A stretch of DNA of 64,000 nt. It comes from Flavobacteriaceae bacterium PRS1 (GTDB lineage: Bacteria > Bacteroidota > Bacteroidia > Flavobacteriales > Flavobacteriaceae). Made by a program: the position numbers and the translations under genes. The stretch covers positions 1 through 64,000 of the forward strand of contig RDRZ01000003.1 in the NCBI GenBank assembly GCA_003709165.1, written 5' to 3'. Under the pieces are notes generated by a model that ran no database searches, had not been told where the DNA came from, and saw only the letters and a list, made by a program, of their open reading frames with translations. Shown piece after piece: positions 1 through 64,000 of the stretch (positions within the stretch are counted from its first letter, which is position 1; the number at the start of each line of letters is the position of its first letter).

Positions 1-239
1 ATATAACTAAGATTTATTTTGTTGGGAACTTTTTAGACTATTCAATTGAGTTAGGTGAAAGTAGTGCAAACTCTGGTGGTGTTTTAACAATAAATAATAA
101 ATTAGAATGGAAGTCTTTTAAGAATCTTCCTTTACGAGCAAATTTAAATGCAAGAAAAATTTTAAAAATAGATGATAATCGTTTTTTGGTTATTTCTAAT
201 AATGACAAATCATATATTTTCACTATCCCTGAAAAATAA
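1..239 (+). CDS. C-terminal end of an FG-GAP/VCBS-repeat-like protein (5' truncated by window edge)
   Basis: An open frame enters from the left edge (codons begin at base 3) and stops at 237-239. The readable tail contains a G-N-F-L-D-Y segment, then an E-L-G-x-x-x-A-N-S-G-G turn, and ends in a short beta-rich strand. This resembles the last blade of VCBS/FG-GAP repeat lipoproteins, which in marine Bacteroidota often sit beside vanadium-haloperoxidase-like genes, as here. Only 78 codons are visible, so the family call rests on resemblance and context. The next gene starts 6 bases downstream, suggesting one transcript. Confidence 0.5.
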   Translation, partial: ITKIYFVGNFLDYSIELGESSANSGGVLTINNKLEWKSFKNLPLRANLNARKILKIDDNRFLVISNNDKSYIFTIPEK

Positions 240-245
240 AAGATT

Positions 246-1589
246 ATGAAAAATAAATTAAAGAAAAGTTGTTTCTCAATAATAATAGCAAGTGTCTTAT
301 TATTATTTGGTTGCCAAGAAAATACTGCCTATAAAGAAAAGCTTAAAAATCCAGAGTTGTTTCAATCTGCAATGAAAAAATTATCTGATGTAATCGTTTA
401 CGATGTTTTTTCTCCTCCAATTGCTTCAAGAGTTTACATGTACCCTAGTGTTGCATCCTATGCTGTTATGCAAAAAGCATATCCCGATAAATGCAATACA
501 CTTGAGGGTCAAATTAAAGATTTATCAGCTATCCCTGAACCCACTAATGAAAACATAGATTTTCATTTAGCTTCTTTTCATGCGTTTACTGTTGTAGGGA
601 AGCAACTCATTTTTTCTGAACAAAAAATTACAGATTTTCAGGAATTAACTTATCAGCAATTGCAAGATGCAGGACTTCCAAATAAAGTTCTAGATGCTTC
701 CAAAGAATATGGAAATCTTGTAGCACAACACATTTTAAAATGGTCCAAAGGGGATTTGTATGATCAAACACGAACTTATTCAAAATACACCATATTGGAG
801 GAAGACAAGTTTTGGAAACCTACACCACCCGATTATATGGATGGTATTGAGCCACATTGGGATAAAATAAGGACTTTAGTTTTAAAATCTTCCAATCAGT
901 TTCCTCCTATTCCACCTTTAGAATTTGATCTTACTGAAGGTAGTGAATTTCAAAAGCAATTAATGGAAGTTTATGAAAAAGGAAATGGTGCTAATGCAGA
1001 TTATAGAGAAATTGCTAGCTTTTGGGATTGTAATCCATATGTAACACATCACCGAGGTCATGCCATGTTTGCAACTAAAAAAATAACACCAGGTGGTCAT
1101 TGGATTGGCATTACGGCTATAACCACCAGAAAATCCAACGCCACTTTTGACGAAACCATAAATGCTTATACAAATGTTTCCATTGCACTTTTTGACGCTT
1201 TTATAAGCTGCTGGGAAGAAAAATGGAACAGTTTATTAGTACGTCCTGAAACATTGATAAATCAGTACATAGATGAAGAATGGGTACCATTATTACAAAC
1301 CCCTCCATTTCCCGAATATACGAGTGGGCATTCGGTAATTTCTAGAGCAGCAGCTATTGTTTTGACTAAATTATATGGAGAAGATTTCAGTTTTAATGAT
1401 ACTACAGAAATGGAATATGGATTGCCTGCAAGAGATTTTAAATCATTCATTCATGCTTCTGAAGAAGCTGCAATTTCACGATTATATGGCGGAATTCATT
1501 ATATGATGGCGATAGATGAAGGTGTTAAACAAGGTGAAAAAGTAGGAGAATATATCGTTGATAATCTTCATACATTAAAAATTAAATAA
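246..1589 (+). CDS. Vanadium-dependent haloperoxidase / PAP2-superfamily lipoprotein
   Basis: This 447-residue protein starts with a lipoprotein signal (LLLFGC, lipidated Cys about residue 23), so it should sit in the cell envelope. The C-terminal third carries the two signatures of the PAP2/vanadium haloperoxidase fold: PPFPEYTSGHS near residues 350-361 (P-x-Y-x-S-G-H) and SRLYGGIHY near 411-419 (S-R-x-x-x-G-x-H-Y). These bind vanadate or phosphate in the family. Whether it halogenates or acts as a phosphatase cannot be told from the sequence. It follows the VCBS-like gene by 6 bases, a common pairing in marine flavobacteria. The 100 bases after it contain no gene. Confidence 0.85.
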   Translation: MKNKLKKSCFSIIIASVLLLFGCQENTAYKEKLKNPELFQSAMKKLSDVIVYDVFSPPIASRVYMYPSVASYAVMQKAYPDKCNTLEGQIKDLSAIPEPTNENIDFHLASFHAFTVVGKQLIFSEQKITDFQELTYQQLQDAGLPNKVLDASKEYGNLVAQHILKWSKGDLYDQTRTYSKYTILEEDKFWKPTPPDYMDGIEPHWDKIRTLVLKSSNQFPPIPPLEFDLTEGSEFQKQLMEVYEKGNGANADYREIASFWDCNPYVTHHRGHAMFATKKITPGGHWIGITAITTRKSNATFDETINAYTNVSIALFDAFISCWEEKWNSLLVRPETLINQYIDEEWVPLLQTPPFPEYTSGHSVISRAAAIVLTKLYGEDFSFNDTTEMEYGLPARDFKSFIHASEEAAISRLYGGIHYMMAIDEGVKQGEKVGEYIVDNLHTLKIK

Positions 1590-1602
1590 AACGATACTTA
1601 TT

Positions 1603-1638
1603 ATGAAATTTAGTTCTCTAAAAAATGTAACATCATAG
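1603..1638 (+). other. 11-codon mini-ORF, possible 5' remnant of a lost gene
   Basis: ATG at 1603 opens an 11-residue frame closed by TAG at 1636. It lies between the haloperoxidase gene and the GTG start of the next operon. The first residues (MKFSSLKN) look like the start of a Bacteroidota exported protein, but nothing follows. It could be a gene remnant at a recombination junction or chance. Low confidence. Confidence 0.15.
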
Positions 1639-1693
1639 AGGTAATTATTTTATTTAGAATGCAGGAATATATCTGCCTATAATAAATTAGCCA

Positions 1694-2896
1694 GTGTCAA
1701 ATCAGCTAAATATACTTTATAACGATTCCCTTAAATTATTAAGGCAATTAAGCACTTCACAAGGTATTCTAGCTAGTACTTTAGAGTCTGATAATTATAA
1801 GCGTATTTGGGCTAGAGATAGTATAATTTGTGGGATTGCAGGACTTTTGGCAGAGGACAAAACTATTGTTCAAGGATTAAAAGCCTCATTACTAACATTG
1901 GCCAAGTATCAAAATAAGCAAGGTATTATTCCTTCCAATGTATTAGAAAAAGAAAATGATGTAGACATTTCTTATGGAAGTTTAGTAGGCAGAGTTGATA
2001 CTAATACTTGGTTTATTGTTGGGTGCTGTTTATATTATTTAAATACAAAAGATGAGGAAACTTGGGTATTTCTAATCCCTTCGATTTTTAAAAGTAGAAA
2101 CTATTTAAAAACTATCGAATTAAATGGTAAAGGTTGGATTTACACACCTTTAAGCGGTAATTGGGCCGATGAATATCCAATACATGGTTATACCCTTTAT
2201 GATAATATGTTACGGTTATGGGGAGAATCATTATGGTTAAAAACTCAAAAAAAAACAGAGGCTGAATTTGATAATTTAAAAGCAAAAACTTTAATTAATT
2301 TTTGGCCTGAAAAAACAGCCAATCAAGGACGTGTTTATCAAAAACAATCATTTACTAGCGTTTTAGACAAATCAATTCAACATTTTTGTTCTAGTATCTT
2401 ACCTGGAAAATATAATACAAGATTTGATGCTGCTGGAAATGCCCTTACATTATTGATTTTTAAATTGTCGGCAACTCAAAAAGAAAGCATTAGAATATAT
2501 TTATCATTTTTAAAAACTAATATCTCTAAAATGTTAATACCAGCGTTTTGGCCAGTTATTAAAAAAAATGATGCTGAATGGGAAGATTTAAAAGAAAATT
2601 ATTCTTTTTCTTTTAAAAACAAACCCTATAATTTTCATAATGGAGGTATTTGGCCTGTTTGGATGGGACTCTTTTGCCTTGGCCTTTCGAATAATAGTTT
2701 AATTAAAGAGGCTGAAAAAATAATTCAAGATTTTATATCAGTTATCGCTTCACAAAACTGGAATTTTAATGAATATATTTCTGGAAATAATTTAAAACTC
2801 GGTGGAAAAGAACAAATGGGTTTTTCGGCATCAGGAATTGTATTTATGTACTATGCATTAAATTTTCAGAAATGCAGTAAAAAATTAGGGTTGTGA
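1694..2896 (+). CDS. Cytosolic (alpha/alpha)6-barrel glycosidase, GH100/amylo-alpha-1,6-glucosidase-like
   Basis: The protein has 400 residues and no signal peptide. An early W-A-R-D-S motif (about residue 40), then GRVDTNTWF and later W-A-D-E-Y plus F-H-N-G-G-I-W-P-V-W, fit the six-hairpin glycosidase fold used by neutral invertases (GH100) and glycogen-debranching-type glucosidases. The substrate is not fixed by sequence; a glucoside taken up by the downstream transporter is the natural inference. The start is GTG at 1694, since an in-frame TAG lies at 1688. The stop overlaps the next GTG start by 4 bases (GTGA), so translation is probably coupled. It heads the disaccharide operon that ends with trehalase. 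Confidence 0.7.
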   Translation: MSNQLNILYNDSLKLLRQLSTSQGILASTLESDNYKRIWARDSIICGIAGLLAEDKTIVQGLKASLLTLAKYQNKQGIIPSNVLEKENDVDISYGSLVGRVDTNTWFIVGCCLYYLNTKDEETWVFLIPSIFKSRNYLKTIELNGKGWIYTPLSGNWADEYPIHGYTLYDNMLRLWGESLWLKTQKKTEAEFDNLKAKTLINFWPEKTANQGRVYQKQSFTSVLDKSIQHFCSSILPGKYNTRFDAAGNALTLLIFKLSATQKESIRIYLSFLKTNISKMLIPAFWPVIKKNDAEWEDLKENYSFSFKNKPYNFHNGGIWPVWMGLFCLGLSNNSLIKEAEKIIQDFISVIASQNWNFNEYISGNNLKLGGKEQMGFSASGIVFMYYALNFQKCSKKLGL

Positions 2897-3552
2897 TTGG
2901 AGATGAAATTATATACCATAAGGGATATGAAAAAATTACAGATTTTGTAATTGAAAAATTAGCATCTATTCAAAAGTCTGGTTCAAAACTGTGTATTTCT
3001 GTAGGCGGCGAATCCGGATGTGGTAAAACATCTCTTGCATATGCTCTACAAAAAGACATTGAAAATAACACAGGATTAAAAAGTTTTATTTTTCATTTAG
3101 ATGACTATTTTAAACTACCTCCAACAGATAATCACTACGCAAGACTTAATGACATTAGTAAAGTTGGGTCGAATGAAGTTAACTTAGATTTATTAGACTC
3201 TCACTTGATTCATTTTAAAGAAAAAAGTAGAATTTTAAATAAACCTCTTGTTGATTATCATCAAAATAAAATATTAAAAGAACATATTTCTTGCAGTGAA
3301 TTTGATTTTTGTATTGTTGAAGGAACTTACGCAAGTCTTTTAAAAAATCCAGATTATAAATTATTTATAAAAACTACTTATCTTGAAACACTAAATTCAA
3401 GAATTGAACGCTCAAGAGATATAATTAATGATTTTAATAAAAAAGTTCTAGAAATAGAACATCAAATAATTAGAAACCATAAGGGTTTGGCAGATGTTAT
3501 TATAGATAAAGATTTAAGAATTAGTAAACCTAAAAAACAAAGCAATGATTAA
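2893..3552 (+). CDS. P-loop kinase of the uridine kinase / phosphoribulokinase / glycerate kinase superfamily
   Basis: This 219-residue cytosolic protein has a Walker A loop, GGESGCGKTS, near residues 38-47 and an HLDDYFKLP segment near 75-83. Both are typical of uridine-kinase-like small-molecule kinases, where the Asp pair contacts the substrate hydroxyl and magnesium. Given its place between a glycosidase and a sugar transporter, it may phosphorylate a released sugar or glycerate; this is inference. It starts at GTG overlapping the previous stop, and its 3' end overlaps the ATG of the following transporter-derived frame by 8 bases. That tight junction shows the left copy of the 228-bp repeat is the original operon boundary. 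Confidence 0.65.
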   Translation: MIGDEIIYHKGYEKITDFVIEKLASIQKSGSKLCISVGGESGCGKTSLAYALQKDIENNTGLKSFIFHLDDYFKLPPTDNHYARLNDISKVGSNEVNLDLLDSHLIHFKEKSRILNKPLVDYHQNKILKEHISCSEFDFCIVEGTYASLLKNPDYKLFIKTTYLETLNSRIERSRDIINDFNKKVLEIEHQIIRNHKGLADVIIDKDLRISKPKKQSND

Positions 3553-3758
3553 AAAACCTAAACTTTCGTTTTGGCAAATTTGGAATATGAACATAGGATT
3601 TCTAGGAATCCAGTTTAGTTTTGGCTTACAACAAACAGCTATTAACCCTATTTTTTCTTTTCTAGGTGCAGAGTCACATGATTTACCTTTGTTAAATATT
3701 GCCAGACCTGTAACGGGTTTAATTATTCAGCCGTTAATAGGTGCAATTTCAGATAAAA
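3531..3758 (+). repeat. 228-bp direct repeat, left copy (5' end of SLC45/GPH transporter gene)
   Basis: Bases 3531-3758 match 13693-13920 with two substitutions that I can count, both in coding sequence and both amino-acid changing (Ser for Pro and Arg for Gly in this copy). The repeat starts 14 bases before the transporter ATG and ends 71 codons into it. The copies are 10,162 bases apart and bound the inserted glycosidase block. Here the repeat is preceded by the intact kinase gene end. Confidence 0.95.
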
Positions 3759-4735
3759 TCCGAATTTGGGCAGGTCTCCCAGCCTATAATAAAGAACCCA
3801 TAGAGCTTAAATCTGGTAAGCACACTATTCGCTTAATGGATAAATTTGGAAAGTTTGAAGGGAAATTTATTGTTCAGTTATTTGATAAAGACATACTAAT
3901 AGATGAAAACATTATTGAAATCAAAGCAGGTACACCACGACTGGCAAGTATCGTTGAAAAAACTTCTGGGAAAACGAACTTAAAAGGCATGATAAAAATA
4001 CCTGCTGGTTCTTTCATTTTTAACTCTAGTAATGGCGATCAATTTATTCCATATCCGAATTTCCAAAAAGGGAAACAATTTCAAATGGAAAGTTATTATA
4101 TAGATAAACACCCTGTTACCAATGCTCAGTTTGATAAATTTCTTAAAAAAAGCAAATATCAACCCTTAGATACAGCAAATTTTTTGAAACATTGGAATAA
4201 TGGAAAAATTCCAAAAAGACAAGAAAATTTCCCAGTAGTTTATATAAGTTACGAAGATGCTAAAGCTTATGCAAAATGGGCTAACAAAAGACTGTCTACA
4301 GAAATTGAATGGCAATATGCTGCCCAAACACCAGACGAAAGAACGTGGCCATGGGCAAAAAATACTGGAGATATTTATAGAGAAAAAGAAGAAATCACAG
4401 GGTCATTGACCGTGTATAAAATTAAAGGAATAGATGCTGTTTATTGCAATTTAGGCAATGGCACACCTGATGCCATTGGAACATACCCTAAAGGAGCAAA
4501 CCCCTATGGACTTGAGGACTTAGTAGGGTCTGTTTGGCAAATGACCAACGACCTCTATAAAAGTGGCTCTTACGATTATATTATTATGAAAGGAGGCTCC
4601 TATTACAACCCAACCTCAAGTTGGTGGTATGTGCAAGGTGGGCCGCGTGAACTACATTACCGACAACAATTATTAAGAGTTTCTCAAGGTTTTGAAAGAA
4701 ATGCAACCGTTGGCTTTAGATGTGTTGCCGATTAA
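3545..4735 (+). CDS. Chimeric ORF: 71 codons of SLC45/GPH transporter fused to the C-terminal part of an FGE-sulfatase-like protein
   Basis: Residues 1-71 are the start of the MFS transporter encoded in full at 13707, ending at S-D-K. From residue 72 the frame continues without interruption into an unrelated protein: a short Ig-like stretch (about 72-135), then a formylglycine-generating-enzyme/SUMF1-type domain (about 145-396) ending in V-G-F-R-C-V. The C-terminal region where FGEs carry their copper-binding Cys pair reads MKGGSYYNPTSSWWY, with no Cys, so sulfatase-activating activity is unlikely; a structural or PvdO-like role is possible. The FGE part lacks its own start and signal peptide, so it is 5' truncated. 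The fusion may be a dead gene or a misdirected membrane protein. Confidence 0.85.
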   Translation: MIKKPKLSFWQIWNMNIGFLGIQFSFGLQQTAINPIFSFLGAESHDLPLLNIARPVTGLIIQPLIGAISDKIRIWAGLPAYNKEPIELKSGKHTIRLMDKFGKFEGKFIVQLFDKDILIDENIIEIKAGTPRLASIVEKTSGKTNLKGMIKIPAGSFIFNSSNGDQFIPYPNFQKGKQFQMESYYIDKHPVTNAQFDKFLKKSKYQPLDTANFLKHWNNGKIPKRQENFPVVYISYEDAKAYAKWANKRLSTEIEWQYAAQTPDERTWPWAKNTGDIYREKEEITGSLTVYKIKGIDAVYCNLGNGTPDAIGTYPKGANPYGLEDLVGSVWQMTNDLYKSGSYDYIIMKGGSYYNPTSSWWYVQGGPRELHYRQQLLRVSQGFERNATVGFRCVAD

Positions 4736-4764
4736 AATAAATGACTATAAATAACCAAACTGAA

Positions 4765-7700
4765 ATGAAAAAAACAGCAACAATTCTATTACTACTTCTA
4801 GGCGTTACTTTAAGTTTCGTAAGATGTACTCAAAGTTCTAAAGAAAATTCATCAAAAATAGGCCTGATAATGGACGTTCCAGAAGCCGAGGCAAAAGCAG
4901 TACATGAGTTTTTAGGAAATCAGGAAGCTTTGAAAAGTACAATACTTAATAAAGATGTTGACTTGGAATCTCTTGATTTAACCCATATCTGGATACATCA
5001 ATTTTCCAAAAACAAGCAATCTGCTATGGAAGCTTCCATTAAAAAATTCGTCAAAAATGGAGGGAATTTAATTCTATCTATGGAAGCCATGCATTTATTG
5101 AATACATGGGGAATTGAAAAAAATAATCTTGAATCTAAAACAGACTCTATAGTCGATGAAGGCTTTGGGAGGCCATTAGGCTTCCACGGATTTAAAGACC
5201 ACCCTATTTTTGATGGACTTCAAGGTGGTGCTTACCCTTGGAAAAGTAAGGAAGACCATAAAGTTAAGAAAATCGGTTTTTTTAACGAACAATTACCTGA
5301 TACTACCATTGCAAAGGTTTTAGGTATAGAATGGACTTATATTACCTTTCATGAAAACAATAAATTGGTGCTAGAATACGATTACGGAAAGGGAAAAATA
5401 ATTGCCGTAGGTGCATATTCCTATTTCTCTAAAGAAAATTATAATACGCATGAGTTACATCGATTTTATACAAATATTATTGATTACATGGCGGGAGATA
5501 CTAAAAACATTGGCTTAAATTATTGGAAATATGCCCCTCAAAAGGTACTTCCATTAAAACAACAATTCTCTTCTTTAGCCATCTCTAATGCCACTAAATG
5601 GCAACTACCAAAATTAAGCCTTAACCTAAAAAGGAAAGAAGCAAGTAATAATGCCACCCTGATGACGGGAAGACGTATGATGATTGGTGGCGTGGAAAAA
5701 GGAGGTATTGAAGAAATATGGACAAACCCGTTTATGTCCTTTCGCGATATTGAAACAGGAGTTTTATTGAAAAACAGCGACTCTGTAACGTGGTTAAGCG
5801 ATTTAACTCCGTCCATTACCTCCTCTCCTGAATTGCTTATTCGGGAATACAAAATTGCAGGTACTGTTTTAAAAGAAATAACAACTGTTTCAATGGATAA
5901 ACCAGTGGGAGTAGTACACTACGAATGGGAAGGCAATGATTTCTCTAAAATAATGATAAAATATACTTCCAACCTACGTTATATGTGGCCTTATTCAGAA
6001 AAGGTAACGGCTTCCATTTCTTATAAATGGGTTCCAGAAATAAACGCTGCCGTGAATATTGGTCAATCCGGTGAGCTGGCAAGTATCATTGGATTTAGCA
6101 GTAAACCCGATTCATTTTTAATGGGGCAATACGATGATTTTAAATACAATAAAGGAAAATTTACCCCCTCTAAAACAGATTTAATACAAGTAAGCGGTGT
6201 TTTTAGTTTTGATACCGAAAAGGCAAATGGAAAACTAAATACATATTTAGTTGCTGATGATAGTGGTATTCAAAATGCCATTGATATCTATAGTTCTGAA
6301 TCCAAAAATTTTAATCAACTTTACTTAAAAACTTCAGACTACTATACTAAGTTATTAAACAATAGCTTAATGCTTACCACTCCCGATACCAAATTTAACA
6401 CAGGTTATAAATGGGCGATGGTTAGAACAGATCAATTTTTTCAGGAAACACCGAACATAGGAACAACCATAGTGGCTGGACTTGGAACGACTTCACGAGG
6501 ATGGGACGGTAACCAAAAAATAAATGGCCGCCCAGGGTATGCATGGTATTTTGGTAGAGATGCACAGTGGTGTGGTTTTGCTGTGAATGCCTACGGAGGG
6601 CACGAAATGGTAAAAAAAATACTGGATGTATTTATTACCTATCAAAATTTGAATGGAAAAATATTTCACGAATTAACCACCAGTGGTGCTGTTCATTTTG
6701 ATGCTTCCGATTCTACACCATTGTATATAATATTAGCCGCTCACTATTTGAAATATTCAGGAGATTTAGAATATATCAACAAAATATGGCCCTCACTAAA
6801 ACGGGCAATGGACTTTTGCTATAGCACAGACACAGACAATGATGGTTTAATTGAAATAACCAACGTGGGTCATGGATGGGTTGAAGGAGGATCTCTATTT
6901 GGTACACATACTGAAATTTATTTAGCAGGGACTTGGGCTGCTACTTTAGAATCTGCTGCTTATATTACAAACCATTTAGATAAAAAGGGATTATCAGAGT
7001 CCTACAATAAAGATGCTCAAAAAGTAAAGAAAATTATTGATACAGATTTTTGGAATGAAGAAGGACAGTATTTTTATAATGGGAAAATGACTGATGGCTC
7101 ATTTATGGATGCTGAAACTGTTTTGGCAGGAGTTCCTGTCTATTTTAATGCAGTTACAGATCCTAAAAAAGCATTTAAAACTGCTGCTGCTTATGCTGGA
7201 AACATGTACACCGCAGATTGGGGAGTACGGATTATACCCGAAAGTAGTGAAAAATTCCACCCACGCTCCTATCACGGAGGCATGGTATGGCCATTATTTA
7301 CAGGATGGGCATCGCTTGCTGAATACAAAACTGGAAATTATACAAGTGCCTATAGCCATATAATGAATAACGCATTGATATATCAGCACTGGAACTTGGG
7401 AGGTGTGGAAGAAACTTTACATGGTGCTAAATTTGAACCAGCAGGTGTTTGTAGTCAGCAAGGGTGGTCGGAAACCATGGTACTTCAACCTGTTTCAGAA
7501 GGCATGTTAGGGATTGTTCCTGATGCTCTTTCCAATAGCATTTCATTATCACCTCATTTTCCATGGCATTGGAATGAGGTAAAAGTGGATAATATCCTAT
7601 TCGGAAATCACCGTATCCATATGAGCATGTTAAAAACACCAACTACCACTACCTATGAATTTAAGGAAGTATTAAAAGAGGGTAGTAAATTGAATTTCAC

Positions 7701-8139
7701 CCCTTCTTTCCCATTGGGAACTATTATCAATAAGGTGTTGATTAATGGTAAAAATACTGAATATAAAATTGTTGAAAATGCTGAAAGTATTGAATTGGTA
7801 TTGGGTAAACAATTGCTTAATAGTATAATGACTATAGAAGTTAATCATAAAAACGGAATTGGAGCAATACCTTTAATAAATGAACCTCAGCCAGGAGACA
7901 CTAACAAAGGCGCAAAAATTATCAGTCAACAATTAAAAAACAATCAGTTTAAAGTAGTTATTGAAGGATTACCAAACACAGCCTATCAATTTGAAATTAT
8001 GTCTAATCTTGAAATCAAGAATTTGACCAATGGCACAATTGTCAATAAAAAGGAAAATGTATATACTATTCAAACAAAGACTAAGGTATCAGGTCAAAAA
8101 TATGCAGAGCAAATTATTACCCTAACATTAATAGATTAA
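4765..8139 (+). CDS. Envelope lipoprotein with N-terminal GATase/ThuA-like domain and C-terminal six-hairpin glycosidase
   Basis: I chose the ATG at 4765 because it opens a lipoprotein signal (LLLLLGVTLSFVRC); an in-frame ATG at 4741 would only add eight polar residues. The protein has about 1,124 residues. Residues of roughly 30-250 look like a glutamine-amidotransferase/ThuA-like Rossmann domain (D-H-P-I-F-D-G-L). A beta-rich linker follows, then an (alpha/alpha)6 catalytic region with WYFGRDAQW, FHELTTSG, W-V-E-G-G and a HGGMVWPLF helix, as in debranching or rhamnosidase-type families, and a C-terminal beta-sandwich. The exact GH family is not recognised. It begins 29 bases after the chimeric ORF and is followed by a GH127 gene 3 bases later. 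Confidence 0.7.
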   Translation: MKKTATILLLLLGVTLSFVRCTQSSKENSSKIGLIMDVPEAEAKAVHEFLGNQEALKSTILNKDVDLESLDLTHIWIHQFSKNKQSAMEASIKKFVKNGGNLILSMEAMHLLNTWGIEKNNLESKTDSIVDEGFGRPLGFHGFKDHPIFDGLQGGAYPWKSKEDHKVKKIGFFNEQLPDTTIAKVLGIEWTYITFHENNKLVLEYDYGKGKIIAVGAYSYFSKENYNTHELHRFYTNIIDYMAGDTKNIGLNYWKYAPQKVLPLKQQFSSLAISNATKWQLPKLSLNLKRKEASNNATLMTGRRMMIGGVEKGGIEEIWTNPFMSFRDIETGVLLKNSDSVTWLSDLTPSITSSPELLIREYKIAGTVLKEITTVSMDKPVGVVHYEWEGNDFSKIMIKYTSNLRYMWPYSEKVTASISYKWVPEINAAVNIGQSGELASIIGFSSKPDSFLMGQYDDFKYNKGKFTPSKTDLIQVSGVFSFDTEKANGKLNTYLVADDSGIQNAIDIYSSESKNFNQLYLKTSDYYTKLLNNSLMLTTPDTKFNTGYKWAMVRTDQFFQETPNIGTTIVAGLGTTSRGWDGNQKINGRPGYAWYFGRDAQWCGFAVNAYGGHEMVKKILDVFITYQNLNGKIFHELTTSGAVHFDASDSTPLYIILAAHYLKYSGDLEYINKIWPSLKRAMDFCYSTDTDNDGLIEITNVGHGWVEGGSLFGTHTEIYLAGTWAATLESAAYITNHLDKKGLSESYNKDAQKVKKIIDTDFWNEEGQYFYNGKMTDGSFMDAETVLAGVPVYFNAVTDPKKAFKTAAAYAGNMYTADWGVRIIPESSEKFHPRSYHGGMVWPLFTGWASLAEYKTGNYTSAYSHIMNNALIYQHWNLGGVEETLHGAKFEPAGVCSQQGWSETMVLQPVSEGMLGIVPDALSNSISLSPHFPWHWNEVKVDNILFGNHRIHMSMLKTPTTTTYEFKEVLKEGSKLNFTPSFPLGTIINKVLINGKNTEYKIVENAESIELVLGKQLLNSIMTIEVNHKNGIGAIPLINEPQPGDTNKGAKIISQQLKNNQFKVVIEGLPNTAYQFEIMSNLEIKNLTNGTIVNKKENVYTIQTKTKVSGQKYAEQIITLTLID

Positions 8140-8142
8140 ACA

Positions 8143-10209
8143 ATGAGAAAAATAAAAATAGTTTGTTTTTTATTAGGTATAATAATTGTTATTGGAAGTT
8201 GTAATTCTGAAAATGATCGTGTAATAACTGATACTAAAAATTTAAATCAAATTCTTACGCCTGTTCCATTTAATGAAGTCACTTTAAAAGATCAATTTTG
8301 GCTACCCAGATTAAAAACACAAAAGGAAATCTTAGTGCCATTTGCATTAGATAAAACCATTCCAGCAGTTGAAAACCTCGAAAAAACAGCAAAATATTTA
8401 AAAGGAGATATCACAGACCTCCCTTTTCCTCACAGATATATTTCTTCAGATCTATATAAAGTTATGGAGGGTGCAGCACTGCTATTACGGGAGCAACCAG
8501 ACCCTGAATTGGAAAAGCGTATAGATGGAATAATTGAGACTATTGCAAGAGCACAAAAAGAAGATGGTTATTTGTATGTAGCCCATACCACGGGAGTTTC
8601 TAAAGATGCTTCGCATTGGGGAGGTGACGGAATGGGAGACAAACCGTACTCGTGGGTAATACATAGCCACGAATTGTATAATATGGGACACATGTATGAG
8701 GCAGCCGTTGCATATTACCAATCTACAGGGAAAGATAAATGGCTCAAAGTGGCAGAAAAAAACGCACAGCATATAAACAAGGTGTTTTTTGAAGGAGATC
8801 CAAATTATAATAATGGAATTCCTGTAAATCAGGCTTCTGGACATGAAGAAATAGAACTAGCACTAGTTAAATTATATCGAGTTACCGGAAATAAATTATA
8901 TCTCGATATGGCAAAAAAATTTCTGGATATTCGGGGTGTAACCTTTACACCTGTGGGTGATGAATATATGTCACCAACGTATTCGCAACAACATAAACCA
9001 ATTACTGAACAAACAAAAGCCGTAGGTCATGCAGTTAGAGCAACCTATCTTTATTCAGCCATGGCTGATGTTGCTTATCTAACTGGAACAGATGCATACA
9101 ATAAGGCATTAGATAAAATATGGAGTAATATCGTAAATACGAAAATGCACATCACTGGTGGATTGGGTGCTATGCATGGTATAGAGGGATTTGGACAGGA
9201 TTATGAGCTACCAAATAAGGAAGCCTACAATGAAACTTGTGCAGCAGTTGGAAATGTATTTTTTAACTATCGTATGTTTTTGCAAACAAAAGAGGCTAGA
9301 TTTATGGATGTTGCTGAAGTGGCGCTGTTTAATAATGCACTGGCAGGGGTAAATATGGAAGGCAACAAGTTTTTCTATGTTAACCCATTGGAAGCCGATG
9401 GAATTACGCTTTTTAATCATGGTAAAAAAGGCCGATCTCCTTGGTTTAATACAGCCTGCTGCCCATCCAACATTGCAAGATTACTACCCCAAATTTCAGG
9501 AATGATGTACGCTCATAATTCAGACGAAATTTATGCAATGCTTTATGCTAGCAATTCAACTATAATTCCTTTGAAAAAAGGTAATGTTACTATTGATCAG
9601 TTATCTAATTATCCTTTTGAGGATAAAACAACATTTATTTTAACGCCTGAAAAAGAACAACGTTTTGCATTAAAACTAAGAATTCCGACCTGGGTAGGAG
9701 CACAATTTGTTCCAGGGAAATTGTATAATTATATAGAAAGTACTAATGAAGAAAGCTGGAGTGTAACAATAAATGGAAAACCTGTAACAGCCTCTTTAGA
9801 AAATGGTTTTGCAGTTATTAAAAAGTTATGGAAGCCAGGCGACAAAGTGGAACTTATACTACCAATGCCCGTAAGATTCAATACCACTATTGATGTTGTT
9901 ACAGCCAATAAAAATCGAATTTCTATCACAAGAGGACCTTTGGTTTATTGTGCAGAGGAAGTTGATAATAACACCCCAGTACAAAATTTATTTATTGATG
10001 ATGTATCTCAAACAACAAGCAAAACAAAGGTGATTTCAGAAGGATTATTAAAAAATGTAACTCAAATCACTCTATCTGGAAAGATGTCTGATTCTAATAC
10101 TATTAGTGACAAAAAAATAAAATTGGTACCTTATTATTCGTGGAATAATCGTGGGGATTCTACCATGATTGTATGGTTTCCAACTGCAGCGGACATGATT
10201 CCAAAATAA
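8143..10209 (+). CDS. GH127-family beta-L-arabinofuranosidase-like lipoprotein
   Basis: This 688-residue protein has a lipoprotein signal (GSC about residue 20). It aligns by eye with the DUF1680/GH127 fold: an all-alpha barrel entered through LKDQFWLPR and containing the zinc-thiolate centre. Glu364 and Cys366 (Y-N-E-T-C) and the Cys439-Cys440 pair (ACCPSN) occupy the positions of Glu338, Cys340, Cys417 and Cys418 of Bifidobacterium HypBA1, where the first of the paired Cys is the nucleophile. It should remove non-reducing beta-L-arabinofuranose or a related sugar at the cell surface or in the periplasm. Spacing to both neighbours is 3 and 11 bases, so it is part of one operon. Confidence 0.88.
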   Translation: MRKIKIVCFLLGIIIVIGSCNSENDRVITDTKNLNQILTPVPFNEVTLKDQFWLPRLKTQKEILVPFALDKTIPAVENLEKTAKYLKGDITDLPFPHRYISSDLYKVMEGAALLLREQPDPELEKRIDGIIETIARAQKEDGYLYVAHTTGVSKDASHWGGDGMGDKPYSWVIHSHELYNMGHMYEAAVAYYQSTGKDKWLKVAEKNAQHINKVFFEGDPNYNNGIPVNQASGHEEIELALVKLYRVTGNKLYLDMAKKFLDIRGVTFTPVGDEYMSPTYSQQHKPITEQTKAVGHAVRATYLYSAMADVAYLTGTDAYNKALDKIWSNIVNTKMHITGGLGAMHGIEGFGQDYELPNKEAYNETCAAVGNVFFNYRMFLQTKEARFMDVAEVALFNNALAGVNMEGNKFFYVNPLEADGITLFNHGKKGRSPWFNTACCPSNIARLLPQISGMMYAHNSDEIYAMLYASNSTIIPLKKGNVTIDQLSNYPFEDKTTFILTPEKEQRFALKLRIPTWVGAQFVPGKLYNYIESTNEESWSVTINGKPVTASLENGFAVIKKLWKPGDKVELILPMPVRFNTTIDVVTANKNRISITRGPLVYCAEEVDNNTPVQNLFIDDVSQTTSKTKVISEGLLKNVTQITLSGKMSDSNTISDKKIKLVPYYSWNNRGDSTMIVWFPTAADMIPK

Positions 10210-10220
10210 ACAAATAAAAC

Positions 10221-12437
10221 ATGAAAACAACTAACCAAATATTACATCTGAAAACAATACTATATGTACTTCTTTTATTTTTTATTTCCTGTAGAACTAA
10301 TCAAAAAAAGTCTATCCTAGAAGCAATAATTGTTGAGGTTCCATCTACTTCTCAAAAAAACAATCACTATATAAGTAATAGAGCTCCCTTACAACCTAGT
10401 GTGCTCATTAAATTACCAGTAGGCTCGATTGACCCAGATGGTTGGCTTAAAGAATATCTGCACCGTCAAAGATCAGGATTAACAGGCAATCTAGGAAAAA
10501 TTAGTGCATGGTTGCAAAAAGAAAATAACGCTTGGTTGGATAAGGATGGAAAAGGCAACTGGGGTTGGGAAGAAGTTCCATACTGGCTGAAAGGTTATGC
10601 CAACATAGGTTATATTTTAGATGATCCCGAAATGATTAAAGAGGCTAAAATATGGATTGATGGAGCAATAAATAGTCAGAAACCAAATGGCTTTTTTGGC
10701 CCTGGGTTTGCATGGGAAAGCTATATTTCAGAAGAAAATAGAACTGCTGAAAGATTGGCTAAAAAACTTAAAAAGCAAGATTATTGGGCCAATATGATTA
10801 TGCTCTATTGTCTGCAATCCTATTACGAATACACTGCCGATGAACGGGTCATTACTTTAATGACCAATTATTTCAAACATCAATTGGGGGTTCCTGATGA
10901 AGATTTTTTATCAGAAAGTCAGTACTGGCAAAGAATCAGAGCTGGAGATAATTTACATAGTGTTTTATGGTTGTACAATCGTACGGGAGAATCTTGGCTG
11001 TTGAAACTTGCAGAAAAAGTACATAGAAACACTGCTCCCTGGAGTAAACGAGATAATACTCTAGAGGCTATTGGAAGTCCAAAGGAAATACGAGAAGGTA
11101 TGGAGTGGCCTGAGTGGTACGGTAAATTAATCGATTGGCATAATGTAAACATAGCACAAGCATTCAGAGAACCTGCACAGTACTATTTGTTAAGCGGTAA
11201 TAAAAAAGATTTACAGGCTACCTATGATAATTTTAATATTATTAGAAAATATTTCGGACAGGTTCCTGGAGGAATGTATTGTTCCGATGAAAATTGTCGT
11301 CCTGGGTACGATGATCCAAGACAAGGGGTAGAAACTTGTGGGATGGTAGAGCAAATGAATTCGGATGAACATTTATTGAGAATTACCGGAGATATTTTTT
11401 GGGCAGATCATGTAGAAAATGTTGCTTTCAATACCTACCCAGCAGCTGTTGCTCCCGATTTTAAAAGTCTCCGTTATATCACCAGTCCTAATATGGTAAT
11501 CAACGACAATAAAAATCATAGCCCCGGCATTGACAATCCAGGGCCACATCTTATGATGAATCCTTTTAGCTCACGTTGCTGTCAGCATAATCATGCTCAA
11601 GGATGGCCTTATTTTGCCGAAAATCTGTGGATGGCGACTCCTGATAATGGGCTAGCTGCAGTGATTTATGCGTCAAGTAGCGTAACAGCTAAAGTAGGTG
11701 ATGGATCAGTAGTTACCATTAAACATACGAGTAACTACCCTTTTGAAGATGCATTGAACTTTGAAATAACTCTTCAAAAATCGACTGCGTTTCCTTTGTA
11801 TTTTAGAATTCCAGGATGGGCTAACGATGCTTTTATTAGCTTAAACGGAGAAAAAATTGATATAAAACTAGAAGCTGGAAAATATTTAAAAGTAAATAGA
11901 GAATGGAGTAATGGTGATAAAATCCAACTTCAATTACCTAAAAAAATACAAGTAAAAACCTGGGAAGCAAATCATAATAGTGTAAGTGTAAACTATGGAC
12001 CGTTGACTTTTTCTTTAAAAATTGGAGAAAACTATATTAAAAAAGACAGTGATAAAACTTCACTTCACGACTCAAAATGGCAAAAAGGAGTGAACGCAAA
12101 AGAATGGCCATCTTACGAAATTCATCCAACAACAGACTGGAATTATGGATTGATTTTAAATGAAGATCCAACAACATCCTTTGAAATTGAAATCAAACCA
12201 TGGCCAAAGGACAATTTTCCTTTTACAACAGCATCTGCTCCTATTGTACTAAAGGTAAAAGCAAAGAAAATACCTGACTGGAAAATTGATAAATATGGTT
12301 TGGCAGGAGAATTAAAAGATAGTCCTATAAATTCAAACGAGGTAATTGAAACTGTAGAATTGATACCAATGGGGGCTGCACGATTGAGAATAAGTGCTTT
12401 TCCTGTAATAAAGAAAAAATCAAAAGGAACAGATTGA
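10221..12437 (+). CDS. Divergent GH127-superfamily (DUF1680) lipoprotein glycosidase
   Basis: The protein has 738 residues with a lipoprotein signal (LFFISC). It shares with the previous gene an E-T-C motif (Glu371, Cys373) and a paired Cys motif, SSRCCQHNH (Cys453-Cys454), so the zinc/thiolate active site of GH127-type enzymes seems preserved. The rest is quite different: the N-terminal signature GWLKEYLHRQ is not shared with the first protein. It therefore probably belongs to a separate GH127-related family with its own substrate. The C-terminal part is beta-rich. It is followed by an aldose epimerase 37 bases on. Confidence 0.8.
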   Translation: MKTTNQILHLKTILYVLLLFFISCRTNQKKSILEAIIVEVPSTSQKNNHYISNRAPLQPSVLIKLPVGSIDPDGWLKEYLHRQRSGLTGNLGKISAWLQKENNAWLDKDGKGNWGWEEVPYWLKGYANIGYILDDPEMIKEAKIWIDGAINSQKPNGFFGPGFAWESYISEENRTAERLAKKLKKQDYWANMIMLYCLQSYYEYTADERVITLMTNYFKHQLGVPDEDFLSESQYWQRIRAGDNLHSVLWLYNRTGESWLLKLAEKVHRNTAPWSKRDNTLEAIGSPKEIREGMEWPEWYGKLIDWHNVNIAQAFREPAQYYLLSGNKKDLQATYDNFNIIRKYFGQVPGGMYCSDENCRPGYDDPRQGVETCGMVEQMNSDEHLLRITGDIFWADHVENVAFNTYPAAVAPDFKSLRYITSPNMVINDNKNHSPGIDNPGPHLMMNPFSSRCCQHNHAQGWPYFAENLWMATPDNGLAAVIYASSSVTAKVGDGSVVTIKHTSNYPFEDALNFEITLQKSTAFPLYFRIPGWANDAFISLNGEKIDIKLEAGKYLKVNREWSNGDKIQLQLPKKIQVKTWEANHNSVSVNYGPLTFSLKIGENYIKKDSDKTSLHDSKWQKGVNAKEWPSYEIHPTTDWNYGLILNEDPTTSFEIEIKPWPKDNFPFTTASAPIVLKVKAKKIPDWKIDKYGLAGELKDSPINSNEVIETVELIPMGAARLRISAFPVIKKKSKGTD

Positions 12438-12474
12438 TAATTTTAAATATTCGCACAATATTAAATTTTAAAAA

Positions 12475-13605
12475 ATGAAATACTACTATATCCCAATCGC
12501 TATATTTATGTTATTAAACGCATGTCAAAAAGCTACAAAATCAGATATACTTATAATTCCTACTAAAAATTTCGATAAAGTTATCAATGGAAAAAAAGTT
12601 TCTCTTTTCACTCTTAAAAATGATAGAGGAACCATTACTCAAATTACAAACTATGGAGGGAAAGTCGTTTCTCTTTGGGTAGCCGACAAAAATGGGACTA
12701 TGGATGATATAGTTATGGGATATGACAATATTGATGGGTATTTAACTGCAAAAGAAAAATATTTTGGAGCATTAATTGGGAGATATGGCAATCGTATAGG
12801 AAATGGAAAATTTTTATTGGAAAGTAAGGAGTACACCCTTGCAACCAATAACGGAGCCAATCACTTACATGGAGGAGATAAAGGTTACGATGCAGTGGTA
12901 TGGGATGCTAAGCTATTAAATGAACAAACTTTAGAGCTAAAATACCTCTCCAAACATTTAGAAGAAGGCTATCCTGGTAATCTAACCATTAAAGTTCTAT
13001 ACCAGTTGACCAACGACAACGAGCTGAAAATAGAATATTGGGCAACTACAGATCAAACTACAGTTGTAAACATGACCCATCATTCCTTCTTCAACCTGAA
13101 AGGAACAGGTAAAGGAGATATAAACAATCATTTATTACAAATTAATGCAGCGCAATATACCCCAGTAGATAAAGGATTGATACCTACAGGGGTCATTGCA
13201 CCTGTTGCAAATACCTCATTTGATTTTCAGCAATTGACAGCTATTGGAAAAAGAATAAATGATGATGTTGAGCAGTTAAAATTTGGTTTGGGATACGATC
13301 ATAACTGGGTATTAAATAAAAATAAGGAAGGGTTGAATTATGCTGCCAAAATAATAGAACCTACATCTGGTAGGTCTCTGGAAATTTACACCAACGAACC
13401 AGGTTTGCAATTTTATGGAGGTAATTTTTTGGATGGCACTATCATTGGAAAAAGGGGAATTACCTATAAACACAGAGAGGCTTTCTGCCTAGAAACACAA
13501 CATTTTCCAGATAGTCCAAACAAGGAGGATTTTCCTTCAACCATTTTAAAACCAGAAGAAGAATATTATTCTATTTGTATTTACAAAATGTCAATCACTA
13601 ATTAA
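12475..13605 (+). CDS. galM: Aldose 1-epimerase (mutarotase) lipoprotein
   Basis: This 376-residue protein begins with a lipoprotein signal (LLNAC), so it is probably extracytoplasmic. Family hallmarks are NHLHGGDKGYD (with the catalytic-site His), N-M-T-H-H-S-F-F-N-L near residue 203, YDHNWVL near 278, and Q-F-Y-G-G-N-F then E-T-Q-H-F-P-D-S-P near the end, where the general-base Glu of mutarotases lies. It would interconvert sugar anomers released by the neighbouring glycosidases. It is the last gene of the inserted block; about 90 bases of non-coding DNA separate it from the right copy of the repeat. Confidence 0.9.
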   Translation: MKYYYIPIAIFMLLNACQKATKSDILIIPTKNFDKVINGKKVSLFTLKNDRGTITQITNYGGKVVSLWVADKNGTMDDIVMGYDNIDGYLTAKEKYFGALIGRYGNRIGNGKFLLESKEYTLATNNGANHLHGGDKGYDAVVWDAKLLNEQTLELKYLSKHLEEGYPGNLTIKVLYQLTNDNELKIEYWATTDQTTVVNMTHHSFFNLKGTGKGDINNHLLQINAAQYTPVDKGLIPTGVIAPVANTSFDFQQLTAIGKRINDDVEQLKFGLGYDHNWVLNKNKEGLNYAAKIIEPTSGRSLEIYTNEPGLQFYGGNFLDGTIIGKRGITYKHREAFCLETQHFPDSPNKEDFPSTILKPEEEYYSICIYKMSITN

Positions 13606-13692
13606 AAATAGAAATCTTATTTTCTCTACTTTACAACCAATTTATGATGGAATTACTACCTTCATTCGGACATAAAAGTTAAGGATGTTTGT

Positions 13693-13920
13693 TAAAAAAC
13701 AAAGCAATGATTAAAAAACCTAAACTTTCGTTTTGGCAAATTTGGAATATGAACATAGGATTTCTAGGAATCCAGTTTAGTTTTGGCTTACAACAAACAG
13801 CTATTAACCCTATTTTTTCTTTTCTAGGTGCAGAGCCACATGATTTACCTTTGTTAAATATTGCCGGACCTGTAACGGGTTTAATTATTCAGCCGTTAAT
13901 AGGTGCAATTTCAGATAAAA
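13693..13920 (+). repeat. 228-bp direct repeat, right copy (start of the intact transporter)
   Basis: This copy continues into a full transporter gene and keeps the family-typical residues N-I-A-G-P-V-T-G where the left copy has Arg for Gly. Upstream it shares nothing with the left copy beyond the repeat: the kinase tail is missing and replaced by the spacer following the aldose epimerase. Confidence 0.95.
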
Positions 13921-15014
13921 CTTGGTCACCGAAATTTGGGAGACGTAAACCATTTTTTTTAATCGGAGCAATTATAGGAAGTTTATGTTTGTTTGCTTTT
14001 CCTTTTAGTCCAGTTTTATGGTTTGCTGTTGGATTACTTTGGATTTTAGACGTTGGTAATAATACAGCAATGGAACCTTATAGAGCATTTATTGGAGATA
14101 AATTGCCTGAAAAACAATTAGGTTTAGGGTTTCAAATGCAAAGTTTATTTGTAAGTGCAGGAATAGTTTTAGCTAACTTATCTATATTTCTTTTTCAAGA
14201 TTGGTTTGGAGGTGGAACTGTAGAAGAAACCAATATAATACCAACATGGCTTTATTATTCCTTTTTTATTGGAGCTGTTTTATCCGTTGCAACAATTCTT
14301 TGGACTGTACTAAAAACTCCTGAAATACCACCTACTGAGGAAGAATTTATTGAACTCGAAAAGCACAAAAAACTTCCATTTACAATTAAAGTTTTTGAAC
14401 CCATAAAAGAAATTTACAATGCTATTAAAAACATGCCAAAATTCATGTGGAAACTGGCTGGCGTTTATTTATTTCAATGGTATGCCTTGTTTTGTTATTG
14501 GCAATTTGTTTCCCCTATGTTTGAAGTAACTATGGGATTTGGAAAAAGTGATGCACTTTCACAAGCCTCTAAAATGAATTTAACCTATAATTTAGTAACC
14601 ATGGCTGTAGCATTAGCATTAGTTCCTTTAGCAGCCAAACTAGGAAATAAAAAAATATATGTTGCAAGCTTATTTGGTACAGGTATAGCGATGTTATGTA
14701 TTCCTTATATAACCGATCCGTATTTAGTATTAGTACCTATGGTATTATTTGGTATAGGCTGGGCAGCAATGATGGGAATTCCCTACACTATGGTTTCTAA
14801 AGTAATACCTCAAGATAAACGTGGAGTTTATATGGGTGTTGTTAATATGATGATAGTTATACCAATGTTTATTCAAACCTTAACCTTTGGTCCCATTATT
14901 AAACATTTACTTAATAATAGTGCTGTTAACGCTATTTTATTTGGAGGTGTTTTCTTTGTTATTTCGGCTATTTTGGCTACTAGATTAAACACAACAGAAT
15001 CTATTAAAACTTAA
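13707..15014 (+). CDS. SLC45/GPH-type major facilitator sugar transporter
   Basis: The ATG at 13707 gives 435 residues; a TTG six codons earlier is less likely because the repeat and the left copy share the ATG. About 12 hydrophobic segments are visible. The loop between the second and third helices reads SDKTWSPKFGRRKP, the MFS D-x-x-x-x-x-x-G-R-R-K signature typical of SLC45/sucrose-type symporters. It likely imports an intact disaccharide with protons or cations, feeding the cytosolic GH100-like enzyme and trehalase. It is followed by a second MFS gene after 4 bases. Confidence 0.85.
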   Translation: MIKKPKLSFWQIWNMNIGFLGIQFSFGLQQTAINPIFSFLGAEPHDLPLLNIAGPVTGLIIQPLIGAISDKTWSPKFGRRKPFFLIGAIIGSLCLFAFPFSPVLWFAVGLLWILDVGNNTAMEPYRAFIGDKLPEKQLGLGFQMQSLFVSAGIVLANLSIFLFQDWFGGGTVEETNIIPTWLYYSFFIGAVLSVATILWTVLKTPEIPPTEEEFIELEKHKKLPFTIKVFEPIKEIYNAIKNMPKFMWKLAGVYLFQWYALFCYWQFVSPMFEVTMGFGKSDALSQASKMNLTYNLVTMAVALALVPLAAKLGNKKIYVASLFGTGIAMLCIPYITDPYLVLVPMVLFGIGWAAMMGIPYTMVSKVIPQDKRGVYMGVVNMMIVIPMFIQTLTFGPIIKHLLNNSAVNAILFGGVFFVISAILATRLNTTESIKT

Positions 15015-15018
15015 AATC

Positions 15019-16254
15019 ATGAAAAATATAGGTATTAAAATCTCTCTTTATCTTAATTACTTTGTTTTTGCAATTCTGTTAAACAGTGTTGGTATAGTTA
15101 TAGCTAAATCTATAAATGTTTATCATGTAAGCGAATCACAGGCTTCGCTTTTGGAAGCATTTAAAGATTTGCCTATTGCCATAGTGTCCTTTTTAATTGC
15201 ATCTTTCTTGCCCAGATTAGGTTATAAAAAAGCAATGCTAATTGCTTTAGTGATTGTGTTTTTTGGTTGTTTACAAATGATATTTGGTAATACATTCTTA
15301 TATACTAAAATATTATTTCTAACCGTAGGAGTAAGTTTTGCCTTAATCAAGCTTTCTGTGTATTCTTTGATTGGTATCGTAACTTCTTCAAAAAAAGAAC
15401 ATGCTTCAATGATGAGCTCTATCGAAGGGTTTTTTATGGTAGGAATTGCATTAGCGTATTTTCTGTTCCCAGCATTTTATTCGGACACTAACGTAAACGC
15501 ATGGCTAAATGTATATTATGTGATCTGTGGATTAATAGTTATTTCCTTTGTTTTTTTACTTTTTTCCAAAATAGAGTACACCGTAGAAGTTATTGGGTCA
15601 AATTTAAAAGAAGATTTATTAAAATCAATAAAATTGATAATTATCCCATTAGTTTTAGTGTTTTTAGCATCAGCTTTCTTTTTTGTAATGATTGAACAAG
15701 GCATCATGACATGGTTACCCACATTTAACGAAAAGATATTTAATTTCAGTGAACAATTAAGTGTTCAAATGGCAAGCATTTTAGCATTATCACTTGCATT
15801 GGGAAGATTTATTGCTGGATACCTTACACGATTTATTTCTTGGATGTATTTAGTTATTATTTGTGTAATAATTTCAGGTATTATATTGTTAAGTGTTTTG
15901 CCTCAATTAAAAGTAGATGTTGAATCATTAAATGGAATTACTAGAATTACTGATGTACCTACACTTGGATTTATTTTACCCTTAATAGGTCTGTTTATAG
16001 CACCTATATATCCTTTATTAAATTCTACTGTTTTAAGTTCTCTTCCCAAAAGTTTGCATTCTCCTATGTCTGGATTAATAATAATATTTTCTGCTTTAGG
16101 TGGAACTATTGGTTCAAGAATAATTGGGGAATTATTTGAAAGCATTGGAGGTGCAAATGCTTTTTATTTCCTCTTAATCCCTATGGTTTTATTAATTGTC
16201 TTTGTTTTATTGATAGAAAAGCTATCTAAACAAAGTGTTGTGCAACAATTATGA
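15019..16254 (+). CDS. MFS transporter, FucP/sugar permease-like
   Basis: This is a 411-residue integral membrane protein with about 12 transmembrane segments and the loop LPRLGYKKAM after the second helix, as in fucose-permease-like MFS proteins. The substrate is unknown; by context it is a hexose or a disaccharide. It starts 4 bases after the SLC45-type gene. Its TGA overlaps the trehalase ATG (ATGA, 16251-16254), so the three genes are translationally linked. Why the operon has two unrelated transporters is unclear; import of the sugar and export or import of a product are both possible. Confidence 0.8.
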   Translation: MKNIGIKISLYLNYFVFAILLNSVGIVIAKSINVYHVSESQASLLEAFKDLPIAIVSFLIASFLPRLGYKKAMLIALVIVFFGCLQMIFGNTFLYTKILFLTVGVSFALIKLSVYSLIGIVTSSKKEHASMMSSIEGFFMVGIALAYFLFPAFYSDTNVNAWLNVYYVICGLIVISFVFLLFSKIEYTVEVIGSNLKEDLLKSIKLIIIPLVLVFLASAFFFVMIEQGIMTWLPTFNEKIFNFSEQLSVQMASILALSLALGRFIAGYLTRFISWMYLVIICVIISGIILLSVLPQLKVDVESLNGITRITDVPTLGFILPLIGLFIAPIYPLLNSTVLSSLPKSLHSPMSGLIIIFSALGGTIGSRIIGELFESIGGANAFYFLLIPMVLLIVFVLLIEKLSKQSVVQQL

Positions 16255-18092
16255 TCTTTTCTTTAAATATAGAAGCAACACTTAAAGAACTACTTCTTCA
16301 AGAAGATACCGACGGTGATAAAAAAATAACTATTGAAGACAAAGGACCTAAAACCTTTAGCCTAGTTTCTTCTGAAGGGAAATCATACATCATTAAAGGT
16401 ACTTACTACTTGTCAAATTTATTGCAAGAATTAGTCATTGCTAAAAATGAAGGCAAGCAAATAGCAAAAATCCCTTTATCAAAAATTGAGGAACTTCCTA
16501 TAAATAGAATATCCCGAATGATTAGAGATTATTATTGGAAAGGACTTACGCGCACTATGGATGCAAAAGGTATTGAAGGATTGATTCATGATACAAAAAA
16601 CAAAAACCTTGTATCAAGTATATTGAGAATTTATGTCCCCTTTAAAGATGAGTTAGCATTAAATTATTATAAAAATCTTGAAAATAAATATTCAATTAAA
16701 GTGATTCAGCTTCCAGAACATATTACACCTCAATATGTTAAAGAAATGAATAATAAACCAGGTATTCTGTCCTTAAAATTAGAACCAGATGGTAATAAAA
16801 TAAAAGGGATTCCATTTGTTGTTCCAGGTGGACGATTCAACGAAATGTATGGTTGGGATAGTTATTTTGAATCTGTTGGGTTGTTAATAGATGGAAAAGT
16901 AGAGTTGGCGAAAGATATGGCAGATAATTTTCAGTATGAAATTGAATATTATGGCAAAATTCTTAATGCCAACCGTTCCTATTATTTAACCAGAACACAA
17001 CCACCATTTTACACAAGTTTAATAAGAGAAGTATTTGAAATTACACAGGACAAAAAATGGTTAAAAAAGCATCTTAAAACAGCAATAAAAGAATACCAAA
17101 CCGTTTGGATGGTTAAAGGGAAACGACTTACTAAAAACGGACTAAATAGATATTTGGCAGAAGGCATTGGCTTTCCACCCGAATGTGAAGAAGGTCACTT
17201 CGATTCAATAATTAAACCTTATGCCGAAAAGATGCAGATTTCGGTTAGAGATTATGAAAAAGGATATTCAGAAGGGATTATATTAAATCCAGAATTGGAT
17301 GACTATTTTGTACATGATCGAACAGTTAGAGAATCAGGACATGATACATCTTACCGAATTGAAGGCGTTTGTGCCGATTTGAATCTTGTAGAGCTAAATG
17401 CTATGCTCTATAAATATGAAACTGACTTTGCTGAATTAATACAGAATGTATTTAATGGGGATTTCAACTCATATTCTTATCGTTATTGGCAGGATAAAGC
17501 TGAAGCCAGAAAACTCGCAGTTAATAAATACTTGTGGAATGAAGACAAGGGATTATATTTTGACTACAATGTAAAAACAAAAAAACAATCCAATTTTGTA
17601 GCAGCCTCTACTTTATCACCATTATGGGCAAATTTATGCTCTAAAGAACAAGCAGAAAAACTTGTTACTACTGCCTTACCATTATTAAAAGAAAAAGGTG
17701 GAATTTCAGGATGCACAGAAGAAAGCAGAGGAAATATATCATCCAATCGTCCACAACGACAGTGGGATTATCCTAATGGTTGGGCACCACACCAAATGAT
17801 GATTTGGAAAGGCTTAAACAATTATGGTTTTTTTGACGAAGCACAAGAACTGATTTACAGATGGCTGTTTATGATTACAAAAAATGCTGTTGATTACAAT
17901 GGTACAATTCCCGAAAAATATGATGTCGTTGCAGCTACACATAAGGTATTTGCAGAATATGGCAATGTAGGAACCGATTTTGAATATATAACCCAAGAAG
18001 GTTTTGGGTGGATGAATGCATCCTATCAATATGGATTATCGCTAATAGAAAAAAAATATATTGATAAATTAAATATGCTTATAGAGCCCTAA
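16251..18092 (+). CDS. Cytosolic GH37 alpha,alpha-trehalase with N-terminal calcium-binding loop (fungal neutral-trehalase type)
   Basis: The protein has 613 residues and no signal peptide. Residues 19-30 form an EF-hand-like loop (DTDGDKKITIED) followed by KGPK and, further on, GTYYLSNLLQEL. This is the calcium-binding module that precedes the catalytic domain in fungal Nth1-type neutral trehalases. The catalytic (alpha/alpha)6 part has trehalase signature 1, PGGRFNEMYGWDSYF (about 194-208), and signature 2, QWDYPNGWAPHQ (about 504-515). Candidate catalytic acid is Asp365 (S-G-H-D-T-S) and base Glu583 (Q-E-G-F-G-W), by comparison with known GH37 enzymes. It would split imported trehalose into two glucoses. 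It lacks the long phosphorylated N-terminal tail of yeast Nth1. Its stop is 15 bases from the convergent clpS stop, with no visible terminator. Confidence 0.92.
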   Translation: MIFSLNIEATLKELLLQEDTDGDKKITIEDKGPKTFSLVSSEGKSYIIKGTYYLSNLLQELVIAKNEGKQIAKIPLSKIEELPINRISRMIRDYYWKGLTRTMDAKGIEGLIHDTKNKNLVSSILRIYVPFKDELALNYYKNLENKYSIKVIQLPEHITPQYVKEMNNKPGILSLKLEPDGNKIKGIPFVVPGGRFNEMYGWDSYFESVGLLIDGKVELAKDMADNFQYEIEYYGKILNANRSYYLTRTQPPFYTSLIREVFEITQDKKWLKKHLKTAIKEYQTVWMVKGKRLTKNGLNRYLAEGIGFPPECEEGHFDSIIKPYAEKMQISVRDYEKGYSEGIILNPELDDYFVHDRTVRESGHDTSYRIEGVCADLNLVELNAMLYKYETDFAELIQNVFNGDFNSYSYRYWQDKAEARKLAVNKYLWNEDKGLYFDYNVKTKKQSNFVAASTLSPLWANLCSKEQAEKLVTTALPLLKEKGGISGCTEESRGNISSNRPQRQWDYPNGWAPHQMMIWKGLNNYGFFDEAQELIYRWLFMITKNAVDYNGTIPEKYDVVAATHKVFAEYGNVGTDFEYITQEGFGWMNASYQYGLSLIEKKYIDKLNMLIEP

Positions 18093-18107
18093 ATGTACAT
18101 TAGAAAA

Positions 18108-18383
18108 TCAAACAATTTCTGCACTCAAACCTGCTTCTAGAAGTTTTGAACATCGCGGTTTTAAATCTTCTATATCTCCTGTTTTAACAGTACATTTCCC
18201 TTTATAATGTACAATAATAGCACATTGTTCTGCCTGTTCGGAAGTGTGCTCACAGGTATTTATGAGCATTTCTATAACATGATCGAAAGTATTAACATCA
18301 TCGTTAAACAATACGATTTCGTTTTGTTTGACCACTTCCTCTTCTAATAATATTTCTTCCGATATTTTTTCCTTTGTACTCAT
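18108..18383 (-). CDS. clpS: ATP-dependent Clp protease adaptor ClpS
   Basis: ATG at 18383 gives 91 residues starting MSTKEKI; a longer in-frame start at 18413 would add ten poorly conserved residues. The core has the ClpS hallmarks: VLFNDDVNTFDHVI (N-D-D-x-x-T, which forms the N-degron pocket entrance) and E-Q-A-x-x-C-A-x-x-V-H-x-x-G. It delivers N-end-rule substrates to ClpAP-type proteases. It lies downstream of tpiA on the same strand with a gap of about 105 bases. It converges on the trehalase gene. Confidence 0.93.
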   Translation of the reverse strand: MSTKEKISEEILLEEEVVKQNEIVLFNDDVNTFDHVIEMLINTCEHTSEQAEQCAIIVHYKGKCTVKTGDIEDLKPRCSKLLEAGLSAEIV

Positions 18384-18488
18384 AAGTCTTTTTTCTTTCA
18401 GACATTTTTCCAAAGTGAAAGTAATAATTTTTATCTAATTTATAAATTTTAAGTCAACTTTATTACTACTTTGCTTGTTTTTCGACTA

Positions 18489-19238
18489 TCAAAACGCATT
18501 GACAATTGCATAAAAATCTATGGCATTTAATGCTGCGCCTCCTATTAATCCGCCATCAACATCTGGTTTTGAAAATATTTCTTTAGCATTATTTGGTTTT
18601 ACGCTTCCACCATATAAAATGGAAACACTATTAGCAGTATCGACTCCATATTTGTTATCTAAAGTTTCTCTAATAAACTTGTGCATTTCTTGTGCTTGTT
18701 CTGGACTTGCTGTTTCTCCAGTACCAATTGCCCAAACAGGTTCGTAAGCCAAAATTATATTCTTCCAAGCGCTTTCTGGTAAATGAAAAAGTGCATTTTT
18801 TATTTGACCTTTTACAACATTAAAATGATTATCTGTTTTTCTGTCATTTAATTCTTCACCAAAACAAAAGATTATTCTCATATTGTTTTCTAAAGCAGCA
18901 TTTACTTTTTCCGCAAGTAACGCGTCTGTTTCTCCAAATTGAGCACGACGTTCGCTATGTCCTAAAATAACAGTTTCAACACCAATACTTTTTAGCATAC
19001 AAGCACTTATCTCTCCTGTATATGCCCCGTTTTTTGCAAAGTGCATGTTTTGTGAAATGACTTCTATATTGGCTTCTCGTAGTGCTTCACAAGCACTGTA
19101 AAGATTTGTAAATGTTGGTGCAATCATAACCTCCGCATTTGAGGTTTGTGTTTGTTCAACTAAATCAGAAATTAGAGCTTGGGTTTGCGCTAAATCGTTA
19201 TTCATTTTCCAGTTTCCAGCTACTATGTTTTTTCTCAT
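18489..19238 (-). CDS. tpiA: Triosephosphate isomerase
   Basis: This TIM-barrel enzyme interconverts dihydroxyacetone phosphate and glyceraldehyde 3-phosphate in glycolysis. Motifs are GNWKMN at the N terminus (catalytic Lys), GHSERR (catalytic His) and AYEPVWAIGTG (catalytic Glu), then a phosphate-binding L-Y-G-G-S-V. I prefer the ATG at 19238 (MRKNIVAG, 249 residues). An ATG two codons earlier (19244) lies one base after an AGGA, so it may also work. The ATGAATATG start context is shared with two other genes in this window. A palindromic repeat sits immediately upstream. Confidence 0.95.
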   Translation of the reverse strand: MRKNIVAGNWKMNNDLAQTQALISDLVEQTQTSNAEVMIAPTFTNLYSACEALREANIEVISQNMHFAKNGAYTGEISACMLKSIGVETVILGHSERRAQFGETDALLAEKVNAALENNMRIIFCFGEELNDRKTDNHFNVVKGQIKNALFHLPESAWKNIILAYEPVWAIGTGETASPEQAQEMHKFIRETLDNKYGVDTANSVSILYGGSVKPNNAKEIFSKPDVDGGLIGGAALNAIDFYAIVNAF

Positions 19239-19266
19239 ATTCATTTCCTACGAAGGCAGGAATCTT
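19239..19266 (-). repeat. Palindromic repeat-derived leader of tpiA
   Basis: Read on the minus strand, the leader contains an imperfect hairpin (TTCCTGCCTTCGTAGGAA) followed at once by ATGAAT and the tpiA ATG. It belongs to the tcctgcgaaggcagga repeat family seen elsewhere here and resembles the leaders at 27773-27804 and 28729-28757. Confidence 0.6.
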
Positions 19267-19288
19267 ATTAATTAAGCCTATCCTAAAT

Positions 19289-19318
19289 CCTTTCTCCCGA
19301 TAGCTATCGGGAGAAAGG
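19289..19318. terminator. Perfect 15-bp palindrome with adjacent T-run (terminator-like)
   Basis: CCTTTCTCCCGATAG is followed directly by its complement, then AC and a run of nine T on the plus strand. It lies between the DoxX-type gene and tpiA, both on the minus strand. On that strand the U-run is on the wrong side, so it may be a dispersed palindrome more than a strict terminator. Confidence 0.5.
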
Positions 19319-19327
19319 ACTTTTTTT

Positions 19328-20437
19328 TTAATTGTTTTTAATATCTAACTCCAAATCTTCTAAATCGTTCCAATGGAGTTTTTGCATTATGGTGCCTTTA
19401 TTAAGTTGTAAAATTCCCGGATTAGAACGCACTATGGTTTTTAATGCTGTCTCATCACAAAAATAAAAGTCGAAATTAAGTCCATATTGTTCAGACATTC
19501 TTTGTTGTTCTTCTGGTCCAGAAGCGGTAAGCCCAATTACTTTATAACCTTTTTTAGTAGCTTCATTTGTTACTGATTTCAATTTATTTAAACCATCAGT
19601 TTCTGCTTTTGCGAGGTTATAAGAGATAAATATTAAAAGGTTTTCTTCATTTAAAAGGGCTTCAGTAAAATCTTCATCTTCACGTTCCATAGAAAAATCG
19701 TGAATAGGAGCTTCGTAACCTTCTTCAATAGTTTCAGTTTCCACATCAATATATTCACCATCAACACTTGGATAACTTCCTCTTGTTGTAATTATTTTTT
19801 CTTCGCCGTCAATAATAAATTTCCAATGATAATCTATCACAGCTTTTGGAGAATCGTCTGGAACTGTCATATTCTCCTGAATATTATTACCTATTTTATA
19901 TGGTCTAAAATCTTTAACTGGAAGATGCATTAACACATGATATATTAAGCCAAAAGAAAAAATAAAACTCACTAATATAATTACTGTTAGGCCCAATTTA
20001 TTTAGAATGGGTTTAATGTGTTTTACACCAAAAAACAAGACTAAAATTAAAGCTAATAAAATAATATCTTTTGTAAATGATTCCCAAGGTGTGAGTTTTA
20101 TGGCATCGCCAAAGCAACCACAATCGGTTACTTTATTGAAATAGGCTGAATAAAATGTTAGGAATGTAAAGAACACAATCATTCCTAATAAACTCCAAAC
20201 AGTAAATTTTAGCTTGTATCCAATGAGCAGAAAAACACCCAAGAGTACTTCAAAAACTACAACTAAAATTGAAATAATAAGTGCGTAAGGTTCAAACAAA
20301 GGAAGGTTTAAAACGGTAACGCCAAAATATTCTTCGAGCTTAAATGAAAACCCTATTGGGTCGTTTAATTTTATAAGTCCGGAAAAAATGAATAATCCTC
20401 CAACTAATAATCTGCTAATTTGTATTATGTATTTCAT
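19328..20437 (-). CDS. DoxX-like membrane protein with C-terminal thioredoxin-like domain (BT_3928 family)
   Basis: This 369-residue protein has four hydrophobic segments in the first 145 residues (starting LLVGGLFIFSGLIKLNDP, the DoxX/MauE signature) and a conserved DCGCFGDA loop about residue 104-111. The C-terminal 100 residues look like a thioredoxin/AhpC-type fold without a C-x-x-C pair. Such proteins are found beside tpiA and folP in many Flavobacteriaceae, as here. Function is unproven; quinone-linked or redox chemistry at the inner membrane is inferred from DoxX/MauE relatives. Confidence 0.8.
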   Translation of the reverse strand: MKYIIQISRLLVGGLFIFSGLIKLNDPIGFSFKLEEYFGVTVLNLPLFEPYALIISILVVVFEVLLGVFLLIGYKLKFTVWSLLGMIVFFTFLTFYSAYFNKVTDCGCFGDAIKLTPWESFTKDIILLALILVLFFGVKHIKPILNKLGLTVIILVSFIFSFGLIYHVLMHLPVKDFRPYKIGNNIQENMTVPDDSPKAVIDYHWKFIIDGEEKIITTRGSYPSVDGEYIDVETETIEEGYEAPIHDFSMEREDEDFTEALLNEENLLIFISYNLAKAETDGLNKLKSVTNEATKKGYKVIGLTASGPEEQQRMSEQYGLNFDFYFCDETALKTIVRSNPGILQLNKGTIMQKLHWNDLEDLELDIKNN

Positions 20438-20444
20438 AATTTTT

Positions 20445-20525
20445 TGTCATTCCTGCGAAAGCAGGAATCTAAATTAATTGTAATTTCCTATATAATAATG
20501 GATTCCTGCTTTCGCAGGAATGACA
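20445..20525. repeat. 81-nt nested palindromic repeat element
   Basis: Two 25-bp arms (tgtcattcctgcgaaagcag... and its exact reverse complement) flank a spacer of about 31 bases, and each arm is itself palindromic. It fills the gap between the DUF1599 gene and the DoxX-type gene. A second full copy is at 60941-61020; partial copies are at 19245 and 28618. Confidence 0.9.
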
Positions 20526-20526
20526 G

Positions 20527-21066
20527 TTACTTTTTATTTAAATGTATTAAAGCAAAAACCGCATAGTTAATCATATCTTGATAATTTGCATCAATGCCTT
20601 CGCTTACTAAAGTTTTTCCAGCATTATTTTCAATTTGTTTCACGCGAAGTAATTTTTGTAAAATTAAATCGGTTAACGAACTCACTCTCATGTCTCGCCA
20701 TGCTTCACCATAATCATGATTTTTATCTTGCATGAGCTGTTTAGCAATAGCTACTTGTTCATCATACAATTTTGTTGCTTCTTCAACTTCTATATCTGGC
20801 TGTTCTACAACACCTTTTTCCGACTGAATAAGTGCCATAATACTGTAATTAATAATGCCGATAAATTCGCTTACTTCGTCTTCATCTACTTTTCTAATCT
20901 CATTTTGTTGCAAACCTCTAATGCGTTGTGCTTTAATAAAAATCTGGTCTGTAAGTGAAGGTAAGCGAAGAATTCTCCACGCACTTCCATAATCTTTCAT
21001 TTTTTTATTAAACAAGTCACTACACATAGAGATTACATCATCGTATTGTTTTGAAGTGTTTTGCAT
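20527..21066 (-). CDS. DUF1599 protein (nucleotide-modification-associated domain, tandem duplicate)
   Basis: The ATG at 21066 (MQNTSKQYDDV) gives 179 residues; an upstream in-frame ATG at 21117 would add an atypical stretch. Two copies of the same module are visible. The first carries KDYGSAWRILRLPSLTDQI and the second HDYGEAWRDMRVSSLTDLI, about 90 residues apart. DUF1599 is described as associated with nucleotide modification, but its biochemical role is unknown to me. It is divergent from folP, leaving a 218-base intergenic region. Confidence 0.8.
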   Translation of the reverse strand: MQNTSKQYDDVISMCSDLFNKKMKDYGSAWRILRLPSLTDQIFIKAQRIRGLQQNEIRKVDEDEVSEFIGIINYSIMALIQSEKGVVEQPDIEVEEATKLYDEQVAIAKQLMQDKNHDYGEAWRDMRVSSLTDLILQKLLRVKQIENNAGKTLVSEGIDANYQDMINYAVFALIHLNKK

Positions 21067-21160
21067 AAAGTAATTTGAATTTTGCGTAAATTTCGCATAA
21101 AAAAGTTTAATGTTCAAGGTTTCAGGTTTAAAGTTTTTTCTTTAACTATTTTAGCCACGA

Positions 21161-21178
21161 TCCCGATAATTATCGGGA
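21161..21178. repeat. Dispersed palindrome tcccgataattatcggga
   Basis: This perfect 18-bp palindrome lies in the divergent DUF1599/folP region. Related palindromes occur at 19297, 40702, 45755 and 49948 and a half-site at 28691. There is no U-run here, so it is not a terminator. Confidence 0.8.
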
Positions 21179-21218
21179 CACGAATATTTTTTATTAAATA
21201 CCTTAACAAAAATTAAGT

Positions 21219-21249
21219 TTGCAATACATTTTCCTAATAAATAGTTTTG
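21219..21249 (+). promoter_or_regulatory. Bacteroidota-type promoter of folP
   Basis: TTG at 21219-21221 and TAGTTTTG at 21242-21249, separated by 20 bases, fit the -33 TTG / -7 TAnnTTTG consensus. The box ends 35 bases before the folP ATG. Confidence 0.6.
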
Positions 21250-21284
21250 GAATTTGGAATTTTAAAAATTGATATTTTTTAGTT

Positions 21285-22106
21285 ATGACTATAAATTGCA
21301 AAGGACAACTCATTGATTTAACGTCGCCAAAAGTGATGGGAATAATAAATATTACTCCAGATTCTTTTTACGATGGAGGTTTATATAATTCTGAGAAAGA
21401 AGTCCTTCTTCAAGTCGAAAAAATGCAGAATGAAGGTGCTACCTTTATTGATGTTGGTGCTTATAGTTCGCGTCCAAACGCTAGACACATTAACGAAGAT
21501 GAAGAATTAAAACGTATTCTTCCAATAGTTGACTTGATTTTAAAAGCCTTTCCAAAATCTTTACTGTCTATCGACACTTTTAGAAGTAGTGTTGCAAAAC
21601 AGTGTATTGAAGCAGGAGTTTGTATGATCAACGATATTTCGGCAGGACAATTAGACGAAAATATGATGGCTACAATTGCAGATTTAAACGTTCCTTATGT
21701 AATGATGCATCTGAAAGGTACTCCTCAAACTATGCACCAACACACAGATTATGATAATCTTTTAAAGGATATTTTATTTTATTTTTCTGAAAGAATAACG
21801 GAAGCCAGAAAACTTGGTATTACAGATTTAATTATCGATCCAGGTTTTGGATTTGCAAAAGATTTAGATCAGAATTACGAATTATTAAACAAATTAGAGC
21901 TTTTAAAAATGATAGAGTTACCAATTTTAGTTGGTCTTTCAAGAAAATCTATGATTTATAAAACTTTAGACGGCTCAGCTAAAGAATCACTTAACGGAAC
22001 AACTGTTTTAAACACCATTGCTCTACAAAAAGGAGCAAATATTTTACGTGTTCATGATGTGAAAGAAGCGGTAGAATGTATTAAACTCACAAATCAATTA
22101 CACTAA
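21285..22106 (+). CDS. folP: Dihydropteroate synthase
   Basis: This 273-residue TIM-barrel enzyme of folate synthesis condenses p-aminobenzoate with hydroxymethyl-dihydropterin pyrophosphate. Signatures: MGIINITPDSFYDGG (about 19-33, pyrophosphate-binding loop), DVGAYSSRPNA (about 58-68), ISIDTFRS-like segment near 103, D-P-G-F-G-F-A-K, and G-L-S-R-K-S near 221. The active site seems complete. It is transcribed with cdaA downstream, a gene order common in Bacteroidota. There are about 140 bases between them. Confidence 0.95.
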   Translation: MTINCKGQLIDLTSPKVMGIINITPDSFYDGGLYNSEKEVLLQVEKMQNEGATFIDVGAYSSRPNARHINEDEELKRILPIVDLILKAFPKSLLSIDTFRSSVAKQCIEAGVCMINDISAGQLDENMMATIADLNVPYVMMHLKGTPQTMHQHTDYDNLLKDILFYFSERITEARKLGITDLIIDPGFGFAKDLDQNYELLNKLELLKMIELPILVGLSRKSMIYKTLDGSAKESLNGTTVLNTIALQKGANILRVHDVKEAVECIKLTNQLH

Positions 22107-22249
22107 AGAAAAGATTAATCCAACTTTATAACTTATAATAATTTATCATCGTAATATTGCAATATTACAATGATTTAGATTTCATAAATATATCTAAACT
22201 GTGAACTAATTATCCTAATTTTATTAAATTTACCAAAACTCCTTTTAAT

Positions 22250-23032
22250 TTGGAATTACTTGAAACTTTTAAATTTAATGTTATAGATGTTATAGACATT
22301 GTTCTGGTAGCATTTTTAATGTATTATATGTACAAACTCGTAAAGGGCACGGTTGCCATAAATATATTTATTGGTATTGTAATGGTTTACCTCATCTGGA
22401 AATTGACTCAAGCTCTGCAAATGCAGCTTCTAAGTAATATTTTTGGTGGTTTTATTAGTGTAGGTATGTTTGCTCTTATTGTCGTGTTTCAACAAGAAAT
22501 AAGAAAATTTTTATTAATGATTGGTTCTACAAATATCGGCAATCGGAAAAAGTTCTTTAAACAACTTAAATTTTTAAAAACCGATGCTATTCCAGAAATA
22601 CATACTGACGATATTATTTCTGCTTGCACAAAAATGGGAAGCACTAAAACGGGCGCTTTAATTGTTTTAGAACGTAACAACAATCTTGATTTTTTAGTCA
22701 TTACAGGAGATGAAATGAAGATTAAAGTAACACAGCCCATAATAGAAAGTATTTTCTTTAAAAATAGCCCATTACATGATGGAGCAGTTATAATAAAGGA
22801 TAATACCATAAAGGCAACACGTGTTATTTTACCAGTAAATAACGAAAAGAAAATACCACAACGCTTTGGATTACGCCATAGAGCTGCTATTGGAATTACT
22901 GAAATAACAGATGCTCTAGCTCTTGTAGTTTCTGAAGAAACCGGACAAATTTCTTATATTAAGGATGGTGAATTTGTAATGTTTAAAGATGCCTCCGAAC
23001 TTACCGAAATGATTAAAACTGATTTGGCTTAA
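22250..23032 (+). CDS. cdaA: Diadenylate cyclase (c-di-AMP synthase) CdaA
   Basis: The protein has 260 residues: three N-terminal transmembrane helices (about 13-80), then a DAC domain with the catalytic DGA motif (SPLHDGAVI, about 174-182) and RHR motif (GLRHRAA, about 207-213). It makes cyclic di-AMP, which controls potassium and osmotic balance. The start appears to be TTG at 22250, matching the expected N terminus; no good ATG is available before the first helix. The stop codon lies within the downstream hairpin. Confidence 0.93.
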   Translation: MELLETFKFNVIDVIDIVLVAFLMYYMYKLVKGTVAINIFIGIVMVYLIWKLTQALQMQLLSNIFGGFISVGMFALIVVFQQEIRKFLLMIGSTNIGNRKKFFKQLKFLKTDAIPEIHTDDIISACTKMGSTKTGALIVLERNNNLDFLVITGDEMKIKVTQPIIESIFFKNSPLHDGAVIIKDNTIKATRVILPVNNEKKIPQRFGLRHRAAIGITEITDALALVVSEETGQISYIKDGEFVMFKDASELTEMIKTDLA

Positions 23033-23051
23033 AAACTTTTTAAGCCAAATC
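23021..23051 (+). terminator. Hairpin overlapping the cdaA stop
   Basis: GATTTGGCTT and AAGCCAAATC form a 10-bp stem around the cdaA stop codon, followed by a short T-rich stretch. It sits between convergent genes. Confidence 0.6.
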
Positions 23052-23079
23052 TTTCTACAAACTAATGAACAAAATAGAT

Positions 23080-23637
23080 TTAAAAATTATAGCCAATTCT
23101 AAAAGTTAATTCTGCTGTTGTATCCCAATAATTATTAGCAAGAATTAAAGATTTTCCAATACCAAAACCGCCTTCAAAACTCAAATGTTCATTCCAAACT
23201 TTGCGAAAACCAATTTTTGGTATAAAGTCTAAACTTTCAATAACTGAAGTGTTATTATCATTAGAAATGACAAACCAATCTGGAAAATACCGTGTTTTAA
23301 ACCCTAAAAAGAAACCCGAATTATGCGCAATAGCTCTGTTTTTTCGAACACGTCTTTCTAGGCTATAGTACCAACGTGGTTCAATAACTATATTTGGGAG
23401 TAATGCAAACACCAATTCGTCGTTTGTTAAAATCCCTTTTCTTAAACCTAATTCAAGCCCAATCTCAGTTCGCAATGATATTAAAGGAGTAAGTTTTGGT
23501 TCGAAATGTGCCCAAAATCCAAAAAGACCTAATTGTACACCAATTACGCTATTTTCAACAGAAGGTGTTTTATTATTGTTTTGAGCTTGAGCTATAAAAA
23601 ATGATGATAGTATTAAAATAAATATTGTTTTTTTCAT
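23080..23637 (-). CDS. Small exported beta-barrel-like outer membrane protein, unknown function
   Basis: This 185-residue protein has a clear Sec signal peptide (about 18 residues ending S-F-F-I-A-Q-A-Q). The mature part alternates aromatic and polar residues (for example PRWYYSLERRV) and ends in -GYNF with a C-terminal aromatic, as in outer-membrane barrels. I do not recognise a specific family. It is downstream of another small barrel-like gene on the same strand (34 bases), so the pair may form one unit. Confidence 0.6.
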   Translation of the reverse strand: MKKTIFILILSSFFIAQAQNNNKTPSVENSVIGVQLGLFGFWAHFEPKLTPLISLRTEIGLELGLRKGILTNDELVFALLPNIVIEPRWYYSLERRVRKNRAIAHNSGFFLGFKTRYFPDWFVISNDNNTSVIESLDFIPKIGFRKVWNEHLSFEGGFGIGKSLILANNYWDTTAELTFRIGYNF

Positions 23638-23670
23638 AATGAATGTAGTTGTTTTATATTGATAGTTAAA

Positions 23671-24192
23671 TTATAATCGTATCCTTAAAGCAAAGCCTAT
23701 ACCATTAACAAAAAAATTACTTGCACTATTTTTTAAATTAAAAGTTCTACTAAATCTAAACAATTCTATTGTATAGAAGAAATTATAATCTGACTCTATT
23801 AGATAACCTAAACCTAATTTAGCTGTCTGTCCTGTAGAAAAACTATCTCCTATGTCTAAATATTTTCCTGTGTTAATAAACATATATGGGCTTTGGTATC
23901 CAATAGGATTTAAATACCATCTAAAATCTGCTATTAAAGGAATTGCCCAAGATTGTTTGTTAAAGCTTCTAATTATTCCTGTACCTGCCGATAAAGTCAT
24001 TCTTCTTGTAAACTTCAAGCCACCATAAGTGTGCAATGCAAAACCAAAAGGTGCTTTTTCATTTGTTCCATTTTCTTCTGTACCTATTACAATTTCAAAA
24101 TCTATTAATGAGACAAATTTCATTTTATATCTATCCTCTTTTTGAGCAATTATAAAAAGACAATTTAAGAAAAATAGAAAAAATATCTTCAT
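23671..24192 (-). CDS. Small exported beta-barrel-like protein (intact copy)
   Basis: ATG at 24192 (MKIFFLFFLN) gives a 173-residue exported protein. After a short signal peptide ending about I-I-A-Q it has barrel-like strands (GGLKFTRRMTLSAGTGI, WYLNPIGYQSPYMF) and the C terminus ALRIRL. No known family was recognised. The first 83 codons and 9 bases of leader are duplicated at 25665-25921, where they are broken. The stop of the decayed lipoprotein frame upstream lies 2 bases before this ATG, so the genes were once translationally coupled. Confidence 0.6.
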   Translation of the reverse strand: MKIFFLFFLNCLFIIAQKEDRYKMKFVSLIDFEIVIGTEENGTNEKAPFGFALHTYGGLKFTRRMTLSAGTGIIRSFNKQSWAIPLIADFRWYLNPIGYQSPYMFINTGKYLDIGDSFSTGQTAKLGLGYLIESDYNFFYTIELFRFSRTFNLKNSASNFFVNGIGFALRIRL

Positions 24193-24201
24193 TTTTAAAA
24201 A
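23943..24201. repeat. 259-bp direct repeat, copy in intact barrel gene
   Basis: Bases 23943-24201 match 25665-25921; the only difference I find is a 2-base deletion in the other copy within the signal-peptide codons. The copies are about 1.72 kb apart in the same orientation. The repeat covers 9 bases upstream of the ATG and the first 83 codons or so. Confidence 0.95.
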
Positions 24202-25267
24202 ACTATAAGGCTTCCATGCCATTGACCAATTCTTTTTACAGTACCATATAAAGATGCACCAAACCTCTTCGGTTTTAAAACCAAATCTCTATTGGAAGGA
24301 TTAATAGACCAATTGTTTTCAGGATTTACTGTAGCTTTTAATGTAAAACCAAAATCTATGGTTTTATCAACTTTTTTACAGTCTAAACAATTATCAAAAA
24401 CAGATTTTTGAACTAATATTCTACCATATTTTGGACTTTTAAAACTAAAGTTCTACTCTTTGGTACTTTATAATTACTATCAAAAGTTAAATAGGATTTC
24501 ACAATATTCTTAGTTGCATCTTGTGCCCTACTCCAAAAATAATCGTTTAGTTTTTCTTTAACGAGTTGATTATTTGCGAATTCTAATGCCCAATCTAGTG
24601 CAACATTATTAGTAAATAATTCAATTACTAAATCGTCCTGAACAGCAATCGGATAAAGATTACTTGAAAAAGTAGTTTGAGCAGTTACATATACATACCC
24701 AGATATTCCTGTATAAAAATTTGTACTGAATATCCACTGTTTACCATACTTTTTTGAAGAAATTTTAGTTTCAAATAAATTCAACCCACTTAAAGCTCCT
24801 GGATTATTTCCAGTAGTTTCTTCACCTTTATAATTATAAACTACTCCTTCACAATTTATAATTGGTCTATCATCTTCAGTTAAATAAAAATCAATTTTTA
24901 CATAATTATTATTAGTAAAATTTAAGAATTTAGTTTCAATTGTTTTGTATCCAACACTTATGGCTTTTAAGTAAAGCATTGTGTCTTTCGTAGATTTAAA
25001 TATAAAAGAATATTCTCCATCTCCTGAAGTTTGAGCTTTAAAGCACCCCAGAATTAATTGAGTATGGCTTATTGGTTCTTTCGTTTTAACATCAATTACT
25101 TTTCCGAAAATATGAATTTCTATGGGTTCAATATTTGAATTTTGTTTGAGTTCGATTTTATATCCTCCAATATTATCAGTAGGGATTAGTTCGTTTTTAA
25201 TTGTAGAACAACTGATAAGTAAGAACAAAGAAGTAAAAAATATTACCTTATAATTAAAGAATTTTAT
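24195..25267 (-). pseudogene. Decayed lipoprotein with carboxypeptidase-regulatory-like domain
   Basis: The frame opens at 25267 with ATA where ATG is expected. The next codons spell a convincing lipoprotein signal (K-F-F-N-Y-K, then a hydrophobic run to LLISC), so start-codon loss is likely; the first usable alternative is TTG at 25228. The body has a CarboxypepD_reg/peptidase-associated beta-sandwich (VIDVKTKEPISHTQLILG). Near 24440 the frame ends prematurely, but another frame continues with about 80 sensible residues (including PKRFGASLYGTVKRIGQWHG) to a stop at 24195. That suggests a single-base deletion. A shorter functional protein from 24413 to 25228 cannot be excluded. Confidence 0.6.
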
Positions 25268-25279
25268 AATCTAATTTTA

Positions 25280-25664
25280 TTAACAACCAGCATCAGTGCC
25301 TTGTTGTGATTTAATATTTCCATCAGTGTCTTTACCTGTTAATTCAACAGCAATAACATCTAATATTCTTTTCTGTTAACTTGCGGAGAGAGCATTAAAT
25401 GTGGATGTGTTTTGCAATCCTGCCCAAGACATATCTTCATAAAACTGTTTGCTTAAATTAAATCCCATCAATTCCCCATAATCTTGTAAAGCTGCTGCAA
25501 CCATAGTTACTAAACTTCTTGCAATTTCTTCATGATGAACGTCATTCCAATTTTGTAATGTTCCCAGTCTTGTACCATTTCAGGATAGATAGCAATCCAA
25601 CCAGGTCTACTAATTGCATAATAAGACGCTAAATATGGATGTATGGATTCATGAAGAATAGTCC
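25280..25664 (-). pseudogene. C-terminal remnant of an HExxH (zincin-like) protein, frameshifted and with a nonsense codon
   Basis: From the junction at 25664 the minus strand reads A-R-T-I-L-H-E-S-I-H-P-Y-L, a zincin-type HExxH motif. About 30 codons on, the frame shifts: the sensible continuation (QNWNDVHHEEIARSL, then YGELMGFNLSKQFYEDMSW) is in another frame, consistent with loss of one base near 25555. That frame then meets a TAA after T-F-N-A-L-S-A-S, and the same frame goes on as QKRILDVIAVELTGKD to a final stop at 25280. The N-terminal half is missing, replaced by the duplicated barrel-gene start. It is clearly non-functional. Confidence 0.75.
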
Positions 25665-25912
25665 TTGCCCAAGATTGTTTGTTAAAGCTTCTAATTATTC
25701 CTGTACCTGCCGATAAAGTCATTCTTCTTGTAAACTTCAAGCCACCATAAGTGTGCAATGCAAAACCAAAAGGTGCTTTTTCATTTGTTCCATTTTCTTC
25801 TGTACCTATTACAATTTCAAAATCTATTAATGAGACAAATTTCATTTTATATCTATCCTCTTTTTGAGCAATTATAAAAAGACAATTTAAGAAAAATAGA
25901 AAAAATCTTCAT
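25665..25912 (-). pseudogene. Broken 5' fragment of the small barrel gene (duplicate)
   Basis: ATG at 25912 begins the same gene start as at 24192, but a 2-base deletion after the third codon region shifts the frame, and a TAG follows after 19 codons. An internal ATG would restore the original frame (MKFVSLIDFE) and run through the junction into the HExxH remnant, giving a 111-residue chimeric ORF without a signal peptide. It is probably not a functional product. Confidence 0.8.
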
Positions 25913-25921
25913 TTTTAAAAA
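25665..25921. repeat. 257-bp direct repeat, copy fused to the HExxH remnant
   Basis: This is the partner of 23943-24201. Its end nearest the remnant (25665) is the breakpoint; the other end lies 9 bases before the ATG. Confidence 0.95.
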
Positions 25922-26005
25922 TTAATAAAATTTAATGACTAATAGTTACGGTAAAACCACGTATTTTATGTGGTTTAATTCTTACAATATTAATTTTAAA
26001 ACATT

Positions 26006-27772
26006 TCAAACTAGTTCCTCTTGCATAAACTGAACTTCGTAAAGATTTTTGTAGTAACCACCTTCTTTTTTAAGAAGTTCTTTATGTGTGCCTTGTTCCA
26101 CAATCTGTCCAGCATCCATTACAATAATATTATCGGCTTTTTTAATGGTTGCCAAACGATGTGCTATAACTATGGAGGTTCTTCCTTTGGTGATTTTATC
26201 GGTTGCGTCTTGTATTAATTGCTCCGAATAACTATCAACCGACGATGTAGCTTCATCTAAAATTAAAATACAAGGATTAGTTACATAAGCTCTTAAGAAC
26301 GCTATAAGTTGACGTTGTCCTGACGATAACATAACACCATGTTCTTTTACATTATAATGATACCCATTTGGTAAACTCATGATAAAATCGTGGATTCCAA
26401 TTTGTTTTGCTGCCTGTTGAACTTCGGCTTCAGATATATTAGGATTATTTAGTGTTATATTATTTAAAATAGTATCTGCAAATAAAAATACATCTTGCAA
26501 CACAACTGCAATTTGATTCCTCAAAGAAGTAAGAGTCAAATCTTTAATATTGATATTGTCTATTAAAATTTCACCAGAATTGATATCGTAAAACCGATTT
26601 AATAAATTAATAATCGTAGATTTTCCAGCTCCAGTTGCACCAACAATAGCAACAGTAGTTCCGGCTTTTACAATAAATGAAACGCCTTTTAAAACTTCCT
26701 CGTCTTTAACATAAGAGAAATACACATTATTAAATGTTATACCTCCTTTAAAATGTGAAGCAACTTGTTGTCCGGCATCTTCAATATTGGATGTAGTATC
26801 CAAAACTTTAAAAACACGATCTGCTGCAACCATTCCCATTTGCAAAGCATTAAACTTATTGGCAATTTGATATAATGGTCTAAAAATCATTGGAACCATC
26901 ATCACAAAAGCGGTTAAATCTCCCAAAGTTGCTGTTTGGTCTAACACAGTATTTAAACCTCCATACCAAACTACCAAGCCCAAAGTTAATGAGGATAATA
27001 CTTCTGCAATAGGAAAAAATATGGAGTTATACCAAACGGTTTTAAGCCATCCTTTTTTATGTCGTTCGTTTATAGTCTTAAAATTTTCGAATTCGGTTTT
27101 CTCACGTGTAAATAGCTGAAGTATTTTCATTCCAGTTACACGCTCTTGAACAAACGAATTTAAATTAGAAACTTCGTTACGCACTTCTTCAAATGCTCTT
27201 TTCATATACTTCTGAAAGATCTTCGTTGCAAAAAGAACAATAGGAAGCGTTAAAAATACAATAATGCTTAAGCGCCAATTCATATAAACCATAATACCAC
27301 CAACAAACATCATTTTAAGGATATCGCTAAAAATCATAAATAAACCTTGACTAAAAATATCAGCAATACGTTCCATGTCTGTTACAGCTCTGGTTATAAG
27401 AACTCCAACCGATGAATTGTCGTAATACTTCATTTTAAACCCAAGAATATGTTTAAATAATTTTACGCGAATATCTCTAACAACCGTCTGACCTAACCAA
27501 GTTGCATAATAAATAAATATCAATTGCAATATCACTTCTAAAATAAGCAATACAAGCATTGTGATAATGTAAATTAAAAACCCTTCAACTTCTTTAGTTG
27601 CTATATTATTATCGATGGCTTGTTGCAATACTAAAGGTCTTAAAGCTCCAAAAATAGCAAGACCAATAACTGCGAAAAGTGTTCCATAAAACACCCATCG
27701 ATATGGCTTTATAAAAGTAAGAAGTCGTTTAAAAAGACCTAAATCAAAAATATTTTCTTTTTGTTTTGACAT
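26006..27772 (-). CDS. ABC exporter, ATP-binding/permease half-transporter (MsbA-like)
   Basis: The protein has about 588 residues. Six transmembrane helices span residues of roughly 15-310. The nucleotide-binding domain has Walker A GATGAGKST, signature LSSGQRQL and Walker B LILDEATSSVD with the catalytic Glu, plus the H-loop IVIAHRLAT. It works as a homodimer or with a partner half-transporter; lipid, lipopeptide or drug export is the family range. I prefer the ATG at 27772 (MSKQKEN); an in-frame ATG two codons earlier (27778) belongs to a repeat-derived leader. It is downstream of truA with a gap of about 30 bases. Confidence 0.9.
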   Translation of the reverse strand: MSKQKENIFDLGLFKRLLTFIKPYRWVFYGTLFAVIGLAIFGALRPLVLQQAIDNNIATKEVEGFLIYIITMLVLLILEVILQLIFIYYATWLGQTVVRDIRVKLFKHILGFKMKYYDNSSVGVLITRAVTDMERIADIFSQGLFMIFSDILKMMFVGGIMVYMNWRLSIIVFLTLPIVLFATKIFQKYMKRAFEEVRNEVSNLNSFVQERVTGMKILQLFTREKTEFENFKTINERHKKGWLKTVWYNSIFFPIAEVLSSLTLGLVVWYGGLNTVLDQTATLGDLTAFVMMVPMIFRPLYQIANKFNALQMGMVAADRVFKVLDTTSNIEDAGQQVASHFKGGITFNNVYFSYVKDEEVLKGVSFIVKAGTTVAIVGATGAGKSTIINLLNRFYDINSGEILIDNINIKDLTLTSLRNQIAVVLQDVFLFADTILNNITLNNPNISEAEVQQAAKQIGIHDFIMSLPNGYHYNVKEHGVMLSSGQRQLIAFLRAYVTNPCILILDEATSSVDSYSEQLIQDATDKITKGRTSIVIAHRLATIKKADNIIVMDAGQIVEQGTHKELLKKEGGYYKNLYEVQFMQEELV

Positions 27773-27804
27773 ATTCATGCTCGCGTAAGCGAGTATCTTT
27801 TTAA
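27773..27804 (-). repeat. Palindromic repeat-derived leader of the ABC exporter
   Basis: On the minus strand: AAAAAGATACTCGCTTACGC, then GAGC and ATGAAT just before the ATG. The CTCGC/GCGAG stem forms a small hairpin. The same leader, with one base changed in the hairpin, precedes the phosphodiesterase gene at 28758, on the other strand. Confidence 0.75.
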
Positions 27805-27805
27805 T

Positions 27806-28570
27806 TCATTTTCCATTTTGAACAAAAATATTTTTTATGTTTTTCGGATATTCAATTTTGGTTAAATATAGTGCATGTCCTGGAACCGAAACTCCAGCTT
27901 GCGATCTGTTTTTTGATTTAATAATATCGTGCAAATCTTCTGCCTTTATTTTACCTATTCCAATATTTATCATTGTGCCAACAATAGCTCTTACCATATT
28001 GCGTAAAAAACGGTCTGCTTTAATTATAAAAACTAATTCATTATTTTCAAAAACCCATTTTGCTTCCATAATTTTACAATTAAATGTTTTTACGTCTGTA
28101 TTATTTCTTGAAAAACATTTAAAATTAGAGTACTCGAATAAAATTTTTGCAGATTCATTCATTTTATCAACGTCTAAATACTTTTTAAAGCTATACGTAT
28201 TATTGAATGAAAACACATTTTTACTTAACGATATTCGGTATTTATATACTCTACTTGTAGCATCAAAACGTGCGTGAGCATCATCATTAACTTTAAAAAC
28301 ATCTTGAATTGCAATATCATTCGGCAAAAACGAATTTAGATTATATATTAGTTTTTCTATCGAAAATGCTTTTGTTGTATTAAAATGCGCAAACATTTGT
28401 ATAGCATGAACTCCAGTATCCGTACGTCCTGCACCAACAATGCTAATTTCTTCTTTTAACAAAGTTGACAAGGCGTTTTCTAAAACCTCTTGTACCGAAA
28501 TAGCATTTGGCTGATTTTGCCAACCATGATATGCATTCCCGTTATATGATAATTCGATAAAAAATCGCAA
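27806..28570 (-). CDS. truA: tRNA pseudouridine synthase A
   Basis: This 254-residue enzyme makes pseudouridine at positions 38-40 of tRNA anticodon arms. The catalytic Asp51 is in AGRTDTGVHA. Other family motifs: YNGNAYHGWQ near the N terminus, ARFDATSRVYKY about 96-107, and FLRNMVRAIVGT about 186-197. Length is standard. A TATCTTTG box (28602-28609 on the minus strand) lies about 32 bases upstream and may be its -7 element. The ABC exporter follows on the same strand. Confidence 0.95.
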   Translation of the reverse strand: MRFFIELSYNGNAYHGWQNQPNAISVQEVLENALSTLLKEEISIVGAGRTDTGVHAIQMFAHFNTTKAFSIEKLIYNLNSFLPNDIAIQDVFKVNDDAHARFDATSRVYKYRISLSKNVFSFNNTYSFKKYLDVDKMNESAKILFEYSNFKCFSRNNTDVKTFNCKIMEAKWVFENNELVFIIKADRFLRNMVRAIVGTMINIGIGKIKAEDLHDIIKSKNRSQAGVSVPGHALYLTKIEYPKNIKNIFVQNGK

Positions 28571-28617
28571 CTTATGTATTATTTTTGTTTTTTTGAATGA
28601 ACAAAGATAATTAGATT

Positions 28618-28637
28618 TATTCCTGCGTAGGCAGGAA
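28618..28637. repeat. Single arm of the tcctgcgNNgcagga palindrome family
   Basis: attcctgcgtaggcaggaat is a 20-bp imperfect palindrome related to the elements at 20445 and 60941. It lies in the divergent truA/phosphodiesterase region, which also contains a half of a cccgat-type palindrome near 28690. Confidence 0.75.
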
Positions 28638-28728
28638 TCTTATTAATAAAAACAAAAAGTTTTCTGCTTTCTCGAAAAAATATATGAGATTTATCTCAAT
28701 AGTTATCGGGATAAGCGAAAATAAATTA

Positions 28729-28757
28729 AAAAGATACTTGCTTACGCGAGCATGAAT
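28729..28757 (+). repeat. Palindromic repeat-derived leader of the phosphodiesterase gene
   Basis: AAAAAGATACTTGCTTACGC then GAGC and ATGAAT precede the ATG at 28758. It is the inverted partner of 27773-27804 and has the same position relative to its gene. Confidence 0.75.
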
Positions 28758-29249
28758 ATGAAAAAAATTCTTCTCCTTTCCGATACCCACAACTATATTG
28801 ACGAAAAGATTTTAAAATATGTAAAACAAGCTGACGAAGTTTGGCATGCTGGAGATATTGGTGATTTAAAAGTAACAGATGCTATTAAAAAATTAAAACC
28901 TCTTCGCGCTGTTTATGGTAATATTGATGATGCTAAAGCACGTCTTGAATTTCCGGAACATAATCGTTTTAAATGTCAAGATGTCAATGTTTGGATAACA
29001 CATATTGGAGGTTATCCTAATAGATATGATATAAGAGTAAGAGAAAATATAAAACAAAACCCTCCAGATCTTTTTATTTGTGGACACTCACATATATTGA
29101 AAGTAATGTCAGACAAAAAATTAAATCTTTTACATATGAATCCTGGAGCTATTGGTAAATATGGAATTCATAATGTGAGGACGATGCTTCGCTTTGAAAT
29201 TGATGGGAATAAAATTCAGAATTTGGAGGTTATTGAAATTAAAAGATAG
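28758..29249 (+). CDS. YfcE/MJ0936-type metallophosphoesterase
   Basis: The 163-residue protein (ATG 28758; an ATG two codons earlier is also possible) has the calcineurin-like phosphoesterase motifs LLSDTHN (D-x-H), HAGDIGD (G-D), YGNIDD (G-N-x-D), CGHSH (G-H-x-H) and a late HMNPGAIG. These bind two metal ions. The family hydrolyses phosphodiesters in vitro; the natural substrate is usually unknown. It is divergent from truA and ends with a clear terminator. Confidence 0.9.
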   Translation: MKKILLLSDTHNYIDEKILKYVKQADEVWHAGDIGDLKVTDAIKKLKPLRAVYGNIDDAKARLEFPEHNRFKCQDVNVWITHIGGYPNRYDIRVRENIKQNPPDLFICGHSHILKVMSDKKLNLLHMNPGAIGKYGIHNVRTMLRFEIDGNKIQNLEVIEIKR

Positions 29250-29256
29250 AGAAACA

Positions 29257-29284
29257 AAAACCCAAAGCTCTCACTTTGGGTTTT
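29257..29284 (+). terminator. Intrinsic terminator of the phosphodiesterase gene
   Basis: AAAACCCAAAG and CTTTGGGTTTT form an 11-bp stem with a 6-base loop, 7 bases after the stop codon. Confidence 0.85.
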
Positions 29285-29300
29285 CTCGCACTAATACTAC

Positions 29301-29466
29301 TAATACCATTTACCATTTGAATTTACTGTAATAAAACACCCTTTTTTCATTTCTATTTCATTATAAAAAGAAACCGTAACTAAAGCTATGCTTTAATTTT
29401 CTAATTTATATAAAGAAAAAGATCATCGTTTTCTTTTACAGTAAATTCAAACAATAACTGGTATAA
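29301..29466. mobile_element. 166-nt MITE-like inverted-repeat element, copy A
   Basis: The left end taataccatt and right end aactggtata form imperfect terminal inverted repeats that extend inward to a perfect tttgaatttactgtaa / ttacagtaaattcaaa match. It has no coding capacity. The interior shares gctatgcttta-like sequence with copy B at 36815, which has the same length. It lies between the phosphodiesterase terminator and the DUF4293 gene. Confidence 0.65.
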
Positions 29467-29476
29467 GATGATAGGT

Positions 29477-29887
29477 TTATCTTAATCGATCTACAGATTT
29501 TACGAGATCTTCATCCTTTTTTATGGCTTTATTGGCTAAAACCAAAAACACGATAGAAAAAATAGGTAGAAGCATCCCAATACCTTTCTCAGAAACAACT
29601 GTTTCTCCAGATAGATTTAGTGATCGATACACAAATAATCCTAGTAAAATAAAGTTTAATATGATGTTTAGACGTCCCAAAACAAATTGAGTTTGCCTGT
29701 TTTTATATTTAAAAATTGTAATCAAAGCTAAAGCTGATGAACACAAAAATAAGGCTAAAAACAACTGGTCTTCTTTGGTATAAAATTCGGTATCATTAAT
29801 TGTAGTCCATAAATGAAACACAAAAATTAATCCACCAGAGATAACTGCTGAAATAAGTAAATATATAGTTTGTATTCGTTGTAGCAT
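29477..29887 (-). CDS. DUF4293 membrane protein
   Basis: This 136-residue protein has four predicted transmembrane helices (about 5-25, 43-60, 70-88, 102-120) and an N terminus, MLQRIQTIYLL, typical of the DUF4293 family of Bacteroidota. It is divergently placed next to rho, its usual location in this group. Function is unknown. A TATTTTTG box on the minus strand (29905-29912) may be its -7 element. Confidence 0.8.
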   Translation of the reverse strand: MLQRIQTIYLLISAVISGGLIFVFHLWTTINDTEFYTKEDQLFLALFLCSSALALITIFKYKNRQTQFVLGRLNIILNFILLGLFVYRSLNLSGETVVSEKGIGMLLPIFSIVFLVLANKAIKKDEDLVKSVDRLR

Positions 29888-30098
29888 TTTTATTTATTGA
29901 AGCACAAAAATAATAGTTTCTTTTTTATTCCTTTTATAAATTAAAAATAAAGTTGTATAATTGTATGATAAATGTACAACACCCTAATGTTGTACAATGT
30001 AAAATCTTCAATAATAGCATAATCAGTTTTTCCTGGTATTCCATTAGAAAACATCGAAAAATATTATGTCACAATTAAACTAATTATTCAATTCAACA

Positions 30099-31766
30099 AT
30101 GTTTGAAATTTCACAATTAAAAGAAAAGAAGCTACCTGAATTACAGGACATAGCAAAGCAACTTAATGTTTCAAAGTTTCGTTCGCTAAAAAAATTAGAT
30201 TTAGTATATCAAATATTAGATCATCAAGCCGCAAATCCCACAACACCTAGTGTTAACAAGGATGAGCGAAGACCTCCAAGACAAAAAAGAGAACGTGTAC
30301 AAAAACCTAGAGAAGGTAATGCACAAAGGACTATGGACTTTAAAGAAAACCCAAAACCACAAGCTCAAAACACTAACTATAGTTCTAAAGACGATAGAAC
30401 AAAAACAGAAGCTCCAAAAGGCAAGAAAAACCGCCCTCTAGTAGCACAAAATACTCACCAAAAGGATACTAAAAGTCAACAACAAAGAGACAATAAAAAT
30501 CGTCCTCCTCAAAAAGACAATAAAACACAATCGAATACTCAAAATAAGAATAACCAACAACACAAAGAAAATAAACCTCAAGACAACAGAAACCAAGGCA
30601 ATAATGGAAATAAAGATAGCAGAAATCGCTTTCGTGAACCAGATTTTGAATTCGATGCCATAATTGAAAGTGAAGGCGTTTTAGACGTTATGCAAGATGG
30701 CTACGGTTTTTTGCGATCTTCAGATTATAACTACTTATCGTCTCCAGATGATATTTATGTGTCTCAATCTCAAATTAGACTTTTTGGATTAAAAAAAGGA
30801 GATACTGTTCTTGGTAATGTTAGACCTCCAAAAGAAGGTGAAAAATATTTTCCACTTATTAAAGTCATAAAAATTAATGGTTTAGACCCTCATGTTGTAA
30901 GAGATCGGGTTTCGTTCGAACATCTTACTCCACTTTTTCCACAAGAAAAATTTAATCTTGCCGAAAGACAAAGCACAATCTCAACACGAATTATAGATTT
31001 ATTTGCGCCTATCGGAAAAGGACAACGTGGTATGATTGTATCACAACCAAAAACAGGTAAAACCGTATTGCTAAAAGAAATAGCAAATGCTATTGCTGCG
31101 AATCATCCTGAAGTTTATCTAATGATTTTACTCATTGATGAACGACCTGAAGAAGTTACAGATATGCAACGTAATGTGCAAGGTGAAGTTATAGCTTCTA
31201 CATTCGACAAAGAAGCTCATGAGCATGTAAAAATCGCAAATATTGTTTTAGAAAAAGCAAAACGTTTGGTAGAATGTGGTTACGATGTTGTTATTCTATT
31301 AGATTCCATTACACGTTTGGCAAGAGCATATAATACAGTTCAGCCTGCTTCGGGTAAAATATTAAGTGGTGGTGTTGATGCTAATGCACTACACAAACCA
31401 AAACGCTTTTTTGGTGCTGCACGTAAAATTGAAAATGGTGGCTCGCTTACAATTATAGCGACTGCTTTAACTGAAACAGGTTCTAAAATGGACGAAGTGA
31501 TTTTTGAAGAATTTAAAGGAACAGGTAATATGGAATTACAATTAGATAGAAAAATTTCTAATCGTAGAATTTATCCAGCCATAAACCTTACTTTGTCAAG
31601 CACACGTAGAGATGATTTGTTATTGGATGAAAAAGTTATCCAGAGAATGTGGGTTATGCGTAAATATCTTGCAGATATGAACCCTGTAGAAGCTATGGAA
31701 TTTATAAACGAACGTTTTAAACAAACTCGAAATAATGAAGAGTTTTTAATTTCTATGAATAGCTAA
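30099..31766 (+). CDS. rho: Transcription termination factor Rho
   Basis: The 555-residue protein has an N-terminal SAP-like Rho domain ([19 protein letters not shown]), then a low-complexity, charged Asn/Gln/Lys-rich insert (about 45-180) found in Bacteroidota Rho. An RNA-binding cold-shock-like domain ([15 protein letters not shown]) follows, then the RecA-type ATPase: Walker [11 protein letters not shown], Walker [14 protein letters not shown], and Q/R loops. It terminates transcription as a hexameric helicase. The insert is probably disordered and may promote condensation or RNA binding (inference). Confidence 0.97.
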
Positions 31767-31787
31767 ATATTCTTTTATTAAAGAAGT

Positions 31788-31827
31788 AATCCTCATATTA
31801 ATTTTATAGTATGAGGATTTTTTTTGC
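31788..31827 (+). terminator. Intrinsic terminator of rho
   Basis: AATCCTCATA and TATGAGGATT form a 10-bp stem, followed by a run of T. It lies 22 bases after the rho stop. Confidence 0.88.
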
Positions 31828-31830
31828 ATT

Positions 31831-31854
31831 AAAAAAGCCTCTCAAAATGAGAGG
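31831..31854 (-). terminator. Intrinsic terminator of rpsT
   Basis: On the minus strand CCTCTCA and TGAGAGG form a stem followed by GC and six T. It lies 30 bases downstream of rpsT. Confidence 0.85.
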
Positions 31855-31884
31855 TTTATAAAATTTTGAATATATACTTCTAAA

Positions 31885-32136
31885 TTATAAAGAAGCTATA
31901 TGTTTAGACAAACCAGATTTTAAATTGGCAGCTTTGTTAGCATGAATAATATTTTTTTTAGCCAATTTATCTATCATACCAACAACTGAAGGAAATAGTT
32001 TTTCTGCATCCTTCTTTTTAGTTAACTCACGCAATTTTTTAATAGCATTACGTGTCGTTTTATGCTGATATCGATTTCTTAAACGTTTGATTTCGTTACT
32101 TCTAATTCTTTTTAATGCTGACTTATGATTTGCCAT
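31885..32136 (-). CDS. rpsT: 30S ribosomal protein S20
   Basis: This is an 83-residue, strongly basic helical protein starting MANHKSALKRIRSNEIKRLR, which is diagnostic for S20. It binds 16S rRNA early in 30S assembly. It lies 23 bases downstream of tRNA-Glu on the same strand and probably shares its transcript. A terminator follows. Confidence 0.96.
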   Translation of the reverse strand: MANHKSALKRIRSNEIKRLRNRYQHKTTRNAIKKLRELTKKKDAEKLFPSVVGMIDKLAKKNIIHANKAANLKSGLSKHIASL

Positions 32137-32159
32137 TTTTCTTTTTTATTAAACTGTTG

Positions 32160-32231
32160 TAGCCCGTAGGGGAGTCGAACCCCTCTTACCAGGATGAAAA
32201 CCTGGCGTCCTAGCCGATAGACGAACGGGCC
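32160..32231 (-). tRNA. tRNA-Glu (anticodon TTC)
   Basis: On the minus strand GGCCCGT pairs with ACGGGCT (acceptor stem with a terminal G-U). The anticodon arm CCAGG-TTTTCAT-CCTGG gives TTC, and the T arm reads AGGGG-TTCGACT-CCCCT. Length is 72 with discriminator A. CCA is not encoded. It sits directly upstream of rpsT. Confidence 0.96.
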
Positions 32232-32317
32232 GTTTTATTTTGAATTGATTATTATTTTAATAACAACCTAAACTCAATAATTTCAAAAAAACTTTCTCAA
32301 TGTTTCCATTGCGGATG

Positions 32318-32347
32318 CAAAAATACAACTATTTTTAAATGCCACAA
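32318..32347 (-). promoter_or_regulatory. Promoter for tRNA-Glu/rpsT
   Basis: On the minus strand TTG (32347-32345), 19 bases, then TATTTTTG (32325-32318), matching the Bacteroidota consensus. The implied transcript start is about 80 bases before the tRNA. Confidence 0.5.
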
Positions 32348-32620
32348 CTTCTGAATGATTTTTTTGAAAAAAAATAAATATGCCGTTAAAGCGTTGTGTT
32401 TGTTATACTGAAACAAGTTCAGCACAAGTTATCTGTAGGGTTTAATAAAATTGGTACCTTGCTTTTAATAATAAGCTGCCTACTGCAAAAGAAAACATAA
32501 ATTATTGAATCTTTAGAATTATAACCAATAGATTATCAAATAGTTACAATGCAGTTTTTATTTTTTAATTTTTCAGCGTAGCGTTTTTAAGTCTTATATT
32601 CGGACAGCAGTAAAAAAATA
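32348..32620. other. Gene-free stretch between the tRNA-Glu promoter and proS
   Basis: I see no coding frame or structured RNA here. It holds one dispersed partial palindrome, ctgaaacaagttcagca at 32408-32424, which recurs as ctgaaacgagttcagca at 55387-55403. There is no clear proS terminator. Confidence 0.5.
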
Positions 32621-34099
32621 TTAATACGCTTTAGCAAATAAAACTCTTTGCTTTGAAGGGTTACCAGAATAAATACATTTACCATCTTCAGCAATATTAT
32701 CTACAGGAATACAGCGAATTGTAGCTTTGGTAATTTCTTTAATTTTTGCCTCTGTTTCATTAGTCCCATCCCAATGTGCCGAAATAAATCCTGTTTTATT
32801 TTTTAATACATCTTTAAATTCTTCTAACGTATTAACTTTAGTAATATGAGAGTTCCTAAAACTTAGTGCTTTACTAAATATGTTGTTTTGAATTTCAGTC
32901 ATTAAATTCACAACTTTATCTACAAGACTTTCAAGGGCTACAACTTCTTTTGTTAGTGTGTCTCTTCTTGCTAATTCTACTGTTCCGTTTTCTAAATCTT
33001 TAGGACCAATAGCAATTCGTAAAGGAACTCCTTGCAATTCATGTTGTGCAAATTTAGCTCCTGGTCTAAAGGCAGTTCGGTTGTCAAATTTTACAGAAAC
33101 TCCTTTTAATTTCAAATCATTCATAATAGTATTAGCAACTTTTGAAACGGCTTCAAATTGTTCATCATTTTTATAAATAGGAACAATTACAACTTGATTT
33201 GGAGCTAAATTTGGTGGTAATACCAAGCCTTTATCATCACTATGCGTCATAATTAATGCTCCAATTAATCGTGTAGAAACTCCCCAAGAAGTTGCCCAAA
33301 CATAATCTTGTTTACCTTCCTTATTTGTAAATTTTACATCAAAAGCCTTTGCGAAATTTTGACCTAAATAATGAGATGTTCCAGCCTGTAATGCTTTTCC
33401 ATCTTGCATTAAAGCTTCAATACAAAAAGTTTCTTCGGCTCCAGCAAAACGTTCACTCTCAGTTTTTAGCCCTTTAATAACAGGCATAGCCATAAAATTT
33501 TCTGCAAATTCGGCATACACATTATTCATTAGTTCTGCTTCAATCATAGCTTCTTCTCTAGTTTCGTGAGCAGTATGCCCTTCCTGCCATAAAAATTCTG
33601 TGGTACGTAAAAACAATCGTGTTCGCATTTCCCAACGTACAACATTTGCCCACTGATTTATAAGTAATGGCAAATCTCTATACGATTGAATCCAGCCTTT
33701 AAATGTATGCCATATTATAGCTTCGCTGGTCGGTCTTACAATTAACTCTTCCTCTAACTTCGACTCTGGGTCTACTATTAATTTTCCTTCATTTTCAGGA
33801 TCGTTTTTCAATCTATAATGAGTAACGATTGCGCATTCTTTTGCAAAACCTTTAGCATTTTTTTCTTCGGCTTCAAACAAACTTTTTGGTACAAAAAGTG
33901 GAAAATATGCATTTTGATGACCTGTTTCTTTAAACATTTTATCCAATTCGGCTTGCATTTTTTCCCAAATAGCATAACCATAAGGCTTGATAACCATACA
34001 ACCTCTAACTATTGAGTTCTCGGCTAAATCGGCTTTTATAACAAGTTCGTTATACCATTTTGAATAATCTTCGCTCCTACTTGTAAGGTTTTTATTCAT
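32621..34099 (-). CDS. proS: Prolyl-tRNA synthetase (archaeal/eukaryotic-like type)
   Basis: This 492-residue class II synthetase charges tRNA-Pro. It lacks the INS editing insertion of the E. coli type and has the short form with a C-terminal domain ending near K-A-Y. Class II motifs seen: motif 2 [20 protein letters not shown] (about 155-174) and motif 3 G-V-S-T-R-L-I-G-A. The P-T-S-E segment (R-P-T-S-E-A-I) that binds proline is present. The gene is divergent from the lipoprotein gene at 34200. Confidence 0.95.
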
Positions 34100-34163
34100 A
34101 TATTGTATTTTGGCACAAATATTGTGATTGTGTTAAATAATGAAATAGTTCGACAAAACTAAC

Positions 34164-34171
34164 TATTTTTG
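34164..34171 (+). promoter_or_regulatory. Candidate -7 element (TATTTTTG) of the Gly/Tyr-rich lipoprotein gene
   Basis: The box ends 28 bases before the ATG at 34200. No clear TTG at -33 is present, so support is modest. Confidence 0.35.
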
Positions 34172-34199
34172 TTATGTTCAACAATTAATTTATAGAGAT

Positions 34200-35201
34200 A
34201 TGCAATTTAATAACAACCAAAAATCTAAAATGCGTCTGATAGGTGCTTTAGGTTTACTAATTAGTTTAGCCTCTTGTGGTTCGTATAAGTATTCTGGTTA
34301 TGAAGATGGTATTTATGGATCCTCAGAAAGAACAGTTGAATACCAAGAAGTATCTTCTCGTGGGACTTCTTCTTCACAAAATTCAAATTACTATCAAAAT
34401 TATTTCAAAGAGAAATCTCAAGAATTAGATTTCTTAACTCAAGAAAATGAGATTTTTACTGATATAGATTCTTACGAAGGTAATTATATAGTTGAGAATG
34501 ACACTTTAGTTGAAGTTCAGGAAAGTTATGCTGGTTGGGGACAAAACTCTACTGAAGTTAGTATTAATGTTTATAGTGGTTTTGGGTATGGTTATGGCTT
34601 ATATGGATATGGCTATGGTTATCCTTATTATGGCTATGGTTATGGTTATGGTTATGGTTATGGTTATGGTTATGGACATCATTATTGGTATCCACATCAT
34701 TATTGGTATCCGCATCATTATTATTATGGTTATCCATATTATTATGGTTATGGGAATAGCTATTATGGAAATAATTATTATGGAGGAAGAGGAATTGCTT
34801 ACAATACAGGAAGAAGAAGTTCGGTATATTTAAATTCTAATACTTCCCGATTATTGAATGGAAGAAGATCATCTTATACAAGTTCAAGGAACACAACTAC
34901 TTTTAGACCACGTAAAACATCAAATTCCAATATTAGCACTCGTGAAGTAACAAGACCTAGAACTGTAACCCGAAGAAGTTCAAATAATAGAACAAGGGTT
35001 AACGTTGATACTAGAACACGAACAAATACTAGAAGCAATTCTAATACAAGGTCAAATACCAGAAGTACACCAACAAGGTCTTCTTCTCGTAGTAATTATT
35101 CACCTTCACGAAGTTCAACAAGGAGTAGTTATAGTCCTTCAAAATCTTCTTCAAGAAGTAGTGGTGGAAGTAGATCAAGTTCAGTCAGACGACATAATTA
35201 A
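34200..35201 (+). CDS. Low-complexity lipoprotein: Gly-Tyr repeat region and Ser/Arg/Thr-rich tail
   Basis: This 333-residue protein has a lipoprotein signal ending LISLASC (residue 26). Residues of roughly 125-200 are a Gly/Tyr-rich tract with pairs of HHYWYP units, and residues 210-333 are Ser/Arg/Thr/Asn-rich and strongly basic. The Gly-Tyr part is encoded by a near-perfect ggttat hexanucleotide repeat (34635-34672). The ATG at 34230 is an alternative start with a more usual signal length. I know no defined family or function; a flexible, possibly adhesive or matrix-forming surface protein is a guess. An OmpP1/FadL-like gene follows after 29 bases. Confidence 0.7.
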   Translation: MQFNNNQKSKMRLIGALGLLISLASCGSYKYSGYEDGIYGSSERTVEYQEVSSRGTSSSQNSNYYQNYFKEKSQELDFLTQENEIFTDIDSYEGNYIVENDTLVEVQESYAGWGQNSTEVSINVYSGFGYGYGLYGYGYGYPYYGYGYGYGYGYGYGYGHHYWYPHHYWYPHHYYYGYPYYYGYGNSYYGNNYYGGRGIAYNTGRRSSVYLNSNTSRLLNGRRSSYTSSRNTTTFRPRKTSNSNISTREVTRPRTVTRRSSNNRTRVNVDTRTRTNTRSNSNTRSNTRSTPTRSSSRSNYSPSRSSTRSSYSPSKSSSRSSGGSRSSSVRRHN

Positions 35202-35230
35202 TTTACAAGAAATATTATAAAAAAATTGAT

Positions 35231-36748
35231 ATGAAAAAGTTATTTTTACTATTCGTAGGTGTTATATTTATGTTTACAATCAAGGCTCAAGATATTTCAG
35301 ATGCTGTTAGATATTCTTCTGAAGGAACTTATGGTACAGCTCGTTTTAGAGCAATGAGTGGTGCATTTGGAGCTTTAGGTGGAGATATGTCGGCAGTTAG
35401 TTTAAATCCGGCAGGTTCAGCTATTTTTAATTATAGCCATACCTCTTTTACGGTTACAAATTATGATATTGACAATACAACTGAATATTTTGGAAGTGTA
35501 AACAGTTCATCTAATTCAAATTTTGACTTTAATCAAGCTGGAATTGTATTTGTTTTTAATAATACAAATGAAAACTCGCCTTGGAAAAAATTTGTTATTG
35601 CTTTATCTTATGAACAAACCCAAAATTTTGACGATAACTTTTTTGCCAACGGAATAAATACAACGTCTATAGATAGCTACTTTTTAGCAAATGCTCAAGG
35701 ATTAAGGCTTGATGAAATTTCTGCTTTTGAAGGTGAATCGATTACTGAAGCTTATGGCGAAATTGGAGCTTCTTTTGGTTATACAAATCAGCAGGCTTTT
35801 TTAGGATTTGAATCTTATATTCTTGAACCAGACTCTTTTGATGATGATAATACTGCTTATTCGTCTAACATTGCCCAAGGTAATTTTAATCAAGAGTATT
35901 TTTATGCTTCTACTGGATATAATGGCAAGTTTAGTGTAAATATTGCTGCAGAATACCAAGACTACCTATATTTAGGTTTAAATCTTAATTCTCATTTTAT
36001 TAATTACAACCGCTCCACATTTTTGTTTGAAGAAAATTCTAATCTTGGCTCTTTAGTTAGTGAAGTTGAATTTGAAAATAATCTTTCAACCATTGGAACT
36101 GGGTTCTCGTTTCAGCTTGGTGGCATTGCAAAATTAAGTGATGTAATAAGAGTTGGTCTTACTTACGATTCACCGATTTGGTATACTATTAGTGAAGAAA
36201 CTACACAATATTTAGCTACTGTAAGAGATGATAATGGTTCTAATGTTACTGAAATTTTAAATCCATTAATTATTAATGTGTTTCCCGATTATAAATTACA
36301 AACTCCAGCTAAAATTACTGGAAGTCTTGCTCTCGTAATAGATAAACAAGCAATAATAAGTTTTGATTATTCAAGAAAAGATTATGGAAATACTAAATTT
36401 AAACCTGAATCAGATCAGCTTTTTTCTTTTCAAAATAATTTAATTTCTAATAGTTTAAAAGCTGCTAACACCTATAAAATCGGTGGTGAATACAGACATA
36501 ATAATGCAAGTTTTAGAGCAGGTTATAAATTAGAGGAAAGTCCTTATAAGGATACTAATTTTTATGGCGACTTAAAAGGTTTTTCTTTAGGATTTGGTTA
36601 TAGCTTTGGGAATACAAAAATTGATTTAGCTTACGAAAATTCTAATAGAACCATAAACTCTCAACTATATAATGTTGGATTAACTGATGCAGTACGCATT
36701 GATACAGACTATTCAAACTTTACATTATCATTAAGTTTAAATTTATAA
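35231..36748 (+). CDS. OmpP1/FadL-type outer membrane transport protein
   Basis: The protein has 505 residues with a Sec signal peptide (MKKLFLLFVGVIFMFTIKAQ). The mature N terminus carries SGAFGALGGDMSAVSLNPAG, the 'N-P-A' region characteristic of FadL/TodX/OmpP1 barrels, followed by many amphipathic strands and a C terminus ending in S-L-S-L-N-L. It would form a barrel for uptake of hydrophobic compounds. It probably shares a transcript with the upstream Gly/Tyr-rich lipoprotein. Confidence 0.75.
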   Translation: MKKLFLLFVGVIFMFTIKAQDISDAVRYSSEGTYGTARFRAMSGAFGALGGDMSAVSLNPAGSAIFNYSHTSFTVTNYDIDNTTEYFGSVNSSSNSNFDFNQAGIVFVFNNTNENSPWKKFVIALSYEQTQNFDDNFFANGINTTSIDSYFLANAQGLRLDEISAFEGESITEAYGEIGASFGYTNQQAFLGFESYILEPDSFDDDNTAYSSNIAQGNFNQEYFYASTGYNGKFSVNIAAEYQDYLYLGLNLNSHFINYNRSTFLFEENSNLGSLVSEVEFENNLSTIGTGFSFQLGGIAKLSDVIRVGLTYDSPIWYTISEETTQYLATVRDDNGSNVTEILNPLIINVFPDYKLQTPAKITGSLALVIDKQAIISFDYSRKDYGNTKFKPESDQLFSFQNNLISNSLKAANTYKIGGEYRHNNASFRAGYKLEESPYKDTNFYGDLKGFSLGFGYSFGNTKIDLAYENSNRTINSQLYNVGLTDAVRIDTDYSNFTLSLSLNL

Positions 36749-36814
36749 ATATGTAGATATTCAGTAACTAAAGTTAAAAGTATTTAGAATGCACTAAAGT
36801 GAGTACTTTTCAAC

Positions 36815-36980
36815 TAATACCAATTTAACCATAAAATATAGCATATAAATCGTTTCTTTTTCGCTGATATTACGTTAAAAAAATCAACTATAACTACTGC
36901 TATCCTTTATTTTTTTGCCTTATCTCATCAAAAAATAATTCAATTTAGTTATGAGTCATTTTATAATTAAATTGGTATAA
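36815..36980. mobile_element. 166-nt MITE-like inverted-repeat element, copy B
   Basis: taccaatttaaccataaaat at the left end matches the reverse complement of the right end (attttataattaaattggta) at 18 of 20 positions. It is non-coding. Length and overall plan equal copy A at 29301. It accounts for half of the 334-base gap between the porin and the T9SS cargo gene; the rest of the gap shows nothing I can identify. Confidence 0.65.
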
Positions 36981-37082
36981 ATTAAACTTTAGAGCTTACC
37001 AATAATAATCTGCTCTTGATTTTTCACATTTGAATAACTTTAAGTACTTTTAACTTTAGCACACTTTAAGTACTGAATTTCT

Positions 37083-40000
37083 TTAGCGTTTAAGAGTAAA
37101 ATGCGATTTAAACAATTTCAGTGAACCATCTTTAGGCTCAATAAATTCTACTGTAAACCAATAATCGCTAGTTAATAGTGGCTTCCCATTAAAAGTACCA
37201 TCCCAACCTGTACCCGAAGGACTTAATTGTTTAATTAATTTACCATATCTGTCAAAAATAAAAATCTTGGCATTTGGCTGATTTGCAATTCCTAAAATAT
37301 TCCATGTGTCGTGATAACCATCTCCATTTGGTGTGAAAAATTTAGGATAACCTATTACTATAATTATTGCTGAATTAGTACCACATCCTTTTATATCTCG
37401 AGCAGTTACTACATGTTCTCCTGATGAAACATTTTCAAAAACACCAGATATTTGCCAAGGTCCATCATCTAAACTAAACTCATATATTCCATTGCCAATA
37501 GCTGTTGCTTCAATTACTTGACTTTCAGCAAATGCTGATGAAATTAATTCCACAGTAACCATTGGAGATTCACTTTCATTTACAGTTGTGGCGTCAGTAT
37601 TTTGACAACCAGTAGTATTATTTGTTACCAAAACACTATAAATACCTCCTTGTACAGGAATATGACTTGACTCTGTAATTCCAACTAAAACAGTATTATC
37701 GATACTCCATTCAAAAGTATAATCAATATCAGATAGTCCAGTATCTAATATTGGTATATTTACCGTTTCGGTTCCATTCGTATTTACACATAATAAATAA
37801 TCATCCTCTAAATTTATATCAGGCAATGGATTTACGGTTAAAGTAATATGAGCTCCGAGACCTAAACAGGCATTATCGACATCGCTATCAACCCTAACAA
37901 AAATAGTTTGAACGAAAGGTAAAGCCTCATTTCGATGATTACCAATATCGCTAATAGCATTGATCTCTGCCAAAGCATCTTGTAAAGTTATGTAATATGT
38001 AACAGTTAATGTTTGACCCATTGGGAACAAACTAATTATTTGAGCATCTGCATCACTAAAATCGAAAGCTGCTACGCCATTTGTATCATCATCATCTATC
38101 GCTAAATCATCACAAACAAAATAGTTAAGTTGAAAGCTTTGAGGGATTTGTGTAGTCGATACAATTAAATTTAATTGTGAAGTTCTAAAACAACCGTTTG
38201 CATTTACTATCCTTATGAACAAAATATCTGGTGTAGCTGATGGATCTGTATTTACATAGTTAATTTCATTTGGTATTGCATTTAACCCGTTTTCAGCATC
38301 TGCTAATAAAAGATGGTAAGTAAACGTTTGGTTTAAAAAATTTGTTGAAATTAGCTCGTTAGATTCTGTTAAATTAAATTCTGTAAATCCATCGGTATCG
38401 TCGTCACATTGTTTTAACTCAACTAATGGTGTAATTACTGGAAGCGGATTAACTACCAAATTAAATGTTGTAGTATCGTAACAATCTACATTTAATACGT
38501 TCTCAATTCGAGCCACAATAAGTTGAGGATTACTAATATTTTGAATTGATGTAGTTATTTCTGTCCCTGCTAATCCAGCATCTGCTTCAACTTGAGTAAA
38601 ATAAAATTTAACTTCAAAATCGGTAATTAATTGAGCACCTAAAACTTCATTTATTTTTGTAGATAAATCGAAAGTCACAAAACCATTTGTATCGTCGCCA
38701 TCATTAGCATTATCGCAAAATTCAAAATCTACAATACTGTTTGCTGTTGGAGTATCGAAAACATCAATTAAAAAACTACTTGTATCGAAACAATTGTTGT
38801 TGAAGTTATTTTCTATTCTAACAAAAATTTCTTCTTCTTGATAAGCTGTTAGATTGGTATATGGACTCAACAAATTATTAATATTAATATCGGCTTCTGC
38901 TTGAGTTTGATGATATGTAACTGTAAACATTGTGGTATCTTGAGTACCAAGGACATTAGTAGTTTTCTGGTCTAAATCAAAAGCAAAGAAGCCATCGTTA
39001 TCGTCATCACATTGCAATAAATCATCTGCTACATTTGCAGTTGGTGTGTCAAACACTTCAATAGTAAAAGAAGTAGTATCAAAACAATTTGTATTTACAT
39101 TGCTTTCTATACGTGCGAAAATGGTTTGCGCATTTGTAGTATTGGTGTGTGACGTTGCTAATGAATTATTTCCAGAATTGGCATCTGCTTGAGAATCGTG
39201 ATAAGTGATACTAAATTGTGTTGCGTCTTGTGTGTCTAAAATCAAGGCATCATTCACAGATAAATCAAAAACAAAGAAGCCATCATTGTCGTCATCACAT
39301 TCTAACAAATTATTTGCTGTATTTGCTGTTGGCGTATCAAACATTTCTATCATAAAAGAAATAGTATCGAAACAATTGGTATTATCGTTGTTCTCAATTC
39401 GAGCATATATGGTTTGAAGACTGCTTGTATTAGTAAATGGTATTGATAATATGCTACTTCCAGAATCGGCATTAGCTTGAGATTCGTAATAAGTAATACT
39501 AAATTGTGTTGCATCTTGTATACCTAAAATAATGACATCATTTACAGACAAATCAAAAGCCCAAAAGCCATCATTGTTATCATCGCATTGCAATAAATTG
39601 TCTGCTGTAGCTGCAATTGGTACAGCATGAAACTCTATAATAAATTCATAATCGACAATACTATTATTAGAACTGTCTATTGCATTTGCAGTATATATTG
39701 CACTTGGAGCTGCTACATTATTTAATATTGGTCCTGTTTCTGGCAATAAATTACCATCTTTAAACCATTCATAAATTACCGCATTATTTGTCGTCGCATC
39801 TAGAGATATAACGTCTCCTTCACAATGGTGAGTTGTATTTATAATAGAGCAATCTGTTGATCCTCCTCCTGCATTTGTTTGTTGTAATTGTATAAAACCT
39901 GTTTCATTATCAAAATTAGTTATAAGCAATACATAAATTTCACCTGCTTGAGCATTAATAATATTAAAATTTTCTATAGCTGCACTATTATAACTGCAGC

Positions 40001-40427
40001 CTTGAGAAGTTGTTATATTAGGAGGATCTTCCTCTGAAGCACTACCAGGAACTTGCATGTCAGATGTTAAATTATCACAAACTCCTGCTTGAAATTCTGC
40101 ATTTGAAAATGGTCCCCAAGCAATAAAGTCAACATCTATTGGAGTGCCTAAAAAATCTACTTGTGAATTCTGTATTATTTCAAAAAACAAATCTCCTGGT
40201 TGATTTATTTGAATAAAATACCAAACCGGATTAGGTTGACTAAATAAACAACCATAATCTGGTCCAACTTCAGCAACTCCAGAATTAGTTGAGTTTTGAA
40301 AAATTAAAGTAGAATCTCCTGCACAAAAAGGTTGTATCTCTCCACAAGTTAATCCTTGACCAGAAGCTATATTCATTTTAAAAAATGAAATAAGAAATAA
40401 AATATAATATAAATATGATTTCTTCAT
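37083..40427 (-). CDS. Large secreted protein with type B T9SS sorting domain (gliding-motility-associated C-terminal domain)
   Basis: ATG at 40427 gives about 1,114 residues with a signal peptide (MKKSYLYYILFLISF). The N-terminal domain (about 25-200) is a CHU-type lectin-like fold. The centre holds at least six modules about 97 residues apart, each opening with a Cys-Asp-rich turn such as QCDDNNDGF (near 279, 376, 473, 572, 673, 772). The C terminus has FFTPNGDGYHDTWNI, IFDRYGKLI and GWDGTFNGK, the hallmarks of the type B sorting domain (CHU_C), so it is exported by the type 9 secretion system. Likely a surface adhesin. Confidence 0.92.
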   Translation of the reverse strand: MKKSYLYYILFLISFFKMNIASGQGLTCGEIQPFCAGDSTLIFQNSTNSGVAEVGPDYGCLFSQPNPVWYFIQINQPGDLFFEIIQNSQVDFLGTPIDVDFIAWGPFSNAEFQAGVCDNLTSDMQVPGSASEEDPPNITTSQGCSYNSAAIENFNIINAQAGEIYVLLITNFDNETGFIQLQQTNAGGGSTDCSIINTTHHCEGDVISLDATTNNAVIYEWFKDGNLLPETGPILNNVAAPSAIYTANAIDSSNNSIVDYEFIIEFHAVPIAATADNLLQCDDNNDGFWAFDLSVNDVIILGIQDATQFSITYYESQANADSGSSILSIPFTNTSSLQTIYARIENNDNTNCFDTISFMIEMFDTPTANTANNLLECDDDNDGFFVFDLSVNDALILDTQDATQFSITYHDSQADANSGNNSLATSHTNTTNAQTIFARIESNVNTNCFDTTSFTIEVFDTPTANVADDLLQCDDDNDGFFAFDLDQKTTNVLGTQDTTMFTVTYHQTQAEADININNLLSPYTNLTAYQEEEIFVRIENNFNNNCFDTSSFLIDVFDTPTANSIVDFEFCDNANDGDDTNGFVTFDLSTKINEVLGAQLITDFEVKFYFTQVEADAGLAGTEITTSIQNISNPQLIVARIENVLNVDCYDTTTFNLVVNPLPVITPLVELKQCDDDTDGFTEFNLTESNELISTNFLNQTFTYHLLLADAENGLNAIPNEINYVNTDPSATPDILFIRIVNANGCFRTSQLNLIVSTTQIPQSFQLNYFVCDDLAIDDDDTNGVAAFDFSDADAQIISLFPMGQTLTVTYYITLQDALAEINAISDIGNHRNEALPFVQTIFVRVDSDVDNACLGLGAHITLTVNPLPDINLEDDYLLCVNTNGTETVNIPILDTGLSDIDYTFEWSIDNTVLVGITESSHIPVQGGIYSVLVTNNTTGCQNTDATTVNESESPMVTVELISSAFAESQVIEATAIGNGIYEFSLDDGPWQISGVFENVSSGEHVVTARDIKGCGTNSAIIIVIGYPKFFTPNGDGYHDTWNILGIANQPNAKIFIFDRYGKLIKQLSPSGTGWDGTFNGKPLLTSDYWFTVEFIEPKDGSLKLFKSHFTLKR

Positions 40428-40646
40428 TCTACTTATACAAACTCTTTTTATCAAATTTGCATATAAAATTTAGCCCTTTTAACTTCGGTTAGCTAAAATA
40501 TAATAATTTGATTAATCTATATTGCATTTCTCTTTAAATAGAAATTATAGAAGATTAACTGTAATAAATTAATTGTTTGTTAATTCAAAACTTTACAAAA
40601 GTGAATTTATTATCTTTGCAAACTGAAAACATGATATATTTGATAT
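40428..40646. promoter_or_regulatory. Divergent region between the T9SS cargo gene and the folE leader, with TATCTTTG box at 40611-40618
   Basis: No coding sequence is visible. TATCTTTG at 40611-40618 (+) is a good -7 candidate for folE, with TTTG at 40576-40579 somewhat far upstream. The shared leader module starts 29 bases after it. Confidence 0.45.
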
Positions 40647-40750
40647 ATGAAACGAGCATGTTAAAATTTTTCACACCCAAGGGAATGATTAATTGCGAAC
40701 AGTCCCGATAATTATCGGTATGACCAATAAAAAACAATAAATATAAACAC
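40647..40750 (+). repeat. 104-nt leader module of folE, shared with mdh
   Basis: It runs from ATGAAACGAG to the base before the folE ATG. It is strongly similar (about 85 percent by eye) to the region just before mdh at 49916-50020, in the same orientation relative to the gene. It contains the palindrome gtcccgataattatcgg and the common end taaaaaacaataaat. Both copies contain a short ATG frame beginning M-K-R. Confidence 0.85.
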
Positions 40751-41428
40751 ATGAAATTCAATAACAAAATAGAAGAGTTTGAATCGATAGGCAACAATCA
40801 TATTGGTACTTCTAAAGAAACGCCAATGCGAAATGATGCTTTTAAGCTTTCTAAAGAAGATAAAATAGACATTATTAAAGACGATGTTCGCCATATATTA
40901 GAAACCCTTGGATTAGATTTAGATGATGACAGTTTACGTGGCACACCATTAAGAGTAGCAAAAATGTTTGTAAACGAAACTTTTGGAGGTTTAGATCCTG
41001 ATAAAAAACCTAAAGCTTCAACTTTCGAAAACAAATATAAATATGCTGAAATGCTTGTTGAAAAAAACATAGCAGTGTATTCTACTTGCGAACATCACCT
41101 TTTACCAATTGTTGGTAAAGCACATATTGCTTATATCTCTAACGGAACTGTTATTGGCTTATCAAAAATGAATCGTATTGTCGACTATTTTGCTAAACGT
41201 CCTCAAGTGCAAGAGCGTTTAACCATTCAAATTGTTAAAGAACTTCAAAAAGTATTAAACACTAATGACGTTGCCTGTATTATTGATGCCAAACATTTAT
41301 GTGTAAATTCACGAGGAATTAGAGATATTGAAAGTAGCACAGTAACAAGTGAATTTGGCGGGAAATTTAAAGAAAAAGAAACTCGTAGAGAGTTCTTGGA
41401 TTATATTAAATTAAAAACTCAATTTTAA
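40751..41428 (+). CDS. folE: GTP cyclohydrolase I
   Basis: This 225-residue enzyme converts GTP to dihydroneopterin triphosphate, the first step of folate (and queuosine) synthesis. Zinc ligands are the Cys and His in STCEHHLLP (about 112-120) and the Cys in HLCVNSRGI (about 180). The catalytic His lies in the IVGKAHIAYI region. Length is standard. It is followed by cysS after about 54 bases. queE, which uses a product of this pathway, is elsewhere in the window. Confidence 0.95.
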   Translation: MKFNNKIEEFESIGNNHIGTSKETPMRNDAFKLSKEDKIDIIKDDVRHILETLGLDLDDDSLRGTPLRVAKMFVNETFGGLDPDKKPKASTFENKYKYAEMLVEKNIAVYSTCEHHLLPIVGKAHIAYISNGTVIGLSKMNRIVDYFAKRPQVQERLTIQIVKELQKVLNTNDVACIIDAKHLCVNSRGIRDIESSTVTSEFGGKFKEKETRREFLDYIKLKTQF

Positions 41429-41482
41429 AAATGTTTGTCGTTTAGGTATTAACTACTCAACAACTAACGACAAAACAACTAA

Positions 41483-42982
41483 ATGACAAAACTTACAATG
41501 CCGCTTTATCAAAATCAGGAACTAAAACTATACAACTCTTTAACTGGAAAAAAAGACGTTTTTAAACCTATAAACGAAGGTCAAATTGGCATGTATGTTT
41601 GTGGTCCAACGGTTTACAGCAATGTACATTTAGGAAATGTAAGAACATTCATGTCTTTTGATATGATTTTTCGTTATTTCAAACATCTCGGTTATAAAGT
41701 TCGTTTTGTTCGGAACATTACTGATGCCGGACATCTTGAAAATGATGCCGATGAAGGTGAAGATCGCATTGCAAAAAAGGCGCGTTTGGAACAAATTGAA
41801 CCTATGGAAGTTGTACAAATGTACACTGTAGATTTTCATAATATTTTAAATAAATTCAATTTTCTTCCTCCAAGTATAGAGCCAACAGCAACTGGTCATA
41901 TTATCGAACAAATAGAAATTATTAAAACCATTTTAGATAAAGGACTCGCCTACGAAATTAATGGTTCGGTATATTTTGATGTTTTAAAATATAACAAGAC
42001 CAATCATTACGGAATATTAAGTGGCAGAAATATTGAAGACCTTATACATAACACCAGAGTTCTCGACGGACAAAGTGATAAGAAAAATCCACAAGATTTT
42101 GCCCTTTGGAAAAAAGCCGAACCACAGCACATTATGCGCTGGCCTTCACCTTGGAGCGATGGATTTCCTGGCTGGCATTTGGAATGTACAGCAATGAGCA
42201 CAAAATATCTTGGCGAACAATTTGATATTCACGGTGGTGGAATGGATTTAAAATTTCCACATCACGAATGTGAAATTGCTCAGGCAGAAGTTTGCAATGG
42301 TAAGAGTCCTGTTAATTATTGGATGCACACAAATATGCTGACTCTTAATGGACAAAAAATGGCAAAATCTACTGGTAATAATATTTTACCGGGCGAAATA
42401 TTTACAGGAGAGAATAATATATTAAAAAAGTCTTTTTCACCAAGTGTCACGCGATTTTTCATGATGCAAGCACATTACAGAAGCATTCTAGATTTTAGCA
42501 GTGATGCTTTAGAAGCTTCAGAAAAAGGATTTAATAAACTAATGGAAGCCGTTAATAATTTACCTAAACTTCAAGTTTCTGACTCTTCTGATTTTGATAT
42601 TAATACTTGGAAAAATAATTGCTATAATGCAATGAATGATGATTTTAATACGCCAATCTTAATTGCAGAATTATTTAGTGCAGTAAAATTTATCAATCAA
42701 ATTAAAGATGTAAAAGCTTCAGTTAATCAAACAGATTTAGATGTTTTAACCAAAACCATTCATGAATTTGTATTTGATGTTTTAGGCTTGGAAAATGTTA
42801 ATAATTGTAATGATGATGGTTCAAATAAACTATCAGATACTGTTGAGGTACTTATAAAACTTCGTGCAGAAGCGAGAGCAAATAAGGATTTTGCCTTATC
42901 CGATAAAATTAGAGACGAATTATTAGCTGTTGGCATTCAGTTAAATGATGGTAAAGATGGAACTTCTTTTTCGACTAATTAG
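41483..42982 (+). CDS. cysS: Cysteinyl-tRNA synthetase
   Basis: This 499-residue class I synthetase charges tRNA-Cys. It has the HIGH-type motif VHLGNVRTF (about 48-56) after MYVCGPTVY with the zinc Cys, further zinc ligands in WHLECTAMS and H-H-E-C-E, and the KMSKS-type motif KMAKST (about 291). An ATG five codons later (MPLYQNQ) is a possible alternative start. yidD begins 2 bases after the stop, so the two are co-translated. Confidence 0.95.
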
Positions 42983-42984
42983 TT

Positions 42985-43224
42985 ATGAAAAAAGTACTCA
43001 TTGCTCCATTCATTTTTCTCGTTAAAGTATATCAAACTTTAATTTCTCCGCTTACACCTTTAACATGCAGATACCAACCAACCTGCTCTCATTATACTAT
43101 AGCTGCTTTACAAAAACATGGTTTATTTCGTGGAGGACAATTAGCGATAAAACGGATTTTTAGTTGTCATCCCTGGGGGAAATCTGGCTATGATCCAGTT
43201 CCAAAAAAGGAAGAAAATAAATAA
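42985..43224 (+). CDS. yidD: Membrane protein insertion efficiency factor YidD
   Basis: The 79-residue protein shows the family core: [25 protein letters not shown] (three conserved Cys) and a C-terminal [13 protein letters not shown]. It is a small membrane-associated protein thought to aid YidC-dependent insertion. It sits between cysS and lgt. Confidence 0.93.
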
Positions 43225-43293
43225 AATATCAATAGCACTCTTATCATTTATTTCGTTTCAATTCTATATATTTACAGTACAAAAATTAAATCT

Positions 43294-44127
43294 ATGCACG
43301 CTTTACAAATCGTTTGGGATCCAGCTTCTGATGGGATTAATATCGTTGGAAATTTTACAATTCACTATTACAGTTTGATGTGGATGGCAGCCTTTATATC
43401 TGGTTGGCTTATTATGAAGAAAATTTATAAAAGTGAAAATCAATCTGATGAAAAGTTAGATTCCCTTTTCATATATACTGTTATAGGAATTATGCTAGGT
43501 GCTAGATTGGGTCATGTTATTTTTTATCAACCAGAACTTATTAAAGATGACTTTTTCAGCATATTTCTACCATTTAAATTTAAAGGTGGATTTGCATTTA
43601 CAGGATTTAGAGGTTTAGCTAGTCATGGTGCAGCCATTGGGATGATTATTTCAATGTATTTCTACAATAAAAAAATATTAAATAAGTCCATTCTTTGGAT
43701 TCTTGACATAATAGTGATTCCTGTTGCCTTAGGTGCAATATGCGTTAGAATTGGTAACTTTTTCAACTCAGAAATGATAGGTAAAGAAGCTGGAGAATCT
43801 TTGCCTTGGTCAGTAATTTTTAAAGATTACGATAATGTAGCGAGACATCCTGGACAGTTATACGAAGCTTTTGGTTACGTATTTGTATTCTTAATTCTTT
43901 GGTTTTTGTATTGGAAAACGAAGAAAAGTGAGCAAACAGGATATTTGTTTGGTTTGTTTTTAGTCCTGTTAATGACTGTACGATTGTTTGTTGAAAATTT
44001 TAAAATAGCACAAATAGATGCTCGTGAAGATTGGATCTTTAATCTAAATACAGGACAAGTGTTAAGTATTCCATTTATATTAATTGGATTGTATTTTATG
44101 TTTGTTTACAAACCCAAATCGGCTTAA
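43294..44127 (+). CDS. lgt: Prolipoprotein diacylglyceryl transferase
   Basis: This 277-residue integral membrane enzyme transfers diacylglycerol to the Cys of lipoprotein precursors. Seven hydrophobic helices are visible. Signatures are GARLGHVIFYQ, GLASHGAAIG (the essential His region), RIGNFFNSEMIGK and ARHPGQLYEA. Its substrates would include the many lipoproteins in this window. Four to six bases separate it from the next lipoprotein gene. Confidence 0.95.
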   Translation: MHALQIVWDPASDGINIVGNFTIHYYSLMWMAAFISGWLIMKKIYKSENQSDEKLDSLFIYTVIGIMLGARLGHVIFYQPELIKDDFFSIFLPFKFKGGFAFTGFRGLASHGAAIGMIISMYFYNKKILNKSILWILDIIVIPVALGAICVRIGNFFNSEMIGKEAGESLPWSVIFKDYDNVARHPGQLYEAFGYVFVFLILWFLYWKTKKSEQTGYLFGLFLVLLMTVRLFVENFKIAQIDAREDWIFNLNTGQVLSIPFILIGLYFMFVYKPKSA

Positions 44128-44133
44128 TACAAA

Positions 44134-44634
44134 ATGAAAAAACGTTTTGTTTTCACATTAATTATAAGTTCTATTTTGTTTAATATTACATCTTGCAACG
44201 AAAAGCAAAAGACAGTTAAACCTATAACAATTAAGTTTAAAAAAGAAGGCAAACTCTCTATATTTGAATCTGCTTCAGATACAATAATTACACAATTTGA
44301 TATAGAAATTGCAGAAAGCGATTACGAAATACAAACAGGTTTAATGCATCGTCAATCTATGCAAATTGATAGAGGGATGTTATTTATTTTTCCAGATATA
44401 AGAATGCGTTCGTTTTATATGAAAAACACCTATATTCCTTTAGATATTATTTATTTAGATAGTGATAAACATATTGTAAGTATTCAAGAAAATGCAAAGC
44501 CTTTGGATGAAACCTCTTTACCATCTCTATTCCCTGCACAATACGTTTTAGAAATCAATGCTGGCTTATCTGAAAAACTAAACCTTAAAGTTGGTGATAA
44601 TATGGAATTCACAACTGATATTTCAAAAAACTGA
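44134..44634 (+). CDS. DUF192 lipoprotein
   Basis: This 166-residue protein has a lipoprotein signal (LFNITSC). The DUF192 core is complete: TGLMHRQSMQIDRGMLFIF, then MRSFYMKNTYIPLDIIYLD and a final Y-V-L-E-I-N-A-G. The function of the family is unknown. It follows lgt by 6 bases. Its stop codon abuts the stop of the convergent MEMO-like gene with no spacer. Confidence 0.88.
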   Translation: MKKRFVFTLIISSILFNITSCNEKQKTVKPITIKFKKEGKLSIFESASDTIITQFDIEIAESDYEIQTGLMHRQSMQIDRGMLFIFPDIRMRSFYMKNTYIPLDIIYLDSDKHIVSIQENAKPLDETSLPSLFPAQYVLEINAGLSEKLNLKVGDNMEFTTDISKN

Positions 44635-45705
44635 TTATTGGTATTTTATACTAACATAAGCAACCCAATGTCGTTGAGTAGCAATAGCTGTAGTTCCCAT
44701 TCCTAAATCTTCAACAGTAATCAACTTATGATCTATACTTGATTGATACTCCAAAAAAGTTCCTGTCAACTTTTCGTTGCTTTCCAATAGATTAAGTTTA
44801 TTAGCAAATGCCAATCCAAAAGGCACAGAATATCTACCACACCAAACCCATTTATATTCTTTGTAATCTTCTTTTTGCACAGTATATTCTGTAAACCATT
44901 TTATTTTATCTCTATTTATTTCATCTACCAAACACGTATTAATAATCTCCAAATCTTGTTGTCGTGCATTTTCGGTACCCAAGCTATCAGTACCAAAAGG
45001 TGCTAAATCAGCACTCCATTGGTCATCTCCATAATGTACCGCATCATTTGAAATTACAATTGCTAAATCTTTTCCGTAGATCCAGTTTTTTTCTTTCAGA
45101 ATAGTATTTACAACAACAGCCAACTCATCGCTAATAGTATCAATTGTCTGATAATTAATATATGGAATGAGGATAGGCACAATTTCTACATTGCGATTTT
45201 TTCTATGTAAAAAAGGAATTATAGCCTCAAGAGAATGCTCTAAAACCTGAATACTATCATGTACCACGTAAGTATCTTCCGGTAATTTTTCTAGTATTTC
45301 AGCATTAATTGAAGACACTTTTAAATTCCCAAAAGGCGATTGCCAATGTGTGAAATTTCCAAATATAATCTTATCCTGAAGCTCGTAGTTTCTGGCTCTA
45401 TGTGCAACTCCAATTAATATTATGGTGTTGGCATTAATACCCTTGAGAGATTCATAATACAAACGTCCCGCATATTTATAATCATCATGTGGAGATATGG
45501 CTGCTTTCCAATTTAGATTATTTGGGCTATCTTTAATTTGTAATCGTTTGTAAATAGAATCCATTTGCCAATCGTATTGTGCAAAACCAATGGTATCGTG
45601 AACATGACGTAACTTAATTTCCTCTTTTGGCAAACTGTTTTCAGTACTTTGTTTACAGGTAAAACAAAACAATGTAACAACCACTATCATAAATAAAACT
45701 CTCAT
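44635..45705 (-). CDS. MEMO-family (AmmeMemoRadiSam system protein B) lipoprotein
   Basis: The 356-residue protein has an N-terminal lipoprotein signal (VVTLFCFTC), unlike the usual cytosolic MEMO proteins. The MEMO core is visible: SPHDDYKYAGRLYYESL (about 67-83), LIGVAHRAR, a V-L-E-H-S-L-E segment, and SNDAVHYGDD near 215. The metal-binding His residues of MEMO dioxygenase-like proteins appear to be kept. The A and radical-SAM partners are not in this window. Confidence 0.8.
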   Translation of the reverse strand: MRVLFMIVVVTLFCFTCKQSTENSLPKEEIKLRHVHDTIGFAQYDWQMDSIYKRLQIKDSPNNLNWKAAISPHDDYKYAGRLYYESLKGINANTIILIGVAHRARNYELQDKIIFGNFTHWQSPFGNLKVSSINAEILEKLPEDTYVVHDSIQVLEHSLEAIIPFLHRKNRNVEIVPILIPYINYQTIDTISDELAVVVNTILKEKNWIYGKDLAIVISNDAVHYGDDQWSADLAPFGTDSLGTENARQQDLEIINTCLVDEINRDKIKWFTEYTVQKEDYKEYKWVWCGRYSVPFGLAFANKLNLLESNEKLTGTFLEYQSSIDHKLITVEDLGMGTTAIATQRHWVAYVSIKYQ

Positions 45706-45742
45706 TGTATATTTTTTAGAAAGTTACATTTATTAAAACAAA

Positions 45743-45784
45743 AAAGCCTTTCTTCCCGATAGCTATCGGGAAGAAAGGCTTTTC
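45743..45784. terminator. Perfect 21-bp palindromic terminator of secDF
   Basis: AAAAGCCTTTCTTCCCGATAG and its exact complement form a 42-base hairpin with A and T tails, so it can act in both directions. It is downstream of secDF and upstream of the MEMO-like gene. Its centre is the cccgatagctatcggg repeat. Confidence 0.88.
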
Positions 45785-45812
45785 AATATATTTAAGAGTA
45801 AACTATTTATTT

Positions 45813-48812
45813 TTATTTCTCTTTTTTATCTAACTTTTTAATAGTATCATACATAATTGGAGTGGCTATAAATACTGAAGAATATGTACCTACAACTACA
45901 CCAACAATTAACGCAAACAACAGCCCTCTGAGCGAATCTGCTCCTAAAAAGAACATTGTTGATAACACAACTAAAGTAGTTAAGGACGTATTTAATGTTC
46001 TGCTTAAAGTACTGTTTAATGCAACATTTACATTTCTGCTAAAATCCCAACTTGTATGCTCGTTTAAGTATTCTCTAATTCTATCAAACACAACTACAGT
46101 ATCATTTAGCGAATAACCAATTACAGTTAAAATAGCTGCAATAAATGCCTGATCTATTTCCATACTAAATGGCATAAGCTTATATGTGATCGAAAAAATT
46201 CCTATTACAATAAGTACATCATGAAATACTGCAGTAACGGCGCCAAGTGAAAATTGCCATTTCTTAAATCGTAATAAAATATAAAGGAAAACTACAATTA
46301 AAGACCCTAATACTGCCCAAATTGAAGAACGCTTAATATCGTCGGCAATCGTCGGGCTTACTTTACCAGAATACATTTTTCCTATATTATTATCTGCATC
46401 TACAAATTGCTGGTATGTAATTCCGTCTGGTAAGAAAGGTATTAAAGATTCGTACAATTTATGTTGTACTTCTTCATCAACTTCGGCAGAGTTCTCATTT
46501 ACCTTATATTTTGTTGAAATTCTCAATTGATTTGCATTTCCAATAGTCTTCACTTCAACACTTCCAAAAGTTAAAATTAATGCATCCTTAACTTCTTCGG
46601 TGTTTACATCTTTAGCAAAACGAACTTGGTATGTTCTGCCTCCAACAAAATCGATGCCTTCGTCTAAACCACTTGTAAACAACGATGCCAATCCTCCTAA
46701 AATAAAAAGACCTGAAAAAACATAAGCTATTTTACGTTTTTTTAAGAAATCTATTTTAATATTTCTAAACAAGCCTTTAGTAATCGATGTAGAGAAATCT
46801 AATTTTCCTCCTCTATTTATATACCAATCAATGAGTAAACGAGAAATAAATATTGCTGTAAATAATGATGTTAAAATACCAATTAGTAAGGTTGTAGCAA
46901 ATCCTTTTATCGGACCTGTACCAAATATAAATAAGATTAAAGCTGTTAATCCTGTAGTAATATTTGCATCTAAAATTGAAGATAGTGCATTACTAAACCC
47001 ATCTTTTACCGCTTCTTTTTGCCCTTTTCCTTTTGTAAGTTCTTCTCGAATACGTTCGTAAATAAGCACATTGGCATCTACAGCAATTCCTATAGTAAGC
47101 ACAATACCTGCAATTCCGGGAAGTGTTAATACTGCTCCTAAACCTGCCAATATCCCAAATATTAATAAGATGTTTAACGTTAAGGCTATGTCTGAAAAAA
47201 TACCCGCTTTACCATAATAAAACAACATCCAGATTAATACTAATGCTAATGCGATTAAAAATGATTTCACACCACTATCAATAGCTTCTTGACCTAATGA
47301 AGGTCCAACTTCTTCTGCCTGAACAATATCTGCCGAAGCTGGTAATTTACCTGCTCTTAATACGTTTGCTAAATCTACCGCTTCGTTTAAAGTAAACGAT
47401 CCGGAAATTTCTGAATTACCTCCAGAAATAGCTCCTGTTGTTACACCTGGAGCAGAATACACAATATCATCCAAAACAATAGCAATCTGGCTGCCTTGTG
47501 TAAAAGCTCTTCCAGTCATTGTTTCCCAAATTTTAGCTCCTTTAGTATTCATTTGCATACTTACTGTTGGCTGTCCGGTAGATGAGTAAGACTGACGAGC
47601 ATCTGTAATAACTGCACCACTTAATTCAGATATGTTTTCTCGATTTCCTTTTAATGCATATAATTCTACAACCTCGATGCTACTAGTTGCATCATCTATA
47701 GTTGCAGTTTGAAATTGAGGTATTCCCCATACAAATTTCACATAACGCTGTTCTGGACTTAATAAACTTCTTACTTCTGGTTTATTTAAGTAATCGATAA
47801 CTGTTTGCTGGTCTTTAGCTTCAAAAAGTGCAATAATTGGTCCACCTTGGTAACCTTGTCCTCTTATTAAATCTAATAAAGGGTTTACAATAGCTACATC
47901 TGTAGAATCTGGGTCTGCACCTAAAAGTGCTTCGATCTGACTTTCTTCTTCTGTATCTTCAGATTCTACTTCTCCATCTGTAGTTGTACTTACTTCAATA
48001 CTACTTTTTAAAACTTCGTTTGCTTGTACAATAAATGGCAGGAACTCTTCTCCTTCGTAAGCATCCCAAAATTCTAATTGTGCTGTACTTTGTAATAATT
48101 TTTTAACACGATTTATATCTTTTGCTCCTGGTAACTCCACCAAAATACGTCCGGAATTTCCAAGACGCTGAATATTAGGTTGCGTCACTCCAAATTTATC
48201 GATACGTTTACGTAATACCTCGAAAGCAGACACTATAGATTCATCAATCTTTCGTTTTATGATAGGTTGCACCTCATTATCTGTCATGTTAAAAGTTATC
48301 TCTTCGCTTAAAGTCCTATTAGCAAAAATATCAGGAGAAGCTAATTTGGTATCTCCTTTTATAGCATCAAAAGCAACAAAGAAATCTTCTAAATAAGTAT
48401 TTTGACTGTTTTTTTGAAGTTCCTCTGCATCGTCTAATGCTTTTCTGAAAACAGGATCCTTACTGTTGTTGGATAATCCTTTTAAGATATCTTTTACAGA
48501 TATTTGAAGAATGACGTTGATACCACCTTTAAGATCAAGCCCAAGATTCATAGCTTTATTTTTAACTTCTTTATAGGTGTAACTTGCAATTCCTATATCG
48601 AACACTTTTTCGTTAGATAAAGAATCTAAATATCTGGTTATTTCTAAACCTCTTTTAACATCGTAATTTGGTTCAGTATCTGGAATCCTACTAATAGCAA
48701 TTTCCTTTGCAGTATTATCAATTTGGTTCGCTTTAAATGTAAATGATAACTGGTAAATACTTACCAAACCAAATAACAGGGCAAATAATTTTACTAATCC
48801 TTTATTTTGCAT
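45813..48812 (-). CDS. secDF: Fused protein translocase SecDF
   Basis: The 999-residue protein joins SecD and SecF, as is usual in Bacteroidota. It has an N-terminal helix, a large periplasmic domain with MNLGLDLKGGINVILQI, a six-helix SecD part with GIAGIVLTIGIAVDANVLIY and R-I-R-E-E-L, and from about residue 670 a SecF part with GLDEGIDFVGGRTYQV and TVVVFDRIREYL. It uses the proton gradient to pull secreted proteins across the inner membrane. Residues about 275-300 are acidic and probably flexible. Confidence 0.97.
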   Translation of the reverse strand: MQNKGLVKLFALLFGLVSIYQLSFTFKANQIDNTAKEIAISRIPDTEPNYDVKRGLEITRYLDSLSNEKVFDIGIASYTYKEVKNKAMNLGLDLKGGINVILQISVKDILKGLSNNSKDPVFRKALDDAEELQKNSQNTYLEDFFVAFDAIKGDTKLASPDIFANRTLSEEITFNMTDNEVQPIIKRKIDESIVSAFEVLRKRIDKFGVTQPNIQRLGNSGRILVELPGAKDINRVKKLLQSTAQLEFWDAYEGEEFLPFIVQANEVLKSSIEVSTTTDGEVESEDTEEESQIEALLGADPDSTDVAIVNPLLDLIRGQGYQGGPIIALFEAKDQQTVIDYLNKPEVRSLLSPEQRYVKFVWGIPQFQTATIDDATSSIEVVELYALKGNRENISELSGAVITDARQSYSSTGQPTVSMQMNTKGAKIWETMTGRAFTQGSQIAIVLDDIVYSAPGVTTGAISGGNSEISGSFTLNEAVDLANVLRAGKLPASADIVQAEEVGPSLGQEAIDSGVKSFLIALALVLIWMLFYYGKAGIFSDIALTLNILLIFGILAGLGAVLTLPGIAGIVLTIGIAVDANVLIYERIREELTKGKGQKEAVKDGFSNALSSILDANITTGLTALILFIFGTGPIKGFATTLLIGILTSLFTAIFISRLLIDWYINRGGKLDFSTSITKGLFRNIKIDFLKKRKIAYVFSGLFILGGLASLFTSGLDEGIDFVGGRTYQVRFAKDVNTEEVKDALILTFGSVEVKTIGNANQLRISTKYKVNENSAEVDEEVQHKLYESLIPFLPDGITYQQFVDADNNIGKMYSGKVSPTIADDIKRSSIWAVLGSLIVVFLYILLRFKKWQFSLGAVTAVFHDVLIVIGIFSITYKLMPFSMEIDQAFIAAILTVIGYSLNDTVVVFDRIREYLNEHTSWDFSRNVNVALNSTLSRTLNTSLTTLVVLSTMFFLGADSLRGLLFALIVGVVVGTYSSVFIATPIMYDTIKKLDKKEK

Positions 48813-48850
48813 TATTTACTTATTTAATCTATTCTGAATTTTAAAACGTG

Positions 48851-48881
48851 CAAATATAATGTTTCGGTTAGGAATTGACAA
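48851..48881 (-). promoter_or_regulatory. Promoter of secDF
   Basis: On the minus strand TTG (48881-48879), 20 bases, then TATATTTG (48858-48851). It lies 39 bases upstream of the ATG. Confidence 0.6.
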
Positions 48882-48902
48882 TCTTTTTTGTGATTTAAAA
48901 AG

Positions 48903-48964
48903 AAAAGACCTCACAGGTTTTTTACTACCAAAATAAATTTGGTACAAGCTCTGTGAGGTCTTTT
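48903..48964 (-). terminator. Terminator-like hairpin downstream of mdh
   Basis: AAAAGACCTCACAG and CTGTGAGGTCTTTT form a 14-bp stem with a loop of about 34 bases. The same gacctcacag sequence is used in the hairpin at 55990. Confidence 0.75.
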
Positions 48965-48988
48965 GCAAGTCATTAAAAAATGCTCAAA

Positions 48989-49915
48989 CTACAATTCTAA
49001 CAAACCGTTTGTTTTCTTAACACCTTCAGCACTTTGAATCATGTGTGCTTTTTCTGCATCATTTAATTCAATATCTACAATACGTTCAATACCATTTTTT
49101 CCTAAAATTACCGGAACACCAATACATAAATCGTTTAAGCCATACTCACCTTCCAATAAGGTTGAACACGGAAACATTTTTTGCTGCTCGCAAGCAATGG
49201 CTTGTACTAATCCGCTTACTGCTGCTCCTGGTGCATACCAAGCAGATGTGCCCAATAATTTTGTAAGTGTAGCTCCACCAACTTTAGTATCTTCTTTTAC
49301 TTGTTCTAAACGCTCTTCTGATAAAAACTCTGTTACTTTTATACTGTTTCTTGTTGCATGTCTTGTTAATGGCACCATACCTTTATCACTATGCCCACCA
49401 ATTACCATTCCGTCAACATCACTAATAGGAGCTCCTAATGCTTCTGCTAATCTATACTTAAAACGAGCTGAATCTAAAGCGCCTCCCATTCCTATAATTC
49501 TACTTTTTGGAAGGTTTGTTGTTTTATGAACTAAATAAGTCATTGTATCCATTGGATTACTCACTACAATAAGGATCGTGTTTGGAGAGTGTTCGATTAA
49601 ACTTGATGATACAGACTTAACAATTCCTGCGTTAATTCCAATTAATTCTTCGCGAGTCATTCCTGGTTTACGTGGTATGCCTGATGTAATAACACAAATA
49701 TCGCTATTTGCTGTTTTAGAATAATCATTAGTTACTCCTGTAATTTTAGTATCGAAGCCATTTAATGAAGCTGTTTGCATTAAATCCATTGCTTTCCCTT
49801 CGGCATAGCCTTCTTTAATGTCTAATAAAACGACTTCTGAAGCAAAATTTTTAATGGCTATATATTCAGCACAACTGGCACCAACCGCCCCTGCTCCTAC
49901 TACTGTTATTTTCAT
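48989..49915 (-). CDS. mdh: Malate dehydrogenase
   Basis: This 308-residue NAD-dependent enzyme of the TCA cycle has the Rossmann motif VVGAGAVGASCAEYI at the N terminus, the substrate Arg loop GIPRKPGMTREEL (about 79-91), and the catalytic His in IGGHSDKGMVPL (about 173-184). It is of the lactate-dehydrogenase-like MDH group. Its leader is the 105-nt module shared with folE. Confidence 0.95.
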   Translation of the reverse strand: MKITVVGAGAVGASCAEYIAIKNFASEVVLLDIKEGYAEGKAMDLMQTASLNGFDTKITGVTNDYSKTANSDICVITSGIPRKPGMTREELIGINAGIVKSVSSSLIEHSPNTILIVVSNPMDTMTYLVHKTTNLPKSRIIGMGGALDSARFKYRLAEALGAPISDVDGMVIGGHSDKGMVPLTRHATRNSIKVTEFLSEERLEQVKEDTKVGGATLTKLLGTSAWYAPGAAVSGLVQAIACEQQKMFPCSTLLEGEYGLNDLCIGVPVILGKNGIERIVDIELNDAEKAHMIQSAEGVKKTNGLLEL

Positions 49916-50020
49916 GTGTCTATAATTTATTGTTTTTTAACGGTCATCCCGATAATTATCGGGACTGTTCGCTATTAATCATTCCATTGAGCGAAAAACT
50001 TTTTTGCATTCTCGTTTCAT
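49916..50020 (-). repeat. 105-nt leader module of mdh, shared with folE
   Basis: Read on the minus strand it starts ATGAAACGAGAATGC, contains tcccgataattatcggga and ends with taaaaaacaataaat and acac just before the mdh ATG. It is the counterpart of 40647-40750. An in-frame ATG at its start would encode a 13-residue peptide (M-K-R-E-C-K-K). Confidence 0.85.
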
Positions 50021-50149
50021 TTGTTTGTTTTTATTGTTCATTTCCTCTTTCCATTATCAATAAAGATAAAATCGAGAGGAAACTTTTGATTTTAAATGTA
50101 GATTTTGATTTTTGAAAATGTATTTATTTTAAAATTTACACCTTAAATA

Positions 50150-50176
50150 CCTTGTAGGTTTTAAAAACCTACAAGG
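50150..50176 (-). terminator. Terminator of gyrB
   Basis: CCTTGTAGGTTTTTAAAAAC then CTACAAGG form a hairpin 10 bases after the gyrB stop (minus strand). A U-run is weak. Confidence 0.7.
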
Positions 50177-50185
50177 ATAATTTAA

Positions 50186-52252
<2,067 letters not shown>

Positions 52253-52268
52253 TCATTTTGTATTTACA

Positions 52269-52299
52269 CAAATATACGAAACAGCAACTTCAATTTCAA
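52269..52299 (-). promoter_or_regulatory. Promoter of gyrB
   Basis: On the minus strand TTG (52299-52297), 20 bases, then TATATTTG (52276-52269). The leader is about 140 bases. Within it the segment 52141-52166 holds a short direct repeat (cctctttgtcctctttgtcc). Confidence 0.5.
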
Positions 52300-52357
52300 G
52301 GGTTTTTATATGTTTAAAACATACTTATTAACTATTTGTTGATTACCTAAAAAGCTC

Positions 52358-52597
52358 TTAAAGCGTCTCTAAAGTGCTATAAATTGAATTTAACCATTTT
52401 ATTTTTTGTATAAAAAGTAACTCATTTAAAAAATGCTTTAAAACGTTAATTTCAATTGAAATAAATACATAGTAATCAACAAAAAACGTCTGATCTTGTC
52501 TGGATGTCCAACTACAAATACAATAATAACTCACAAAGAGTTGACTTTTTTTAGCAACATTAAATCCCATTATATCTATTCTTTTTGAAAATTTCAT
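52358..52597 (-). CDS. Possible small hypothetical protein
   Basis: This is a 79-residue frame starting MKFSKRIDIMG. There is no recognised family, and no clear ribosome binding site or promoter. It lies in the otherwise empty 530 bases between gyrB and the exported protein gene at 52661. It may be a chance frame; codon use is not distinctive enough to decide. Confidence 0.25.
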   Translation of the reverse strand: MKFSKRIDIMGFNVAKKSQLFVSYYCICSWTSRQDQTFFVDYYVFISIEINVLKHFLNELLFIQKIKWLNSIYSTLETL

Positions 52598-52660
52598 AAG
52601 ATGATTATTATATTATTGATTTTTACACTAACTTTAAAAAACTAATCAAAAACATATAAT

Positions 52661-53425
52661 ATGAAACAAAAAGTCTTATTATTACTTGCATTGCTATTTG
52701 TTAGTACATCATTTAGTCAAGTAGCTTTTTTACAGTATCGAAATGTCCCAGCAGAGCACGAAGATAAATTCGTTGAAAGAGAAACCAAACATTGGTCAAA
52801 AGTTGCAAAGGCAGCCATAGAAAAAGGCCAAATGACGGAATGGACTCTTTGGAGGAAAGTTGGAGTTACTAACGATGAAGCTCCTAATTATGTATTTGTT
52901 AACTCCTTTGAAAGTTTAGAACAACTCGATGCTAATATCTGGGGCACCAATATGGATGCATTAGGTGATGTAAAGCCAGAGGATGTAGAGACTAATTCAT
53001 TCACTAAAATTACCTTTAGTTATTATATTCAACTTGAAGCTGTTTTAGAAGGAGATTATAAGTATGCCATAGTTAATTATGCTAAACCTACCAATCGCGG
53101 AGATTTTATAGCAGAAAACAAAACACTATGGAAACCTTTTCATGAAACCAATATTAAAAATGGGACTGGTATGACTTCCTGGGGTATGTCATCTGTAATA
53201 TACCCTAGAGGAAATCTAGCTCGTTTCTCTGTATTTACTTGGGATGGTTTTAATAAGCTTTCTGATGCTTTGAATTATTTAAGGTATCAAGCTCCTCCTG
53301 CTGAAGGTGAGGATTCTGAACCAAATCCATTTGCTGAAATTTTATCTAAATCTAAAATGAATGAAATTCTTCCAGATGGCTTTCAGTACAGTATAATATA
53401 TGAACGTGTAATGACTGTAAATTAA
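52661..53425 (+). CDS. Exported protein of unknown function
   Basis: The 254-residue protein has a Sec signal peptide (MKQKVLLLLALLFVSTSFSQ). The mature part appears to be two related halves of about 110 residues, each with an opening beta strand (F-L-Q-Y-R-N-V; Y-A-I-V-N-Y-A-K) followed by a helix with a Trp (H-W-S-K-V-A-K; L-W-K-P-F-H). That suggests a tandem dimeric alpha-beta-barrel (ferredoxin-like) fold. Family and substrate were not recognised. A terminator follows at 53453. Confidence 0.65.
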   Translation: MKQKVLLLLALLFVSTSFSQVAFLQYRNVPAEHEDKFVERETKHWSKVAKAAIEKGQMTEWTLWRKVGVTNDEAPNYVFVNSFESLEQLDANIWGTNMDALGDVKPEDVETNSFTKITFSYYIQLEAVLEGDYKYAIVNYAKPTNRGDFIAENKTLWKPFHETNIKNGTGMTSWGMSSVIYPRGNLARFSVFTWDGFNKLSDALNYLRYQAPPAEGEDSEPNPFAEILSKSKMNEILPDGFQYSIIYERVMTVN

Positions 53426-53452
53426 TTTAAACTACATTTTTTGTAATGTTTT

Positions 53453-53478
53453 AAAAGCCTGATTTTATTTAGGCTTTT
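53453..53478 (+). terminator. Terminator between the exported protein gene and asnB
   Basis: AAAAGCCT and AGGCTTTT form an 8-bp stem with A and T tails, so it may serve both convergent genes. Confidence 0.8.
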
Positions 53479-53486
53479 TAGTCTAA

Positions 53487-55151
53487 TTAATATGCATCAT
53501 CATGTACATTAGCGACCGCACGTCCCGAAGGATTATTCATGTTTTTAAAAGCCTCATCCCATTCTAAAGCAATTTTTGTACTACAAGCAACAGATGGTTC
53601 TTGTGGCACACATAAGGCTGCCGCATCACTCGGGAAATGTTCTGCAAAAATTGAACGATAATAAAACTCTTCTTTATTTTGCGGTGTTTGTACTGGGTAT
53701 CTAAAATGTGCATTTGCCATTTGTTTATCTGTTACTTCAACATCAACAAGGTCTTTAAGGGTATCTATCCAACTATAACCAACGCCGTCACTAAACTGTT
53801 CTTTTTGTCGCCACGTTACACTTTCCGGTAACATATCTTCAAAGGCTTTACGTAAGACCCATTTTTCCATGCGTTCTCTATTTATCATTTTATCTTGAGG
53901 ATTAATACGCATGGCAACATCCATAAATTCTTTATCAAGAAAAGGTACGCGACCTTCAATTCCCCAAGCTGCTAAACTTTTGTTGGCTCGTAAACAATCG
54001 TACATATGCAACTTCTCTAATTTACGAACCGTTTCTTCATGAAACTCTTTTGCATTTGGCGCTTTATGAAAATATAAATAGCCTCCAAAAAGCTCATCGG
54101 CTCCTTCTCCACTCAACACCATTTTTATTCCCATAGATTTAATTACTCTCGCCATTAAATACATTGGTGTTGAAGCTCTAATAGTAGTAATATCATAAGT
54201 TTCAAGGTTGTAAATTACATCGCGAATAGCATCTAATCCTTCTTGAATAGTAAATTTTATTTCGTGATGAATAGTGCCAATATGGTGTGCTACTTTTTGT
54301 GCAGCAGCTAAATCTGGAGAACCTTCTAATCCAACCGCAAAAGAATGTAATTGTGGCCACCAAGCATCCGTTTTATCATCAGATTCTATACGCTTTTGCG
54401 AATATTTTTTTGCTATTGCAGAAATTACTGATGAATCTAATCCACCTGATAACAACACACCATAAGGTACATCGCTCATTAATTGCCTGTGTACAGCAGC
54501 TTCGAGAGCTTCTTTTATTTTAGAAATACTGGTTTCGTTGTCTTTTACAGCATCATAATCTATCCAATCGCGTTTGTACCATTTTACATATTTCCCGTCT
54601 TTGCTCGACATATAATGTCCTGGAGGAAATAATTCAATTTTTGTACAAATGCCTTCGAGTGCTTTCAATTCAGAAGCAACATAGAATGTTCCGTGTTGAT
54701 CCCAACCAATGTATAATGGAATAATTCCCATGTGGTCTCTTGCAATAAAATAGTCATCATTCTCAACATCATAAATGGCAAATCCAAAGATGCCATTCAT
54801 CTCATCTAAAAAGCCAACACCTTTTTTTTGATACAATGCTAAAATAACTTCGCAATCTGATTTTGTTTGAAAATTATAAACACCTTCAAATTGTTTACGC
54901 AACTCTCTATGATTATAAATTTCGCCATTAGCAGCTAAAATTAGTTTCCTATCTTCACTAAATAAAGGTTGTTTTCCAGAAGCCGGATCTACAATTGCTA
55001 AACGCTCGTGTGCCAATATCGCTTTATCGTTGTTATAAATGCCACTCCAATCTGGTCCACGATGCCGAATTTTTTTCGCCATTTCTAATAGTTGAGGTCT
55101 TAATACTTCTGATTTTTGTTTTAAATCGAATGCACATACTATTCCACACAT
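53487..55151 (-). CDS. asnB: Asparagine synthase B (glutamine-hydrolysing)
   Basis: This 554-residue enzyme makes asparagine from aspartate, glutamine and ATP. Cys2 after the start Met is the glutaminase nucleophile (M-C-G-I-V). Glutaminase-domain motifs: RHRGPDWSG, AHERLAIVD, NGEIYNH. The synthetase domain has the PP-loop GVLLSGGLDSSVISA (about 230-244) and VLSGEGADELFGGY (about 344-357). It resembles the AsnB of E. coli in length and domain order. Convergent with the exported-protein gene. Confidence 0.96.
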   Translation of the reverse strand: MCGIVCAFDLKQKSEVLRPQLLEMAKKIRHRGPDWSGIYNNDKAILAHERLAIVDPASGKQPLFSEDRKLILAANGEIYNHRELRKQFEGVYNFQTKSDCEVILALYQKKGVGFLDEMNGIFGFAIYDVENDDYFIARDHMGIIPLYIGWDQHGTFYVASELKALEGICTKIELFPPGHYMSSKDGKYVKWYKRDWIDYDAVKDNETSISKIKEALEAAVHRQLMSDVPYGVLLSGGLDSSVISAIAKKYSQKRIESDDKTDAWWPQLHSFAVGLEGSPDLAAAQKVAHHIGTIHHEIKFTIQEGLDAIRDVIYNLETYDITTIRASTPMYLMARVIKSMGIKMVLSGEGADELFGGYLYFHKAPNAKEFHEETVRKLEKLHMYDCLRANKSLAAWGIEGRVPFLDKEFMDVAMRINPQDKMINRERMEKWVLRKAFEDMLPESVTWRQKEQFSDGVGYSWIDTLKDLVDVEVTDKQMANAHFRYPVQTPQNKEEFYYRSIFAEHFPSDAAALCVPQEPSVACSTKIALEWDEAFKNMNNPSGRAVANVHDDAY

Positions 55152-55237
55152 AAGTTTTCATTTTAATTTATAAGGCAAAAATGAAATAATAGTTTCATAT
55201 TACAAATGTTTAATTGTATATTGATTACATATTGAAA

Positions 55238-55266
55238 TCAAATATTCAATATTAATGAATATTTGA
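55238..55266. repeat. Inverted repeat in the divergent asnB / DUF2911 region
   Basis: tcaaatattca and tgaatatttga form an 11-bp inverted repeat around a 7-base loop in an AT-rich 281-base gap. It could be an operator or simply AT-rich chance. The rest of the gap holds only the ctgaaacgagttcagca repeat at 55387. Confidence 0.4.
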
Positions 55267-55432
55267 AATATTATTATGTTATATTATAGATTTATATAGA
55301 ATCTGTAAAGTTTAACAATAATTTTCGACTTTTAAATTTTCTATTCTATAATTTTAACCCTTAAATATTAACAGATTTCCACTTTACTGAAACGAGTTCA
55401 GCATAAATCGTGGAAATGAAAAACTACTTTCA

Positions 55433-55966
55433 ATGAAAAAATCAACATTTATTACAACCATCGCTTTTGCATTTATTATGCTATTATCATTTAATGCAAA
55501 CGCACAAAAATTTCCTGAACTTGATAAAAGTCCAATGGATTGCGCTTCTTTTCCGAGCGACTATAAAGTTTCAGACAAGACTGTAAAAATAGTTTACAGC
55601 AGACCACAACTTAAAGGTCGAGATTTAAGCGAATTAGCACCTAATGGAAAACAATGGCGTACTGGAGCTAACGAAGCTGCCGAGATTACTTTTTATAAGG
55701 ATATGAATGTCGCCGGAACTGATATTAAAGCTGGTACTTATACTTTATCTACTATTCCAGGAGAAACCGAATGGACACTTATTTTTAGTTCAGACCTTAA
55801 TGTTTGGGGTTCTTATTTTTATAACGAGGCCAATGATGTTGCTCGAATTAATGTTCCTGCAACAACAAGTGATGATTCTTTAGAAGCATTTTCGATTGCT
55901 TTTGACAAAAAAGGAACGATGCATTTAGGTTGGGGTAACGTGAGAGTTGCCGTACCAATGCAGTAA
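55433..55966 (+). CDS. DUF2911 exported protein
   Basis: This 177-residue protein has a signal peptide (to about A-N-A-Q). The DUF2911 pattern is present: KIVYSRPQLKGRDL (about 53-66), GKQWRTGANEAAEITF (about 73-88), AGTYTLSTIPGETEWTLIF, and W-G-N-V-R-V-A at the end. It is a periplasmic beta-sandwich of unknown role, common in Bacteroidota. It is followed by a strong bidirectional hairpin. Confidence 0.88.
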   Translation: MKKSTFITTIAFAFIMLLSFNANAQKFPELDKSPMDCASFPSDYKVSDKTVKIVYSRPQLKGRDLSELAPNGKQWRTGANEAAEITFYKDMNVAGTDIKAGTYTLSTIPGETEWTLIFSSDLNVWGSYFYNEANDVARINVPATTSDDSLEAFSIAFDKKGTMHLGWGNVRVAVPMQ

Positions 55967-55989
55967 AAAAATATCAAAATATTGAATTT

Positions 55990-56022
55990 AGACCTCACAG
56001 GTTTTTAAAACCTGTGAGGTCT
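55990..56022. terminator. Bidirectional terminator between DUF2911 gene and queE
   Basis: AGACCTCACAGGTTTT and AAAACCTGTGAGGTCT form a 16-bp stem with T-run, between convergent genes. Confidence 0.88.
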
Positions 56023-56027
56023 ATTTT

Positions 56028-56657
56028 TTAAGGTATATTCAAATATTTATGGGTTTGTAAAGACACTTTCCACTTTGGATTTTCCATGACATAATCTACA
56101 ATTAAAGGAATTACTTTATCACGTCTGCTCCACTCTGGCTGTAAATATAAAATGCATTCTTTGTTAACCTTAACTGCTTGTTCTTCAGCAAACTTAAAAT
56201 CACTTCTATTATAAACAATTACTTTAAGCTCATCGGCTTTTTTATAGATTTCTTTAGTTGGTAGTTTCAACTTTTTTGGAGATAAACAAATCCAATCCCA
56301 AGTTCCAGTAAGACTGTAAGCTCCAGAAGTCTCAATATGTGTTTGTAAGTTTTTTGTTTTTAGTAAATCTGTTAGTGGTTTCATATTCCACATAAGTGGT
56401 TCACCTCCAGTTACAACAATTGTATTACTATAATTTGCCGCACCTTTAACAATTGCTTCAACATTTGTTGGTGGATGCAAGTCGGCATTCCAACTTTCTT
56501 TTACATCACACCAATGGCAACCAACATCGCAGCCTCCAATTCTAACAAAATAAGCCGCTGTTCCTTTATGAAATCCTTCACCTTGAATGGTGTAAAACGC
56601 TTCCATAAGTGGTAACATTTCACCTTTATCTAACAGTTTTTTGATCTCCTTTTCCAT
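56028..56657 (-). CDS. queE: 7-carboxy-7-deazaguanine synthase (radical SAM)
   Basis: ATG at 56657 (MEKEIKKLL) gives 209 residues; an ATG three codons earlier overlaps a TATCTTTG -7 box (56664-56671), which favours the later start. The radical SAM cluster loop is C-x3-C-x2-C (CDVGCHWC, about 43-50), then V-T-G-G-E-P-L-M. It converts carboxy-tetrahydropterin to CDG in queuosine/preQ1 synthesis, downstream of FolE chemistry. The QueD and QueC partners are not in the window. Confidence 0.93.
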   Translation of the reverse strand: MEKEIKKLLDKGEMLPLMEAFYTIQGEGFHKGTAAYFVRIGGCDVGCHWCDVKESWNADLHPPTNVEAIVKGAANYSNTIVVTGGEPLMWNMKPLTDLLKTKNLQTHIETSGAYSLTGTWDWICLSPKKLKLPTKEIYKKADELKVIVYNRSDFKFAEEQAVKVNKECILYLQPEWSRRDKVIPLIVDYVMENPKWKVSLQTHKYLNIP

Positions 56658-56844
56658 AGTTGGCAAAGATAGTTATTTAGTTTCAAGTTATGAGTTATAA
56701 ATTATGAGTTATAAGTTTGAGATTTGGAATTTTTAAATTTGATTTATTTTACACTATTTTTATGAAAATTTTTAAAAGATGAATCGAAAGGTTATGAAGT
56801 TATAGATTGAAGATTGAAATAAATTCTAAATAAAATAAACTATT

Positions 56845-57405
56845 TTGAAAAAAACCATCTTATTACTTATTATAATTATTTCCATTTTTACTTCTTGTGA
56901 AAAAGAAATAAATCCGTTTTTAATTTCAAAACAAAATATTGGTCATTTAACCGATTCTACACAAGTTAAAGATTTAGAATCTGTATTTATAAATGACTCT
57001 ATTGTTAAATATGTAAGTGGTAACGAATTTACAGGCAACGTCAATGATTTAGAAATTTACGAAAAAGGCGGGAAGCTACTTTTAGTACTTTCTCCTTCGC
57101 AGGCATCAGATTCTAGATCTACTATAAGAACAGTAAAAGTTGTAGACCCACGTTTTGTGACAGTAAAAGGCTTATCGCCAAATAGCACTTTTAAAGATAT
57201 TAATACTAATTACAAAATTTCGAATATTCAAAATTCATTGCGAAATATTATTATTTCTGTAAATGAAATAAATGCCTATTTTACTATTGATAAAAACGAG
57301 CTTCCAGAGAATATGCGTTTTGATATGAATTTAAAGATTGAAGCTATTCAAATTCCCGAAGAAGCAAAAATAAAAAACTTTTACCTTTATTGGTCAGGAA
57401 CGTAA
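56845..57405 (+). CDS. Hypothetical lipoprotein
   Basis: The 186-residue protein starts at TTG (56845) because that gives a complete lipoprotein signal (KKTILLLIIIISIFTSC). The mature part is beta-rich (NVNDLEIYEKGGKLLLVLSP) and ends Y-L-Y-W-S-G. I did not recognise a family. It ends 8 bases before the YitT-family start, so it probably is part of the same operon as the four genes that follow. Confidence 0.7.
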   Translation: MKKTILLLIIIISIFTSCEKEINPFLISKQNIGHLTDSTQVKDLESVFINDSIVKYVSGNEFTGNVNDLEIYEKGGKLLLVLSPSQASDSRSTIRTVKVVDPRFVTVKGLSPNSTFKDINTNYKISNIQNSLRNIIISVNEINAYFTIDKNELPENMRFDMNLKIEAIQIPEEAKIKNFYLYWSGT

Positions 57406-57413
57406 AAACAACT

Positions 57414-58388
57414 ATGAACCCTTTTATCTCAAAATTACTAGTAATAATTGCTCGCCAAAGGATTAAAGAAAAACAAAGCTCGAAACCTGTTAGCCAAAGA
57501 CAAATTGTTCCGTTAGTAAGGAATCTTCAAGTAGAATTAACTCACGCAATAAAAGAATACTTTTTTATTATAATTGGAGTATTTTCGGCAGGTTTTGGTT
57601 TAAAAGGGTTTTTATTGCCCAACCAATTTATTGATGGCGGAGCAACTGGTATTTCTTTATTATTAGAAAATGTTACTTCTGTTGATTTGAGTTTTTTATT
57701 AATTCTTGTAAACCTACCATTTATAATAATTTCAGCTAGAATGTTTTCGGTTAGATTTGCTTTAAAAAGTATTGTTGCAATTTTACTATTATCTTTTGTA
57801 GTACATTTTATAGAGTTTCCAATAATAACTGAAGATAAATTGCTTATTGCTGTTTTTGGTGGTTTCTTTTTAGGCTTTGGTATTGGTATGGCAATGCGTG
57901 GTGGAAGTGTAATAGATGGCACAGAAGTTTTAGCCATATATTTAAGTCGAAAATTAGCTATCACAATTGGTGATGTATTATTACTTACGAATATTATCAT
58001 TTTTTCATTTGGTGCTTATATATTATCTATTGAAACAGCTTTATATGCCATTTTAACTTATTTAGCAGCTGCAAAAACTGTAGATTTTGTTGTTGATGGT
58101 GTTGAAGAATATATTGGTGTAACCATAATATCAGATAAACACGAAACCATTAGAATAATGCTGATAGAAAATTTAAGAAGAGCCTGTACAATTTATGCAG
58201 GAAAAGGTGGTTTTGGTAAAAGCGGCCATAGTTACGACAAAGACATAATATATACTGTAATTACTAGGCTGGAATTGGCAAAATTACAAACCGAAATAGA
58301 TAAAATAGATAAAAACGCATTTGTTATTATGGGAGTTGTAAAAGATTTAAAAGGAGGAATGATTAAAAGAAAACCTCTTAAAAAGTAA
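57414..58388 (+). CDS. YitT-family membrane protein with DUF2179 domain
   Basis: ATG at 57414 (MNPFISKLL) is preferred to an upstream ATG inside the previous gene's end. The 324-residue protein has about six transmembrane helices. The YitT signature is seen in FLLPNQFIDGGATGISLL and MRGGSVIDGTEVLAIYLS, followed by a C-terminal cytosolic DUF2179 domain (GVEEYIGVTIISDK and later IYAGKGGFGKSG). The role is not established. It is 5 bases from the cupin gene. Confidence 0.87.
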   Translation: MNPFISKLLVIIARQRIKEKQSSKPVSQRQIVPLVRNLQVELTHAIKEYFFIIIGVFSAGFGLKGFLLPNQFIDGGATGISLLLENVTSVDLSFLLILVNLPFIIISARMFSVRFALKSIVAILLLSFVVHFIEFPIITEDKLLIAVFGGFFLGFGIGMAMRGGSVIDGTEVLAIYLSRKLAITIGDVLLLTNIIIFSFGAYILSIETALYAILTYLAAAKTVDFVVDGVEEYIGVTIISDKHETIRIMLIENLRRACTIYAGKGGFGKSGHSYDKDIIYTVITRLELAKLQTEIDKIDKNAFVIMGVVKDLKGGMIKRKPLKK

Positions 58389-58393
58389 TTATT

Positions 58394-58756
58394 ATGAAAA
58401 AATACAGTATACAAAAATCGTCTTTCGTGGTTCCCACAACCGACGGAAAACTCATTGAAGAGCATTTTGGTTTAGCAACCGATAGAAATTCACAGTTAAG
58501 TATTGCTCACATGGTAGCTCCTCCTGGCTGGAGTGAACCTTTTCAAACTCCAACCTTTGACGAATATACTTATATTATTAAAGGAAAAAAGCAATTCATT
58601 ATAGATGGTGAAACTGTAATTCTTGAAACTGGACAATCTATTAAAATAGAGAAAAACACAAGAGTACAATATTCTAACCCTTTTGTCGAACCTTGCGAAT
58701 ATATTGCCATTTGTTTACCAGCATTTTCAATTGATGCTGTTAACAGAGAAGAATAA
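58394..58756 (+). CDS. Small cupin-domain protein
   Basis: This 120-residue protein has a single cupin barrel: motif 1 region PTFDEYTYIIKGKKQFIIDG (about 55-74) and motif 2 GQSIKIEKNTRVQYSNP. The first metal-binding His of classical cupins seems to be replaced here, so it may be a binding, not catalytic, member. Context with YitT and RluF gives no clear role. Confidence 0.8.
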   Translation: MKKYSIQKSSFVVPTTDGKLIEEHFGLATDRNSQLSIAHMVAPPGWSEPFQTPTFDEYTYIIKGKKQFIIDGETVILETGQSIKIEKNTRVQYSNPFVEPCEYIAICLPAFSIDAVNREE

Positions 58757-58763
58757 TACTATC

Positions 58764-59513
58764 ATGTCAGAAAAACTTACACGTCTCAATAAATATTTAA
58801 GTGAAGCTGGGTATTGCTCACGTCGTGCTGCTGATAAATTGATTCAAACAGGTCGTGTAACTATTAATGGTAAAGTTCCTGAAATGGGAACAAAAGTTTC
58901 ACCAGAAGATGTTATTGAAGTTGATGGCCAATTAATTTTAAAACGAAAACATGACCACATTTATTTAGCGTTTAATAAACCAATTGGTATTGTTTGCACA
59001 ACAAATACAAGGGTTGAAAAAAATAATATCATCGATTTTATAAATTACCCAAAGCGCATTTTTCCTATTGGTCGTTTGGATAAACCCAGTGAAGGTTTAA
59101 TCTTGCTTACAGATGATGGCGACATAGTTAATAAAATACTACGAGCCAGTAACAATCATGAAAAAGAATATATTGTTACTGTTGATAAACCTATTTCTCA
59201 AACCTTTATTGAACGTATGGCAAATGGGATTCCAATTTTGGACACTATAACACGTAAATGTGAAGTGAAAAAAATAAGCAGCCTAAAATTTAAAATCATT
59301 CTTACTCAAGGTCTAAATCGGCAAATCCGTCGCATGTGTGAGTACTTAAATTATAACGTAGCACATTTAAAACGTGTACGTATTATGAATATTAAACTCG
59401 ATGTTCCAGTTGGCGAATATCGTGAGTTAACTGAAATAGAACTTAAAGACCTCAACACCTTAATTGAAGATTCAACAAAAAATTATAACCCTTCAACTTA
59501 TAAAGGAAAATAA
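58764..59513 (+). CDS. rluF: 23S rRNA pseudouridine synthase RluF
   Basis: ATG at 58764 ([11 protein letters not shown]) gives 249 residues; the longer frame to 58683 overlaps the cupin gene. An S4 RNA-binding domain ([20 protein letters not shown]) comes first, then the RsuA-type synthase with catalytic Asp106 in [10 protein letters not shown], and [14 protein letters not shown]. The sequence G-I-P-I-L-x-T-x-T-x-K-C resembles RluF more than RluB/E. It modifies U2604-region uridines of 23S rRNA in E. coli. Confidence 0.9.
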
Positions 59514-59515
59514 AT

Positions 59516-59941
59516 ATGGCTACAATTCCTCCATTCCATCTTGCAATTCCTGTTGACAATCTTGAATTGTGCAGAATTTTTTATCGGGATATCTTAAATT
59601 GTAAAGAAGGAAGAAGTAGTGAGAATTGGGTAGATTTTAATTTTTATGGACACCAATTGGTTATTCATTGCAAACCCAAAGAAAAAAATGAAGATTTACA
59701 TATCAATCCTGTAGATGGAAAAAATGTTCCAGTACCTCATTTTGGAGTGATTTTAAAATGGGAGTCCTTTCACGATTTAGCTTCTCATCTAAAACAAAAT
59801 GATATTCAATTTATAATAGAACCTTATATTAGATTTGAAGGTCAAGTAGGAGAACAAGCTACTATGTTTTTTAAAGACCCTTCTGGTAACGCTTTAGAAT
59901 TTAAATCCTTTAAAGATATCCATCAGTTATTTGCTAAATAA
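59516..59941 (+). CDS. VOC-family (glyoxalase/bleomycin-resistance-like) protein
   Basis: This 141-residue protein begins 2 bases after rluF. The glyoxalase fold is indicated by [19 protein letters not shown] at the start and [20 protein letters not shown] at the end, with His5-His51-type and C-terminal Glu metal ligands present. Likely a metal-dependent enzyme of unknown substrate. It converges on folD with a 1-base gap. Confidence 0.88.
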
Positions 59942-59942
59942 T

Positions 59943-60821
59943 TTAATTGTCATTTTTCTGGCAAGCCAGTAACGTATTTTTAAGCAACATAGCGATAGTC
60001 ATAGGACCAACACCTCCAGGAACTGGAGTAATAAATGCCGCTTTTTTACTTACGCTTTCAAAATGTACATCTCCTGCAAGACGATACCCTCTAGGTTTGG
60101 TTGCATCAGGAACACGCGTAATTCCTACATCAATTATTGTAACACCTTCTTTTACCATTTCTGCTGTTAAGAATTCAGGAATACCAAGAGCTGCAATAAT
60201 AATATCGGCTTTTTGAGTGATTTCAGATAGATTTTTAGTGCGACTATGTGCGACCGTTACAGTTGCATTACCTGCGTTTCGCTTTTGGCTCATTAATATA
60301 CTCATCGGCCGACCAACAATATGACTTCTGCCTATTACGACAACATTTGCACCAGATGTTTCTACTTTATAACGTTCCAATAATTCCATAATTCCAAAAG
60401 GAGTTGCTGGTAAAAAACAAGGTAGATCGAGTGTCATTCTGCCAACATTTATGGGATGAAAACCATCCACATCTTTATCAGGATTTACTGCCATTAACAC
60501 TTTTTGTTCGTCAATATGTTTTGGTAAGGGAAGCTGTACGATAAAGCCATCAATATCACTATCGCTATTGAGTTTTTGAATCTTTTCTAATAAAGTTTCT
60601 TCTGAAGTGTTTTCAGGTAAATCAATTAAAGTAGAATTAAAACCAACAAAATCACAGGCTTTTACTTTTGCATTTACATAGGTCATGCTTGCACCATCGC
60701 TTCCAACAAGAATTGCAGCAAGATGTGGTGTTTTTTTACCTTCCGATTTTAGTTTTTTTACTGCTTCAGCGATTTCGTCTTTAATATCACTGCTTGTTTT
60801 TTTTCCGTCTAAAATAGTCAT
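59943..60821 (-). CDS. folD: Bifunctional methylenetetrahydrofolate dehydrogenase/cyclohydrolase
   Basis: The 292-residue enzyme interconverts 5,10-methylene- and 10-formyl-tetrahydrofolate. Motifs: [13 protein letters not shown] (catalytic Tyr and Lys), [21 protein letters not shown], and the Rossmann stretch [14 protein letters not shown], then [14 protein letters not shown] at the C terminus. With folP and folE it is the third folate gene here, but at a separate locus. The 221 bases before it include the palindromic element at 60941. Confidence 0.96.
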
Positions 60822-60940
60822 GTTTTTTTAAGTCTGCAGTCTGCAGTTATTAATTTTTAATCGAATTTATAGTCCAAATTTCTCTGGATTTTTAATCATA
60901 TAATTTATTAGTTTTCCTATTTCTTTGCTTTAAAATGAAC

Positions 60941-61020
60941 TGTCATTCCTGCGAAGGCAGGAATCTACTTTATAAAAAATCAATATATATATATGGATTC
61001 CTGCCTTCGCAGGAATGACA
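60941..61020. repeat. 80-nt nested palindromic repeat element
   Basis: Perfect 25-bp arms (tgtcattcctgcgaaggcag... and its complement) flank a spacer of about 30 bases containing a (ta)n run. It lies 22 bases after the ffh stop, and may therefore also act as a transcript 3' end. Confidence 0.9.
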
Positions 61021-61042
61021 AACAATAGCCTACTTATTTAAT

Positions 61043-62371
61043 TTACCTCATATTTTGCATCATTTGCATCATCTTCTTTCCGCCTCCGCCTTGCATCATT
61101 TTCATCATTTTACTCATTTGGTTGAATTGTTTTAATAACTGATTTACTTCTTGAACAGAAGTTCCTGAACCCTTGCCAATACGTTTTTTTCTACTTGCAT
61201 TTAAAACCGAAGGATTTGTACGCTCTTTAGGCGTCATAGAATGTATTATCGCTTCGATACCTTTAAAAGCGTCATCATCGATATCAATATTTTTCATCAT
61301 TTTACCAGCTCCAGGAATCATCCCGACAAGGTCTTTCATATTCCCCATTTTCTTTACCTGCTGAATCTGCTTCAGGAAGTCATCAAAACCAAACTGGTTT
61401 TTCGCAATTTTCTTCTGAAGTTTTCTAGCTTCTACCTCATCAAATTGTTCTTGAGCACGTTCAACTAAGGACACAACATCTCCCATACCCAAAATACGAT
61501 CTGCCATACGTGATGGATAGAACACGTCTATAGCTTCCATTTTTTCGCCAGTACCAATAAATTTTATAGGCTTATTAACAACCGCTTTAATTGAAATTGC
61601 AGCACCTCCACGAGTATCTCCATCCAACTTTGTGAGAATGACCCCTTCAAAATTAAGTATATCGTTAAAAGCCTTTGCAGTATTTACCGCATCCTGGCCG
61701 GTCATAGCATCTACAACAAACAAGGTTTCTTGCGGTTTTACAGCTTTATGAATGTTGGATATCTCGGTCATCATCACTTCATCTACAGCTAATCGTCCTG
61801 CTGTATCTATAATTACCACATTGTACCCATTTGCTTTGGCGTGTTTTACACCTGCTTTTGCAATTGCAATTGGATCAGTATTCCCTTTATCACTATAAAC
61901 CTCAACATTAATCTGTTCTCCTACAATATGCAATTGATCGATTGCTGCGGGTCTATATACATCACAAGCTACCAATAATGGTTTCTTGGATTTTTTATTC
62001 TTTAAATAATTAGCAAGTTTCCCAGAAAACGTAGTCTTACCAGACCCTTGTAATCCAGACATTAAGATAATTGTTGGTGTTCCAGATAAGTTAAGACCTT
62101 CGGCATCGCCTCCCATAAGTTGGGTAAGCTCGTCCTTTACAATCTTAACCATAAGTTGACCAGGATGTAAATTGGTAAGCACGTTCTGTCCAAGTGCTTT
62201 TTCTTTTACTCTGTTGGTAAACTCTTTAGCTATTTTAAAATTAACATCGGCATCTAATAATGCACGACGGACTTCCTTTAAGGTTTCGGCAACATTAACT
62301 TCTGAAATACTTCCGTGTCCTTTAAGAACGTGGAGAGCTTTATCTAATTTATCGCTTAAATTATTAAACAT
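61043..62371 (-). CDS. ffh: Signal recognition particle protein Ffh
   Basis: The 442-residue GTPase binds signal sequences of nascent membrane proteins together with 4.5S RNA. It has an N domain (VRRALLDADVN), the G domain with P-loop MSGLQGSGKTTFSG, DTAGRLAVD and TKLDGDTRGG, and a Met-rich M domain with a very Met-rich C-terminal tail. Length is normal. No 4.5S RNA gene was found nearby. Confidence 0.97.
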   Translation of the reverse strand: MFNNLSDKLDKALHVLKGHGSISEVNVAETLKEVRRALLDADVNFKIAKEFTNRVKEKALGQNVLTNLHPGQLMVKIVKDELTQLMGGDAEGLNLSGTPTIILMSGLQGSGKTTFSGKLANYLKNKKSKKPLLVACDVYRPAAIDQLHIVGEQINVEVYSDKGNTDPIAIAKAGVKHAKANGYNVVIIDTAGRLAVDEVMMTEISNIHKAVKPQETLFVVDAMTGQDAVNTAKAFNDILNFEGVILTKLDGDTRGGAAISIKAVVNKPIKFIGTGEKMEAIDVFYPSRMADRILGMGDVVSLVERAQEQFDEVEARKLQKKIAKNQFGFDDFLKQIQQVKKMGNMKDLVGMIPGAGKMMKNIDIDDDAFKGIEAIIHSMTPKERTNPSVLNASRKKRIGKGSGTSVQEVNQLLKQFNQMSKMMKMMQGGGGKKMMQMMQNMR

Positions 62372-62428
62372 TTTCTACTACAAATTTAAAGTTCATCTGT
62401 GCTAGAGCTTCGATGAATATGAAAGTTG

Positions 62429-62436
62429 CAAAGTTA
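62429..62436 (-). promoter_or_regulatory. Candidate -7 element (TAACTTTG) of ffh
   Basis: The minus-strand TAACTTTG lies 58 bases upstream of the ffh ATG. No convincing TTG at the right distance. A second box, TAAATTTG at 62388-62381, is too near the start unless the mRNA is leaderless. Confidence 0.35.
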
Positions 62437-62473
62437 TGAATTTGAAGTGTATAATTAAAGTTATGAATCAAAA

Positions 62474-62498
62474 AAGGGCTACAAAGTATGCAGCCCTT
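62474..62498 (-). terminator. Terminator of the repeat-containing secreted protein
   Basis: On the minus strand AAGGGCTGCATACTTTGTAG then CCCTTTTTT: a 6- to 7-bp GC-rich stem and a U-run, about 60 bases after the stop. Confidence 0.82.
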
Positions 62499-62560
62499 CA
62501 ACTTAACCAATAACTAAATAACAACTATAGTTCATGAGGTAGTTGTTTACTTTAATAAAA

Positions 62561-64000
62561 TTAATTACAATCTTGTTCCAGAACGATAGTAACACCTGAA
62601 TTATTATGCAATACTAATCTATCACTTCCACAATCTGTAACAATCCAATCACCATTTATGGCTTGAATATTTGCAAATTGAATTAACACACCATCATTGG
62701 TTTGTGATGTTGACCAGAATCCTGTAAATGCATCATTAATATTCATATCTGTAATAGTTATTCCTTGATCGTTATTAAAATCTAAATCGTAACCGGATAA
62801 ATCATCGCTACCATTAAAATCAACAACATTCCAAACACACTCCAACAAATAAGAATCAACTTCTAATTCAGTACAGTCAGTATTACAATATTCTACATGT
62901 AATTGAATTTCAAACAATTGGAAATTTCCATTATTAATATTTTCTACTTTCAGATATACCGTTTGTGGATTAGAAGTATTAGCATCTTCTGTAGGTACTT
63001 CTATTTGATTCAGTCCATTTGCAGCATCTTCACTACTTTCATAATATGTGAATGAATGTACTGCAGTAAGAACGCAATCTGCAAAAGCAGCAGTTAAATC
63101 GAATATCGCACTATCATCATCCGTTTCTCCATCGCATTCTGTAAGAGTTGTGTTTTCAAAACATTGGTAAGGACAATCTTTCTCAAATACAAGGTAATTA
63201 TCTCCATTAATCATTTTTATCCTATGTTCTCCACATTCTGAAATTTTCCATCTTTTTGAGATTATATCATAAGGAGGGGGTAAATCTATAACAAGAGTTA
63301 TCTCTTGGTATGTAAGTTCTATATCCCAATGCCCTACTATTTCTTCATTAGTAACTGAGTTTGCAACTACTAACACATGATCATTTAGAAAATGGAATAC
63401 GCCTGAAGGTACATTAGCAAACAAATTAGAACCTGCAAACCATTGACATTCTCTGAGGAATGATCTCACTTCTTGTGCGCTGCAACCTAAATGGTCTTCA
63501 CATTCTTGTTTAAGTACTATACGTGTATTGTCAGTAACTGTTGCATTTTCTCTAATTAGCTCAAATTTATTATGATGACATTGTACGATTAACCAGTCTC
63601 CACCTAAATCCTCATCAAATTCTGTTAATTCTGAAATACTTAACACAATGCCAGCGTCTGTTACTGAAGTTCTCCAAATTCCAGTAATATTGGCAACACC
63701 AGTAGAATTTTCATTAACAATAAGTAACTCTCCATTTTCTTTAAAATAAATATCAAAGTCTCTAAAATTATCATCTCCATTATACCTATGAATCTCCCAA
63801 TAACATTCTTGCAAATACCTATCTACGGCTTGTTTACGACAAGCTTCTTCGTCGTCACAATTTTCACGTGCTTCGTTAAGTACTCTTGCCAGTTCCTGAT
63901 TGTTATGAACTTCTATAGTTTCTCCATTTGCATAGACCATAGTTATTGGGAAGTTTAAACTAACCAAAAGAGCACCTGAATTGCTGTTTTCTATTCTTTC
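62561..64000 (-). CDS. Secreted/lipoprotein with three tandem lipocalin-like repeats (5' end outside the window)
   Basis: The frame is open to the right edge (codons continue to 64000), so the true start lies beyond the window; a TTG at 63967 is not a credible start. The first part (N-F-P-I-T-M-V-Y-A-N-G) resembles an N-terminal domain seen in flavobacterial lipoproteins. Three related modules of about 100-130 residues follow, each beginning with a Cys-Trp (ECYWEIHRYNG, ECQWFAGSNL, ECVWNVVDFNG) and ending in a Cys-x-x-x-x-hydrophobic strand (QCHHNKFELI, ECGEHRIKMI, DCGSDRLVLH). The second and third modules are separated by a Cys-Asp-rich segment like the T9SS cargo repeats. Function unknown; likely cell surface. 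Confidence 0.7.
   Translation of the reverse strand, partial: ERIENSNSGALLVSLNFPITMVYANGETIEVHNNQELARVLNEARENCDDEEACRKQAVDRYLQECYWEIHRYNGDDNFRDFDIYFKENGELLIVNENSTGVANITGIWRTSVTDAGIVLSISELTEFDEDLGGDWLIVQCHHNKFELIRENATVTDNTRIVLKQECEDHLGCSAQEVRSFLRECQWFAGSNLFANVPSGVFHFLNDHVLVVANSVTNEEIVGHWDIELTYQEITLVIDLPPPYDIISKRWKISECGEHRIKMINGDNYLVFEKDCPYQCFENTTLTECDGETDDDSAIFDLTAAFADCVLTAVHSFTYYESSEDAANGLNQIEVPTEDANTSNPQTVYLKVENINNGNFQLFEIQLHVEYCNTDCTELEVDSYLLECVWNVVDFNGSDDLSGYDLDFNNDQGITITDMNINDAFTGFWSTSQTNDGVLIQFANIQAINGDWIVTDCGSDRLVLHNNSGVTIVLEQDCN

What the first reader, a model, noticed from the sequence alone, without database searches (positions are those of the whole stretch)
3531..4735. In-frame chimera of a sugar-transporter start and an FGE-like tail at a 228-bp direct repeat
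The first 71 codons of the SLC45/GPH transporter (plus 14 bases of leader) occur twice, at 3531-3758 and 13693-13920, with only two substitutions. In the left copy they run without a break into the C-terminal part of an FGE-like protein that has lost its own start and signal. Both substitutions in the left copy change amino acids, one at a Gly kept in the intact copy, as expected for a fragment free to drift. This is a recent rearrangement that made a hybrid open frame.
Basis: seen in the sequence. Interest (0 to 1): 0.8.

Follow-up and report, generated by a model that had tools for sequence, protein, structure and literature searches.

The report
Gene-cluster insert flanked by copied target
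A 9.9-kb block of sugar-digesting genes appears to have been inserted into a bacterial sugar-transport operon with a 228-base copy of the insertion site on each side, which kept both neighbouring genes whole and left a fusion gene at one edge; this is a known type of insertion with an unusual cargo.

Summary
Bases 3531-3758 and 13693-13920 are a 228-bp direct repeat with two differences, and the left copy reads in frame into an FGE-like tail. In five of five related genomes that hold the upstream kinase gene (K) and whose contig runs past it, the transporter (T) follows K directly. So 3759-13692 (X) is an insert and the repeat a duplicated target. Both substitutions arose in the left copy; one hits a glycine kept in 32 of 32 homologues examined. 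The tail is the last ~324 residues of a protein whose 64 closed-frame homologues carry 570-699 more residues upstream. No transposase was recognised in X's five main frames. Three of 75 tail homologues share the word GATAAAAT with the join; the closest two do not. [quoted passage not shown] the hybrid frame is probably a by-product. A second repeat in the window, 23943-24201/25665-25921, has the same geometry and a 9-nt shared word at its join. The genome is a draft without reads here, so assembly error is not excluded. Precedent: Helicobacter restriction-modification insertions.

The parts
2893..3552 (+). K: uridine-kinase/PRK-like kinase gene; its last 22 bp lie inside the left repeat, so it stayed whole
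   Evidence: PRK Pfam hit; directly precedes T in G001, G003, G004, G053 and G599
3531..3758 (+). R1, left copy of the 228-bp target: end of K, 14-nt leader, 71 codons of T and one base; carries both derived substitutions
   Evidence: polarised with G001 and 32 T homologues
3545..4735 (+). hybrid open frame, 396 aa: T residues 1-71 plus C-terminal ~324 aa of a large FGE-like protein
3759..13692 (+). X, the inserted block: FGE-protein tail and four intact carbohydrate genes; no transposase or integrase recognised in its five main frames, no terminal inverted repeat
   Evidence: absent between K and T in 5 relatives; Pfam; end comparison
4741..8139 (+). intact glycosidase-like gene (six-hairpin type, 1132 aa)
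   Evidence: Pfam; 59% identical in Maribacter L069
8143..10209 (+). intact GH127 gene, aceric-acid-hydrolase-like (below the NCBIfam cut-off)
   Evidence: 71% in L069
10221..12437 (+). second intact GH127-family gene
   Evidence: 75% in L069
12475..13605 (+). intact aldose 1-epimerase gene, last gene of X
   Evidence: Pfam Aldose_epim
13693..13920 (+). R2, right copy of the target; opens the intact transporter gene
13707..15014 (+). T: intact GPH-type sugar transporter, 435 aa; in the five relatives with K next to it, it starts within about 40 nt of the end of the K match
   Evidence: MFS_1 Pfam; GPH_sucrose NCBIfam 85.5 bits, below its cut-off of 511
3752..3758 (+). left join: GATAAAA of host T, shared by some cargo homologues
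   Evidence: L121, L133, L140 (3 of 75) hold GATAAAAT there; mean match higher than at 97.4% of in-frame T positions; the closest relatives L068 and L069 lack it
25665..25921 (-). second case (D1): duplicated 5' end of gene P, fused in frame to the C-terminal part of a 464-aa lipoprotein-like type
23943..24201 (-). second case (D1): other copy, opening the intact gene P (23671-24222)

Best explanation
A 9,934-bp piece of a carbohydrate-use gene cluster, probably from another Bacteroidota lineage, was captured inside a kinase-transporter operon by an insertion without a recognised transposase that duplicated 228 bp of the target (K-R-T became K-R-X-R-T). Shown: empty site in relatives, duplicated target, truncated cargo gene, direction of the two mutations. 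Inferred: incoming DNA was joined to a broken or replicating chromosome at short shared words (GATAAAA on the left, perhaps a T/A run on the right), by template switching or by capture between staggered ends. The long duplication left the end of K and the start of T whole on their own sides. The hybrid frame most likely makes no useful protein (the transporter's first part before a domain without its first ~600 residues; Arg at a conserved Gly). Because it stays open up to 6 bp before the next gene, it may keep translation running into the captured genes and place them under the K operon's control. The two repeats would allow RecA-type recombination to delete X exactly.
For: K directly followed by T in 5 of 5 relatives that hold a close K and whose contigs run past it. 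G001 shares the right-copy letter at both differing sites. X's FGE tail, GH, GH127, GH127 are found in the same order in Maribacter MMG018, with one extra gene (ADP-ribosylglycohydrolase) after the FGE-like gene; in L072, L077 and L145 the FGE-like gene is followed at once by relatives of X's glycosidase and first GH127. Tail truncated: 64 of 64 closed homologues. The N-terminal 602 aa of the Maribacter protein were not found in this draft. No transposase-like domain in X's five main frames, no terminal inverted repeat. X matches no second place in this draft. Left-join word shared with some homologues. A second repeat of the same shape with a 9-nt shared word at its join.
Against: The genome is a draft of 61 contigs, 84.65% complete, and read coverage is not available. 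The donor was not found (best protein match 70%). The left-join word was chosen after seeing the join; only 3 of 75 homologues carry it whole, all distant ones (47-49% identity), 53 of 75 match at most one base back from the join, and the two closest relatives lack it. The right join could not be tested. X's third-position GC (0.24-0.28) overlaps that of 11 other genes of the window (0.19-0.30), so composition does not mark it as foreign. Both long repeats lie in the first 26 kb of one contig, which might point to a local assembly problem. Template switching and end capture are not separated.
Confidence: 0.72

Rival explanations
1. Assembly artefact: a draft assembly joined sequences of two strains or loci through the shared 228 bp, so X is not really between K and T.
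For: Draft genome; the two long repeats cluster in 26 kb; no reads to inspect.
Against: The left copy carries Arg at a Gly kept in 32 of 32 homologues, unlikely in any strain's working transporter. The FGE homology begins at the repeat end without a gap, so the R-X join is itself a sequence, not just an overlap; a misjoin would also have to create the X-R join.
Confidence: 0.14
2. Single-crossover (Campbell) integration of a circular DNA that carried X plus the 228-bp piece. This overlaps with the best explanation as a possible way of delivery.
For: Gives exactly K-R-X-R-T; the repeats are nearly identical; mosaic identity to G001 around the site points to homologous exchange at this operon.
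Against: The circle would itself need both novel joins first; no plasmid or integrase gene among X's five main frames.
Confidence: 0.2
3. Tandem duplication of a larger K-T-X region followed by two deletions.
For: Would also leave two copies of R.
Against: No K or T remnant lies beside either copy: identity beyond the repeat edges is 20% and 27% over 30 nt and the FGE-like homology starts at once. The FGE tail has no match in G001-G003 and only a weak 39% match in G004.
Confidence: 0.04
4. The hybrid protein is a selected new membrane-anchored FGE-like protein.
For: Frame open for 396 codons; tail without excess decay.
Against: Too young for decay to show (about 0.4 stops expected); ~600 residues missing; Gly54Arg at a conserved site; by the usual transporter topology (recalled) the tail would face the cytoplasm.
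Confidence: 0.05

Closest known systems
Insertion with long target duplication (Nobusato et al. 2000, restriction-modification genes of Helicobacter pylori; seen only as cited)
   Same: Cargo present in one genome and absent from relatives; long direct repeat made from the target, single in the empty allele.
   Different: Cargo is a carbohydrate gene block in an unnamed, probably flavobacterial genome (inferred), not a restriction-modification system; the first cargo gene is truncated and fused in frame to the duplicated target gene.
Homology-facilitated illegitimate recombination
   Same: Foreign DNA joined without a transposase, with an illegitimate join.
   Different: By the abstract in the listing (PMC3240628) it uses homologous recombination at one end and an illegitimate join at the other; insertion with deletion is the outcome I recall. 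Here the target is duplicated, and neither end of X shows homology to the host beyond the repeat.
IS or composite-transposon target-site duplication
   Same: Direct repeats of target flank the insert.
   Different: 228 bp rather than the usual few bases (range recalled; 4-10 bp for IS1 and IS5 in passages of PMC3031569), no transposase recognised, no inverted repeats.

Membership tests
Insertion with long target duplication | Empty site in relatives holding one copy of the repeat | tested here: met
   G001, G003, G004, G053 and G599: K followed directly by T
Insertion with long target duplication | Flanking direct repeat much longer than transposon duplications and derived from the target | tested here: met
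   228 bp, 2 mismatches
Insertion with long target duplication | No transposase or terminal inverted repeats (my criterion; the original paper was not seen) | tested here: met
   Pfam on X's five main frames, small antisense frames not scanned; X ends share no inverted word of 8 nt or more in 150 nt
Insertion with long target duplication | Cargo is frequently a restriction-modification system | tested here: not met
   X genes are FGE-like tail, GHs and epimerase. The passage seen calls the link frequent, not defining
Insertion with long target duplication | Event seen between strains of one species with verified sequence | not testable with these tools
   one genome per species is held; no reads
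Homology-facilitated illegitimate recombination | Long homology between cargo and target at one end | tested here: not met
   X start vs T after R2 20% over 30 nt; X end vs K before R1 27%. The donor's own flanks are unknown
IS or composite transposon | Transposase and inverted repeats | tested here: not met
FGE (formylglycine-generating enzyme) | FGE-sulfatase fold domain | tested here: met
   PF03781, E 2.6e-39
FGE (formylglycine-generating enzyme) | Active-site cysteine pair | tested here: inconclusive
   The C-terminal stretch reads HYRQQLLRVSQGFERNATVGFRCVAD; by recall the two cysteines would lie before GFRC and are missing; the PDB alignments shown do not reach that stretch

The most novel reading that the evidence does not exclude
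Two insertions of one design within 26 kb (a gene's 5' end duplicated from just before its start codon, the neighbouring gene tail joined at a 7-9-nt shared word in the same codon phase, the intact gene downstream) would mean that this lineage takes up gene blocks by a recurrent transposase-free route that copies the target's start, keeps neighbours whole and wires cargo in frame into resident operons.
Probability: 0.15. Interest if true: 0.7.

Novelty: new member of a known kind. Interest (0 to 1): 0.36.

Why it matters
It shows a whole carbohydrate-gene block entering an operon without a recognised mobile element and without destroying either neighbour. In the passages I saw, long target duplication is tied to restriction-modification genes; one paper search combining 'polysaccharide utilization loci' with 'target duplication' gave no paper. 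In a survey of variable segments in three species, most flanking repeats were under 30 bp (passage of PMC2884548), so a 228-bp repeat is unusual. If read-verified, it offers a traceable route for non-mobile gene blocks and an explanation for some hybrid open frames at insert edges.

Tried and rejected
Looked for a second copy or donor of X: no second place in the own draft genome; in 395 genomes of the order 87 gave a DNA match at E 0.001 or better, all partial, the best 68% over about 2 kb. Looked for the lost N-terminal part: not found. Searched one 35-nt left-junction pattern in viral contigs: none. Considered an IS or transposon (no transposase recognised, no inverted repeats) and tandem duplication with deletions (no remnants). 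Considered decay of the tail: no excess. Controls for repeat rarity: 82 loci of 8 kb or more from other genomes, 1.38 Mb, gave three direct repeats of at least 80 bp and 95% identity, all spaced 231 bp or less; the rest of the own-genome sample gave none at that stringency. T without K: of 12 T neighbourhoods, only G599 has K beside T; the other 11 showed no K match, so the K-T order holds only where K exists. Papers: passages only of PMC1643837, PMC4978471, PMC3154945, PMC3031569 and PMC2884548; only reference entries matched in PMC11708052 and PMC2869330; outline and abstract of PMC3784515; search listings; Nobusato 2000 seen only as cited.

Full report
Observation. The two stretches 3531-3758 and 13693-13920 are direct repeats of 228 bp with two differences. 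The left copy continues in frame from transporter codon 71 into an FGE-sulfatase domain; codon 72 takes its first base from the repeat and the rest from X.

What was there before. A search of 60 relatives with K gave 22 genomes with a match at E 0.001 or better, of which only G001-G004 and G053 match strongly (E 6e-24 or lower; the rest are 25-31% identical). In G001, G003 and G004 of the same genus and G053 of another family of the order, K is followed directly by the transporter T; in G002 the contig ends inside K. G599 of the same family, found through T, shows the same order. That is 5 of 5 genomes that hold a close K and whose contigs run past it. In 11 of the 12 T neighbourhoods looked at, T stands without K. 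The ancestral order in this group is therefore K-T, and 3759-13692 (X) is an insert that left the target duplicated. The copy that carries both substitutions is the left one: G001 has the right-copy letter at both sites, with 10 differences from the right copy and 12 from the left. Gly54 is kept in 32 of 32 homologues examined (29 of the best loci plus three earlier ones); position 44 is variable.

What X is. X holds the tail of a large FGE-like protein, a 1132-aa six-hairpin-type glycosidase, two GH127-family enzymes and an aldose epimerase. A scan of genome contigs with the tail kept 80 relatives. Of these, 64 have an open frame closed upstream, and all 64 carry 570-699 further residues before the point where the window's tail begins; the other 16 run into contig ends. 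In Maribacter sp. MMG018 (L069) the complete 928-aa protein is followed by an ADP-ribosylglycohydrolase gene and then by relatives of X's next three genes in the same order; the epimerase was not seen within that locus. In L072, L077 and L145 the FGE-like gene is followed at once by relatives of X's glycosidase and first GH127. X thus looks like a cut piece of a carbohydrate-use cluster. The tail has no match in G001-G003 and a weak one, 39%, in G004. X genes have third-position GC of 0.24-0.28, against 0.12-0.23 for the flanking operon genes, but 11 other genes of the window span 0.19-0.30, so composition settles nothing.

How it was joined. X's five main frames show no transposase or integrase domain and its ends no inverted repeat. 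At the left join the host transporter reads GATAAAA. Three of 75 homologues examined (L121, L133, L140, all at 47-49% identity) hold GATAAAAT at the matching place, and on average the homologues match the host there better than at 97.4% of in-frame positions of T. This test was chosen after seeing the join; 53 of 75 homologues match at most one base back from it, and the two closest relatives, L068 and L069, lack the word. So joining at a short shared word is possible, not shown. It would also explain why the fusion is in frame. The right join starts in a T/A run, with the repeat beginning 14 nt before the start codon; without a donor it cannot be tested.

A second case. The window's other long repeat (23943-24201 and 25665-25921, minus strand) is the 5' end of gene P. 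The copy beside the ABC transporter gene is fused in frame with the C-terminal part of a protein that is intact (464 aa) in G470 (79% identity over a 53-residue piece); the P gene and the G470 gene share the 9-nt word ATCTTGGGC at the join. That fusion has since lost its start frame. The direction of this second event is unclear: P has no match in G001-G004, while the carboxypeptidase-regulatory-like gene next to the fused tail has a relative at the same place in G001.

Artefact check. The genome is a draft: 61 contigs, 84.65% complete. No reads are available. Against a simple misjoin stands the Arg at a conserved Gly in the left copy, which is hard to explain as a working allele of another strain. 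For the artefact speaks that both long repeats lie within 26 kb of one contig.

Function of the hybrid. The frame joins the transporter's first part (two helices by family, recalled; hydropathy there is modest) to a domain without its first ~600 residues. The tail shows one deviation at near-invariant columns; 32 of 78 homologues show as many or more. About 0.4 stop codons would be expected by now, so its open state proves nothing. A useful side effect may be continued translation into the captured genes (inference).

Known parallels. Insertion with long target duplication was described for restriction-modification genes of Helicobacter pylori (Nobusato et al. 2000, seen as cited in passages of PMC1643837, and PMC3031569, which speaks of long and variable target duplications). 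This case meets the structural features tested; the cargo type differs.

Noticed in passing
23943-24201 and 25665-25921 (minus strand): Second long direct repeat with the same geometry: duplicated 5' end of gene P fused in frame at a 9-nt shared word to the tail of a protein that is 464 aa long in G470; start frame now broken by a 2-bp difference.
   Followed up: partly
23033-26005; L178:5019-8360; L230:2901-4739: Variable spot between the conserved gene at 22250-23032 and the ABC transporter gene: nearly empty in G002 and G004, about 0.9 kb in G003. G001 has an M23-peptidase protein whose N-terminal part resembles, by eye, that of the G470 protein, with a different C-terminal part, as in polymorphic effector loci (recalled).
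   Followed up: partly
2893-3312 and 14255-14560: Identity to G001 drops from 90-100% near the insertion to about 48-80% on both sides, while two other stretches of the window, 22200-23156 and 25908-28600, are 92-93% identical: the operon looks like a recombination mosaic.
   Followed up: partly
40647-40756, 49909-50020 and, on contig C32, 94296-94405: A roughly 110-bp repeat occurs in three places (86-91% identity, both orientations).
   Followed up: no
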